Positions 1 through 43,640 of a stretch of DNA of 43,640 nt are shown here, piece after piece. Below the pieces are notes generated by a model. The model was not told where the DNA came from, searched no databases, and worked only from the letters and a program-made list of their open reading frames with translations. Both the position numbers and the translations under genes were made by a program. The first letter of the stretch is position 1; every line of letters starts with the position of its first letter. The stretch is from Spirochaetales bacterium (GTDB taxonomy: Bacteria > Spirochaetota > Spirochaetia > SZUA-6 > RPPD01), in assembly GCA_016929065.1 (NCBI GenBank), contig JAFGJO010000067.1, positions 1 through 43,640 of the forward strand, in the 5' to 3' direction.

Positions 1-34
1 AAAGGAGGCAGCCAGTCCTGCTTCAGCCTAAAAA

Positions 35-76
35 GGGGACATTTCTAAAGAGTTAAAATGGGGGACATTTTAAAGG
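35..76. repeat. Short direct repeat, possible mobile-element remnant
   Basis: GGGGACATTT followed by a T/A-rich TAAAG occurs twice, at 35-50 and 61-76, 26 bases apart. Repeats of this look are often seen at ends of insertion sequences in environmental genomes, but no transposase is in view and the window starts here, so the origin is open. Confidence 0.35.
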
Positions 77-103
77 AGTCTTGACATTTGCAGACAACAA
101 TTA

Positions 104-132
104 TTGACAAACAAAATAACGGCGTTTATAGT
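104..132 (+). promoter_or_regulatory. Sigma-70-type promoter of the EF-G-like gene
   Basis: TTGACA (104-109), a 17-base spacer, then TATAGT (127-132). Transcription would start near 139, leaving a leader of about 70 bases that ends in the ribosome site AAAGGAG just before ATG 211. Confidence 0.75.
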
Positions 133-210
133 AACAGTTCAGCGTGAAAGGTTTGGAATATTCTTTCTATTCACTCACGTGCGACATCCCCCCTATCAAA
201 GGAGAAACTG

Positions 211-2289
211 ATGAGTCTAACCACACAATCAATCCGGAATATCGTACTATGCGGTCATGGCAGCACCGGAAAAACAACACTGACAGAGCAGATTCTGTTT
301 AACGGGGGAGCGATTCCAAAAGCTGAATATGTTGAAACCGGAAAAACAGTCAGTGATTACACTGATGAAGAAATTGCCCGGAAAGTATCAATCCATGTAT
401 CACTATCGACCGTTACATGGAACAATTTCAAGATCAACATTTTTGACACCCCGGGTATCGGCGACTTCATGGGAGAAACCATTTCAGCATTCCGCGCCGC
501 AGAGTGTGCGGTTGTACTTGTCGGTGCTGATGTCGGCGTGCAGATTGAAACCATTAAAATCTGGCGCAGATTGAATACAATTAATTACCCGCGTATTATT
601 TTCATCAACAAAATGGAAAAAGAGCATGCAGACTTTGACAAAGCCCTTGCGGATCTTTCTGATAAATTCAAGGTGAATTTTGTTCCTGTTATTGTCCCGG
701 TCGGCAAAGGCAAGGATTTCAAAGGTGTTATCGATCTGCTTCAAATGAAAGCATTTTTACATGTTGAGGGAAAAAAGGCCGTTGCCGAGGATATTCCCGC
801 AGATCTGCAGCCATACGCCCAGGAAATGAGAGAACGGCTCGTCGAAGCAGCCGCAGAAGGTGATGATGCGCTTATCGAAAAATTCTTTGCAGAAGGCAAT
901 CTTTCAAACGAAGAAATAGACCTCGGCCTTCGCAAGGGAATCATGAACAACAAGGTATTTCCTGTCTGTTCCGGCGCCGGCCTGGAAAATAATGGAGTAC
1001 ACAATTTGCTCGATTTTATTACTCATGCGGCTCCGGCTCCCTATAGAACAGTAAAGGCAGTCGACAGCAAGGGAAATGAAACTGAATGCACCATCAATGC
1101 AGACGGCCCTGTCCAGGCTTTTGTATTCAAAACAAGTATCGACCAGTTTTCGGGCAAATTGTCATTCATCAAGGTGATATCCGGGAAACTTCTTCCGGAT
1201 GGTGAATTAATCAATACACGCGGCGAAAAAAAAGAAAAAACAGGGAAACTGTATACCGCAGTGGGGAAAAAACATGATGAAACCGACATGCTGATTGCGG
1301 GAGATGTAGGCGTATTGCACAAACTAAACACAGCTGAAACGAATGATTCATTATGTCAGGCAGATGCGATGGTATCATTTACCCCGCTTGCCCTGCCCCA
1401 GCCGGTCCATTCAGTTGCAATTACCGCAGTGTCGAAAAAAGATGAAGACAAACTGAATCAGCTTCTCCTTCGTGCAGCTGAAGAAGATCTGACCTTCTCG
1501 GTAAAATACAACAAGGAAACAAAAGAAACGGTTGTCTCCTGTATGGGAGAACTTCAACTCAACATTATACTCGATAAAATCAAGGACAAACAGAAGATAG
1601 AGATTGAAACAAAAGTGCCGAAGGTTCCCTACCGTGAAACCATTCAGGCACAAGCCGGTGCTGAATATGCGCATAAAAAACAGACAGGCGGACATGGCCA
1701 GTACGCCAAAGTGGTAATAGAGATTGCACCCATCGCACGCGGAGAGCAGTTCAAGTTTGTCAACGCCATTTTCGGCGGCGCTGTTTCAAAGGGATATATT
1801 CCGGGAGTTGAAAAGGGCATTCTTGAAGGAATGGAACATGGAATTCTTGCAGGGTATCCCATTGTTGATATTGAAGCAAAAATAGTTGACGGAAAAGAAC
1901 ACCCTGTTGACTCTTCGGAAATGGCTTTCAAACTTGCAGCACGGGGCGCTCTCAAAGATGCTATGGAAAAGGCAAAGCCGGTCCTCCTTGAACCGGTCGC
2001 CAATTTGACCGTCTATGTCGACGATACGTATCTTGGAGACATCCTTTCTGATATTTCCAGCCGCCGGGGGAAAGTATTGGGGCAGGAACCGATCGGCGGG
2101 GGTATCCTTGAAGTCCGTTCCCAGGTACCGCAGGCAGAACTCCTTCGGTATTCAATTGACCTGAAGGCAATTACTTCCGGGACCGCCTCCTTTGAAATGG
2201 AATTTGACCATTACAGTCCGATCACCGGCAAGATTGCAGAAGATGTTATCAAGGCCGCAGAACAAATGAAAGAAGAAGCGCACGCATAA
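211..2289 (+). CDS. Elongation factor G-like GTPase (EF-G2 type paralogue)
   Basis: A 692-residue translational GTPase with the full EF-G layout: G domain (1 to about 280), domain II, domain III, domain IV and a C-terminal domain V. The P-loop GHGSTGKT is at 15-22, DTPG at 79-82 and the guanine motif NKME at 133-136. Three usual EF-G features are altered: the switch I Thr is Ser60, the catalytic His after DTPG is Ile83, and NKxD is NKxE. These changes are typical of the EF-G2-like branch rather than the canonical ribosomal translocase, so a second EF-G is expected elsewhere. The domain IV start, with its TGGHGQYA segment, is well conserved, which favours ribosome binding. The start is supported by AAAGGAG seven bases upstream. 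The gene stands alone with its own promoter and terminator. Its exact role (slow translocation, recycling or stress response) cannot be told from sequence. Confidence 0.9.
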   Translation: MSLTTQSIRNIVLCGHGSTGKTTLTEQILFNGGAIPKAEYVETGKTVSDYTDEEIARKVSIHVSLSTVTWNNFKINIFDTPGIGDFMGETISAFRAAECAVVLVGADVGVQIETIKIWRRLNTINYPRIIFINKMEKEHADFDKALADLSDKFKVNFVPVIVPVGKGKDFKGVIDLLQMKAFLHVEGKKAVAEDIPADLQPYAQEMRERLVEAAAEGDDALIEKFFAEGNLSNEEIDLGLRKGIMNNKVFPVCSGAGLENNGVHNLLDFITHAAPAPYRTVKAVDSKGNETECTINADGPVQAFVFKTSIDQFSGKLSFIKVISGKLLPDGELINTRGEKKEKTGKLYTAVGKKHDETDMLIAGDVGVLHKLNTAETNDSLCQADAMVSFTPLALPQPVHSVAITAVSKKDEDKLNQLLLRAAEEDLTFSVKYNKETKETVVSCMGELQLNIILDKIKDKQKIEIETKVPKVPYRETIQAQAGAEYAHKKQTGGHGQYAKVVIEIAPIARGEQFKFVNAIFGGAVSKGYIPGVEKGILEGMEHGILAGYPIVDIEAKIVDGKEHPVDSSEMAFKLAARGALKDAMEKAKPVLLEPVANLTVYVDDTYLGDILSDISSRRGKVLGQEPIGGGILEVRSQVPQAELLRYSIDLKAITSGTASFEMEFDHYSPITGKIAEDVIKAAEQMKEEAHA

Positions 2290-2317
2290 CGGTGAGAAAA
2301 CAGAAATAAACAGGTGA

Positions 2318-2346
2318 ACGCCGGACTGCATGTCCGGCGTTTTTTT
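2318..2346 (+). terminator. Rho-independent terminator of the EF-G-like gene
   Basis: Perfect 9-bp stem ACGCCGGAC / GTCCGGCGT with a 5-base loop, followed by six T. It lies directly against the stop codon of hypE on the other strand. Confidence 0.9.
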
Positions 2347-3365
2347 CAGCAAATTCTTGGCAGCATATCGGAAACAAGCATGTCGCATATTCTTGTTCCG
2401 CCGACATCTGTTTTCAAATATACTTTTTCATTCTCATCCTTTTCAAAATATCCGATGACCGCAGCGTTTTTTCCCAGATCATGTTCATGAAGCAGCTGGA
2501 CTATTTTTCCGGCTGAATCAGAGGCGGCGATGATCACCACCTTTCCTTCATTTGCCAAATACAGCGGATCAAATCCGGTAATTTCACATATTGCCCTGAC
2601 TTCTTCGTGGACAGGGAGATGCTTTTCATTCAGGACACAGGAGCAGCCGGTACCGGGAGTAAACTCATTCAGAGTTGTCGCAAGGCCTCCCCGGGTGGGA
2701 TCCCTCATTATTTTTACTTCACCTGGTCTGCACGATGCAAGGACATGCCGGACAAGTGCGCTCAATGGGGCAACATCGCTTTTTATTGATGATTTCAGGG
2801 GGAAATCCTGCCTTGCGGTCATCACTGCAGCAGCATGGTCACCCAATGTTCCGGAAACAATAACTGCATCACCGGGTTCGATCTTTTGATTTGTAACAGA
2901 AAAAACATCAGCTGCAAGGGTGCCAATTCCGGATGTATTGATGAAAATTCCGTCGGCACTCCCCTTCTCGACGACTTTGGTATCGCCGGTGACAATCCTC
3001 ACATTGACCGCGTCTGCGACGGCTCTCATAGATAATGCGATTTCATCAAGCTCGCTTATTGCGAACCCTTCTTCGATGATGAATCCGCAGCTCAATGCGA
3101 TGGGGACAGCTCCCATCACTGACAAATCATTTACTGTTCCGCATACCGCCAGAGTGCCGATATTTCCGCCGGGAAAAAAAACAGGCCGGATAACGTAACT
3201 GTCGGTGGTAAATGCAATGTTCCCTGCCCGAATATCAATAACTGCACTATCCATTAATAAATTCAAAGTGCTGTTGCCGAAGTGTTTGACACAGATTTCC
3301 TGTATAAGCTGGCGGGAAAGGATTCCCCCGTTGCCGTGAGCGAGTTCAATATGAGTCGATTTCAT
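2346..3365 (-). CDS. hypE: Hydrogenase maturation protein HypE
   Basis: A 339-residue carbamoyl-dehydratase of the AIR synthase/PurM superfamily. HypE receives a carbamoyl group from HypF on its C-terminal cysteine and dehydrates it with ATP to a thiocyanate, giving the CN ligands of the [NiFe] active-site iron. The sequence shows the N-terminal glycine-rich HGNGG motif, the FFPGGNIGTLAVCGTVNDLS segment, a DPTRGGLATTLNEF segment, and the diagnostic C-terminus ending in PRIC, so the substrate cysteine is present. The start ATG directly follows the stop codon of the upstream ATPase/PilZ gene (TAA then ATG with no gap), so the two are translationally coupled. It is last in its transcript and is separated from hypF-C-D by about 1.3 kb. 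Confidence 0.96.
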   Translation of the reverse strand: MKSTHIELAHGNGGILSRQLIQEICVKHFGNSTLNLLMDSAVIDIRAGNIAFTTDSYVIRPVFFPGGNIGTLAVCGTVNDLSVMGAVPIALSCGFIIEEGFAISELDEIALSMRAVADAVNVRIVTGDTKVVEKGSADGIFINTSGIGTLAADVFSVTNQKIEPGDAVIVSGTLGDHAAAVMTARQDFPLKSSIKSDVAPLSALVRHVLASCRPGEVKIMRDPTRGGLATTLNEFTPGTGCSCVLNEKHLPVHEEVRAICEITGFDPLYLANEGKVVIIAASDSAGKIVQLLHEHDLGKNAAVIGYFEKDENEKVYLKTDVGGTRICDMLVSDMLPRIC

Positions 3366-4271
3366 TTATACGCCTTCGATGACAACCAAACCGGGAATGA
3401 GCTTTGGTTCCTGTTCTATTTTTTTAATAAACTTTTCCAGATCCTTTTTGGGAAACTCCGGAGTTATTATAAATTCACTTCCCAACTGTACAATTTTATT
3501 CCCTGGATCAATCCAGCGTATTACCGCATCACAGGTCATGTTTTTGTCATTTCCATGTTCCGAGAGAATTTCCAGGGAGATGCGGCCGCCCTCTTTATAC
3601 CCGTTTTCCTTGAACACAAGAAACTGTGCTCCGCTTTCGGAAATATTAATCAGATACGCATCATTATTCATGTCAATTTTTGCTTTTAAAAAGATACTGT
3701 ACCGTTTTGTCTTGCGCATGAATGGAATCTCTGCATGTTCCTGATAGTTCGGATCAATTTTTTTTGCCGCGGTAATTTTCGTGCCGGCAACACTGCCCAC
3801 GCCATTCCAGGGTGCAGGATTTTCATGATCATCGAAAAAAGAGAGATGGAAGGCATCAAAGACAAGCTTTGCCGAAATCAACCCGATCCCGAAACGTTTG
3901 AATGAGTGCTTTTTTCTGTAGGTTTGAAAATCATCCGCCAGAACATTCAACTTGTTTATTGATTTTTCAAGGGAATAGGGTAAACGAGCCAGGTCAAATC
4001 CTCCGGCATGATCAATAATGCTGAACCGCAGATAATTGTCATTTATTTCAAAAGCAATTTGAATTTCTCTTGAGCTGTTTATTTCATGCAGCGCACGGAT
4101 TGAATTGGTGACCAATTCGGTCAGGGCAAATTTTATCACTGTATTTTCATCAGGCGAAAGAGGGAACTCTACCAGTTCAAGTATTCTGAAAAACATGGAG
4201 GCGTTCAATTTTGGAGAAAACTCGATTTTGAGCTGTGAATAAAAATTGTCGTTATAACTCAGATACGCCAT
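3366..4271 (-). CDS. GHKL-type ATPase domain fused to a PilZ (c-di-GMP) domain
   Basis: A 301-residue two-domain protein. Residues 1 to about 165 look like a GHKL/HATPase_c ATP-binding fold of the anti-sigma or histidine-kinase type: an N box ELVTNS at 52-57, DHAGGF at 87-92, and a second glycine box FGIGLISAK near 127-135. There is no phospho-accepting H-box. Residues from about 184 form a PilZ domain with both c-di-GMP motifs: RKTKR (RxxxR, 186-190) and NISESG (NxSxxG, 209-214). No transmembrane segment is apparent, so it should be cytoplasmic. Inferred function: a c-di-GMP-gated anti-sigma-like or kinase-like regulator. It abuts hypE with no spacing, an unexpected partner. No clear Shine-Dalgarno site precedes the ATG; a TATACT box ends 10 bases upstream, so the mRNA may be almost leaderless. 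Confidence 0.75.
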   Translation of the reverse strand: MAYLSYNDNFYSQLKIEFSPKLNASMFFRILELVEFPLSPDENTVIKFALTELVTNSIRALHEINSSREIQIAFEINDNYLRFSIIDHAGGFDLARLPYSLEKSINKLNVLADDFQTYRKKHSFKRFGIGLISAKLVFDAFHLSFFDDHENPAPWNGVGSVAGTKITAAKKIDPNYQEHAEIPFMRKTKRYSIFLKAKIDMNNDAYLINISESGAQFLVFKENGYKEGGRISLEILSEHGNDKNMTCDAVIRWIDPGNKIVQLGSEFIITPEFPKKDLEKFIKKIEQEPKLIPGLVVIEGV

Positions 4272-4281
4272 ATATATTCAA

Positions 4282-4287
4282 AGTATA
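4282..4287 (-). promoter_or_regulatory. Possible -10 box of the ATPase/PilZ-hypE transcript
   Basis: TATACT on the minus strand, 10 bases before the ATG. No good -35 hexamer stands at 16-18 bases, so this is only a candidate. Confidence 0.35.
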
Positions 4288-4500
4288 CACAAAATAGAAA
4301 AAAAATAAAGCTCAAGTTTTTTTAGGGTGCGATTTTAAAAACAGGCTTGGATATCAAACAGTGATCTCATGCCGGTGCTATTAATTAGTTTAACAAACCG
4401 GGGAGAATATGCCCACTTGATATAAAAATTGGAATGAAAAACTGTTTGGACTTCTCTGCCTTGATGAGCAGTTTACAGTGCCTGTATGGAGGAGAACTGT

Positions 4501-4538
4501 CAAGGTTTCGATCAGCAAATAAGCTGAGCGAAACCTTG
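4501..4538. other. Long near-perfect hairpin in the 438-base gap below hypD
   Basis: CAAGGTTTCG (4501-4510) pairs with CGAAACCTTG (4529-4538). The stem continues inward with one mismatch down to a 6-base loop, giving an 18-bp stem. On the plus strand GGTTTTTC follows, as in a terminator; on the minus strand there is no T run. The gap 4272-4709 has no convincing gene. It could end a plus-strand small RNA or shape the 3' end of the hypF-C-D mRNA. Confidence 0.55.
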
Positions 4539-4598
4539 GGTTTTTCAATAAGCAGTTCTGCAACACAAAATAATTCCGAACATACCAGCGAGATAATT

Positions 4599-4613
4599 TG
4601 TGAAAATGTCACA
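4599..4613. promoter_or_regulatory. Palindrome TGTGA-N5-TCACA downstream of hypD
   Basis: A perfect 5+5 inverted repeat with a 5-base spacer. It resembles CRP/FNR or Rex half-sites (TGTGA), but their usual spacer is 6, so factor assignment is unsafe. Confidence 0.3.
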
Positions 4614-4709
4614 CTCGTATATCTTTGACAGCAGTCTTGCCCATGCCCTCCTGCCAGTCGCAGCACAGGCTGAATGCTTCTGCCGCACTTTGTATTACAG
4701 GGGGCGGGG

Positions 4710-5810
4710 TCATCGGCCATGAATCCTGCCGAAATTGAAATATATTCCACACGATCCCTCTGCACTCACCATGCAGGCTCCGACAGGATTCTCCGGGGTG
4801 CATTGCTGCTTGAACAGGCTGCATTGATTTGGAGTTTTCTTGCCTTTCATGACATCGCCGCAGATACAGCCGGGGTGTTCTTTTTGTTGGGGCAGCGAAA
4901 CCGCATATTTTTTCTCTGCATCCAGATGACTGTATTTCCCTGCAATTGATAATCCGCTCCCGGGTATGGTTCCCAGCCCGCGCCAAGATACATCTGCCGT
5001 GACAAAGACCTCATTCATTATTTTTTGTGCAGCAGTATTTCCCTCTTTTTTCACTGCTCTGGTGTACTGGACCACAATTTCCTGTTTTTTTGCAATAATC
5101 ATTTCAACGAGTGTCCTTATTGATGCAAGCATGTCCGTCGGTTCAAAGCCGGAGACGACACCCGGTATCGGATATGTTTCAATCACCGGGTCATACATTC
5201 CTGTTCCCATGACCGCGGTCACATGCCCGGGAAGAATGAACCCGTCAATTAATGCTTCCGGATCGGACAGAAGTGCCTTCATAGCCTGCGGCATGGTTTT
5301 TAATGCGGTGAGAAAGGCGATATTCCCAATCCCCTGCTGTTCAGCTTCCCTGATTGCAACTGCAATACCCGGGGCTGTGGTCTCAAAACCTATTGCCAGA
5401 AAAACCGTCTTTCTCCCGGGATTTTCTTTTGCAATGGACAACGCATCCATGGGAGAAAAACAGATTCTGACATCCCTGCCCAGTGAACGCTGCTTGAGCA
5501 GTGTTGAGGTGCTGCCCGGAACGCGGAGCATGTCGCCGAATGAAGCAATAATCACATCATGCTCCTGGAGCAGTGCAATAGCAGTATCGATATATTCGGT
5601 GGAGGTCACACACACCGGACACCCCGGCCCGCTTTTCAGTGTCAGTGTTTCCGGGAGAAGGGTGTGCAGCCCGTATTTCATGGTGGTCAACGTGTGGCCG
5701 CCGCATATTTCCATAATGGTTAACCGGGTATTGCCCTGAAGAGCGTTGATTTGATCACTGATTATCCGGGCAGCTTTTTCACTGCGGAATTCTTCCAGAT
5801 ATTTATTCAT
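4710..5810 (-). CDS. hypD: Hydrogenase maturation protein HypD
   Basis: HypD is the iron-sulfur scaffold that, with HypC, assembles the Fe(CN)2CO unit of [NiFe]-hydrogenase. The sequence shows CGGHT near residue 37, GPGCPVCVT near 65-73, GFETTAP, and the C-terminal cysteine cluster (CICGD, QCSLF, GACMVSAEGSCG) that carries the [4Fe-4S] cluster and redox thiols. The length, 366 residues, fits the family. I chose ATG 5810 over the TTG two codons upstream because a GGGA site lies about 7 bases before it and the resulting start, MNKYLEEF, is typical. It overlaps the end of hypC by 8 bases, so the two are translationally coupled. Confidence 0.95.
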   Translation of the reverse strand: MNKYLEEFRSEKAARIISDQINALQGNTRLTIMEICGGHTLTTMKYGLHTLLPETLTLKSGPGCPVCVTSTEYIDTAIALLQEHDVIIASFGDMLRVPGSTSTLLKQRSLGRDVRICFSPMDALSIAKENPGRKTVFLAIGFETTAPGIAVAIREAEQQGIGNIAFLTALKTMPQAMKALLSDPEALIDGFILPGHVTAVMGTGMYDPVIETYPIPGVVSGFEPTDMLASIRTLVEMIIAKKQEIVVQYTRAVKKEGNTAAQKIMNEVFVTADVSWRGLGTIPGSGLSIAGKYSHLDAEKKYAVSLPQQKEHPGCICGDVMKGKKTPNQCSLFKQQCTPENPVGACMVSAEGSCGIYFNFGRIHGR

Positions 5811-6033
5811 GATCAATCCCGAGATTTTCCATTTCCCTGTACAATTTTAATGTCTCGTCAGCATCCTCTTTATCAAGTTTCTGTATCGCGAACCCGGTAT
5901 GAACAATCACATAATCATCCACGACGGCATCCGGGAGCAGACTGAAATTTATTTCATAGAAGACATTTCCGCTTTCGACAACACCGGTGCCCCCGTTTCG
6001 TGATACAACTTTCATTGGTATAGCCAGACACAT
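5803..6033 (-). CDS. hypC: Hydrogenase maturation chaperone HypC
   Basis: A 76-residue HypC/HybG-family chaperone. It starts MCLAIPMKV, with the essential Cys at position 2 that holds the iron precursor after Met removal and also contacts the hydrogenase large subunit. The short beta-barrel pattern (DYVIVHTGFAIQKLD) follows. Its start lies within the last 22 bases of hypF and its end overlaps hypD by 8 bases, so hypF-hypC-hypD form a tightly packed operon. Because only one HypC is seen, it probably serves the group 3b hydrogenase encoded 9 kb upstream. Confidence 0.95.
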   Translation of the reverse strand: MCLAIPMKVVSRNGGTGVVESGNVFYEINFSLLPDAVVDDYVIVHTGFAIQKLDKEDADETLKLYREMENLGIDHE

Positions 6034-8363
6034 TCTTCAAGCTCCTGTTTATGGATTTCCCTGGCGATTGCCGCCTGCCCCAAAGCCAGGCCGCCGTCGT
6101 TACACGGCACCTGTTGGTGAGTATATACAAGATAATTGCTTGCCGACAGTTTTTCAACCATTGAATGCAGAAGATATTCATTCATAAAACATCCGCCGGA
6201 GAGGACAACCTTCCTTATTCCTGTTTTCGCTGAAATACTATCAACAGCCTTCATTATGCCGTTTGCAAGTCCATTGTGAAATTTAACCGATATTGTCCCG
6301 GCAGAGGCACCCGCTAAATAATCGTTCAGAATGCTGACAATTGCGTTTTCCCAAACGATCTCCACGAGTCCTGATGATTCTGATTTTTCAACCGGAAATA
6401 GATATGACTCATCACTCACTGCATTTATGGCCTGTTCAAGTTCGACAGCCGGCTGGCCTTCATAATCCGCATGAAAGCAGACATGCGCAATCGCTGAAAC
6501 TGCATCAAACAGTCTTCCGGCGCTTGTCGTAACAACACCTGTTTTGTTTTTCAGCTGGTACAAATACATTTTTATTTGGTTTTCGGGTACTTCCCGAAAC
6601 AGTTCATGGAGTGTATCCTCTTTTTCCGGCCCAAGGCTCTTCCATAAATATGCGAATGCAGCTTTCCACGGCTCCTGTACTGCGCTGTCGCCCCCTGGCA
6701 TGAGTACCGGAGAAAGACAGGCTTCTCTGGTAAACCCGGTATAGTCGGCAATGAATATTTCTCCGCCCCAGATGGTGTTGTCGGGGCCAAGCCCTGTTCC
6801 GTCAAACGCCACACCAATCACTTTTTCCTGCAGCTGGTGTTCAGCCATGCAGGATGCGATGTGGGCATGATGATGCTGGATCACAACCCTGCGGCAGTCT
6901 TTCATCCAGGCCAGTTTCTGAGGCGGTTTTTTTACAGCTTGTGTGGACAGGTATTGTTCGTTCAGGTCATGGGCAATTATTTTCGGTATTTTTTCGTATA
7001 TTTTTACAAAATGGGACACCGCCTGGATAAAGGCGTCGTATGTTTCCCTGTTTTTAAGATCTCCGATATAATGACTCATGTATAATGAATGATCGAACCC
7101 AAGACAGATCGTATTTTTTAATTCCGCTCCGACAGCCAAAACCGGTTCACCGAATTCCGCAGTTGAGACAACCGGATTGGGAACAAATCCCCTTGCCCGC
7201 CGCAGTGGAATATCGTGTTTATTCCAGAGCCGGATCACCGAGTCGTCTGTTCTGATATAAATGTCCCTGTTTCCCAGCAGAAAATAATCTGCAATGTCCG
7301 CTAACTGCCGGAAAGCAGTATCATTTTTAAAAGCGATCGGCTCATCACTGACATTTCCGCTTGTCATGACCAGCGGAAAATCAAGCATGTTGAATAAAAG
7401 ATGCTGCAGGGGTGTGTACGGGACCATGACACCAAGATTATGGTTCCCCGGCGCGACTGCCTCTGCGATGTGGCTGTTCTTGTTTTTTTTCAACAACATG
7501 ATCACCCGATCGGTCATCTGGATTCGCTGCTCTTCTTCCCTGTTGGTATCACATAATTCACTCACCTGTTCGATATTTTTCACCATAACCGCGAATGGTT
7601 TTTTTTCACGGTATTTCCGTAATCTCAGTTTTAAAACCGCTTCCTGATTGTACGCATTGACCGCCAGATGAACACCGCCAAGCCCCTTTACGGCGAGGAT
7701 ATTGCCCGCTTCAAGAATGCTCCCGGCTTCCCGGATCATCTCTGATATTTTTCGTGCATTATCGCCGTTATGAAGTATTTGTGCTCTTGAATTATAAAGT
7801 GAATAAACAGGACCGCATTCAAAACAGGCATTCGGCTGTGCGTGGAAACGCCTGTCTGTTGGATCATCATATTCTTTTTGGCAAGCCGGGCACATGACAA
7901 ATCCTGCCATGGTCGTATTTTTTCTGTCATAGGGAATGTCCTTGATAATCGTGTAGCGGGGCCCGCAGTGGGTGCAGTTTATATAGGGATAATAATATCG
8001 CCGGTTTTGCGGATCGAATAATTCTTCAAGACATTCAGGGCAGGTCGCCGCGTCGGGAGAGATTCTGGTTGATTTGGTTTTTCGGCTGTCACTTTTTATT
8101 ATCGAAAATGCAGGAAATAGTACATCAGTCTGAATATGTTCCTTTTTTATCGAATCAATTTTTGCCAGAATCGGCGGATTCGACAGTATATCTTTTACCA
8201 GAGAATCAATATCACCGTCTTTTCCCTGAACAATAATTTCAACACCGGCAGAATCATTCTGGACAGTACCATTCAAATTGAGTTGTAATGCTGTATTATA
8301 TACAAACGGACGAAATCCCACACCTTGGACGATTCCGGTTACCGTTATTTTCGCGGTTGTCAT
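6012..8363 (-). CDS. hypF: Carbamoyltransferase HypF
   Basis: HypF makes a carbamoyl-adenylate from carbamoyl phosphate and ATP and transfers the carbamoyl group to the C-terminal Cys of HypE. Domain order: an acylphosphatase domain (GIVQGVGFRPFVYN near the N-terminus), two zinc fingers (CPEC...CTHC and CPAC...CFEC), a YrdC-like domain, and a Kae1-like C-terminal domain with the metal motif HHHAHIASCMAEH. The longest frame begins at 8372, but I place the start at the in-frame ATG 8363 (783 residues). A TTGAAA-17-TATATT promoter ends immediately before the first ATG, which would put that codon upstream of the transcript. No Shine-Dalgarno site is present, so translation is probably leaderless. 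The first gene of the hypF-C-D operon. Confidence 0.95.
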   Translation of the reverse strand: MTTAKITVTGIVQGVGFRPFVYNTALQLNLNGTVQNDSAGVEIIVQGKDGDIDSLVKDILSNPPILAKIDSIKKEHIQTDVLFPAFSIIKSDSRKTKSTRISPDAATCPECLEELFDPQNRRYYYPYINCTHCGPRYTIIKDIPYDRKNTTMAGFVMCPACQKEYDDPTDRRFHAQPNACFECGPVYSLYNSRAQILHNGDNARKISEMIREAGSILEAGNILAVKGLGGVHLAVNAYNQEAVLKLRLRKYREKKPFAVMVKNIEQVSELCDTNREEEQRIQMTDRVIMLLKKNKNSHIAEAVAPGNHNLGVMVPYTPLQHLLFNMLDFPLVMTSGNVSDEPIAFKNDTAFRQLADIADYFLLGNRDIYIRTDDSVIRLWNKHDIPLRRARGFVPNPVVSTAEFGEPVLAVGAELKNTICLGFDHSLYMSHYIGDLKNRETYDAFIQAVSHFVKIYEKIPKIIAHDLNEQYLSTQAVKKPPQKLAWMKDCRRVVIQHHHAHIASCMAEHQLQEKVIGVAFDGTGLGPDNTIWGGEIFIADYTGFTREACLSPVLMPGGDSAVQEPWKAAFAYLWKSLGPEKEDTLHELFREVPENQIKMYLYQLKNKTGVVTTSAGRLFDAVSAIAHVCFHADYEGQPAVELEQAINAVSDESYLFPVEKSESSGLVEIVWENAIVSILNDYLAGASAGTISVKFHNGLANGIMKAVDSISAKTGIRKVVLSGGCFMNEYLLHSMVEKLSASNYLVYTHQQVPCNDGGLALGQAAIAREIHKQELEECVWLYQ

Positions 8364-8372
8364 CTTTTTCAT

Positions 8373-8401
8373 AATATAATGTTTGCTTCAGGACGTTTCA
8401 A
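8373..8401 (-). promoter_or_regulatory. Promoter of the hypF-hypC-hypD operon
   Basis: On the minus strand TTGAAA (8401-8396), a 17-base spacer, and TATATT (8378-8373). Nine bases separate the -10 box from ATG 8363, so the transcript should begin about 3 bases before that codon. Confidence 0.7.
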
Positions 8402-8451
8402 CCGGGAAATCAGTTATTTTGCCTCGGACAGATTTTTAAAGGAATTATTGC

Positions 8452-8484
8452 AAAAAACGGGGCTATCCTGCTTGAGGGACAGCC
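8452..8484 (-). terminator. Terminator of the DUF4349-like gene
   Basis: Minus-strand stem GGCTGTCC / GGATAGCC (one G-U pair) with an 8-base loop, then CCG and a run of six T. It isolates the DUF4349-like gene from hypF. Confidence 0.75.
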
Positions 8485-8498
8485 ACGTTATCGGGACG

Positions 8499-9335
8499 TT
8501 ATTTCACAAGCGTTTTTTTTGCTTTTTCGTAAATTACGAATCCCAGAAAAACAGTGAGTGCCGTACAAAGTCCGATGATAACGAGTACCGAATAAATCAT
8601 ACATGCCCATCCGGCGGCCTCACAGATATAATTCAAGGCCATTGGCTGCCGTGATGAAATTTCCTGAAGTGATATTTTGACCGTGCTGAGGGATTTTTCA
8701 GAGTCAAATTGTCCAAGATTTACTCCCATAGTCTGAATCTGCTGTTCAATAGAAAGTATTTTTTCCTCAAGCTTTATGAATTCATCAATATCCCCGCTTT
8801 TACTTTTCAATGCCATTAAAGAATTCCGCATCTTTTCGAGCGAATTTTTTGATGCAAGCATTTCCCGATATTCTTTTGTTTTATCGGTTTTGGTAATACT
8901 CAAATTATCTATTGGAATACTTTGTTTCAAATCGTCAACAAATTCGGAGAATTTGTCCGGATCAATACCGATAACCAGATTCATGTTTCTGGTATTGTTG
9001 TTCTCGACAGTATTTTCCGACTGAACAACCGCGGTATATTTAAAAATACGTTCAAATATGTTTTTCTTTTCTTTTTCGAAATCTGCAGTCGTGCTGTACA
9101 ATTCCGCTATTTTTTCATATTTTTGCTCAAGGGAGATACCCATTTCATTCACTGCAAGTTCTGTAATATAATTGTTTCGTGCGGGTATTTTTCCTGAATA
9201 ATAACTGTTCCCGGGCTGAAAGACCATCCCGTCTGATTGTTCGAACCAGACAAGATTATACACAAGTTTTCCGGAAAACAGAATAAGGTACCCGGCCAGA
9301 CAAAATATCAGGCCTTTTATAATTTTTGATTTCAT
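8499..9335 (-). CDS. DUF4349-like membrane protein
   Basis: A 278-residue protein resembling the DUF4349 family. It has an N-terminal hydrophobic anchor or signal (residues 5-28), a long extracytoplasmic region with a coiled-coil stretch (about 150-205, SLEKMRN...IEEKILSIEQQIQ-like heptads), and a C-terminal membrane segment (about 240-265) followed by a short basic tail. Family members are membrane proteins of unknown function that often carry lipoprotein signals; none is obvious here. GGAGGT six bases before the ATG supports the start. It has its own terminator and lies between hyp genes without any visible functional tie to hydrogenase. Confidence 0.75.
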   Translation of the reverse strand: MKSKIIKGLIFCLAGYLILFSGKLVYNLVWFEQSDGMVFQPGNSYYSGKIPARNNYITELAVNEMGISLEQKYEKIAELYSTTADFEKEKKNIFERIFKYTAVVQSENTVENNNTRNMNLVIGIDPDKFSEFVDDLKQSIPIDNLSITKTDKTKEYREMLASKNSLEKMRNSLMALKSKSGDIDEFIKLEEKILSIEQQIQTMGVNLGQFDSEKSLSTVKISLQEISSRQPMALNYICEAAGWACMIYSVLVIIGLCTALTVFLGFVIYEKAKKTLVK

Positions 9336-9592
9336 GACAACCTCCAGCTATATTTTGTTGCAGTATATCCGAAAGCATGAAAGTAATTGTTTTCTTGAGG
9401 TAAAATCTTGTAAAAAATAATTATTTCCGGGTGGAAAACGAAATATTTTCTTCGATCCATTCAACATTTGATCTGTTTATCTGTTATAAATATCAGGAAA
9501 ATCAATTCAAATAATTTTATTGTTTTTTTAGCATTATTATAAAACTGATGATATAATGACTCTATAATTATACAGGCAGGGAGAAAACACTT

Positions 9593-10198
9593 ATGTCAGA
9601 TATACAAAAAGATTTAAACCTTAAACGTCCCGGGGGGGTGACCTTTGCAGCAGTCATGATGATTATTTTCGGTGTCTCAGGACTTGGCGGAGCGCTGCTT
9701 AATTTTCTGGTGATTGCCCTCACGGGCAGCCCGGCGGGTATTTTCAAGATTATGAGGGCGATGTATCCTCCATATATGCACGAATACCTGGACAGCATGA
9801 TGGCCGCATTTCAGGGGAATGCAGCGGTGATGTATCTCATGTATATTTTCGGCCTCGCGGCCTCGGTAATCGGGCTGATTGCAGGAATTTCACTCATGAC
9901 CTCCAGAAAAAGAGGAATTCTGCTCTCAAAAGTATATCTTGTGGGGTATACACTAACGCTTATTCTTACCTCTATCTGGACATTCAGCCTTTTGGGTATC
10001 CTCGCCGACAGTACCGGATATCTGTTCCCTTCCGGCAGTGTCTCCGGCCGCTCGATCGAAGCATTCAGCGGAATCATGCGGGCTACGTATTATGTGAGCG
10101 GTATCATCGGTATTGCAATTTCTGCAGGCTACGTTATTGCGATCTTTGTTGTTCTGAATCAGCAGAAGAGCAGGGATTATTTTGCCTTACTGCCATAG
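9593..10198 (+). CDS. Multi-pass membrane protein of unknown function
   Basis: A 201-residue integral membrane protein that I do not recognise. After a short polar N-terminus (MSDIQKDLNLKRP) it has about four hydrophobic segments (roughly 15-42, 78-102, 110-135 and 160-190), with a small basic loop MTSRKRG between the second and third. GGGAGA 9 bases before the ATG supports the start. TATAAT-like boxes lie at about 9551 and 9563, without a clear -35. The next plus-strand gene, the RRM protein, has its own promoter, so this is probably monocistronic. The layout resembles small stress or DUF-type membrane proteins, but no family can be named. Confidence 0.65.
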   Translation: MSDIQKDLNLKRPGGVTFAAVMMIIFGVSGLGGALLNFLVIALTGSPAGIFKIMRAMYPPYMHEYLDSMMAAFQGNAAVMYLMYIFGLAASVIGLIAGISLMTSRKRGILLSKVYLVGYTLTLILTSIWTFSLLGILADSTGYLFPSGSVSGRSIEAFSGIMRATYYVSGIIGIAISAGYVIAIFVVLNQQKSRDYFALLP

Positions 10199-10292
10199 GG
10201 TAACTGTACTGTCATTGCCATATTCGACTCTATTGCAGCTTTTCAGAACGAATTCTCGGTTATTTTTTGGTGAAAAAAAATTAAAATAATGA

Positions 10293-10321
10293 TTGCATTA
10301 AATTCCACAAAGTGCTATATT
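10293..10321 (+). promoter_or_regulatory. Promoter with extended -10 for the RRM-protein gene
   Basis: TTGCAT (10293-10298), 17-base spacer ending in TGC, then TATATT (10316-10321). The start of transcription near 10328 leaves a leader of about 245 bases before the RRM-protein ATG at 10573. Confidence 0.65.
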
Positions 10322-10322
10322 A

Positions 10323-10526
10323 ATGAAAATTAGTTTAATTTTTGTGTTAATTTTATTTATTTTCTATTATCAGGAAATCTTGGTGATAGCGGTTATTGGA
10401 TTTTTATTGGTTTACTTCTTCAATGATTATTTTTCTGCGAAAACATCAATTCATGGCAAGACGATATCAACTCTAAAAACATTCCATTACGTAAATAAGT
10501 ATAATTCAAACACAGCGAATTTTTAA
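10323..10526 (+). CDS. Doubtful small hydrophobic open frame
   Basis: A 67-codon frame with two hydrophobic stretches and a polar tail. Against it: the ATG lies between the -10 box and the expected transcript start, no ribosome site precedes it or the GTG at codon 8, and A/T-rich leader DNA easily yields such hydrophobic translations. More likely it is part of the long untranslated leader of the RRM gene. Confidence 0.15.
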   Translation: MKISLIFVLILFIFYYQEILVIAVIGFLLVYFFNDYFSAKTSIHGKTISTLKTFHYVNKYNSNTANF

Positions 10527-10527
10527 T

Positions 10528-10553
10528 GAATTATTCCAAAAAGAGAATAATTC
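10528..10553 (+). promoter_or_regulatory. Hairpin just upstream of the RRM-protein ribosome site
   Basis: Perfect 9-bp stem GAATTATTC / GAATAATTC with an 8-base loop, ending 6 bases before the AAGGAG ribosome site of the RRM gene. Weak A/T pairing would make it temperature-sensitive. Confidence 0.5.
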
Positions 10554-10572
10554 GAATGTCAAGGAGTTTTCT

Positions 10573-10839
10573 ATGGCAAAAAAAATCTATGTGGGTAATC
10601 TGAGCTACAACACCGGCGAATCAGCTCTCAACGATCTGTTTGCAACACACGGTGAAATCGTGTCGACAAAACTGGTTTCAGACCAGATGACCGGCCGTTC
10701 AAAGGGTTTTGCCTTTATTGAAATGGCAAATGAAGCCGAGGCACAGGCAGCGATTGATGCTTTAAACGGAAAAGAAGTTGACGGCAGAAACATTAAAGTG
10801 AATGAAGCTATCGATAGACCGCGCAGAAACAATTACTAA
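10573..10839 (+). CDS. RRM-type RNA-binding protein (cold-shock-like)
   Basis: An 88-residue single RNA-recognition-motif protein. RNP2 is IYVGNL (5-10) and RNP1 is KGFAFIEM (44-51, approximate), with the usual beta-alpha-beta-beta-alpha-beta spacing and a short Arg/Asn-rich tail RPRRNNY. Small bacterial RRM proteins, first described in cyanobacteria, bind RNA and are often induced by cold. AAGGAG seven bases before the ATG sets the start. The gene has its own promoter with a long A/T-rich leader of about 245 bases and a strong terminator right after the stop, an arrangement like that of cold-shock genes. It has no evident link with the hydrogenase genes around it. Confidence 0.92.
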   Translation: MAKKIYVGNLSYNTGESALNDLFATHGEIVSTKLVSDQMTGRSKGFAFIEMANEAEAQAAIDALNGKEVDGRNIKVNEAIDRPRRNNY

Positions 10840-10846
10840 AATTATT

Positions 10847-10877
10847 AACCCGTCTGGTTTCCAGACGGGTTTTTTTT
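10847..10877 (+). terminator. Terminator of the RRM-protein gene
   Basis: An 11-bp stem AACCCGTCTGG / CCAGACGGGTT with a 3-base loop, ending in a run of T. It touches the stop codon of the converging regulator gene and may work for both strands. Confidence 0.9.
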
Positions 10878-13116
10878 ATTTTATGGGTTTCGCAACCTGC
10901 CTGCTCTTTTTCCATCTCAAGGGAGTAATTCCAGCATATTTTTTGAAAACAGTTGAAAAATAAAACTGATTATCATAGCCCAGTTTTTCGGCAATTTCTG
11001 CAATTTTATACCCGGTTGTCTCAAGCAGGGACATCGCCCGTTCCATCTTGATTTTCTCATGCAGTCTCTGTACGGTCGTACCGGTGAGTTTTCGTGTCCA
11101 TCGGACCAGCGTTGAGACAGAAACATTCAGTTCAAGGGCAAATTTTTCAATATTGGTGGGTTCAGTAATATACTGCGAAAGACATTTTACGATTTGATGA
11201 GACTGAAGGCTTTTCCCGCCCTTTTTTTTTACCATAAACAGTTTATCTGGATGCATTGCATACCCGGATTTACTGATAGCCGATTTATTCGGCAGTCGTC
11301 CATGCAGAGACGGGCTTTTCGGTGGTGTCATTGTGTGTTTGATGATTCTGTATATCGTCGGACTGATAATCATCCTGATCGTGTCATACAATGGGATATC
11401 AAACGGCCCCATCTCAAAAATGACATATCCGATATAAGATTCACGGTAATTGCACAGCTGAAACATCATGGAATACCGTTTGTTCGGATAGCAATTTTTT
11501 GGAAGTATACAGTGAGCGGAAACTTTTCCCTTGGTATGATCCCGGAAACTGTTGTTGTTTGCCTGATGCACTGCAACAATTCTTCCTGAACCGGGATGAT
11601 TTGCTTCAACATGCGTCAATACCACAAAAGCACCCGGTATTTCAAATTCCATGCAATTGATCTTGAGCAACTGGCCGAATTCTTCAAAATTTTCAACGGC
11701 ATTGTAATCGGCAGCAAAAAATGCCATCTTTCCCATCTGGTACGTATTGTTCATACGTGACATTGTTATATAATTTATGGATATCCGGATCATGACGCGT
11801 GCCTGATGAAATATATTCTCCGCAACAAACACCATACCAGGATTTATTTTAATTTCAGAAAGAAACATAATCCGGATCTCGCTGATAAAAGAATCCAGGG
11901 TGAGGATTTTTTCTATTGAGTACTTATTCCCGAAAAAATATTTTTTCAGAGCACTGACAAAATCACTGGTAGATTTTGTCTCCATGTCGTTGACAAGCGC
12001 ATTACAGATATCTTCCACGTATTCATTATTAAATTCAGGATCATACTTGTGAATAATTGTTTCCATACGGGTTTCGATAATACCCTTTTTGGATTGTATT
12101 ACATTATCTGCAGGTTTTTTCCCGGCAAAAGTTGACTGCTTTTTTGGGTGTTCCATCATCCTGTGTGCTGATACTTCCTGACAGCCGCAGGATTGCCGCG
12201 TAATAAATTCCACCGGCATGCGGGTCACTGCCAAAACAGGTTTTTTCAAAAGCTGATCCAGGATCAGCTGTATTGCGGTATACCCGTACTGATAATATTG
12301 CGGGTCAACTGTTGTAAGAGGCGGTTCTGCTCGAATCCCCTCAAAAGTATTGTTAAAACCCGTAATGGCAATATCCCCGGGTACCTGTATATTTCTCGCC
12401 TGCAGAATGTGTATCAGTCTGTTTGAAACGAGATCGCTGATCGTAACGATCGCTTCGATATCTTTTTTTGGTTTCAGTTTATTTTTGTCAAAAAAACTGG
12501 ATACCGCCTGACTGATAAAACGGTGGTCAACGTCCTTCAGGATGTAGACAAGGTCCTCATTGTACGGAATATTTTTTTCCTGGAGCACTTTTTTATAGGT
12601 TAAAAACCTTTCTTCATTGCAGTAATCATGGTGATACCCCTTTTTGTCCCCGATAAAGGCGATTTTTGTCAAACCGTGAACGTCGACAAGATGGTTCATG
12701 ATTCTGCGGATTCCAAGTTCATTATCGATAGTCAGAGAAGGAATGTTTTCAATCTTCATGCCCAGACATACACTGGGGACCGTCTTGATTTCAGCATGAA
12801 ACTTTTCAACTTCTTCGAATGACATGATGTATGCAATTGAAGAAGCCCAGGAAATGAGCCCGTCTATATTCCTTTTATTGAGAAACGGAAAAACTTCCTT
12901 GTAGTACTGTCCAAAAGTAAATGTATCCCCCAGGGAATATTTGTATCCGCTGCAAAAATTGATAAGATTGACATCAAGGTCCTTGGCCGCGGAATTCACC
13001 CCGGCGACCAGTTCCTGGGCAAGACTGCTCCTGAAATCGGCAATGGCAAGAAAACCGATGGTCGTTCTTTCAGATGAGCCGGTTGCCTTTATTCTTTTTT
13101 TTGTTTCATTTATCAT
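10876..13116 (-). CDS. AraC-family regulator with LacI/GalR-like sensor domain
   Basis: A 746-residue transcription regulator. Residues from about 18 to 310 form a LacI/GalR-type periplasmic-binding-like sensor (TTIGFLAIADFRSSLAQELVAGV start; IAITGFNNTFEGI and PPLTTVDPQYYQYGYTAIQLI near its end), but no N-terminal LacI helix-turn-helix is present. A middle region of about 300 residues is unassigned. The C-terminal 100 residues are an AraC/XylS double helix-turn-helix (FALELNVSVSTLVRWTRKLTG and IAEIAEKLGYDNQFYFSTVFKKYAGITP). This architecture is frequent in spirochaetes, where such proteins probably sense sugars. I chose ATG 13116 (GGAGTGG upstream) because the longer frame starts at a TTG inside the TTGACA -35 hexamer. 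Its target is not evident; two tandem repeats upstream suggest autoregulation. Confidence 0.9.
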   Translation of the reverse strand: MINETKKRIKATGSSERTTIGFLAIADFRSSLAQELVAGVNSAAKDLDVNLINFCSGYKYSLGDTFTFGQYYKEVFPFLNKRNIDGLISWASSIAYIMSFEEVEKFHAEIKTVPSVCLGMKIENIPSLTIDNELGIRRIMNHLVDVHGLTKIAFIGDKKGYHHDYCNEERFLTYKKVLQEKNIPYNEDLVYILKDVDHRFISQAVSSFFDKNKLKPKKDIEAIVTISDLVSNRLIHILQARNIQVPGDIAITGFNNTFEGIRAEPPLTTVDPQYYQYGYTAIQLILDQLLKKPVLAVTRMPVEFITRQSCGCQEVSAHRMMEHPKKQSTFAGKKPADNVIQSKKGIIETRMETIIHKYDPEFNNEYVEDICNALVNDMETKSTSDFVSALKKYFFGNKYSIEKILTLDSFISEIRIMFLSEIKINPGMVFVAENIFHQARVMIRISINYITMSRMNNTYQMGKMAFFAADYNAVENFEEFGQLLKINCMEFEIPGAFVVLTHVEANHPGSGRIVAVHQANNNSFRDHTKGKVSAHCILPKNCYPNKRYSMMFQLCNYRESYIGYVIFEMGPFDIPLYDTIRMIISPTIYRIIKHTMTPPKSPSLHGRLPNKSAISKSGYAMHPDKLFMVKKKGGKSLQSHQIVKCLSQYITEPTNIEKFALELNVSVSTLVRWTRKLTGTTVQRLHEKIKMERAMSLLETTGYKIAEIAEKLGYDNQFYFSTVFKKYAGITPLRWKKSRQVAKPIK

Positions 13117-13164
13117 TTGATTGTTCCACTCCGGGATAAAAATACAACATACCTTTATGCCATC

Positions 13165-13194
13165 ACAATATTTTTTCATGGAGCAATGTGTCAA
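13165..13194 (-). promoter_or_regulatory. Promoter of the AraC/LacI-sensor regulator
   Basis: Minus-strand TTGACA (13194-13189), an 18-base spacer and TATTGT (13170-13165). The transcript would start near 13158, giving a 42-base leader to ATG 13116. Confidence 0.6.
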
Positions 13195-13204
13195 GATAAT
13201 ATTA

Positions 13205-13240
13205 GACCAGATTTTATGTATTGACCAGATATTATATATT
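13205..13240. repeat. Tandem 18-bp direct repeat, likely regulator operator
   Basis: GACCAGATTTTATGTATT (13205-13222) is followed at once by a copy with two changes (13223-13240). The pair ends 10 bases upstream of the -35 box of the AraC regulator. AraC proteins commonly bind tandem direct repeats, so this is a good candidate for its own operator. Confidence 0.6.
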
Positions 13241-13307
13241 TAAAAATTCAGTTCCAGACGGCTGTCCCGACAGATCATGATACATCAACGGGTCAGGCTG
13301 ATACAGA

Positions 13308-13979
13308 TTAACCCCTGTTCGTTGATTGCGCACTCCCCAGCCACGTTACAAGCTTTCCGATTCCTTCTTCTTTATCTGATGATACGACAAATACTTCACT
13401 TTTCCCGTTTACATTCAAAATATTCTGTTTGTATTGCTCTGCATTTACTTTGAGGTAGGGAACAAGGTCAATTTTCGTAATAACAGCAGCTTCGGAGTCA
13501 CGAAACAGCAAGGGATACTTCAGCGGTTTGTCTTCTCCCTCTGTCACCGAGATAACGGCAATTTTTGCTTGCTCGCCAATGTCAAACTCCGCGGGGCAAA
13601 CAAGGTTCCCGACATTCTCGACGAAGACGATATCATAATCGGCAAGCGTCAGATCGGAGAGCACGCGGAATATCGTCTCTGCACTCAAATGACAGGCCCC
13701 GTGGGTAACAATCTGATGGGCATGAATATTTACGGCACTCAGACGCTCTGCATCATTTGCTGTCTCGACATCCCCTTCGAGTACCAGACATTTTTTGCCG
13801 TGTTCCTTTTCCAGTAATGGACACAGTTTTTCCAGGAGCGCTGTCTTTCCGCAGCCGGGTGAGCCGATAATATTGTACATCGTTATATTGTTTTGTTTGA
13901 GAATATCACGGATTTTTCCGGTCCACTCTTCGTGGCTGCTCATGATGTTCTTATATATATTTATTTTCTTTTCATTCAT
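13308..13979 (-). CDS. hypB: Hydrogenase nickel-incorporation GTPase HypB
   Basis: A 223-residue SIMIBI-class GTPase that, with HypA, inserts nickel into the hydrogenase large subunit. It has the P-loop GSPGCGKT (about 40-47), GDVETANDAER, and the metal-site residues THGACHLSA and NVGNLVCPAEFD. The guanine specificity motif is TKIDL. There is no N-terminal His-rich nickel-storage stretch, so it belongs to the plain HypB form. It overlaps hypA by 8 bases and closes the long rex-hyd operon. No clear terminator follows: the 328 bases to the next gene region hold only a small CTGTC/GACAG dyad and the regulator's promoter. Confidence 0.95.
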   Translation of the reverse strand: MNEKKINIYKNIMSSHEEWTGKIRDILKQNNITMYNIIGSPGCGKTALLEKLCPLLEKEHGKKCLVLEGDVETANDAERLSAVNIHAHQIVTHGACHLSAETIFRVLSDLTLADYDIVFVENVGNLVCPAEFDIGEQAKIAVISVTEGEDKPLKYPLLFRDSEAAVITKIDLVPYLKVNAEQYKQNILNVNGKSEVFVVSSDKEEGIGKLVTWLGSAQSTNRG

Positions 13980-14325
13980 CCTTATCCACTCCCATATTCT
14001 CTATGTACAGTTCCCTGCCTTCTTTTATCTCGATATTTCTTGAACTGCAATGTGCACACACAAACATCAACCCCCGTTTGGGCATTTCTTTTTTACAGTC
14101 ATTACAAAAAAGAATAACCGGTTTCCAGGTAATTGTCAGTATGCTTTTTTGAAAGGGAGTGTCCATTGTGACAACCTCCCATGCAGCCCGCAGGTTTTCT
14201 TCGATTACCTGATGCATTTCGCCGATCACCAGCTGGACAGTATTTACTTTCGGCCGGGGATGTAACGTATTGTATTCTTTTTCAAGGGCGGAAAATATTG
14301 ATTCACAAATTGAAAACTCATGCAC
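13972..14325 (-). CDS. hypA: Hydrogenase nickel chaperone HypA
   Basis: A 117-residue HypA/HybF. The N-terminus MHEFSICESIF carries the nickel-binding His2 and Glu3. The zinc site is two CxxC pairs: CNDC and CAHC near residues 74-94. It hands nickel to the large subunit together with HypB, whose start codon it overlaps by 8 bases. The ribosome site is weak, and the gene follows the protease after 12 bases, so it is likely read by coupling with that upstream gene. Confidence 0.95.
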   Translation of the reverse strand: MHEFSICESIFSALEKEYNTLHPRPKVNTVQLVIGEMHQVIEENLRAAWEVVTMDTPFQKSILTITWKPVILFCNDCKKEMPKRGLMFVCAHCSSRNIEIKEGRELYIENMGVDKDE

Positions 14326-14337
14326 AGTTTCGTTATA

Positions 14338-14790
14338 TCACATAATTTCTTTTATGACAGCATCAATGCAGGTTTCAACTTTCCGTAAAACTGTTTCAGA
14401 CATTGGTTTGCCGAAAGCCATTCCCTCAGGCTGAATCCCGAAAATGACCACTTGCTGTAATTCAGGATATGTATTTTTTGCAATTTCAATCAGGGAAAGC
14501 AGATCGCCCTCATGCAGGGAACAGTGCGCAAGCTGTTTCACCGAAACCACATCCTCCGGCGTAAAGCGGAAAATCGTTCCGGGTTTTTTGTTCATATACG
14601 CGCAGTCGACAACCACCAGTTTTTCAACCTCTTCAAGCATATGGAGCAGGGAAAAGCCGGTTGTCCCGCAATCGACGAACATTTCCTTTTTATGAGGATA
14701 TTTTTCGATAAGTTTTTCGATAATGAGCGGGCCTATCCCCTCATCTTCTGCCAGGGGATTTCCGAATCCAATTACTTTGATCTTAAGCAT
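14338..14790 (-). CDS. Hydrogenase maturation endopeptidase (HyaD/HycI type)
   Basis: A 150-residue M52-family protease that removes the C-terminal tail of the hydrogenase large subunit after nickel insertion. The nickel-contacting acidic residue lies in GNPLAEDEGIG (family consensus GNxLxxDDGxG, here with E-D-E), a second in VVDCAYM and a His in the HCSLHEGD stretch. Its substrate is almost surely the neighbouring HydA, whose mature end is DPCISCSTH with a 7-residue tail. The Shine-Dalgarno site is poor; a hairpin repeat lies in the 108-base gap to hydA and may lower or uncouple expression. Confidence 0.93.
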   Translation of the reverse strand: MLKIKVIGFGNPLAEDEGIGPLIIEKLIEKYPHKKEMFVDCGTTGFSLLHMLEEVEKLVVVDCAYMNKKPGTIFRFTPEDVVSVKQLAHCSLHEGDLLSLIEIAKNTYPELQQVVIFGIQPEGMAFGKPMSETVLRKVETCIDAVIKEIM

Positions 14791-14805
14791 AAACTGATTT
14801 GAGTT

Positions 14806-14884
14806 TCTCGCAAAGATCGCGAAGATCGCAAAGGAGTGTCATTCTTGACTTCTTTTCTTTGCGCACTCCGCGTGCTCTGCGTGA
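14806..14884. repeat. Inverted repeat with 9-bp periodic CGCARAGNN units
   Basis: Left arm 14806-14835 holds three units (CGCAAAGAT, CGCGAAGAT, CGCAAAGGA); the right arm 14856-14884 holds three imperfect units in inverse orientation (on the minus strand CGCAGAGCA, CGCGGAGTG, CGCAAAG). The arms pair into a hairpin with a 20-base loop, between hydA and the protease. Related copies are at 37801-37831 and 39617-39745. Confidence 0.7.
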
Positions 14885-14898
14885 AATATCTTCTTTCT

Positions 14899-16194
14899 TT
14901 ACACAAATTCTACATTCAAAAAATGCGTTGAACAGGAAATACACGGATCATACGACCGCACCAGCATTTCCAGAAGCAGCGTTATCTCTTCCTGCGGCCG
15001 GTCAATAATCTGCGGCACGAATGCCTCAAAATCCTTCTGGATGTTTCCATGGTTCTGCCCTGTCGGAATACAGATATTCGCTTTTATACATTTCCCGTCA
15101 TCATCAAATGCATAGCGGTGATATAAAATACCGCGCGGTGCTTCAACACACCCGACACCCTCACCTGCTTTTGGTTTTGAAACAGGTTTTTCCGGCTTGA
15201 TCCCCGCGGTCAGAAGGTCATCAATCAGCTGGAGAGAGTGCTCGACGACCTGAACAGCCTCGACGACCTGCGCAACATTGTTGAAATACGGATTGCAGTT
15301 TCCTTTTTTCAGTCCAAACTTCTCTGCGACCGATTTTGCGAGCGGGAGGAGTTGTTCCGCATTATTGTTGAATCGTGCAAGTGCACCCACTGCGAATGAT
15401 TCGCGATGCCATTTACACCATTTTGCAGTGGACTGCGGGGAAACGTATTCATTGGCGACACTTTCAAACTGATGAATATCAGTAAGCTCGTCAATATCAG
15501 TGCTTTTTATTTTTCCATGGTAAAATGTATAGTATTCCGGCATTGTCAGCGAAATATATTCTGTCGGTCTGTCAAATGCCGGTAATTTGCCTGCAAGAGA
15601 GAGGACCACATCGGCAATGGTGCTTAACAGCGGGATAGTCGCCTCCAGCTGTTTTTTATAGCCAAGGAGTTCCTGATTCGTCGGCAGTTTCGAAAATCCG
15701 CCCGGTTTGACCGTTACCGGATGCGTCATTCTTCCACCAATCAGTTCCATGCCGTCATTCCCGGTTTTGTGCGCAGTAATGATTGTTTTTACAACATCGG
15801 GGTGCGAGGCAACCAGCGGGACCACAGACTTTTGCCCCAGAAGATCCGGAGCAACGAGATAGCCGACATGCAGGACATGGCTTTCAATCTGTTCTGCATA
15901 ATGCATTAAAATCCGCAACTTGTCTGTCTGCGGCGAGACAGTGATGCCCAGCGCATCTTCAACACCTTTAATCGCAGCGAGTGAGTGAGTAACCGAACAA
16001 ATTCCGCAAATCCGCGACACAATCGTCTGAATGTCTTCATAGCTTTTCCCTTTTACCATTGCCTCAAAAAAACGCGGTGCTTCAGGGACCTGCCATTCCA
16101 CTTTTTCTATTGTCCCGTCGCTTGCTTTGACGCGGATGTTTCCGTGCCCCTCAACGCGGGTAACATGTTTGACATTGATATCTACATTAGCCAT
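14899..16194 (-). CDS. hydA: Group 3b [NiFe]-hydrogenase large (alpha) subunit
   Basis: A 431-residue catalytic subunit of a cytoplasmic NAD(P)-linked [NiFe]-hydrogenase, which oxidises or produces H2 and in some relatives also reduces sulfur. The proximal motif RICGICSVTHSLAA (about 62-75) and the distal motif DPCISCSTH near the C-terminus supply the four Cys that hold nickel and iron. The 7-residue tail after His (FLNVEFV) is the predicted cut by the neighbouring endopeptidase. The order hydB-hydG-hydD-hydA matches the sulfhydrogenase operon of Pyrococcus, which supports group 3b over 3c or 3d. No Tat signal is carried by the partner, so it is cytoplasmic. GAGGAG before the ATG is strong, and the preceding spacer is highly structured. 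hydA here is the [NiFe] name, not the [FeFe] enzyme. Confidence 0.95.
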   Translation of the reverse strand: MANVDINVKHVTRVEGHGNIRVKASDGTIEKVEWQVPEAPRFFEAMVKGKSYEDIQTIVSRICGICSVTHSLAAIKGVEDALGITVSPQTDKLRILMHYAEQIESHVLHVGYLVAPDLLGQKSVVPLVASHPDVVKTIITAHKTGNDGMELIGGRMTHPVTVKPGGFSKLPTNQELLGYKKQLEATIPLLSTIADVVLSLAGKLPAFDRPTEYISLTMPEYYTFYHGKIKSTDIDELTDIHQFESVANEYVSPQSTAKWCKWHRESFAVGALARFNNNAEQLLPLAKSVAEKFGLKKGNCNPYFNNVAQVVEAVQVVEHSLQLIDDLLTAGIKPEKPVSKPKAGEGVGCVEAPRGILYHRYAFDDDGKCIKANICIPTGQNHGNIQKDFEAFVPQIIDRPQEEITLLLEMLVRSYDPCISCSTHFLNVEFV

Positions 16195-16214
16195 TCTGCG
16201 TCTCCTCTATCAGT

Positions 16215-16351
16215 TGATCAGAAAACCTGTTGAGGTTTTCTGATCATTTCAATTATTATTGAAATTGCGCATGGATTTGTATATGGCAAATCCAGAGCAA
16301 CTTTCTTAAACAGGTTGTTGAAAAGGCTCAACTTTTTTTTACCAACCTGTT
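16215..16351 (-). promoter_or_regulatory. Four successive hairpins between hydD and hydA
   Basis: In mRNA order: AACAGGTTG/CAACCTGTT (16351-16309, starting within the hydD stop codon), TGGATTTG/CAAATCCA (16294-16272), ATTTCAAT/ATTGAAAT (16265-16246) and a 14-bp TGATCAGAAAACCT/AGGTTTTCTGATCA with a 4-base loop (16246-16215), all perfect. The last ends 6 bases before the GAGGAG site of hydA. There is no promoter or T run of note. The set probably stabilises, splits or slows reading of the transcript. Confidence 0.8.
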
Positions 16352-17078
16352 ATGTGTTGAAAAGCATAAGCTTCTCTTCAAGATCTTTCATGGTTTTGCC
16401 GTATTTTTCCATGACATCCCGGGCTGCATTGACATTTGGATCATCCACAAAGCCGCGGCAGCCGAAGCACCAGAATCCATTGGAAGGGCATTTTGCGCCG
16501 CACCCTGCCCGGATCACCGGCCCAAGACAGATTTCGTTATACTCATACCGGCAGATATTCCCGGCTTTTTTGCACTCAACGCACACCGGATAATCCGGAA
16601 TATTCGGCGTTTTTCCGGCACCAAGGCACCGGATGATATAGGTAAACTCTTTTTTGTCGATTGGACATCCATGTATATAAACATCAACCTTGACAACATC
16701 AGCCACAGACTTTGTCTGCATGGTTGCCAAATGCGGTAATGAAAAATCTTTCGAATAAACCGTTTTCTGCATGTCTTCAAGCGGCCCATGATTCTTCAGT
16801 TTGTTAACGCCGCCTATGGTAGCACATGCTCCAAGGGCGACAAGAATTTTTGCTTTTTCCCGTATTTTCCTGATCCGCTCTTCATCTTCAGGTCGCGTGA
16901 TTGATCCTTCGATAATGGCGATATCATAATCATCACTGTGGTCACTCATTCCTTCTCGCCATTGAACTGGCTCGATAATGGAGAGGAGATCGACAATTTC
17001 TGCTTCAAGATTGACAATCTGCAGCTGACATCCTTCACAACAGGCAAAATCAAATATTGCAACTCGTGGTTTCGACAT
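16350..17078 (-). CDS. hydD: Group 3b [NiFe]-hydrogenase small (delta) subunit
   Basis: A 242-residue electron-transfer subunit that partners HydA. The N-terminal FDFACCEGCQ and the later GACATIGG and HGCPID segments carry the four Cys of the proximal [4Fe-4S] cluster. The C-terminal half has two further Cys groups (CVECKKAGNICRYEYNEICLG, AGCGAKCPSNGFWCFGC) for medial and distal clusters. There is no Tat signal peptide. The start is ATG 17078, not the longer frame: GGAGG lies 7 bases upstream, and the ATG overlaps the hydG stop codon (TAATG). Translation is thus coupled to hydG but separated from hydA by 155 structured bases. Confidence 0.94.
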   Translation of the reverse strand: MSKPRVAIFDFACCEGCQLQIVNLEAEIVDLLSIIEPVQWREGMSDHSDDYDIAIIEGSITRPEDEERIRKIREKAKILVALGACATIGGVNKLKNHGPLEDMQKTVYSKDFSLPHLATMQTKSVADVVKVDVYIHGCPIDKKEFTYIIRCLGAGKTPNIPDYPVCVECKKAGNICRYEYNEICLGPVIRAGCGAKCPSNGFWCFGCRGFVDDPNVNAARDVMEKYGKTMKDLEEKLMLFNT

Positions 17079-17911
17079 TATATCGCCTCCCTGATATTTT
17101 CGATATCCGCATAGGAAAAGACCGGGCCGTCCTGACAGCAGTACAGATTGTTGATCTGACAGTGGCCGCATTTCCCCACACCGCATTTCATGTGGCGTTC
17201 CAGCGACACATAGATATCCTGATGTTTCATGTTGTATTTACGCAGTTCAAGGATGGCAAATTTATACATAACCGGAGGACCGACGATCAGGGCAATGGTT
17301 TTTGCAGGATCAATCTCCACTTTTGAAAACAGTGTAGTGATAACCCCGACATTCCCCGTCCAGCCGTCTTCTGCAATATCTACTGTCTCAAGGACCGTGA
17401 CATCCTTTATTGCAGCCCATTTCTTTAATTCATCAATAAAAAGCCGCTGTGACGGCGTCCGTGTACCGGACAGTATGGTAACCTTGCCGTAATTCTTTCT
17501 GTTCTCCATGACATACTGAATCGCAGACCGGAGCGGGACAATTCCAAGGCCTGCACAGATAAAGACAATGTCTTTCCCCTTCATGGCGGTTTCAACGGGG
17601 AATGTTGTACCAAACGGCCCTCGGATCCCTATCTTTTCTCCCTGTTTCATTGTATGTATTTTATTGGTTACATTTCCGATTTTTCTGATAACCATCTCAA
17701 AGGTCCCGTTTGAACCCGGAGAAGAAGATATGGATATCGGCGCCTCCCCGATTCCGGGCAAAGATACTTCGGCAAACTGTCCCGGCATATGACCCAGCGG
17801 CTTGCCTGAATCGAGCTTGAAACTGAAATACATTTCGGTTTCGGTCATCTGTTTTGCTGCGGTTATGGTCGCATATTCCGGAAGATAAATGTTTGTTGCT
17901 CCTGATGCCAT
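17078..17911 (-). CDS. hydG: Hydrogenase gamma subunit, FAD/NAD(P)-binding reductase
   Basis: A 277-residue ferredoxin-NADP reductase-type subunit linking the hydrogenase to NAD(P)(H). The FAD-binding domain shows APISISSSPG (RxYS-like region here degenerate to PISIS) and GIRGPFG; the nucleotide domain shows FICAGLGIVPLRSAIQ; the C-terminal CGVGKCGHCQ...CCQDGP binds a [2Fe-2S] cluster as in dihydroorotate dehydrogenase electron-transfer subunits. The true start is ATG 17911, one base after the hydB stop and 8 bases after GGAGG; the 31 codons of the longer frame overlap hydB. The name follows the Pyrococcus operon and is unrelated to the radical-SAM HydG. Confidence 0.93.
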   Translation of the reverse strand: MASGATNIYLPEYATITAAKQMTETEMYFSFKLDSGKPLGHMPGQFAEVSLPGIGEAPISISSSPGSNGTFEMVIRKIGNVTNKIHTMKQGEKIGIRGPFGTTFPVETAMKGKDIVFICAGLGIVPLRSAIQYVMENRKNYGKVTILSGTRTPSQRLFIDELKKWAAIKDVTVLETVDIAEDGWTGNVGVITTLFSKVEIDPAKTIALIVGPPVMYKFAILELRKYNMKHQDIYVSLERHMKCGVGKCGHCQINNLYCCQDGPVFSYADIENIREAI

Positions 17912-17912
17912 A

Positions 17913-18932
17913 TTACGCCTCCGCCACTGCATTGAATATTTCAACCGGGTTTGCAATGCGTGCAACACACGCAGAAATACACCGGCCGCATCCGACACAG
18001 GCAATTTCTCCTATTTTTTCCGGAACATATTTGCCTTTACGATAATATCTGTGACGGTACCGGTCACTTTTATTTTTTCTGAAATTATGGTCACCGGCGA
18101 CTGTGGCAAAGTTTTCTATCATGCACCCGTCCCAGCTTCTTGTCCGTTCGCCGCTTTTAAGATCCCAGCCAAAATCATCCTGCACATCAAAGCAATAACA
18201 GGTGGGGCAAACCAGATTACATGATCCGCAGCTAAAGCATTTTTCAGCTTTTTCATTCCAGATTTTATGATCATATGCTTTCCCGAGTGCTGCGGGAAGC
18301 TCATTCACATTTGCTTTTAACAGCTGCTTTTTCAGCAGCTCCCTGTTCTTTTTCCATTTCTCGCTGCGTTTTGAAATATCAGCAGCCTGCGCATCAACTG
18401 CATTCTCCATCAAAGACAAAAGCTTTTTCCCCTTGTCTGAACCAGATTCGACGAGGTAGTCACTTCCTGTTTTTGTTACCAAAAGATCAAATCCTTTTTC
18501 AACATGATCAAACCCCAAAAAGCCCGAGAATGCATTTTCAGATATATTTTCCACATCACAGACGATAATCGTTGCTGCATTTCTTCTGGTTTGATAATAC
18601 ACATCATTATTTTTCATCGAAAACAATACATCAAGCTGTCGAATCGCAACAAAATCATACGGATGCACGCCAAACAGGATAAACGGTTCACCATCAACCG
18701 AGCTGTTGAAGCCTGATTCGCCAAATGAAAACAGCTGTTCAGTGGATGGCAGAAAATATTTCTTCGGCGGAAGGATCGTGATATCGTAATCGAGACGAAG
18801 ATTCTCGGCCTTTAAAAGTGCCCCGAATTCATATTTATCATCTTTTGACTGAACTCCAAACACTTTTTGCAGTCCTATAAGTTTTTCAACCCATTTCTCA
18901 AAATCCTTTTGGGATACTTTTTTAGTTCCCAT
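17913..18932 (-). CDS. hydB: Hydrogenase beta subunit, dicluster iron-sulfur protein
   Basis: A 339-residue subunit like HydB of sulfhydrogenase and subunit A of anaerobic sulfite reductase. It carries two C-terminal [4Fe-4S] motifs: CFSCGSCNLVCPTCYC and CVGCGRCISACVARIANP. It relays electrons between HydD and the flavin subunit HydG, or to ferredoxin-like partners. The start ATG 18932 has GGGAGG 5 bases upstream and overlaps the end of rex by 11 bases. The longer frame, starting at 18971, would run deep into rex and lacks a ribosome site. First enzyme gene of the operon. Confidence 0.93.
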   Translation of the reverse strand: MGTKKVSQKDFEKWVEKLIGLQKVFGVQSKDDKYEFGALLKAENLRLDYDITILPPKKYFLPSTEQLFSFGESGFNSSVDGEPFILFGVHPYDFVAIRQLDVLFSMKNNDVYYQTRRNAATIIVCDVENISENAFSGFLGFDHVEKGFDLLVTKTGSDYLVESGSDKGKKLLSLMENAVDAQAADISKRSEKWKKNRELLKKQLLKANVNELPAALGKAYDHKIWNEKAEKCFSCGSCNLVCPTCYCFDVQDDFGWDLKSGERTRSWDGCMIENFATVAGDHNFRKNKSDRYRHRYYRKGKYVPEKIGEIACVGCGRCISACVARIANPVEIFNAVAEA

Positions 18933-19614
18933 ACGACCTCCCTTCATCGGCAGATAAAATATTATTGCCATTATTCTTGATACTTGTTATTTGAAATGAT
19001 AATTTCATAAGATCAATAATTATTCTTGAATTGACCAATGCGACATATTCCGGGACATGCAGCATCGTGACAGAGAGATTCAATATTCCTGTTACCCCTG
19101 CTGTAACAAGTTTGTCGGCAACATCCTGTGCTGCTTCTGCAGGGACTGCGACAATCCCGACAGTGATTGCCTGTTTTTGAATTACTGCAGACAGTTCCGA
19201 AATGCACTGTATTGTATAGTCATCGATTTTTGTTCCGATCAGCTGCGGATTTGCATCGAATATTGATGTTATGACAAAGCCCTGTTTTCTGAATTCCTGA
19301 TGCAAAAGCAATGCCCTGCCGAAATTTCCTGCTCCGATTATGACAGCAGAACATGGTGTGGAAATACCAATCACCGCTTCCAGTGTGCTGACAAGGTCGT
19401 TGATATGATAACCCCTTTTTGAAATACCCTTGTATTCAGAAAGATAGGAAATATCCTGTCGTACCGTCGAGCTGGTAAGTTCCAAAGCAGCTGCAATTTC
19501 CTTTGAAGAAATCCATTGCCCGGTGGTGGAAGAAGAGATCATCCTCAAATACATGTAATACTTTGTGAGACGTTCAACAACAAATGGCGAAACACGGGAA
19601 TTGGCTTTTAACAT
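18922..19614 (-). CDS. rex: Redox-sensing transcriptional repressor Rex
   Basis: A 230-residue Rex. The N-terminal winged helix (VVERLTKYYMYLRMI; ISSKEIAAALELTSSTVRQDISYL) binds DNA. The Rossmann domain (VIIGAGNFGRALL, GAGNFG at 94-99) senses the NADH/NAD+ ratio; NADH releases it from DNA. It is the first gene of the hydrogenase operon and overlaps hydB by 11 bases. Because the hydrogenase itself uses NAD(P)(H), this makes a feedback loop: high NADH lifts repression of an H2-forming enzyme that could reoxidise it. A Rex-like operator overlaps its promoter. No Shine-Dalgarno site precedes ATG 19614, and the -10 box ends 9 bases away, so the mRNA is probably leaderless. Confidence 0.96.
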   Translation of the reverse strand: MLKANSRVSPFVVERLTKYYMYLRMISSSTTGQWISSKEIAAALELTSSTVRQDISYLSEYKGISKRGYHINDLVSTLEAVIGISTPCSAVIIGAGNFGRALLLHQEFRKQGFVITSIFDANPQLIGTKIDDYTIQCISELSAVIQKQAITVGIVAVPAEAAQDVADKLVTAGVTGILNLSVTMLHVPEYVALVNSRIIIDLMKLSFQITSIKNNGNNILSADEGRSYGN

Positions 19615-19623
19615 TGTTATGGC

Positions 19624-19652
19624 ATTATAGTAGTAGAATAAAAAATTGTCAA
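19624..19652 (-). promoter_or_regulatory. Consensus promoter of the rex-hydrogenase operon
   Basis: Minus-strand TTGACA (19652-19647), 17-base spacer, TATAAT (19629-19624): a perfect sigma-70 consensus. Only 9 bases lie between the -10 box and the rex ATG. Confidence 0.9.
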
Positions 19653-19663
19653 ATTCTTAACGT
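19646..19663. promoter_or_regulatory. Rex-type operator over the -35 box
   Basis: TTGTCAAATTCTTAACGT matches the known clostridial/thermotogal Rex consensus TTGTTAA-N4-TTAACAA at 11 of 14 defined bases. It covers the -35 hexamer of the rex promoter, the place expected for repression by Rex itself. Confidence 0.7.
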
Positions 19664-19799
19664 ATTAATTTTCAAGTTTATTATATTACCTTAGTATAAC
19701 TGAAAGCTGTTGAAAATGGAATTATAATTGAAATAAAGTTCTGTTATCACAGGCTGAAATACTGTATTATAACGGTTGACTATGTATTCGGAGAAACAA

Positions 19800-21776
19800 A
19801 TGAAAACACAAAACCAATGTATCCGTTTTTTTATATTACTGATGCTCTTTTTTTTCACGATGCCCGTATTTTCGGAAACCATAGCTCCGGAAGATGAACT
19901 CTGGACATATCTTGTCCGTCAAAGCAGCCAATGGTTTGCTCAGTATACATCATCCAGCAGATCCGGATCTGCCAGAGACTGGAAGGAACCTGTTCAGCGG
20001 GCATTTGACAAACTGACAAAAAACGGTCCCGAGCCCGGAACGTGCCATAAATGGGCGATTATCCAAGATCCATCTTTTAATGCTGCCTGTTTTCCGGGCG
20101 GTGAGATCATCATCAATGAAGGAGTACTTTCGTTTCTTGACCAGATTATTACCGACAAAAAAACGTTTCACTCCGAAAAAATAGATTCCATGAGTCTTTC
20201 ACAGCTCCGCGAAGAACTTATTGCCCCTATCCTCGCCCATGAACTGGGGCATTACTACAACAGGCATATGATTGCGTTTTTAAAAGCAAAATGGCAGCTT
20301 GAGAAAACTGCACCGGAAACACTTGATTTGTCCCTCATGCGGTATTCACAAAAAAATGAATTTGAGGCGGATTACACGGGATACCTGCTGCTGCAAAAAG
20401 GAGGATATGATCCCAGGATCATGATCCAGACACTTGAAATTCTGAATATGGTTTCCCGGGAATCATCCAAATATTATACTGACAGCGGTTTCAACATCTA
20501 TTTTCTCACCCATCCGACACCTCATACGCGCCTGGCCGTGTTTTCAGACCTCGTATCTGACTATCACAAGGAAGCGGCCTCTCTTGAACAGGCGTTTTCG
20601 GATATACAGCTCGGCGTCAATCTGTATCACGCGCTGCAGTCGGTTGAAGACGCTTTGAAGAATCATCCGGAAAATATTTATTTAATGACAGAAAAATCAA
20701 TCGTATTGCATAAAATATGGATTTTAAGCGCATCGTTGTATGACCTCAAACTGCGTGGCATCATTGAAACACCGTTGTTTTATGACAAAATGGTATACGA
20801 TACCACAGAATCGCGTGATCCTGAAAAAAAACTCCCCGGGGATCAACTGCTCTGGACTGCAGCAAAAAAATCCTACGAAACAATTATCGCAAAATCGCCT
20901 GCTCCCGGGATTCTCTCCAATTATGCACTGCTCTTATGTTATTCCCCAAAACCGGAAGATGAAACAAGATCCAAAGAATTTGCGCGCAGAGCACTTCGCG
21001 GCAGCATGGACGCGTCCTATCTGAACAATCTCGCGGTCGTTCTGTTTTTGGTTAATGAAAAAGATGAATCAATCAAAATACTGAAAGATCTGTCCCTTCA
21101 GTTTGATAAAAAATATACCAAGCTTGCCGACGAAGCAACATCAACACATTATTCGTCAAGTACGCTCAAAGAACTTGAAAAAGAGTTTCTTATGCACCAG
21201 GCAGCAAACAGGGAATTTGTTCTTACCGATTTCACTCCCCTGCTCAATCTTTCCGCAGCATACTGGCTGACCGGGAAAAACGCCGAAAGTAAAGCAGCGG
21301 CATTTGAATACCTGAGCCGGTATGAATCCAGTTCAGACTGGGCTGTATGGCTGATGGGACTGACAAACACATCCATTCCTTTAAGCGAAAATAAAAAAGC
21401 GTTTACAGTGAAGGCAATAACTGTCAATGAGAGTATTGAACAGCTGGTGAGCGCGTGGGGAAAACCTTCGTCCATTACAGAACGAAAGGACGATTCGTTT
21501 ACCGAAATTTGGCATTATGATTCTTTACAAATTGAGGTGACCATCGAGTTCGGTTCCATTATTCTGATTACCCTCAAGGAAAAATGCCCCCTTACAATCA
21601 GCAATGCGTTCAGGGTAGGGTCTTCCCGTCAGGAGATAGAAAAGTTCACCGGCGATTACAACAGATTGACGCGCACACACACCGTGTACGAAGGCAGACA
21701 GAATTGTGCTGTCCAGTACATCCTGGGAACCGCAGTTGAAATCGTGCTGTTTCCTTCAGGGACCGCATCGCCATAA
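19800..21776 (+). CDS. Secreted M48 metallopeptidase with TPR-like region (BepA-like)
   Basis: A 658-residue exported protein. It starts with a signal peptide (MKTQNQCIRF then a long hydrophobic core, cut near VFSE). The zinc site is HELGH (147-151) with the third ligand in NEFEAD (186-191), as in family M48. Residues about 260-520 look like TPR helices. The C-terminal part (about 550-640) has a WGKPSSI...WHYDSLQ pattern resembling BamE/SmpA-type domains. E. coli BepA, an M48-TPR protein, works on outer-membrane protein assembly, so a related envelope role is a reasonable inference. I chose ATG 19800 (GGAG 8 bases upstream) rather than the TTG at 19776. It runs head-on into dnaE with only 4 bases between the stops and no terminator. 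Confidence 0.85.
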   Translation: MKTQNQCIRFFILLMLFFFTMPVFSETIAPEDELWTYLVRQSSQWFAQYTSSSRSGSARDWKEPVQRAFDKLTKNGPEPGTCHKWAIIQDPSFNAACFPGGEIIINEGVLSFLDQIITDKKTFHSEKIDSMSLSQLREELIAPILAHELGHYYNRHMIAFLKAKWQLEKTAPETLDLSLMRYSQKNEFEADYTGYLLLQKGGYDPRIMIQTLEILNMVSRESSKYYTDSGFNIYFLTHPTPHTRLAVFSDLVSDYHKEAASLEQAFSDIQLGVNLYHALQSVEDALKNHPENIYLMTEKSIVLHKIWILSASLYDLKLRGIIETPLFYDKMVYDTTESRDPEKKLPGDQLLWTAAKKSYETIIAKSPAPGILSNYALLLCYSPKPEDETRSKEFARRALRGSMDASYLNNLAVVLFLVNEKDESIKILKDLSLQFDKKYTKLADEATSTHYSSSTLKELEKEFLMHQAANREFVLTDFTPLLNLSAAYWLTGKNAESKAAAFEYLSRYESSSDWAVWLMGLTNTSIPLSENKKAFTVKAITVNESIEQLVSAWGKPSSITERKDDSFTEIWHYDSLQIEVTIEFGSIILITLKEKCPLTISNAFRVGSSRQEIEKFTGDYNRLTRTHTVYEGRQNCAVQYILGTAVEIVLFPSGTASP

Positions 21777-21780
21777 CGCA

Positions 21781-24700
21781 TCAGCCCCGGGAATGCATGG
21801 CCTGAAGACCCTGCGGATGTGCAGCTCCTCCCGCTTTCAGGGAACCGGTATTCCGGGTAAGACGGCACAGATCCTCCAGCTGCAGGCTGTATGCACCATA
21901 TTCGCAGAGCACCCGCCCGACAACAAGAAATGCTGTTCCGGTTTCGATAAAAAGACGGATGCGCTGGTAGACATCCGGAAACACCACGGTCTCAAAAATA
22001 TTCTCCTCATCCTCAAAGCTTAAGAACATCATCTGTTTTTTGTTTTTCGTCTGCACCTCTTTTCCGGTCACCAGTGTTCCTGCAATCCCGATTCTCTGGT
22101 TGAGATGGCTTTCGATCATGCAGGAGGGAATGATGCGGATTCCGGGAAAATACGCCGCCACAGTGTGAAGCCGGGGCCGGAAAACCGATACCGGATGTCG
22201 TGACAAAATAAGGCCCAATGTTGCCACTTCATCCCGCAGCCGGGTCTGAACTGAATATTCACCGATCGTGGAGGGAACATGAGGGGGAAACAGCATGCAA
22301 CCGAACCGGTCGCTTTGTGCGGCAATCCAGAAAAGCATGGGGCGGGTCGCATCCCCGGCAATTGTATCAAGAGCACCGGAACGGATGCAGATGCGCAGGT
22401 CCTGGTACAACGGCCGGGTGCGGTGTAAAAAATCATCGAAACTGACAAACGCTCCGTTCTGTGCCCGCTCCTCGATCAGTTGAAATATCCAGGGTGAGCG
22501 CACCTCGCACAAATATCCGAGCCCCAGCCGGAAAACTCCCGGGGCTTCAATACTGCACCGGAAGCCGCTCTTGTTGATGTCCGGGCCCCGCAGCGTAAAG
22601 CCCATCCGCCGGACCTCGTTTACATACGTCTGCAGGGAATAAAATCCGCCGCCATTATTGATGACCGAGAGCATGAACTCCAGCGGAAAGTGTTTTTTTA
22701 AATAGGCGAGCCGAAAAGAAACCTGCGCGTAAGAGGCGCTGTGGGCCTTGCAGAACGAATACCCGTCAAAGGAGAGCACCATCTCCCAGACTGTTTTTAT
22801 TTCCCTGTCTGACAGCCCCTGCTGCCTCGCGCCGATATAAAATCGCCGAAAAAACAATGCAAGCTTTTCTTTCCCCGCCTTTTTTGAGAGCACCTTTCGA
22901 AGCATATCCGCCTCGGAAGCGGAAAATCCCGCAGCGGCAATCGCCACACGGGCGACATCTTCCTGATACACCATAATCCCGAATGTCTCGGAGAGAGTTT
23001 CTTCCACCAGAGGATGCAGTTTCTCCCACTGTTTGCCGTGAAGCCGCTCGACAAATTCATTGATATAGCGGTTTGCCGCCGGACGGATTATGGAGCTTGC
23101 GATAATGAGTTTTTCGTAATCGGCCTGCTGCATTTTTTTCAACAGCTGGCGTGTGGCGGGAGATTCAATATAAAAGATACCCACGGTATTTCCGTCCTCG
23201 ACAAGCGCCCTGGTTTCCCGGTCATCAAAACATGAAAAACTGTGCCAGCGGATTCCTGCCCGGTGCCGCCTGTTCACCAGACGGATAGTATCGCGCAGGA
23301 CACCCAGTGACCGGTTCCCCAATAGATCTATCTTTACAAGTCCTGCATCCTCTGTCGCGTCTTTTTCCCAGGCAATCACCGGATAACCGAGCGGCGACAC
23401 CTGGTAATGGGTATACTGCGTCAGCGGCCCGGGGGTGATAACCACGCCGCCGGGATGCGTTCCGATATACCGGGGGATTCCCCGTAATTGCCGCGCTGCC
23501 TGCAGTATGTGGTTGGGAATTTTGTCGAACATCCCCGCACAGGCAAAGTGCACAATTCTGGATATTTCACTCTCCGGCAGGCCGAATGCCTTTGCCGGCT
23601 CGCGGACCGATGAGCGCGGGCCAAAGGTGACATGGTCGGCGACAATCCCTGAATGACCGGCATAATGGGTAAAAACATAGTTGAGCGCTTTTTCCCGTTC
23701 ATCCCAGGGAAAATCGACATCAATATCAGGGGGATCTTTGCGGCCGCGGTTCAAAAAGCGCTCAAAGAAAAGATTATAGCGCAGCGGATCAACATGGGTG
23801 ATACCGAGCAGATACGAGACGATGCTCGAAGCCGCGCTCCCCCTTCCGCACGTACGCGGACAACGCGAGACAATATCGTTCACGACAAGAAAGTAGGCGG
23901 CAAACCCCTTTTCCCGGATTATGGACAGTTCATAATCAAGGCGCGTGCGGATAGCGGGTGTTTCTTCACCATAACGCCGGCTGATCCCGCGGGAACACAA
24001 CACGGAAAGTTTTTCAAAGGAAACAGCATCGGGATGTCCGCCAAACCGGGGAAAAACAGGGACAGGACTTATAATACCGTCAGTGGACGCGGTTTCGTAT
24101 AACCGCTGCGTGTTTGCTATTGCATCAGGAACCGCATTGTAGAAAGTCTGAATTTCTGCAGGAGAGGGAATAAAACATGAGGTTGTTTCCGGCTCAAGGG
24201 AGTCAATGCGGTCAAGCGTGACACAGCGGTCAATTGATCGAAGCAGGCGCAGCGTTTCCCGTTCTTCGCGGGTCCGGACAGTTCCGCCGGCCAGGGCAAA
24301 AAGCGGCAGCTTCTGCTGCCGGCCCCACGAGGCCAGGGCAGCGAAGGGTTTTCCGTACACAAGCCCGACGCCAAGCCGTTCCCGGCCGGCAGCAGCCAGG
24401 GCCAAGAGGACATCGGGGTGTTCTGATACCAGATACAGCCCCTCCCATCCGTTTTTTATCAGGTCATCAAGCACATCCGGCCCATGCGCCCTCCCGCCCT
24501 GCACAGACAGAAACGGCGGAAGCATCTCCTTTTCCGGAAAATACTCACGAAGCGTTTTTGCAACCAGGATACGGCTTAAAATGCCGCAGAGACGCTGATA
24601 TCCCGTCAAATTTAAAACATATGCAGTAAAAAGCTCTCTCTCCCCGATTGCGATCACGGAACCGGCCAGGGGCCGCATGTTGTGTTCCCGGGCACTTTTT

Positions 24701-24858
24701 AAAAAGCGGATGAGTCCATAAAAATTGTTGATATCGGCAAGCCCGATGTATTTCCATCCCTGGACGGCAGCAAAACTGCACAACTGTTCGGGAGTCAAAA
24801 GCCCGCGAAGCAATGAGAAACAAGAGCGGAGAGAAACAGGGCCGCAGTCTGTATGCAT
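21781..24858 (-). CDS. dnaE: Short DNA polymerase III alpha subunit (DnaE-like, possibly error-prone)
   Basis: A 1025-residue C-family polymerase. Order: PHP domain (1 to about 200), palm and fingers with GRGSAASSIVSYLLG, the catalytic pair PDIDVDF (377-383) and third Asp in KIDLLG (511), the THPGGVVI segment, a helix-hairpin-helix region, and a C-terminal OB fold (about 900-1000). The PHP metal motifs are degraded: the usual HxHTEYS and TDHG become MHTDCGPVS and ADINN, so proofreading-type phosphoesterase activity is unlikely. It is shorter than replicative DnaE1 (about 1160) and close in size to DnaE2/ImuC. I chose ATG 24858 (GAGGA 8 bases upstream) over the GTG at 24873. No imuA/imuB neighbour is seen. 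A palindrome over its promoter suggests damage-inducible or other repressed expression. Confidence 0.88.
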   Translation of the reverse strand: MHTDCGPVSLRSCFSLLRGLLTPEQLCSFAAVQGWKYIGLADINNFYGLIRFLKSAREHNMRPLAGSVIAIGERELFTAYVLNLTGYQRLCGILSRILVAKTLREYFPEKEMLPPFLSVQGGRAHGPDVLDDLIKNGWEGLYLVSEHPDVLLALAAAGRERLGVGLVYGKPFAALASWGRQQKLPLFALAGGTVRTREERETLRLLRSIDRCVTLDRIDSLEPETTSCFIPSPAEIQTFYNAVPDAIANTQRLYETASTDGIISPVPVFPRFGGHPDAVSFEKLSVLCSRGISRRYGEETPAIRTRLDYELSIIREKGFAAYFLVVNDIVSRCPRTCGRGSAASSIVSYLLGITHVDPLRYNLFFERFLNRGRKDPPDIDVDFPWDEREKALNYVFTHYAGHSGIVADHVTFGPRSSVREPAKAFGLPESEISRIVHFACAGMFDKIPNHILQAARQLRGIPRYIGTHPGGVVITPGPLTQYTHYQVSPLGYPVIAWEKDATEDAGLVKIDLLGNRSLGVLRDTIRLVNRRHRAGIRWHSFSCFDDRETRALVEDGNTVGIFYIESPATRQLLKKMQQADYEKLIIASSIIRPAANRYINEFVERLHGKQWEKLHPLVEETLSETFGIMVYQEDVARVAIAAAGFSASEADMLRKVLSKKAGKEKLALFFRRFYIGARQQGLSDREIKTVWEMVLSFDGYSFCKAHSASYAQVSFRLAYLKKHFPLEFMLSVINNGGGFYSLQTYVNEVRRMGFTLRGPDINKSGFRCSIEAPGVFRLGLGYLCEVRSPWIFQLIEERAQNGAFVSFDDFLHRTRPLYQDLRICIRSGALDTIAGDATRPMLFWIAAQSDRFGCMLFPPHVPSTIGEYSVQTRLRDEVATLGLILSRHPVSVFRPRLHTVAAYFPGIRIIPSCMIESHLNQRIGIAGTLVTGKEVQTKNKKQMMFLSFEDEENIFETVVFPDVYQRIRLFIETGTAFLVVGRVLCEYGAYSLQLEDLCRLTRNTGSLKAGGAAHPQGLQAMHSRG

Positions 24859-24885
24859 AAAGTATATCCTCACACTTTCATTTTA

Positions 24886-24921
24886 CTATACATTTGTATA
24901 GCTTTCAAGAAAAAGAGTCAA
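24886..24921 (-). promoter_or_regulatory. dnaE promoter with overlapping palindromic operator
   Basis: Minus-strand TTGACT (24921-24916) and a -10 region lying within the palindrome CTATACATTTGTATAG (24886-24901; arms CTATAC/GTATAG around 4 bases). Its size and CT-N12-AG ends resemble proteobacterial SOS boxes (CTGT-N8-ACAG). The repressor is not known. Confidence 0.55.
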
Positions 24922-24974
24922 CAGACAGGAAAATCCGTGAAATCCACCATTGTTTGTTTTTAAAACAATCATAC

Positions 24975-25003
24975 TTGACAGTACAAACCATCAGTCTTAA
25001 TCT
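24975..25003 (+). promoter_or_regulatory. Promoter of the DUF5684-like membrane protein gene
   Basis: TTGACA (24975-24980), 17-base spacer, TAATCT (24998-25003). A 10-bp dyad AACCATCAGT/ACTGATGGTT (24986-24995 and 25018-25027) brackets the -10 box and the transcript start. Confidence 0.65.
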
Positions 25004-25080
25004 GTGTAAAGGAATACACTGATGGTTAATGCAGCGAAACAGGGCGGCATGCACTTGACTGTCGACACCGAGGAGCATCT

Positions 25081-25815
25081 ATGGAAAATGATATTATCGT
25101 ATTTTCTATGTACGCAGGGTTCATGATGATTGTACTGGCGCCATTATTCAGACTGTTTTCCAAAGCAGGTGAAAAAGGGTATGTTGCCCTGATCCCCGGG
25201 TTTAACTGGGTGAAGGCAAATTCTTTCATGAACAGAAAATTGTCATATTTAAGCATAGTGTCGATCGTGGCAGTACTGGCTTTGCTGTATCTCGTTGGTT
25301 TCTTTAATTTTACCGGAGACGCAGGTCAGATTGTTTTTGCAGTCGTACTGATTGTACTGTCAGTTTATACTGTTTTTGCTTTTTATATCTATCCGATGAT
25401 TTCTACCACCATTTTTATTTTGATTGCTTATTTAGGTGCTCTTGTCGGCCAGTTTAATCCGCTCTTTTTACTCATCTTCTCTATATTATTTATTGTTGGA
25501 ATGGGACAGGCATTCCTTGATTTTTTTAACTGGATTAAATTGTTACGGGAAATGAGCAAACCGTTCTGGACCATTATCCTGCTGTTTTTACCCACTTTGA
25601 CGGCATTCATTTTTGCAGCGATTACGCTTTTATCTTCTGTATCCGGCCTTGGACGGTATGCTGCCGCAGAGGTCGAAGGAATAGTCCTCCGCCCTGCTGA
25701 AATTTATGACATGCGAATACTTATTGTTTGTCTGGTCCCGATGCTGTTCACCGGATTTGTCTATGTATATTATCTTGGATATTCAACGAAAACTCAATTT
25801 TCAGTGAAGAAATAA
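25081..25815 (+). CDS. Multi-pass membrane protein, partly DUF5684-like
   Basis: A 244-residue integral membrane protein. The first 50 residues (FRLFSKAGEKGYVALIPGFNWVKANSFMNRK) resemble the DUF5684-type signature in which a membrane helix is followed by a GxxGWxxxIPxYN-like loop. About six hydrophobic segments follow (roughly 58-75, 84-102, 110-130, 135-150, 160-185 and 215-235). The C-terminus is short and basic. GAGGAG five bases before the ATG sets the start. Its function is unknown. An alternative short reading frame with its own ribosome site begins at 25022 and overlaps the start of this gene. Confidence 0.7.
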   Translation: MENDIIVFSMYAGFMMIVLAPLFRLFSKAGEKGYVALIPGFNWVKANSFMNRKLSYLSIVSIVAVLALLYLVGFFNFTGDAGQIVFAVVLIVLSVYTVFAFYIYPMISTTIFILIAYLGALVGQFNPLFLLIFSILFIVGMGQAFLDFFNWIKLLREMSKPFWTIILLFLPTLTAFIFAAITLLSSVSGLGRYAAAEVEGIVLRPAEIYDMRILIVCLVPMLFTGFVYVYYLGYSTKTQFSVKK

Positions 25816-25888
25816 TCAGCACAGGAGTGTTTGAAGATACAGTGGATACCCCTGCACCACATTTTGATTTCGGGATTTTTTTCTGAAT

Positions 25889-26164
25889 CTATTTCGGCGA
25901 GCTCACTTTTGAAAAGACCCACAGAAAAAAGAAGGCGGTCCCGATTGCCGCAAAGACATTCACCCCGTTAAAATTTGAAAGCCATTCAATGATGTTATCG
26001 CGAAAAAGGTAATCAACCGCATACCCCAAAAATGAACCGATAAGCCCGACAACCATTGCCCCGATAAAATTACCGAGCAGCTGTTTTTTCAGAATGAAAT
26101 AATAAAAAATTGCGGCTGCCATCCCGACGATGGTGTAGGTAAGAAAAATATTTATTGTTGACAT
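25889..26164 (-). CDS. Small membrane protein, GlsB/YeaQ/YmgE-like
   Basis: A 91-residue protein with three hydrophobic helices and glycine-rich faces (FIGAMVVGLIGSFLGYAVDY), the pattern of the GlsB/YeaQ/YmgE transglycosylase-associated family. Members are stress-induced inner-membrane proteins of unclear action. The spacing between the helices and the short polar loop RDNIIEWLSNFNGVN fit only loosely, so the family call is tentative. GGAAAGGG before the ATG supports the start. It is the last gene of the signalling cluster, 39 bases after the lipoprotein gene. Confidence 0.6.
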   Translation of the reverse strand: MSTINIFLTYTIVGMAAAIFYYFILKKQLLGNFIGAMVVGLIGSFLGYAVDYLFRDNIIEWLSNFNGVNVFAAIGTAFFFLWVFSKVSSPK

Positions 26165-26203
26165 TATTGCCCTTTCCTGATCTTTGTCTGTATTGCGTTC
26201 TGA

Positions 26204-26926
26204 TTATATTCCGTCATCATAAATAATAGTAATCGTGTTGTATGACATATACAGCAAAGGACTCCGGATATCAGCCAGGAATGACTGCGAACCCAGGCTC
26301 TTGCCGTATGCAAAGACATAAATTGCAATATACACCGGTGTGGTAATTTCTTCGCCTTTGTTGTCGATGGTAAGACCGTCAAATATACTATTATTTATAT
26401 CAGCATCACCGTTCCAGAATTCCGAGAATTTCCGGTATTCGCCGTAATCGGGTTCAAGCGAATCCTGCAGGTTCCGCCGAATCGCATGCGAAAGCCCGTA
26501 TCCCCCTTCATCGCCGATCACCGGATTTAAAATATCGGTAAAATCCACCGTGATGGTATAAATATTGCCTTCGGCGGCATCATTGGTCTTGAACAGGGGC
26601 AGATCCACACTGCTCGCAGGCTCCCAGGTTTCGACAGCATCATAGATGCGCCTGAATCCGGCTGAATTCAGCTGCGCGGCATCGGTGAGATTGTTCACGG
26701 CAGTAAACTCAACAGGATCAAGGGCAAATTTGTAGTAGACCTCATATCCCAAAAACACCGCATCCGCAGTATCATCATGGTCGGACTGTGATTGAAAGAT
26801 AAACCTGTAGTTTGATGTTTCGCTATACACCGGCGGCGAAAAGGCGATTAATGGCCTTTCAAGCCCGCAGGTAAAACATACCAGGCAGAGGATAGCTAAT
26901 GCAATGATAATACAAATGTCTTTCAT
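26204..26926 (-). CDS. Predicted lipoprotein of unknown function
   Basis: A 240-residue exported protein. From ATG 26926 the N-terminus reads MKDICIIIALAILCLVCFTCGLERP, a type II signal with a lax lipobox ending at FTC, as spirochaetes often show. The mature part (SNYRFIFQSQSDHDDTADAVFLGYEVYYKF) is rich in beta-strand and acidic residues and matches no family I know. The longer frame from 26995 overlaps the cyclase gene and hides the signal, so I reject it. The Shine-Dalgarno site is weak. It lies 31 bases downstream of the adenylate cyclase gene, suggesting a periplasmic or surface partner of the CHASE2 sensor. Confidence 0.7.
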   Translation of the reverse strand: MKDICIIIALAILCLVCFTCGLERPLIAFSPPVYSETSNYRFIFQSQSDHDDTADAVFLGYEVYYKFALDPVEFTAVNNLTDAAQLNSAGFRRIYDAVETWEPASSVDLPLFKTNDAAEGNIYTITVDFTDILNPVIGDEGGYGLSHAIRRNLQDSLEPDYGEYRKFSEFWNGDADINNSIFDGLTIDNKGEEITTPVYIAIYVFAYGKSLGSQSFLADIRSPLLYMSYNTITIIYDDGI

Positions 26927-26957
26927 GTTCACGATATGACTATACTGCGATTGTAAT

Positions 26958-29342
26958 CTACGGATCAAGTCCTCCGACAACGTCCAGCAGTTCATAAATA
27001 ACCACAGGTTTGTTTTTTCCTTTTACACGGATATTGTCAAGTTCGCGGACCACCACCTGGTCCTTGAGCAGGCCGTAGGTGTATTCACTGATGATGATCG
27101 TGGTTCCGTATGCCTTGTTGGTCCCTTCAAGCCTTGAGCCGAGGTTAACGTTATCGCCCATCAGCGTGTAGTTCATACGGCCGGGAGAACCCATGTTGCC
27201 GACAGTCATGATCCCCGAGTTAATGCCAATACCAACATTGATCCTTCGTTCAGGCGGCCACTCTTTGTTGAGTTCATTCAATACTTCCAATTGTTTGAGT
27301 GCACATTTACACGCCATCAATGCATGATCTGCCTGCGGCAGCGGGGCACCCCAAAAACACATGAGCATATCGCCGACATATTTATCGAGCGTTCCCTGAT
27401 AGTCAAAAAGAATATCAGTCATTTTGGTCAGATAAATATTGAGGTGATTCACAAGGGATTGCGGGCTCATGCTCTCTGAAAGCGTGGTAAATCCGCGGAT
27501 ATCAGAGAAAAGAACCGTTATTTCCTTGTCGACACCGCCAAGTTCAGGAGGATTCTGCAGCAGCTGTTCGACAACCTCCGGGTTGACGTATTTTCCGAAC
27601 ATGGATTTGATACGCCGTTTGTCGCGTTCCTCAAAAATGACCCTGTATGCAACAACCATAAGAAAGGTCATTGAAATCCCCATCGCCGGGGCGGTGAAAT
27701 CCAAAAGCAGATTGTCAGAGATAAACATCTGCTGGACGACAAAGTAATAGACAAGAATACACCATATAGAAATTCCAAGCGACAATAACGGCGGAAGACG
27801 CGACCCCACCAATGCGGCGAAGGCAATGAAAAACAGCAGGACAAGCACAGAGCCGAAAAGCGGCATATGCGTAATAAAATTGTCCATGATAATGGTGTTG
27901 AGCGCATTGGCATGTATTTCTCCGCCAAACATCAAACCAAAAGGGGTCATTTTTTCGTCCTGGGCCATCCCTTTTGCATAGGCACAGACAATCAGCAGAT
28001 TATTGGTCTCACCAATATGCGGCGGCCATCGGTCCTTCACCGGGTCTGGCCCTTTCAGCCGCGAAGGTTCTCCCCATCGCCTGAAAGGATTGACGGTAAA
28101 AGTCTGGGCGATTGTGGAATCAGGTCCCATGAAATTGATGAGCATGTTCCCCTGCTCATCAATTGGAATCTTTATTTCGTTGATGGTTTTCTTTTTCAGT
28201 CCGCTTGAATCTGCAGAGAGCTCATAGGGGGTTACCCAGCCCAATTCACCGCTTGCAGGATTGGTTGTATAATTCTGAATGTCGGAAATTCTGATGTATT
28301 CCCCAAGTTTTACTTCGACGTCTTCGGGCTTTTTGTTGAAATATTCCAGTGCGAGTGAAAGAACAATTGAAGGAACAAATGAATCCCTGAATTTGAATAT
28401 CTGATACTGGTCCTTGTTTTCAATAAAACTGATTTTCGCATTCGCACGTATTGTATCCGCAAGCTTTACAGCATTTTCCGGCGTGATCTTCTCTGAAATT
28501 TGATGAATTCTGTTGTTCTGATCAAGCCATCCGAGCCATTCATACGCTTCCTCGTCACAGGTAACCCGGCCAAGTTTCGCTTCGAGCTGGTCAATCGGGA
28601 TCCTGGTTTCTTCAGAATCTATCATTTGAGAAAACCGGGCGATCAGGCGGGCGCGCCGATACACCTCATCCCGATCCTCGGTATAACTTGCATGGCCATA
28701 CCCCCGGACGGCTTCACCGAATTGCTTCAGGGGCGGTTCAAGTCCGTAAAACTGTTCGAGTTTTTTCCAGTCGCCCTCAATTTTCTTTTTTGTCCCAAGA
28801 GTGCCGTATTTTTCATGTAATGCATTTTCAGCGTCGTAAAATCTGAGCCGCTGGTCTGTATTCTGAAGATTCCAGTCATACAGGGTCTCCAGAAAAACAC
28901 GCCCATTCTCTTTTATACTTGCAAGCAGTTCAGCATCATCTTTTGGGGTGCTCGGCTCTATGTAGAAAAAATCATAAAGTACCGCGCGTTCACGGCTGTC
29001 CTGGCGCTTGATCCGGGCGATCGTCTTCAAAAAGTCAGATTGTACTGCCCGGGGAAACGGCCACCGGCCGAGAACATCAAGAGTTTCCGAATCAATGCCA
29101 TAAATGACAATATCATTCGAAACCAGGTCATCACGCGTCCATTCGCCGGATTGAATCGTCTCCTGTGTCACTTTGTGACGGGCTTCATAGTACCCGTTCG
29201 ACAAACCAAATTCAATATTTTCAACGAAAGAGAGCCGTGCACCATACACCAGTAATGTAATGAGCAAAAAAACAAAAAGGCCTATCAGCAACCCCATATA
29301 ATGAATTTCAAATAATTTAAGCCGCTTTTCCTTCTTTTTCAT
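26958..29342 (-). CDS. CHASE2-domain adenylate/guanylate cyclase
   Basis: A 794-residue membrane sensor. It has one N-terminal helix (about 15-33), a large extracytoplasmic CHASE2 region (about 45-480, with DIVIYGIDSETLDVLGRWPFPRAV and the late GEIHANALNTIIM typical of CHASE2), three membrane helices (about 492-570), and a class III nucleotide cyclase domain (about 600-790). The two metal-binding Asp are in FSDIRGF (614) and YVGDML (658). Adenine specificity is likely (KYVGDM, and MGDNVNLGSRLE), making cAMP. GAGGAG plus AGG precede the ATG. It sits between the TPR membrane protein and the lipoprotein, probably one transcript. An N-terminal insert between 165 and 300 is longer than in many homologues. 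Confidence 0.93.
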   Translation of the reverse strand: MKKKEKRLKLFEIHYMGLLIGLFVFLLITLLVYGARLSFVENIEFGLSNGYYEARHKVTQETIQSGEWTRDDLVSNDIVIYGIDSETLDVLGRWPFPRAVQSDFLKTIARIKRQDSRERAVLYDFFYIEPSTPKDDAELLASIKENGRVFLETLYDWNLQNTDQRLRFYDAENALHEKYGTLGTKKKIEGDWKKLEQFYGLEPPLKQFGEAVRGYGHASYTEDRDEVYRRARLIARFSQMIDSEETRIPIDQLEAKLGRVTCDEEAYEWLGWLDQNNRIHQISEKITPENAVKLADTIRANAKISFIENKDQYQIFKFRDSFVPSIVLSLALEYFNKKPEDVEVKLGEYIRISDIQNYTTNPASGELGWVTPYELSADSSGLKKKTINEIKIPIDEQGNMLINFMGPDSTIAQTFTVNPFRRWGEPSRLKGPDPVKDRWPPHIGETNNLLIVCAYAKGMAQDEKMTPFGLMFGGEIHANALNTIIMDNFITHMPLFGSVLVLLFFIAFAALVGSRLPPLLSLGISIWCILVYYFVVQQMFISDNLLLDFTAPAMGISMTFLMVVAYRVIFEERDKRRIKSMFGKYVNPEVVEQLLQNPPELGGVDKEITVLFSDIRGFTTLSESMSPQSLVNHLNIYLTKMTDILFDYQGTLDKYVGDMLMCFWGAPLPQADHALMACKCALKQLEVLNELNKEWPPERRINVGIGINSGIMTVGNMGSPGRMNYTLMGDNVNLGSRLEGTNKAYGTTIIISEYTYGLLKDQVVVRELDNIRVKGKNKPVVIYELLDVVGGLDP

Positions 29343-29384
29343 CCTTCTGCTCCTCTTTTTGATGGGATGATCTGTGTTTTCCGG

Positions 29385-30209
29385 TTACTCCTTTGCCTGT
29401 AAGGCAATTCTACGATTTATCGCAATATTTGTCCAATCATTATTGGAGAAATCGCGCTCCAGTTTTTCATACACCTCGATTGCCTTCTCTCTCATCTCCC
29501 GTTTTTCATACAGTCTGCCGATATTGACCAGAGTCTCGAGAATAAATGGTGATTTGGGCTGCTTTTCTGAAGAGTACAGGTACAGGGAAAGGGCAAAGTC
29601 CGAATACGTTTCCACCTCAACATCTCCGAGTTTCTGGAATTGCGCAGGGAGAACAGTTTTTAAATCCTGAACCGATATTTCAATTTTGTCTGTGCCTTCT
29701 TTTTCAGCACGCGCGGGCAGCCCTTCGATCATCCGGCCGGTTACGAGCACGAATTTGGGCATTAATGCAAATTCAGGCGCCTTCTCAATAATGATAAGAT
29801 ATTCTTTGAGCGTTTCCTTCAGCAATTCAGCCTTGTTCGCTGTATCCTCTTTTGCTATTTCTTCCAGGTTCATGTCTGCGATAATTTCTCTTGCCCGGTA
29901 TTCCGCTGAACGGCCATTGAAACCAGATATTGTATCCTGCATGTACGCAAGGAATTCTTCCTTTGCCTTCACAGCATCTTCTCCGTCTTTTTTTGCACTG
30001 TATTCTTCATACTTTTTTTCGAGTTCATACAATCGGGTAGTCGCATCGTTTTTTGACTTTTCATCAATTTGTTGTACGACGAGATACCCCAAAGGGAGAA
30101 GAAACAACAGCACAGCCAATATCAGAAACAGTATTCTGTTTTTCTGGACAAACTGGCTGATTATCCGGCTGATAGTTGGTTTTTTTTGATGATCATGGGA
30201 ATGTAACAT
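29385..30209 (-). CDS. Membrane-anchored TPR-like protein
   Basis: A 274-residue protein with a cytoplasmic basic N-terminus, one membrane helix (about 24-47) and an extracytoplasmic helical domain. The first part (55-100) is a charged coiled coil; the last 90 residues look like one or two tetratricopeptide repeats (FILETLVNIGRLYEKREMREKAIEVYEKLERDF). The topology recalls YfgM-type membrane TPR proteins, but identity is too weak to name it. AAGGAG five bases before the ATG is clear. It lies 9 bases after the regulator gene and 42 before the cyclase, so it probably acts in the same envelope-signalling route. Confidence 0.7.
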   Translation of the reverse strand: MLHSHDHQKKPTISRIISQFVQKNRILFLILAVLLFLLPLGYLVVQQIDEKSKNDATTRLYELEKKYEEYSAKKDGEDAVKAKEEFLAYMQDTISGFNGRSAEYRAREIIADMNLEEIAKEDTANKAELLKETLKEYLIIIEKAPEFALMPKFVLVTGRMIEGLPARAEKEGTDKIEISVQDLKTVLPAQFQKLGDVEVETYSDFALSLYLYSSEKQPKSPFILETLVNIGRLYEKREMREKAIEVYEKLERDFSNNDWTNIAINRRIALQAKE

Positions 30210-30218
30210 AAGAGCTCC

Positions 30219-31733
30219 TTAGTCTTTCTGAATTGATAATTCTTTTAAAAGCCGGGAAAGGTAAGTCCGCTGAATTCCCATTTCCATCGCAGCTTTTGTC
30301 TGGTTCCACCCGTTTCTGTCGAGTGTTTTTTTCACATAATATGCTTTAAAAATATTAATTGCATCCTTCAGGTTTCTGTTTTTATACCGGTCTTCTTCCG
30401 GTTCACTGATGCTCTTTAAAATAAGCGCTTCCGGCGTGATATAATTCCCCCGGGAGACAACAACCGCCCTTTCAACCGCGTTTTGCAGTTCCCTGACATT
30501 TCCCGGCCATGAATACGACAAGAGTGTTTCCATCGCCTCTTCGGTGAATCCGTCGATCTGTTTTTTCGTTTCCTTTGAAAACTCCTCAAGAAAATATGCT
30601 GCCAAAAGCGGAATATCTCCAGGACGCTCCCGCAGCGGGGGAATATATACCGGCAGGACATTGAGACGGTAAAACAGATCGGTTCTGAATCTCCCCTCTT
30701 TTACTTCCTGCTCAATATTCTTGTTTGTTGCAGCGATAATCCGCACATCAACATTAATGGTTGAACTGCTGCCCACCGGTTCAACGGTTTTCTGCTGAAG
30801 CACCCGAAGCAGCTTTGCCTGTACCGAAAGAGGCAGGTCGCCGATTTCATCAAGAAAAATTGTTCCGCCGTCAGCGAGTTCAAACCGGCCTTTTCTGTCA
30901 GAAATGGCATCAGTATACGCTCCCTTCACATGTCCGAACAGTTCACTCTCGAGCAGCGATTCCGATAATGACGGACAGTTGACCCGTATAAAGGGCATCT
31001 CCCGCCGGGTACTGTTCAAATGAATTTGTTCAGCAAACAATTCCTTTCCGGTGCCGCTTTCTCCCAGCAGCAGAACCGAAGAGTCGGTTGCCGCAGCCTT
31101 TTTGGCGATTTCCAGTTTTTCTTTAATCACCTTGCTTTCGCCGATAAAAACATGATATCCCTTTTCAAACTGCATCTGCTCATGCAAGCTTGAAAACTCT
31201 TCCTTTACCTTCTGGAAGGAACGGGCATTCTCGATTGCAATCGCGGCCTGTGTGGCAAATATTTCGAGCCACTGCAAATCTTCATCGGTAAAATTTCTGC
31301 TTTCGCGTTTGTTCAGAATTTCTATAACACCGACACACCGCTCTTTCAGCCGCATGGGGACTGCCAGCATCGATTTTGCCGGATATTTCACTTTTTCCGA
31401 TATTTCCGGCGAAAACCGGTTATCTGATTCAACATCGTTGACTATCAAAGACCTGTTTTTCTCATATACCCAGCCTGCGATTCCTTCACCGCTTTTCAGG
31501 GCAAACCGTTTGACGTCAGCTCCCTTTTCTCCCAATGCGATTTCAAAATACAGCAAATTATCTTCAGGGTTCACAAGGATCAGCGATGACGCTTCGCCTT
31601 CTGTAAGGCGTGTCGCCGACTCGATAATACGCGTAAGCAGACCCCGAATATCCTCATAATTTGAATTAATCAGCGTATTGATTTCAATGAGTGTTTCGAG
31701 TTTTTTTCTATTTATATGAGCTAAGTCCAACAT
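30219..31733 (-). CDS. GAF-AAA+-Fis regulator with altered GAFTGA loop
   Basis: A 504-residue regulator. Order: GAF sensor (about 20-170), AAA+ domain (about 195-430) with Walker A GESGTGKE (224-231) and Walker B GGTIFLDE (289-296), then a Fis-type helix-turn-helix (about 463-500). This is the layout of sigma-54 enhancer-binding proteins. The sigma-54-contact loop GAFTGA is GAYTDA here (271-276): Phe to Tyr is tolerated in the family, but Gly to Asp is unusual, so contact with sigma-54 may be changed or lost. The ribosome site is weak (CAGG directly before ATG), and the gene follows rpsA by 15 bases. It may control the signalling cluster downstream. Confidence 0.85.
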   Translation of the reverse strand: MLDLAHINRKKLETLIEINTLINSNYEDIRGLLTRIIESATRLTEGEASSLILVNPEDNLLYFEIALGEKGADVKRFALKSGEGIAGWVYEKNRSLIVNDVESDNRFSPEISEKVKYPAKSMLAVPMRLKERCVGVIEILNKRESRNFTDEDLQWLEIFATQAAIAIENARSFQKVKEEFSSLHEQMQFEKGYHVFIGESKVIKEKLEIAKKAAATDSSVLLLGESGTGKELFAEQIHLNSTRREMPFIRVNCPSLSESLLESELFGHVKGAYTDAISDRKGRFELADGGTIFLDEIGDLPLSVQAKLLRVLQQKTVEPVGSSSTINVDVRIIAATNKNIEQEVKEGRFRTDLFYRLNVLPVYIPPLRERPGDIPLLAAYFLEEFSKETKKQIDGFTEEAMETLLSYSWPGNVRELQNAVERAVVVSRGNYITPEALILKSISEPEEDRYKNRNLKDAINIFKAYYVKKTLDRNGWNQTKAAMEMGIQRTYLSRLLKELSIQKD

Positions 31734-31748
31734 CCTGAATTAAAACGC

Positions 31749-33500
31749 TCACTGTTTCGGCTCTTTCTTTTTCAGGAGATCTGCAAATGTTGTTTTTTCT
31801 CCTTCACCCTCATCGTCATGGAGATATTTCTCCATTTCCTTCTCGCTTACTTTCTTGCTGTATGCGCGGAGTGATAGTGCCAAACGTTTTCTTTTTACGT
31901 TTATTTCCTCGACAAGGGCTTTTACCGTATCGCCGACTTTGTGCTTCTTTATCGCTTCGTCGACGTTTTCGAGGTCAGGGTCGCAGATATTGACTTTACG
32001 GATAAAGCCTTCAATTTCTCCCTGCACCTTGACGACAATTCCTGCGTCTTTGATCTCGGTAATTTCACCTTCGATAATATTGCCCTCTTTGCATACCTCA
32101 GAAAAAACTTTCCACGGGTCTTCACCAAGCTGTTTTAATCCAAGTCTGATGCGACGGTCTTTTTTATCGATGCCAATGATCATAAGTTCGATCTCATCAT
32201 CAACTTTCACTTCTTCTTCGGGATTTTTCACTTTCTTCGTATAGGAAAGGTCATCAACATGAAGAAATCCGTCAATACCGTCTTCGATTTCAAAAAATGC
32301 ACCGGTGGCAGAAAGGTTTTTTACTTTTCGCGTAATTTTAGATCCCACAGGATACCGCTGGTCGATATCATCCCAGGGATTGGAAAGAACATGTTTCAAA
32401 CTCAATGAAACTTTTTCTTTTTCAATATCATATCCCAGTATTTTGACAGTAACGGTATCTCCGGCTTTCAAAACATCCTTTGGATGCCTGACCTTCTTTA
32501 CCCAGGAAAGTTCTGAAACATGTACCAGCCCTTCGATGCCTGCTTCAATTTCAACAAACGCGCCGAAATCGGTAAGGCGAAGGACCTTGCCTTCAATGAT
32601 ATCACCGGCCTGAAACCGCTGGTCAAATGAATGCCATGGATTTTCCTGGAGTTCTTTCAGGCTGAGGTTTATCTTTTTTGCTTCAGAATCAATGCTGACA
32701 ATCTTTACCTTCAACTGGTCGCCGCGGTGAACAAAATCCTTTGGCCTGGTGACTCTGCCCCAGCTCATGTCATTAATATGGAGCAATCCGTCAAATCCGC
32801 CGAGATCGATAAACGCGCCGAAGGAGGTAATGCTTTTGACTGTTCCGTCAACAACGTCACCGACCTTCCGCTGTTCAAAAAACTCGTTGCGCTTCTTTAA
32901 TGATTCATCTTCGAGCAGTGCCCGGCGGGAAAGCACAAGGCTTTTCTTGTTTCCGCCATGGTAGCGGTCAATATAAAAATCGGATTTCAGCCCGATATAT
33001 TCTTCTTCGTTGGTGACTCTGACTGTGTCTACTTTGGAGATGGGGACAAATGCGGTGACTGAATTTTCTATCAAGGCTTCAAACCCGCCCTTTACCGCTT
33101 TTTTAATCACTGCTTCAATGGGAAGCTTGTCTTTATAGCATTTGGCTATTTTTTTCCAGACAAGAATTTCATCCGCGCGGCGCTTCGAGACAACAACCTG
33201 ACCGTTGCGTCCTTCCTTCATTACAAGGAGTACCTCCATGGAATCACCGATGGCAGGTTTCTGTGGAAATTCGCCAACTGGTATTTTCCCTTCAGACTTT
33301 AATCCGAGGTCAAGAAATACAAACTCATCACTAACTTCTATTACCGAACCGGTAACAAGCTGTCCTTCCTCTACAGAATCAACTGTCTTGAGATATTCTT
33401 CCTGCAGCATTTTCTGCATCTGATTTTCTTCGGGGGCGTTTTGTTTTTCCTGTGTTTCATTCACATTCTGAATGTCGCCCGTTTCGTTTATGTCGCTCAT
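31749..33500 (-). CDS. rpsA: 30S ribosomal protein S1
   Basis: A 583-residue protein with six S1 RNA-binding repeats (about 45-110, 125-195, 212-280, 298-367, 385-453 and 470-540), preceded by an acidic Gln/Asn-rich N-terminus and followed by a charged tail. Repeats 3 and 4 (SFGAFIDLGGFDGLLHIN, DFGAFVEIEAGIEGLVHVS) are the most canonical and repeat 6 the most divergent. S1 recruits mRNA to the 30S subunit; the presence of a full-length S1 matters for reading leaderless or weakly led mRNAs seen in this window. Unlike Treponema pallidum, no cytidylate kinase domain is fused. GAGAGGA lies 11 bases before ATG 33500, a long spacing. The -35 candidate TTGACC near 33570 has only a poor -10. Confidence 0.93.
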   Translation of the reverse strand: MSDINETGDIQNVNETQEKQNAPEENQMQKMLQEEYLKTVDSVEEGQLVTGSVIEVSDEFVFLDLGLKSEGKIPVGEFPQKPAIGDSMEVLLVMKEGRNGQVVVSKRRADEILVWKKIAKCYKDKLPIEAVIKKAVKGGFEALIENSVTAFVPISKVDTVRVTNEEEYIGLKSDFYIDRYHGGNKKSLVLSRRALLEDESLKKRNEFFEQRKVGDVVDGTVKSITSFGAFIDLGGFDGLLHINDMSWGRVTRPKDFVHRGDQLKVKIVSIDSEAKKINLSLKELQENPWHSFDQRFQAGDIIEGKVLRLTDFGAFVEIEAGIEGLVHVSELSWVKKVRHPKDVLKAGDTVTVKILGYDIEKEKVSLSLKHVLSNPWDDIDQRYPVGSKITRKVKNLSATGAFFEIEDGIDGFLHVDDLSYTKKVKNPEEEVKVDDEIELMIIGIDKKDRRIRLGLKQLGEDPWKVFSEVCKEGNIIEGEITEIKDAGIVVKVQGEIEGFIRKVNICDPDLENVDEAIKKHKVGDTVKALVEEINVKRKRLALSLRAYSKKVSEKEMEKYLHDDEGEGEKTTFADLLKKKEPKQ

Positions 33501-33615
33501 TGGGATGACTAGTCCTCTCTTTTCATGGGTTCAATACTTCATGTAATTTCTCATAAACAGACATACTGGTCAATACCCGTGGAAACAATTTTATTATCGC
33601 AGGCAGGCCTCGCAG

Positions 33616-34377
33616 TTACTTGAATTCCTTCTTTTGAGGAACCCTTGATTTAAACCATTCGATTTCCTGCAGTGAAAGCGTCCTGTAGGTTCCAACGAGA
33701 AGCTTGTTCAGTCTGACGGGCCCGATTCGTACCCTGCAGAGCGATTGAATAGTCACATCAAAATGATCGCAGACACGCCGAATCTCCCTGTTTTTCCCCT
33801 GCGAAATAACCAGGAACACTGTCCGGCGGTCGATTTTTTGAAAGCTCTTCAGCTGCAGAAAGTCGCCATCAAGCTCTATCCCGTTTTTATACCCTTCCAG
33901 CATTTCGTCCGGAATATCATGAAAGGCTTTTACCTCATACTCTTTCTCAACCTGATAGGAGGGATGAGTGATAATTTTTGCAAGTTCGCCATCATTTGTA
34001 TAGATAATGAGTCCGCTGGACATGAAATCCAGCCGGCCTGCATGGAACAGCCTTTCGGCAATTTCTTTACGGAACAGGTCCGATGCGAGTGGCCGCCCCT
34101 GATCATCCTTGTTTGAACACAACACCTGCACCGGCTTGTGCAAAACGATGGAAATATGTTTTATTTCCTGTGTTACCGCGACTCCGTCCAGCTGTATTGT
34201 ATCTGAATCAGAAACCTTGCACCCAGGCCGGGTGATGATCTCGCCGTTTACGCTCACCCGCCCCTCCTGGATCAGCTGCTCACAGGCCCTCCGGGATGCA
34301 ATTCCTGCACGGGCGAGAAATAATTGCAGCCTGATGAGAGTATTATCGGAGTTCAAATCGTTCCTGTTCGACTTCAT
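33616..34377 (-). CDS. rluB: 23S/16S rRNA pseudouridine synthase, RluB/RsuA family
   Basis: A 253-residue pseudouridine synthase. The N-terminal S4 domain (LQLFLARAGIASRRACEQLIQEGRVSVNG) binds RNA; the catalytic segment GRLDFMSSGLIIYTNDGEL contains the Asp that attacks the uridine; GKNREIRRVCDHF is the usual late motif. By family and by its place next to scpB, RluB (23S rRNA, position 2605 in E. coli) is more likely than RsuA. The gene overlaps scpB by 35 bases, so the two share a transcript. The scpA/scpB/rluB block is conserved in many bacteria. Confidence 0.9.
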   Translation of the reverse strand: MKSNRNDLNSDNTLIRLQLFLARAGIASRRACEQLIQEGRVSVNGEIITRPGCKVSDSDTIQLDGVAVTQEIKHISIVLHKPVQVLCSNKDDQGRPLASDLFRKEIAERLFHAGRLDFMSSGLIIYTNDGELAKIITHPSYQVEKEYEVKAFHDIPDEMLEGYKNGIELDGDFLQLKSFQKIDRRTVFLVISQGKNREIRRVCDHFDVTIQSLCRVRIGPVRLNKLLVGTYRTLSLQEIEWFKSRVPQKKEFK

Positions 34378-34900
34378 CGAGTTTTGGCAGGTCTGAGATA
34401 CTGGAAAGCTTGAAGAACATCAAAAATTCTTTTGTCGTACCGTATTGAAGGGGATGGCCGGGAACATCTTTTTTCCCCACTTCCTTAATCATGTTTTTTG
34501 ACGCCAGGAGTTTAATCATTGAATCGGCCCCGACACCGCGGATGGATTCAATTTCGCTTCGCGTGATCGGCTGGGAATATGCAATAATGGCAAGGGTCTC
34601 GAGTGCAGCCCGCGACAGCCTTCCCTCATTGCGTTTTCCGTAGCGGGGACGCAATATGTCCAGGAGCTCTTCTTTCGGGCTGAAAAAATAGCCTCCGGCC
34701 AGATTCAGCAGCTGTACCCCATGCACATCGGCCTCATAGACTTCCTTGATCCTGTCCAGAATCCCCTTTATCTCCTGTTTCGGAATTCCGGTTACCCTGG
34801 CGAGGAATTCTTCTGTCAGCGGTTCGTTCTCAAGAAACAGAACTGCCTCTACTAATGCGGTTTGTTTGTTAATAATATCCATATCCTGTTTTTCACTCAT
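34343..34900 (-). CDS. scpB: Segregation and condensation protein ScpB
   Basis: A 185-residue kleisin-partner protein. Two winged-helix domains are visible: LVEAVLFLENEPLTEEFLARVTG (13-35) and LSRAALETLAIIAYSQPITRSEIESIRGV (94-123). With ScpA and SMC it forms bacterial condensin. A TTGATT-17-TATAAA promoter ends 8 bases before the ATG and there is no ribosome site, so its mRNA is probably leaderless, separate from scpA, whose stop lies 80 bases upstream. It overlaps rluB downstream. Confidence 0.94.
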   Translation of the reverse strand: MSEKQDMDIINKQTALVEAVLFLENEPLTEEFLARVTGIPKQEIKGILDRIKEVYEADVHGVQLLNLAGGYFFSPKEELLDILRPRYGKRNEGRLSRAALETLAIIAYSQPITRSEIESIRGVGADSMIKLLASKNMIKEVGKKDVPGHPLQYGTTKEFLMFFKLSSISDLPKLDEVEQERFELR

Positions 34901-34908
34901 ATCATCAA

Positions 34909-34937
34909 TTTATAGTAAAAAGACGGGGAACAATCAA
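34909..34937 (-). promoter_or_regulatory. Promoter of scpB-rluB
   Basis: Minus-strand TTGATT (34937-34932), 17-base spacer, TATAAA (34914-34909), then only 8 bases to the scpB ATG. Confidence 0.65.
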
Positions 34938-34980
34938 TACTGCCCGTCATTCTTATCTGCATCTGCTGCTGCGGTAATTT

Positions 34981-35775
34981 CTACACCGGATCGCTGGAAA
35001 GCTCTTTCTCTGTTCCCTGTGCCTGTGCAGCCACAGCATCTGCGGCATCATCCGGTTCATGCAATGTTTTTGAATACCGGGCAACACGTATATCCCCGAA
35101 CAATCTGTTCTGGAAAATACTGATTTCCTTATATTTTACCATTTCTAGAATAGCAAAAAAAGTACATATCACTTCGAGCATGGATTTGCTGTTTTTCAGA
35201 ATATCCGTAAACAATACATCTGTTTTGGCCTCAAGCAGTTCCCGGATAAACGTCACTTTTTCATTGATGGTCACTTCTTCATACAGATCAATAATTTTTT
35301 CCGGCGTGAGCCTGGACACGATCGTCGAGAATGTCTTTAAAAGGTCCCATACATCTATTTTCTCCCAGATATCCTCGTCTTTAAACGGCAATACTGTCTG
35401 TGCTGTTTTTCGTTCAACGAGCCACTCCGCCTCGTTTTCTTTTTCTGCGATCAGTTCACTCAGTTTTTTGAATTTCTGGTATTCAATCAGCTTTTCCACA
35501 AGCTCCTGGCGGGGGTCATCAAAATCATCGTCTATGTCGATCTCGACGGGCAGGAGCATTCTGGATTTAATCAAGAGAAGTGTGGCAGCCATGAGATAAA
35601 ATTCCGTGAGACCATCCAGTTCAATTTTTGATGCATAGGCAAGATACTCGAGATACTGCTCGGTGATCCGGGCGATGGGAATATCATATATATTTATTTC
35701 CTGTTTTCGAATCAGAAAAAGAAGGAGATCCAGAGGCCCCTCAAATTCTCCAATGTGAAATTTTGTTTCTTCCAT
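34981..35775 (-). CDS. scpA: Segregation and condensation protein ScpA
   Basis: A 264-residue kleisin. The N-terminus FEGPLDLLLFLIRKQEINIYDIPIARITEQYLEYL is the SMC-neck-binding signature; the C-terminal winged helix (about 195-240, VICTFFAILEMVKYKEISIFQNRLFGDI) binds the SMC head. The tail is acidic and Ala-rich. GAAGGA before the ATG supports the start. It lies 63 bases downstream of folK and upstream of scpB, from which it is separated by a promoter. Confidence 0.94.
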   Translation of the reverse strand: MEETKFHIGEFEGPLDLLLFLIRKQEINIYDIPIARITEQYLEYLAYASKIELDGLTEFYLMAATLLLIKSRMLLPVEIDIDDDFDDPRQELVEKLIEYQKFKKLSELIAEKENEAEWLVERKTAQTVLPFKDEDIWEKIDVWDLLKTFSTIVSRLTPEKIIDLYEEVTINEKVTFIRELLEAKTDVLFTDILKNSKSMLEVICTFFAILEMVKYKEISIFQNRLFGDIRVARYSKTLHEPDDAADAVAAQAQGTEKELSSDPV

Positions 35776-35838
35776 AATTCCTTCGGATTATTTATGTTGA
35801 TTTTATCAAAAAAAACAGCATTGCCCGGATGCTTTGGA

Positions 35839-36339
35839 CTACACAGTATATCGGGACACAGAATGAAAGTAAACTCCCTGCGGCTCAATTTCCGACAATA
35901 TTTCTGAAAACAATCTGTGCGTTCCCGGGTGCCGCAGCTCCGGGGCAAGTTCAACAAGCGGAATCAAAACAAATTGCCGTTTTGCCATTTCAGGATGAGG
36001 AATGACAAGATCCGGCCTGTTCACACATGCTGAACCAAACAGCAGAATGTCGATATCAATGACACGCGGTCCATTCCGGAAAGTGGCGGTTCGGCCGGTT
36101 TTCTGCTCTATATTCTTGATGCAGTCAAGCAATTGTTCCGGAGAAGAAGTGCAGTCACCCTGTGCGATACAATTCAAAAACAACGGCTGGTCAGTGACGT
36201 ACAATGGCTTTGACTCGTATATGGCCGAAACCCGGAAGTTACCAAGAGATTCCGACAAACAGGCCAGGGTTTTATTAATATGTATTTCACGTGGATTGAT
36301 ATTCGATCCAAGCGAAAGAAACACCGTCACTTTTTCCAT
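35839..36339 (-). CDS. folK: 2-amino-4-hydroxy-6-hydroxymethyldihydropteridine pyrophosphokinase
   Basis: A 166-residue HPPK of folate synthesis, transferring pyrophosphate from ATP to hydroxymethyl-dihydropterin. Motifs: LSLGSNINP at the start, SAIYESKPLYVTDQPLFLNC, and RNGPRVIDIDILLFG with the two Mg-binding Asp; HPEMAKRQFVLIPLVELAPEL follows. ATG 36339 with AGGTG about 9 bases upstream gives the standard N-terminus MEKVTVFLSLGSN; the 14 extra codons of the longer frame overlap the recA terminator and are not conserved-looking. No other folate gene is nearby. Confidence 0.93.
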   Translation of the reverse strand: MEKVTVFLSLGSNINPREIHINKTLACLSESLGNFRVSAIYESKPLYVTDQPLFLNCIAQGDCTSSPEQLLDCIKNIEQKTGRTATFRNGPRVIDIDILLFGSACVNRPDLVIPHPEMAKRQFVLIPLVELAPELRHPGTHRLFSEILSEIEPQGVYFHSVSRYTV

Positions 36340-36361
36340 ACGATTCACACCTGCCCGGAGC

Positions 36362-36399
36362 AAAAAAAAGAAATGCCGCATTCAAAAAAAAATGCGGCA
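36362..36399 (-). terminator. Terminator of recA
   Basis: Minus-strand stem TGCCGCATT / AATGCGGCA, 8-base loop, then TTTC and a run of eight T. It overlaps the upstream edge of folK, so folK needs a promoter of its own or read-through. Confidence 0.85.
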
Positions 36400-36421
36400 G
36401 GTTTCTTTTCGTTGAGAAATC

Positions 36422-37549
36422 CTATTCGGAATCTGTTTCAATTTCAGCTTCCGAAACGGATTCTGTATCCGGAGTTGATTTTGTTTCCTGAACCGGTACT
36501 GCGGCTGCGCGCTCTCGCGGTGGAAACAGGAGTGCTTTTAATTGTTTCTCGACATCGGCGAATACATCGGGATTATTTTCCAGAAATGTCTTTGCATTCT
36601 CTCTCCCCTGCCCGATTTTCTCACTTCCTATGGAATACCAGCTTCCGGTCTTGGTAATGATATTATGCTCAACGCCGGCGTCAAGCATGCTTCCCTCGGC
36701 AGAAATTCCCTTTCCGAACATGATTTCAAGTTCGGTTTTCCTGAAGGGAGGCGCCACCTTGTTTTTGGCCACTTTCACTCTGACACGGTTTCCGATTGCC
36801 TTGTCTTCTCCCTGTGAAATTGTTTCGATCCTGCGGACTTCCAGCCGTATCGATGAATAAAACTTTAATGCATTCCCGCCGGTGGTGGTCTCGGGATTGC
36901 CGAACATTACCCCGATTTTCATCCGGATCTGATTGATGAAAATAAGGCAGGTCCCTGATTTTGAAATAGTTCCGGTAAGTTTCCGCAATGCCTGGCTCAT
37001 CAGCCGGGCCTGAAGACCCATGTGGGAATCGCCCATGTCGCCTTCGATTTCAGCACGCGGAGTAAGGGCGGCGACAGAGTCAATAACGATTATATCGACA
37101 CCGCCGGAACGGACAAGATGATCTGCTATTTCAAGTGCCTGTTCTCCGTTATCCGGCTGTGACACCCACAATTCGTCGATATTGACGCCCATGGCTTCGG
37201 CATAGACCGGGTCCATGGCGTGTTCGGCATCGATAAATGCCGCAACGCCGCCGAGTTTCTGTGCTTCAGCGATTGCGTGCAGAGCAAGGGTTGTTTTCCC
37301 GGATGATTCCGGCCCGTAGATTTCGATAATACGGCCTTTTGGATATCCCCCCACGCCCAGAGCATGATCAAGAAGAATTGACCCCGATGGAATAACCTGG
37401 ATATTCGGCCGTTCGCCGCCCTCTCCGAGTTTCATTATGGAACCTTTTCCAAATTGTTTTTCTATCTGCAGTCGCGCCGCTTCCAGAGCCTGCGCCTTGT
37501 CGCCGGTGAATTGGCCGAGAGTGCTTTTATTTGATGATTTTGCTGCCAT
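36422..37549 (-). CDS. recA: Recombinase RecA
   Basis: A 375-residue RecA. Walker A is GPESSGKT (about 75-82), Walker [13 protein letters not shown], the DNA-binding loop region [19 protein letters not shown], and the ATP-site [30 protein letters not shown]. The C-terminus is extended and acidic ([15 protein letters not shown]), as in regulated RecA proteins. AAGGGG before the ATG supports the start. A perfect 10-bp inverted repeat 30 bases upstream may be a regulatory site. Monocistronic, ended by a strong terminator. Confidence 0.97.
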
Positions 37550-37578
37550 AGATGACCCCTTTATGTCTATCGAATATA

Positions 37579-37610
37579 ATTTTTTACAGGAGATTACTCT
37601 TGTAAAAAAT
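37579..37610. promoter_or_regulatory. Inverted repeat upstream of recA
   Basis: ATTTTTTACA (37579-37588) and TGTAAAAAAT (37601-37610), perfect 10-bp arms around a 12-base spacer. On the minus strand a TTTACA hexamer inside the distal arm could be the -35. The interval 37550-37864 otherwise holds only one repeat arm (37801-37831). Confidence 0.5.
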
Positions 37611-37800
37611 CATGAATGTCCTGTGCGTTTCAAACTGCGGTCAATAATGTATACCAGGCTTTGTGTTGTCCTGCTTTCATATTTCGTTATTTTTTTCCCC
37701 AGTTTCCTTGATAATATCTTCCGATGAATCGATGGTCAAGGGCAATGAATTGCACCTCTGGGGCTGCAGAGCATAGTGAGCAGGTGTTATTTATAAACAA

Positions 37801-37831
37801 CGTTCTTCGCAGTCTTTACGTCCTCTGCGTG
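37801..37831. repeat. Single arm of the 9-bp periodic CGCAGAGNN repeat
   Basis: On the minus strand the units CGCAGAGGA, CGTAAAGAC and TGCGAAGAA follow each other at 9-bp steps. A degraded partner arm may be the TGCAGAGCATAGTGAGCAG stretch near 37764-37783. The related elements at 14806 and 39617 are more complete. Confidence 0.5.
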
Positions 37832-37864
37832 TTATTTTTTAGTTTACATACCGATACTAAATAC

Positions 37865-38527
37865 ATGAGGATACAGCAATTTGTTGTTACAGTAATACTC
37901 CTCTTCTCTCCGGCGATACTGCATTCCCAGCTGGTCACAGAGTTTGTCAGATCAAGTGACCGTTCGATGAACAGTTATATCATCGATTTCATTCTTAAAG
38001 ATGTTGACAGCGGGATCGAGGCGGTCCGGGCCCTGGCTCTGCGTGAAGACCCTTTTATCACCGATATTCTCGAGTTCCTTGTTCTGCGAAAGGGAAAAAC
38101 CGAATTGCCCTACCGCGACCGTATATTGTATTTTCTGCTGCATTCCTTTTTTACTCCCGGCACCCCGGCCGATATCCTTGAAAACAGGCTCTTCGTGAAT
38201 AGAAAAATACTTGAAACGATGATCCAATTGATTGATGATTTTTCCGATTATGATATTAAGGTGGAAATAATCCGGATCATCGCTCTCCTGAAGGAACCGG
38301 TTTACTATTCTTTTATTCTTGTCGAAATGAATCATTATCTTGAGAAGATGAAACAACAAAACGGTTTCCTTTCATTTCCGCATGAAAAAACAGTGATCGA
38401 ATGTATTATCGCTGCCGGAGCCTGCGAAATCAGTGAATCACGTCCCCTGCTCACCGACATGATCTCCTTCACGACCTCAAAAAGCATTGTTGGGGAAGCC
38501 AGACGGGTACTGAAACAGTTCAGATAA
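37865..38527 (+). CDS. Secreted HEAT-repeat-like helical protein
   Basis: A 220-residue exported protein. From ATG 37865 the N-terminus is a signal peptide (MRIQQFVVTVILLFSPAILHS, cut before QLV). The mature part is all-helical with HEAT-like pairs (GIEAVRALALREDPFITDILEFLVLRKG; DYDIKVEIIRIIALLKEPVYYSFILVEMNHYL), a pattern common in spirochaete periplasmic proteins. The frame is open back to 37724, but those codons run through a repeat arm and are not protein-like. The Shine-Dalgarno site is weak. Its function is unknown; neighbours (recA, kduI) give no hint. Confidence 0.6.
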   Translation: MRIQQFVVTVILLFSPAILHSQLVTEFVRSSDRSMNSYIIDFILKDVDSGIEAVRALALREDPFITDILEFLVLRKGKTELPYRDRILYFLLHSFFTPGTPADILENRLFVNRKILETMIQLIDDFSDYDIKVEIIRIIALLKEPVYYSFILVEMNHYLEKMKQQNGFLSFPHEKTVIECIIAAGACEISESRPLLTDMISFTTSKSIVGEARRVLKQFR

Positions 38528-38607
38528 CCGTTATGTTTGTTTTGCTCTATCAATCGAAGGCAAAAACTTCTGTCAATTATTAAAACTATATTCCCTGGCC
38601 CATAATC

Positions 38608-38637
38608 TTGACTTGATAAGTTATTAATAGATATACT
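38608..38637 (+). promoter_or_regulatory. Promoter of kduI
   Basis: TTGACT (38608-38613), 18-base spacer, TATACT (38632-38637). The transcript would start near 38644 and carry a 136-base leader. Confidence 0.65.
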
Positions 38638-38667
38638 GTAGACAAGCTAAAAATTATTTTGATACTT

Positions 38668-38716
38668 CCAAAAACAGCCGTTTTTTTGGATTTTCAGACG
38701 CCAAAAGTAATCCAAA
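38668..38716 (+). promoter_or_regulatory. Two competing stem-loops in the kduI leader
   Basis: CCAAAAAC (38668-38675) can pair with GTTTTTTTGG (38680-38689, two bases bulged); TTTGGATT (38685-38692) can instead pair with AATCCAAA (38709-38716). The two share TTTGG and exclude each other, as in attenuators. Confidence 0.4.
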
Positions 38717-38779
38717 GGCCTCATTAATATTCAGCAGGAGGTTTGTTTTTGAAAATGGGTATCATTATGGAGGAGAATT

Positions 38780-39610
38780 ATGGACATTCGGGATGCAGTC
38801 AATTTTGAGTATTACAAGAAAATGGATACCGCGGAACTCCGAAAAAACTTTCTGATACAGGATCTCTTTAAAAAAGATTCACTGAATTTGACGTACAGTT
38901 ATTATGACAGAATGATCGTCGGCGGGATCTGCCCTACAAAACCGATCAAACTGACAATGGCCAGGGAAATTATCGGCGGAGATTACCTTTTGGAACGCCG
39001 TGAAGCAGGCATTATCAATATAGGAAGCAAGGGTGATGTCACCGTTGACGGCACTGTATATACGCTTGACTCACGGGACGCTCTGTATATCGGGATGGGT
39101 GCCAAAGAAGTTGTCTTTTCAAGCGCAGACGCTTCCAAACCGGCAAAGTTTTATTTCAATTCATCACCCGCGCATAAAGCATATCCGACAACAAAAATCG
39201 GAATCAAGGATGCGGAGCCGATTCATACCGGTGAAGCTGAAAAAAACAACAAGAGAACAATTTACAAGTTCATTCATCCGGACGGCGTAAAAAGCTGTCA
39301 GCTTGTCATGGGGATGACCCTGCTTGATCCGCCGAGTATCTGGAACACCATGCCGTGCCACACACACCCGCGCAGAATCGAAGCCTATTTTTACTTTGAC
39401 ATTCCAGGCGACGACCTGCTCTTTCATCTGATGGGAAAAGCTGATGAAACACGTCATATCGTTGTCAGAAACGAAGAAGCGGTCCTGTCACCGAGCTGGT
39501 CACTCCATTCGGGTGTCGGTACCTATAAATACAGTTTTATCTGGGGGATGTGCGGTGAAAACCAGACATTCACTGATATGGACGGGATTCCAATGAAGGA
39601 TATCAAATAA
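38780..39610 (+). CDS. kduI: 5-keto-4-deoxyuronate isomerase
   Basis: A 276-residue KduI, which converts 4-deoxy-L-threo-5-hexosulose uronate (from unsaturated pectin or glycosaminoglycan units) to 3-deoxy-D-glycero-2,5-hexodiulosonate. The zinc ligands are visible: His194 and His196 in CHTHP, Glu201 in RIEAYFYF and His243 in WSLHSG. The length is standard. GGAGGAGAATT before the ATG is strong. A short open frame with its own GGAGG site lies just upstream and overlaps the start. The next gene, 206 bases on, encodes the following pathway step. Confidence 0.96.
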   Translation: MDIRDAVNFEYYKKMDTAELRKNFLIQDLFKKDSLNLTYSYYDRMIVGGICPTKPIKLTMAREIIGGDYLLERREAGIINIGSKGDVTVDGTVYTLDSRDALYIGMGAKEVVFSSADASKPAKFYFNSSPAHKAYPTTKIGIKDAEPIHTGEAEKNNKRTIYKFIHPDGVKSCQLVMGMTLLDPPSIWNTMPCHTHPRRIEAYFYFDIPGDDLLFHLMGKADETRHIVVRNEEAVLSPSWSLHSGVGTYKYSFIWGMCGENQTFTDMDGIPMKDIK

Positions 39611-39616
39611 AAAAAA

Positions 39617-39745
39617 CCGCAGGAGGCGCGGAGAAACGCAGAGAGAAGATAGTGAAAAAAAGAATATTGATTGATGAACACTTGAATTTTAATTCTTTTT
39701 ATTTTGATATTTCAGAATCTCAGCATACTCTGCGTGCTCTGCGTT
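39617..39745. repeat. Inverted-repeat element between kduI and kduD
   Basis: Left arm 39617-39645 (CGCAGGAGG, CGCGGAGAAA, CGCAGAGAG) and right arm 39728-39745 (on the minus strand two CGCAGAGNN units) face each other across about 80 bases of A/T-rich DNA with no open frame. It looks like a small non-autonomous element or REP-type repeat. Confidence 0.6.
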
Positions 39746-39816
39746 GAATAAATTATAAAAAATGTTTTATTACCCGGTATTTTTAATAGAAATTTATTGT
39801 ATAGAGGAGGAACTTA

Positions 39817-40605
39817 ATGTTTTCAGAAAAAAGCTTTGATCTGACAGGGAAGGTAGCCCTTGTTACCGGAGGATCATATGGGATTGGATTTGCGATTGCC
39901 CAGGGACTTGCGAAGTTTGGTGCAAAAATAACATTTAACGATATCAACCAGGAACTGGTTGATAAAGGACTTGCAGCATACAAAGAAGAAGGTATCGCAG
40001 CAAATGGATATGTTGCTGATGTTACCAATGAAGACCAGATCAATGAACTGGTGAAAAAAATCGAGTCAGATGTCGGCCCAATTGACATTCTGGTAAACAA
40101 CGCGGGAATCATTAAAAGAATCCCAATGCATGAAATGTCTGCCGATGAATTCCGTCAGGTGATCGATGTTGACCTCAATGCTCCCTTTATCTGCGCCAAG
40201 GCGGTCCTGCCGTCCATGATGAAAAGGAAAAGCGGAAAGATCATCAACATCTGCTCGATGATGAGTGAATTGGGCCGTGAAACAGTATCTGCCTATGCGG
40301 CTGCAAAGGGGGGCTTAAAAATGCTCACCCGGAATATTGCATCAGAATACGCTGAATACAATATTCAATGTAACGGGATCGGACCGGGATACATTGAAAC
40401 TCCCCAGACTGCACCGCTCCGCACTCCGGACCATCCGTTTAACAAATTCATTATCTCTAAAACTCCCGCTGCACGCTGGGGATTGACCGACGACCTCATG
40501 GGCCCGGCGGTATTCCTGGCATCGAGTGCTTCTGATTTTATCAACGGCCATGTGCTGTATGTAGACGGCGGGATTCTTGCGTATATCGGGAAAATGCCCA
40601 AATAA
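39817..40605 (+). CDS. kduD: SDR dehydrogenase, 2-dehydro-3-deoxy-D-gluconate 5-dehydrogenase / gluconate 5-dehydrogenase
   Basis: A 262-residue short-chain dehydrogenase. The NAD(P) site is TGGSYGIG (17-24), NNAG is present, and the catalytic set is Ser in NICSMMS with YAAAK. The C-terminal ISKTPAARWG...GHVLYVDGGILAYIGK matches the gluconate 5-dehydrogenase type of SDR. Pairing with kduI argues that its main job is the KduD step: 3-deoxy-D-glycero-2,5-hexodiulosonate to 2-keto-3-deoxygluconate. GAGGAGG before the ATG sets the start. A strong terminator ends the transcript. kdgK and kdgA, which would complete the path, are not in view. Confidence 0.9.
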   Translation: MFSEKSFDLTGKVALVTGGSYGIGFAIAQGLAKFGAKITFNDINQELVDKGLAAYKEEGIAANGYVADVTNEDQINELVKKIESDVGPIDILVNNAGIIKRIPMHEMSADEFRQVIDVDLNAPFICAKAVLPSMMKRKSGKIINICSMMSELGRETVSAYAAAKGGLKMLTRNIASEYAEYNIQCNGIGPGYIETPQTAPLRTPDHPFNKFIISKTPAARWGLTDDLMGPAVFLASSASDFINGHVLYVDGGILAYIGKMPK

Positions 40606-40625
40606 ATCTTTTCAGGAATAAACAC

Positions 40626-40660
40626 GGACAGTCCCTTTCTTTACGGACTGTCCTTTTTTT
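40626..40660 (+). terminator. Terminator of kduI-kduD, probably bidirectional
   Basis: Stem GGACAGTCC / GGACTGTCC with a 10-base loop and a run of seven T. The stop codon of the converging clp gene overlaps the T run. Confidence 0.88.
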
Positions 40661-43437
40661 TATAATACTTTCACCTTGCCGCCCTCTGCGGATACAAGCA
40701 GTTTCTTGTTTTCGGGATTTTCAAAAATAAAACTCGCGGCGGCGGACATGACTTCCTTTTCAAACATTCTTTCAAGATTCCGCACACCGTATTTTTTGCT
40801 GTATCCGCGTTCAAGAACAAATTCGATAAACAGGGGGTCAAATTCAACCTCAATCCCTTTTTTGGCAAATGTTTTTTCGGCGCGCTTCACAATCAGGTTT
40901 TTCAATATTTTTTTGGCAGTTGATTTATCAATGTAATTGAAGCAGATAATCTCATCTATTCGGTTCAGGAATTCAACAGGAAATGTACTGCTTAAATCAA
41001 CGTCAGCCTTTATTCCTTCTCCTTCCATGTCGAACCCGATACCGGCTTCTGCCTTACAGCCTGCATTGCTGGTCATGACAATGGTGACATTCGAGAAAAA
41101 AATCTCCCTGCCTTTTGTGTCCTTTGCTTTGCCTTCATCAAATATTTCCAGAAACAGTTTCAGCACCTCAGGATGTGCCTTTTCCACCTCATCGAGAAGC
41201 AGCAGGCAGGACGGATTCTCCAGAATCTCTTTCGAGAAAATCGGCACCTCGTCATAGCCGACATATCCGGGCGGACTGCCGATCAGTTTGGAAACAGAAT
41301 GCGGCTCTGTAAACTCAGCCATGTTGAGATTGATCAGTTTTTCCTCGGAACCGTACAGGAATTGTGATAATTGCTTTGCCAGATATGTTTTGCCAACGCC
41401 TGACGGCCCTATAAACAGAAAAACACCGTCCGGCTGTTCAGGTTTCAGATCCAGCTTCTGCTTTGTCAGGCGGATAATTTTACATACCCGGTCGATGGCA
41501 TCGTTCTGTCCGTATATCTTTTTTTTCATGGATGACTCAATTTCCATCAGACGCTGTCCACGGTCATCTTCGGCTTCGAGAAATTTTGCGCCAATGAACT
41601 CACCGACAATTCGTTTGACCGTATACTCATCCAGTACGGTTTTTTTCTCGAAAATACAGCGGGAACAGGAATTTTCCAGAACATCGATCGCCTTGTCGGG
41701 GAAAACCCGATTTTTAATTTCATCGTTTGCGAGGGTCACAATAAGATCAAGTATTTTTTCGGGAATCTCTATTTTATAATGGGATGACATTTTTGATTTC
41801 AGATTTTTCAGAATTCTCAATGTTGAATCGTAATCAAGTTCATCAACATGGATCGGATAAAACCGGCGCTGAAATGCCGAATCCTTTACAAAATATTTAT
41901 TGTATTCTTCTGTCGTTGTCGCACCAATCAGCCGCAGTTCGCCACGGGCAAGCGCAGGTTTCAGAATATTTGCGGCATCAAGGGAGCTGTCGGTAGTTTC
42001 CCCGGCACCCAGAACTGTATGGATTTCATCCACAAACAGAATAATTTTTTCGTTGGCCGTTACCTCATCAATAATCCGCTGGAGCCGTTTTTCGAAATCA
42101 CCCCTGAACTGGGTTCCGGCGACGAGCATGCCCATGTTGATTTCAAGGATTTCCTTGTCTTTGAAAAAATCAGGAACATCCCCTGAAATAATTTTGGCGG
42201 CCATTCCCTCGATTATTGCGGTTTTCCCGACTCCGGCACGGCCGACGATCAGGGGATTGTTTTTCTTTATTTTTAATAGAACCTCCATGACAGACTGAAT
42301 TTCTTTTTCCCGTCCAAGCACATCAAACAATTTGTGCTCACGCGCCAGCGCAGTCACATTCCTTCCAAATTTCTGGGTATAAAATTCTTCTTCCTTCTCC
42401 AGTTTTTCTGCAACCGGCTCTCCCTTTTGTGCTGCATCAGAATTTAGCTGCTCTTCATGTTCCTTTTTGGCAGGAATCGATGCATTCTTTTTATATGTCG
42501 CTGATTTCAGGTCTTTGGCGGTTATGGGTGTTTGCCGGGCAATTTCATCGGAATATTTTTCTTTCAGTCTTTCCATCTCATCTTTGGCCGGTATATAACT
42601 CTGGTCTATTTTTAGTGCTTTGGCAAACATATCGTGCGCTTTTCGGTATTCTTCAATGCTTGAAAATACCAGCCCCAGGTTGTACAGGGCAAAAAGATAC
42701 TCATCATCATGTTCAAGCGCACGGGCGTAGTAATACAGAGCAGTCTGATAATCTTTTTCATCATAATAAAGGATTCCCAGATTGTTGAGTGCAGCGACAT
42801 AGCCCTGGTCCAGCTCAACAGCCTTCATCAGATATTCCCGTGCCTTTGCCGTGTCTCCCCTTTTTTTTTCGATCAGTGCGCAGTTAAAATAAGGAAATTT
42901 ATACGAGGGAAATATTTTCATGGCATTGTGAAAAGCCGCGTCAGCCTTGTTCAACTCTTCTTTTTCAAGGTAATACAGCCCTATTTCATTATATGCCGGA
43001 TAATACTCATCATTCAGGGCGAGTGTTTTTTCAAACCACTCTTTTGCCTCGTTGTTTTTTTTCTCGTCACCAGGATATTTTTGGCGGATTGAAAGCCCTA
43101 TGTTGAAATGTGCCCAGTAATATTCCGGCTGTATTTCTATCGCCTTTTTATAGGATTCAACAGCACGATCATAATCCTTCATGTCATAATAAATATTTCC
43201 GAGGTCGTTAAGCGTATTCACATCTTTCGGCTGCAGTTCAAGACTCCTGGTATAGTAGTCACATGCCTTGTTTCTGTTGCCGCGCGAATTTTCAATTTTG
43301 GCCAGTTTCTGCATGCTGGCGATATGGGTTGCATCTTTTTTCAATATCGCTTCATAGAGTGCCGCTGCATTGTCATAATCATTCTTGTAAAAGAAATCAT
43401 TCGCATTTTCAAGCAGGCGGTCTATTTCTGTACTCAT
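40660..43437 (-). CDS. TPR-ClpA/ClpB-type AAA+ unfoldase fusion
   Basis: A 925-residue two-ring AAA+ protein. Residues 1-295 are about seven TPR repeats (for example NTLNDLGNIYYDMKDYDRAVESYKKAIEIQP). A charged linker (296-360) leads to D1 (about 365-610; Walker A GRAGVGKT 399-406, Walker B ILFVDE 466-471) and D2 (about 640-925; Walker A GPSGVGKT 677-684, pore loop GYVG near 724, Walker B LLLLDE 745-750). There is no Clp-N domain and no ClpB/ClpC-type coiled-coil M domain, so the core is ClpA-like. IGF at 800-802 lies where ClpA has its ClpP-binding IGL loop, suggesting a ClpP partner. The TPR part may select substrates. AGAGGA before the ATG fits the start. Confidence 0.9.
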   Translation of the reverse strand: MSTEIDRLLENANDFFYKNDYDNAAALYEAILKKDATHIASMQKLAKIENSRGNRNKACDYYTRSLELQPKDVNTLNDLGNIYYDMKDYDRAVESYKKAIEIQPEYYWAHFNIGLSIRQKYPGDEKKNNEAKEWFEKTLALNDEYYPAYNEIGLYYLEKEELNKADAAFHNAMKIFPSYKFPYFNCALIEKKRGDTAKAREYLMKAVELDQGYVAALNNLGILYYDEKDYQTALYYYARALEHDDEYLFALYNLGLVFSSIEEYRKAHDMFAKALKIDQSYIPAKDEMERLKEKYSDEIARQTPITAKDLKSATYKKNASIPAKKEHEEQLNSDAAQKGEPVAEKLEKEEEFYTQKFGRNVTALAREHKLFDVLGREKEIQSVMEVLLKIKKNNPLIVGRAGVGKTAIIEGMAAKIISGDVPDFFKDKEILEINMGMLVAGTQFRGDFEKRLQRIIDEVTANEKIILFVDEIHTVLGAGETTDSSLDAANILKPALARGELRLIGATTTEEYNKYFVKDSAFQRRFYPIHVDELDYDSTLRILKNLKSKMSSHYKIEIPEKILDLIVTLANDEIKNRVFPDKAIDVLENSCSRCIFEKKTVLDEYTVKRIVGEFIGAKFLEAEDDRGQRLMEIESSMKKKIYGQNDAIDRVCKIIRLTKQKLDLKPEQPDGVFLFIGPSGVGKTYLAKQLSQFLYGSEEKLINLNMAEFTEPHSVSKLIGSPPGYVGYDEVPIFSKEILENPSCLLLLDEVEKAHPEVLKLFLEIFDEGKAKDTKGREIFFSNVTIVMTSNAGCKAEAGIGFDMEGEGIKADVDLSSTFPVEFLNRIDEIICFNYIDKSTAKKILKNLIVKRAEKTFAKKGIEVEFDPLFIEFVLERGYSKKYGVRNLERMFEKEVMSAAASFIFENPENKKLLVSAEGGKVKVL

Positions 43438-43454
43438 TATTTTCCTCTGATATA

Positions 43455-43484
43455 ATTATAAGAATAAAATATCTGTGCATGCAA
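43455..43484 (-). promoter_or_regulatory. Promoter of the TPR-Clp gene
   Basis: Minus-strand TTGCAT (43484-43479), 18-base spacer, TATAAT (43460-43455). The predicted leader is about 11 bases and just includes the AGAGGA ribosome site. The rest of the window (43485-43640) shows no gene. Confidence 0.65.
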
Positions 43485-43640
43485 TGGTTTTTTCAAGAAT
43501 TGATTGATCAGGAAAAGCGGAACAGCAATTTATAATGAAAAGAAAAAAAACATGGATAAGGAACTCAGGAGATGAGATAATCAACGGCTCCGCCCTTGTC
43601 ACAAGATTCAGTTGTCATCCTGAGAAGCCCTGATCCTGTG

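Follow-up and report, generated by a model that had tools for sequence, protein, structure and literature searches.

Target choice by bacterial ClpP proteases depends on the N-domains of the motors and on detachable adaptors. To our knowledge, proteolysis in Spirochaetota has been little studied. Among the described Hsp100 proteins, human mitochondrial CLPB/Skd3 carries ankyrin repeats in place of the Clp N-domain as an arm for substrates or assembly (PMC9934407). ClpG targets aggregates through a special N1 domain, keeps a reduced M-domain together with an N2 domain of the Clp_N type, and works as a stand-alone disaggregase (PMC8129007).

Here, we have analysed a gene for a double-ring Hsp100/Clp unfoldase with an N-terminal TPR superhelix (hereafter TPR-Clp), which lies in a window of 43,640 nucleotides, i.e. 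the whole stretch of spirochaete DNA under analysis. Like CLPB/Skd3, TPR-Clp has a repeat-protein arm instead of the Clp N-domain, but the human protein uses ankyrin repeats rather than TPRs, has one AAA+ ring, acts as a disaggregase and is not bacterial. With ClpG/ClpK and ClpL it shares a lineage-specific N-terminal domain on an Hsp100 motor and, as we would expect, direct targeting of substrates, whereas ClpG retains the reduced M-domain and the N2 domain. The best structural matches are ClpA and ClpC, the motors of ClpAP and ClpCP, which have in common with TPR-Clp the two AAA+ rings, the Walker motifs, the pore loops and a hydrophobic-Gly-Phe/Leu loop for ClpP in D2. TPR-Clp differs from both in the TPR superhelix that stands in place of Clp_N, in forming a separate clade, and in a junction of 33-35 residues without an M-domain. 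Our literature search, with subscription papers outside its reach, found no TPR-fused double-ring Clp unfoldase; TPR-Clp is a conserved branch of the Clp family that is, as far as this search reached, undescribed. We propose that TPR-Clp is probably a ClpP-partner AAA+ unfoldase that carries its own peptide receptor, to which substrates or adaptors would bind. The features of the gene are as follows.

40660..43437, minus strand: TPR-Clp gene, 925-aa double-ring Hsp100/Clp unfoldase with N-terminal TPR superhelix (ORF, Pfam, NCBIfam, homologues)
43443..43448, minus strand: Shine-Dalgarno-like AGAGGA, 5 nt upstream of the ATG (sequence reading)
42535..43437, minus strand: TPR domain, residues 1-301, eight TPRs (16 helices) and a capping helix (Pfam, AlphaFold, conservation)
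within 42535..43437, minus strand: conserved asparagines of TPR helices A, N77, N112, N150, N185, N218 and N253 (homologue alignment)
42385..42534, minus strand: linker, residues 302-351, mostly disordered and variable between homologues (AlphaFold, alignment)
41638..42384, minus strand: D1 AAA+ module, residues about 352-600 (Pfam, conservation, fold comparison), with Walker A GRAGVGKT 399-406, pore loop QFRG 443-446 and Walker B FVDE 468-471
41554..41658, minus strand: D1-D2 junction, 35 residues (594-628), without M-domain (length comparison)
40663..41556, minus strand: D2 AAA+ module and small C-terminal domain, residues 628-925 (Pfam, conservation, fold comparison), with Walker A GPSGVGKT 677-684, pore loop GYVG 724-727 and Walker B LLDE 747-750
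40996..41064, minus strand: flexible D2 loop, residues 792-814, after sensor-1 MTSN (pLDDT, column entropy)
41032..41040, minus strand: IGF tripeptide, residues 800-802, putative ClpP-docking motif ([ILVM]GF in 16/16 homologues)

The reading frame starts with ATG and is open throughout its 925 codons. Pfam assigns the N-terminal ~295 residues to TPRs, residues 396-524 to AAA, 669-830 to AAA_2 and 837-906 to ClpB_D2-small, and Clp_N was not found among the 25 best of 40 Pfam families. The best NCBIfam model is that of ClpA (562.7 bits), whose alignment begins only at profile position 142 (residue 324), so that TPR-Clp lacks the ClpA N-domain. A preliminary description of this DNA, made from the letters, had placed the TPRs where Clp-N sits, and in this it agrees with both profile searches; its count of about seven repeats gives way to eight in the AlphaFold model of the whole chain, which consists of 16 TPR helices with a cap, a disordered linker (pLDDT below 50 at residues 325-350) and two AAA+ modules. 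It had also read intact Walker motifs in both ATPase modules and an IGF tripeptide in the loop that docks to ClpP. The tripeptide lies exactly at residues 800-802, and the Walker A and B motifs, the pore loops of D1 and D2, the arginine-finger and the sensor regions are all present and conserved in the alignment of 16 homologues.

The TPR groove

As the motor fills the fold-search list of the whole chain, the TPR part was predicted and searched separately. Predicted alone, the TPR domain has a mean pLDDT of 97, and residues 1-297 superpose best on the superhelix of O-GlcNAc transferase (OGT; 1w3b, Z 27.6 over 292 residues, 2.7 Å). In the ranking by sequence, designed consensus TPRs come first and OGT follows as the first natural protein. 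Asparagine at position 6 of helix A is invariant in TPR4, TPR6 and TPR8 (N112, N185 and N253), and asparagine at position 5 is conserved in TPR3 and TPR5 (N77 and N150) and invariant in TPR7 (N218); several tyrosine and glycine residues are also among the invariant TPR positions. N112 and N185 align with ladder asparagines of the OGT repeats. The TPR domain of OGT is like that of TPR-Clp both in its fold, the closest found, and in position-6 asparagines in alternate repeats, while TPR-Clp has fewer repeats, carries position-5 asparagines in the other repeats, and is fused to an unfoldase rather than to a glycosyltransferase. The asparagines of TPR-Clp do not form a continuous ladder at position 6, which is occupied only in TPR4, TPR6 and TPR8; the ladder thus amounts to half of that in OGT, a point against the peptide-receptor reading. 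This alternation between positions 5 and 6 suggests that the array grew by two-repeat units.

The asparagine ladder of OGT holds the backbone of the bound peptide (PMC8586251). That the groove of TPR-Clp would likewise bind extended peptides is supported, though not proven, by its OGT-like superhelix and by the asparagines that align with those of OGT.

Binding to a scaffold or a part in oligomerisation would be equally possible for the TPRs. That they are a docking or assembly arm of this kind, directed to a membrane, to a scaffold or to the control of the oligomeric state, with substrates entering the D1 pore unaided, is in our view unlikely. What speaks for such an arm is, in part, the ankyrin repeats of Skd3, which organise higher oligomers. 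In addition, five genomes of another Spirochaetota class encode a conserved, probably membrane-associated protein of 270-336 residues immediately downstream of TPR-Clp, and in some of them the two reading frames overlap (L073, 524-1471, minus strand; L074, 490-1476, minus; L077, 612-1421, minus; L078, 4285-5121, plus; L079, 617-1423, minus); we call it DUF697-like, an assignment that is weak, with one match at 1.9e-4. This protein is a possible membrane partner of TPR-Clp. However, neither this genome nor any of the tested genomes of its order yielded the DUF697-like gene, yet the groove asparagines are conserved there, and ladders of the OGT type bind peptide backbone. As an explanation of the copy described here, a DUF697-like genomic partner is ruled out by the missing gene. 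In another genome, G110, the DUF697-like gene is present and unlinked to TPR-Clp.

The D2 loop and ClpP

Between the sensor-1 motif MTSN and the conserved F819 of D2, most alignment columns of the 16 homologues have an entropy of 2-3 bits. Within this variable loop, G801 and F802 are invariant (16/16), and position 800 is always I, L, V or M. The equivalent place is occupied by IGF in ClpA and by LGF in ClpC of the same spirochaete genomes and by IGL in E. coli ClpA, and ClpB has nothing comparable to the tripeptide there. Loops with IGL or IGF are known to dock into the clefts of ClpP (PMC7707817). According to the preliminary description, a tripeptide that is buried rather than in a ClpP-facing loop would speak against its reading; in the AlphaFold model residues 795-811 have pLDDT below 50, as expected for a free docking loop, and there is no sign of burial. 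Moreover, the motor finds its top Foldseek matches in chains of ClpC and ClpA from structures that include ClpP, and comparison with the ClpC and ClpA chains gives VIA Z of 36-38 over 540-570 residues.

ClpP is encoded in all 17 TPR-Clp carriers, with two full-length copies in most of them, this genome included. The architecture thus tracks with clpP, which the preliminary description had put forward as a check; since clpP is nearly universal, this co-occurrence is weak evidence and, taken by itself, uninformative on a partnership. The TPR-Clp gene described here has no clpP gene next to it. Taken together, the invariant GF in a variable loop, the flexible and unburied state of this loop in the model and the presence of clpP in every carrier make the use of ClpP by TPR-Clp likely. 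In one carrier (G081, 93% complete), the Hsp100 search gave only ClpB, TPR-Clp, ClpX and HslU and neither ClpA nor ClpC, these types being judged by ORF length; in this genome TPR-Clp may be the only double-ring partner of ClpP.

A rather unlikely alternative is that TPR-Clp is a ClpP-independent remodeller or disaggregase, in which the TPRs would target aggregates or complexes and the motor would release or refold them in the manner of ClpG, ClpL and human CLPB/Skd3. Hsp100 proteins with special N-domains, such as the N1 domain of ClpG and the ankyrin repeats of Skd3, are indeed disaggregases, and a different job is plausible where ClpA, ClpC and ClpX already feed ClpP, as they do in most carriers. 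Against this, the sole conserved point in the variable loop of all 16 homologues is a tripeptide of the ClpP type, which is missing in ClpB and even in related proteins of Omnitrophota, and TPR-Clp has no M-domain.

If TPR-Clp is a ClpP partner with a built-in receptor, as we propose, its action could be pictured as follows. Six subunits would assemble into a double ring of D1 and D2, and D2 would dock onto ClpP via the [ILVM]GF loops. The flexible linker of ~50 residues would hold the eight-TPR superhelix of each subunit above the entrance of D1, where the groove, with its conserved asparagines and aromatic residues, could capture extended segments that belong either to a substrate or to a dedicated adaptor. 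The captured segment would then be handed on to the D1/D2 pore, which would unfold the chain and thread it into ClpP, presumably for degradation.

Position in the Hsp100/Clp family

In the tree of D1-D2 sequences, the 16 TPR-Clps form one clade (support 100/99) apart from ClpA, ClpB and ClpC, in a reference set without ClpE, ClpL, ClpV and ClpK. Forcing TPR-Clp and ClpA together was rejected (p-AU 0.0005) in a quick tree to which Omnitrophota relatives had been added, so that TPR-Clp is not simply a ClpA with an exchanged domain. TPR-Clp also stays below the NCBIfam cut-offs of ClpB, ClpG and ClpK (432-441 bits against 1900 for ClpG/ClpK), as it does below the equivalog cut-off of ClpA (562.7 against 993.15 bits). 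The D1-D2 junction is 33-35 residues long in TPR-Clps, compared with 37-55 in ClpA, 96 in ClpC and 157-161 in ClpB, a length that leaves TPR-Clp without an M-domain. The motor of TPR-Clp is a separate Hsp100 lineage, distinct from ClpA, ClpB and ClpC. Of the replaced N-domain in the preliminary description, the TPRs at the N-domain position stand, and a ClpA, ClpB or ClpC with a swapped N-domain is not what the trees show.

That an ordinary ClpA recently exchanged its N-domain for a TPR block in this lineage is accordingly very improbable. ClpA is the best NCBIfam match, TPR-Clp shares with such a protein the missing M-domain, and TPRs are readily shuffled; the score lies nevertheless far under the ClpA cut-off, the motor clade is separate with the union rejected as above, and the same genome has its own clpS-clpA. 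In addition to clpS-clpA, the genome encodes clpB, clpC, clpX-clpP and a second clpP, and with such genes alongside, TPR-Clp is an addition in most carriers.

Divergent double-ring Hsp100 proteins of Omnitrophota (L113-L115) resemble TPR-Clp in their motors, which score 570-640 bits with the TPR-Clp profile, and in having no M-domain. Unlike TPR-Clp, they have no TPRs, carry a different N-domain of ~200 residues, and show no [ILVM]GF in the D2 loop. The ClpA copies of the window's order score 431-526 bits with a smaller TPR-Clp profile (A1). A very divergent double-ring Clp of 733-757 residues (branch length 2.17) was also seen in two genomes of a family of this order (L063 and L064; family f2, G008 and G003); its D1-D2 junction has 35 residues and its N-terminal region is unlike TPR.

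Distribution, neighbourhood and significance

The preliminary description had suggested a search for the same architecture across genomes. The single-ORF layout recurs at full length and without internal stops in at least 16 Spirochaetota genomes of eight families, and the carriers number 17, from eight families and 15 genera, when one partial copy at a contig edge is counted. Homologues occur in the window's own family, in a second family of its order and, elsewhere in the phylum, in further families and classes, with identities of 54-62% inside the order and 42-58% outside. Within the order, where up to 34 candidates were scored per genome, TPR-Clp was found in 2/3 genomes of family f1, in 5/5 of family f2 and in 0/18 of the other four families. 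In the class of G074 it is present in seven of nine genomes. As the scan of the phylum scored two candidates per genome, the distribution given here is a minimum. In three carriers (L080-L082) the first two repeats are missing, which leaves about six TPRs rather than eight. A pattern scan of GTDB r220, which requires exact TPR motifs and may miss other phyla, found TPR-Clps only in spirochaetes; among them are a deer-cecum genome, GWB1_27_13 and metagenome-assembled genomes whose isolate names are of the Zodletone type. The in-depth searches covered two phyla. Outside Spirochaetota, none of the 384 genomes around the Omnitrophota locus showed TPR-Clp, and three of them showed related motors that lack both the TPRs and the tripeptide. 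Homologues come almost entirely from draft genomes. The window is a single contig of a draft genome, yet a frameshift, a chimeric contig or a wrong ORF that fused two genes, an error for which the preliminary description had allowed, can practically be dismissed, since the same stop-free frame recurs in independently assembled genomes of eight families.

TPR-Clp lies near recA, folK and scpA in this genome and in G001, which points to a stable chromosomal gene. Here, a kduI-kduD pair for uronate breakdown (window 38780-40605, plus strand) is convergent with TPR-Clp and separates it from the recA-folK-scpA cluster; TPR-Clp is closer to recA in G001. No substrate or adaptor candidate is encoded beside TPR-Clp in this genome, and no CIRCE heat-shock operator (HrcA) was found within the window with up to 3 mismatches. 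Further away, the window holds a NiFe-hydrogenase region (6012-18971, minus strand) with the large subunit, a 20-kDa subunit, an FAD/NAD reductase, the HycI maturation protease, a CobW/HypB-like protein and HypF. An origin from mobile DNA was rejected after searches of plasmids, where no place covers 80% of the query, and of viral contigs, where the best 80 matches are to motor domains of other Clps; no match among these extends below residue 262, and TPRs were recognisable in none of them. Anti-phage defence was also rejected, the PADLOC matches being to generic AAA and TPR only.

Our results add a separate branch to the Hsp100 tree, and TPR-Clp may need no separate adaptors to recruit its targets. 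We tentatively suggest a broader reading, which we hold to be possible though somewhat doubtful: TPR-Clp would be a further, as yet undescribed deep branch of the double-ring Hsp100s that feed ClpP, typical of several Spirochaetota lineages, in which an asparagine-lined TPR superhelix replaces the entire layer of separate adaptors (ClpS, MecA etc.) and the motor itself selects ClpP targets by extended peptide segments. If this is true, a motor that permanently carries a peptide-binding superhelix would provide a natural test of how substrates are handed over from a receptor to an unfoldase. As TPR grooves can be re-targeted, TPR-Clp is also a possible template for programmable degradation.
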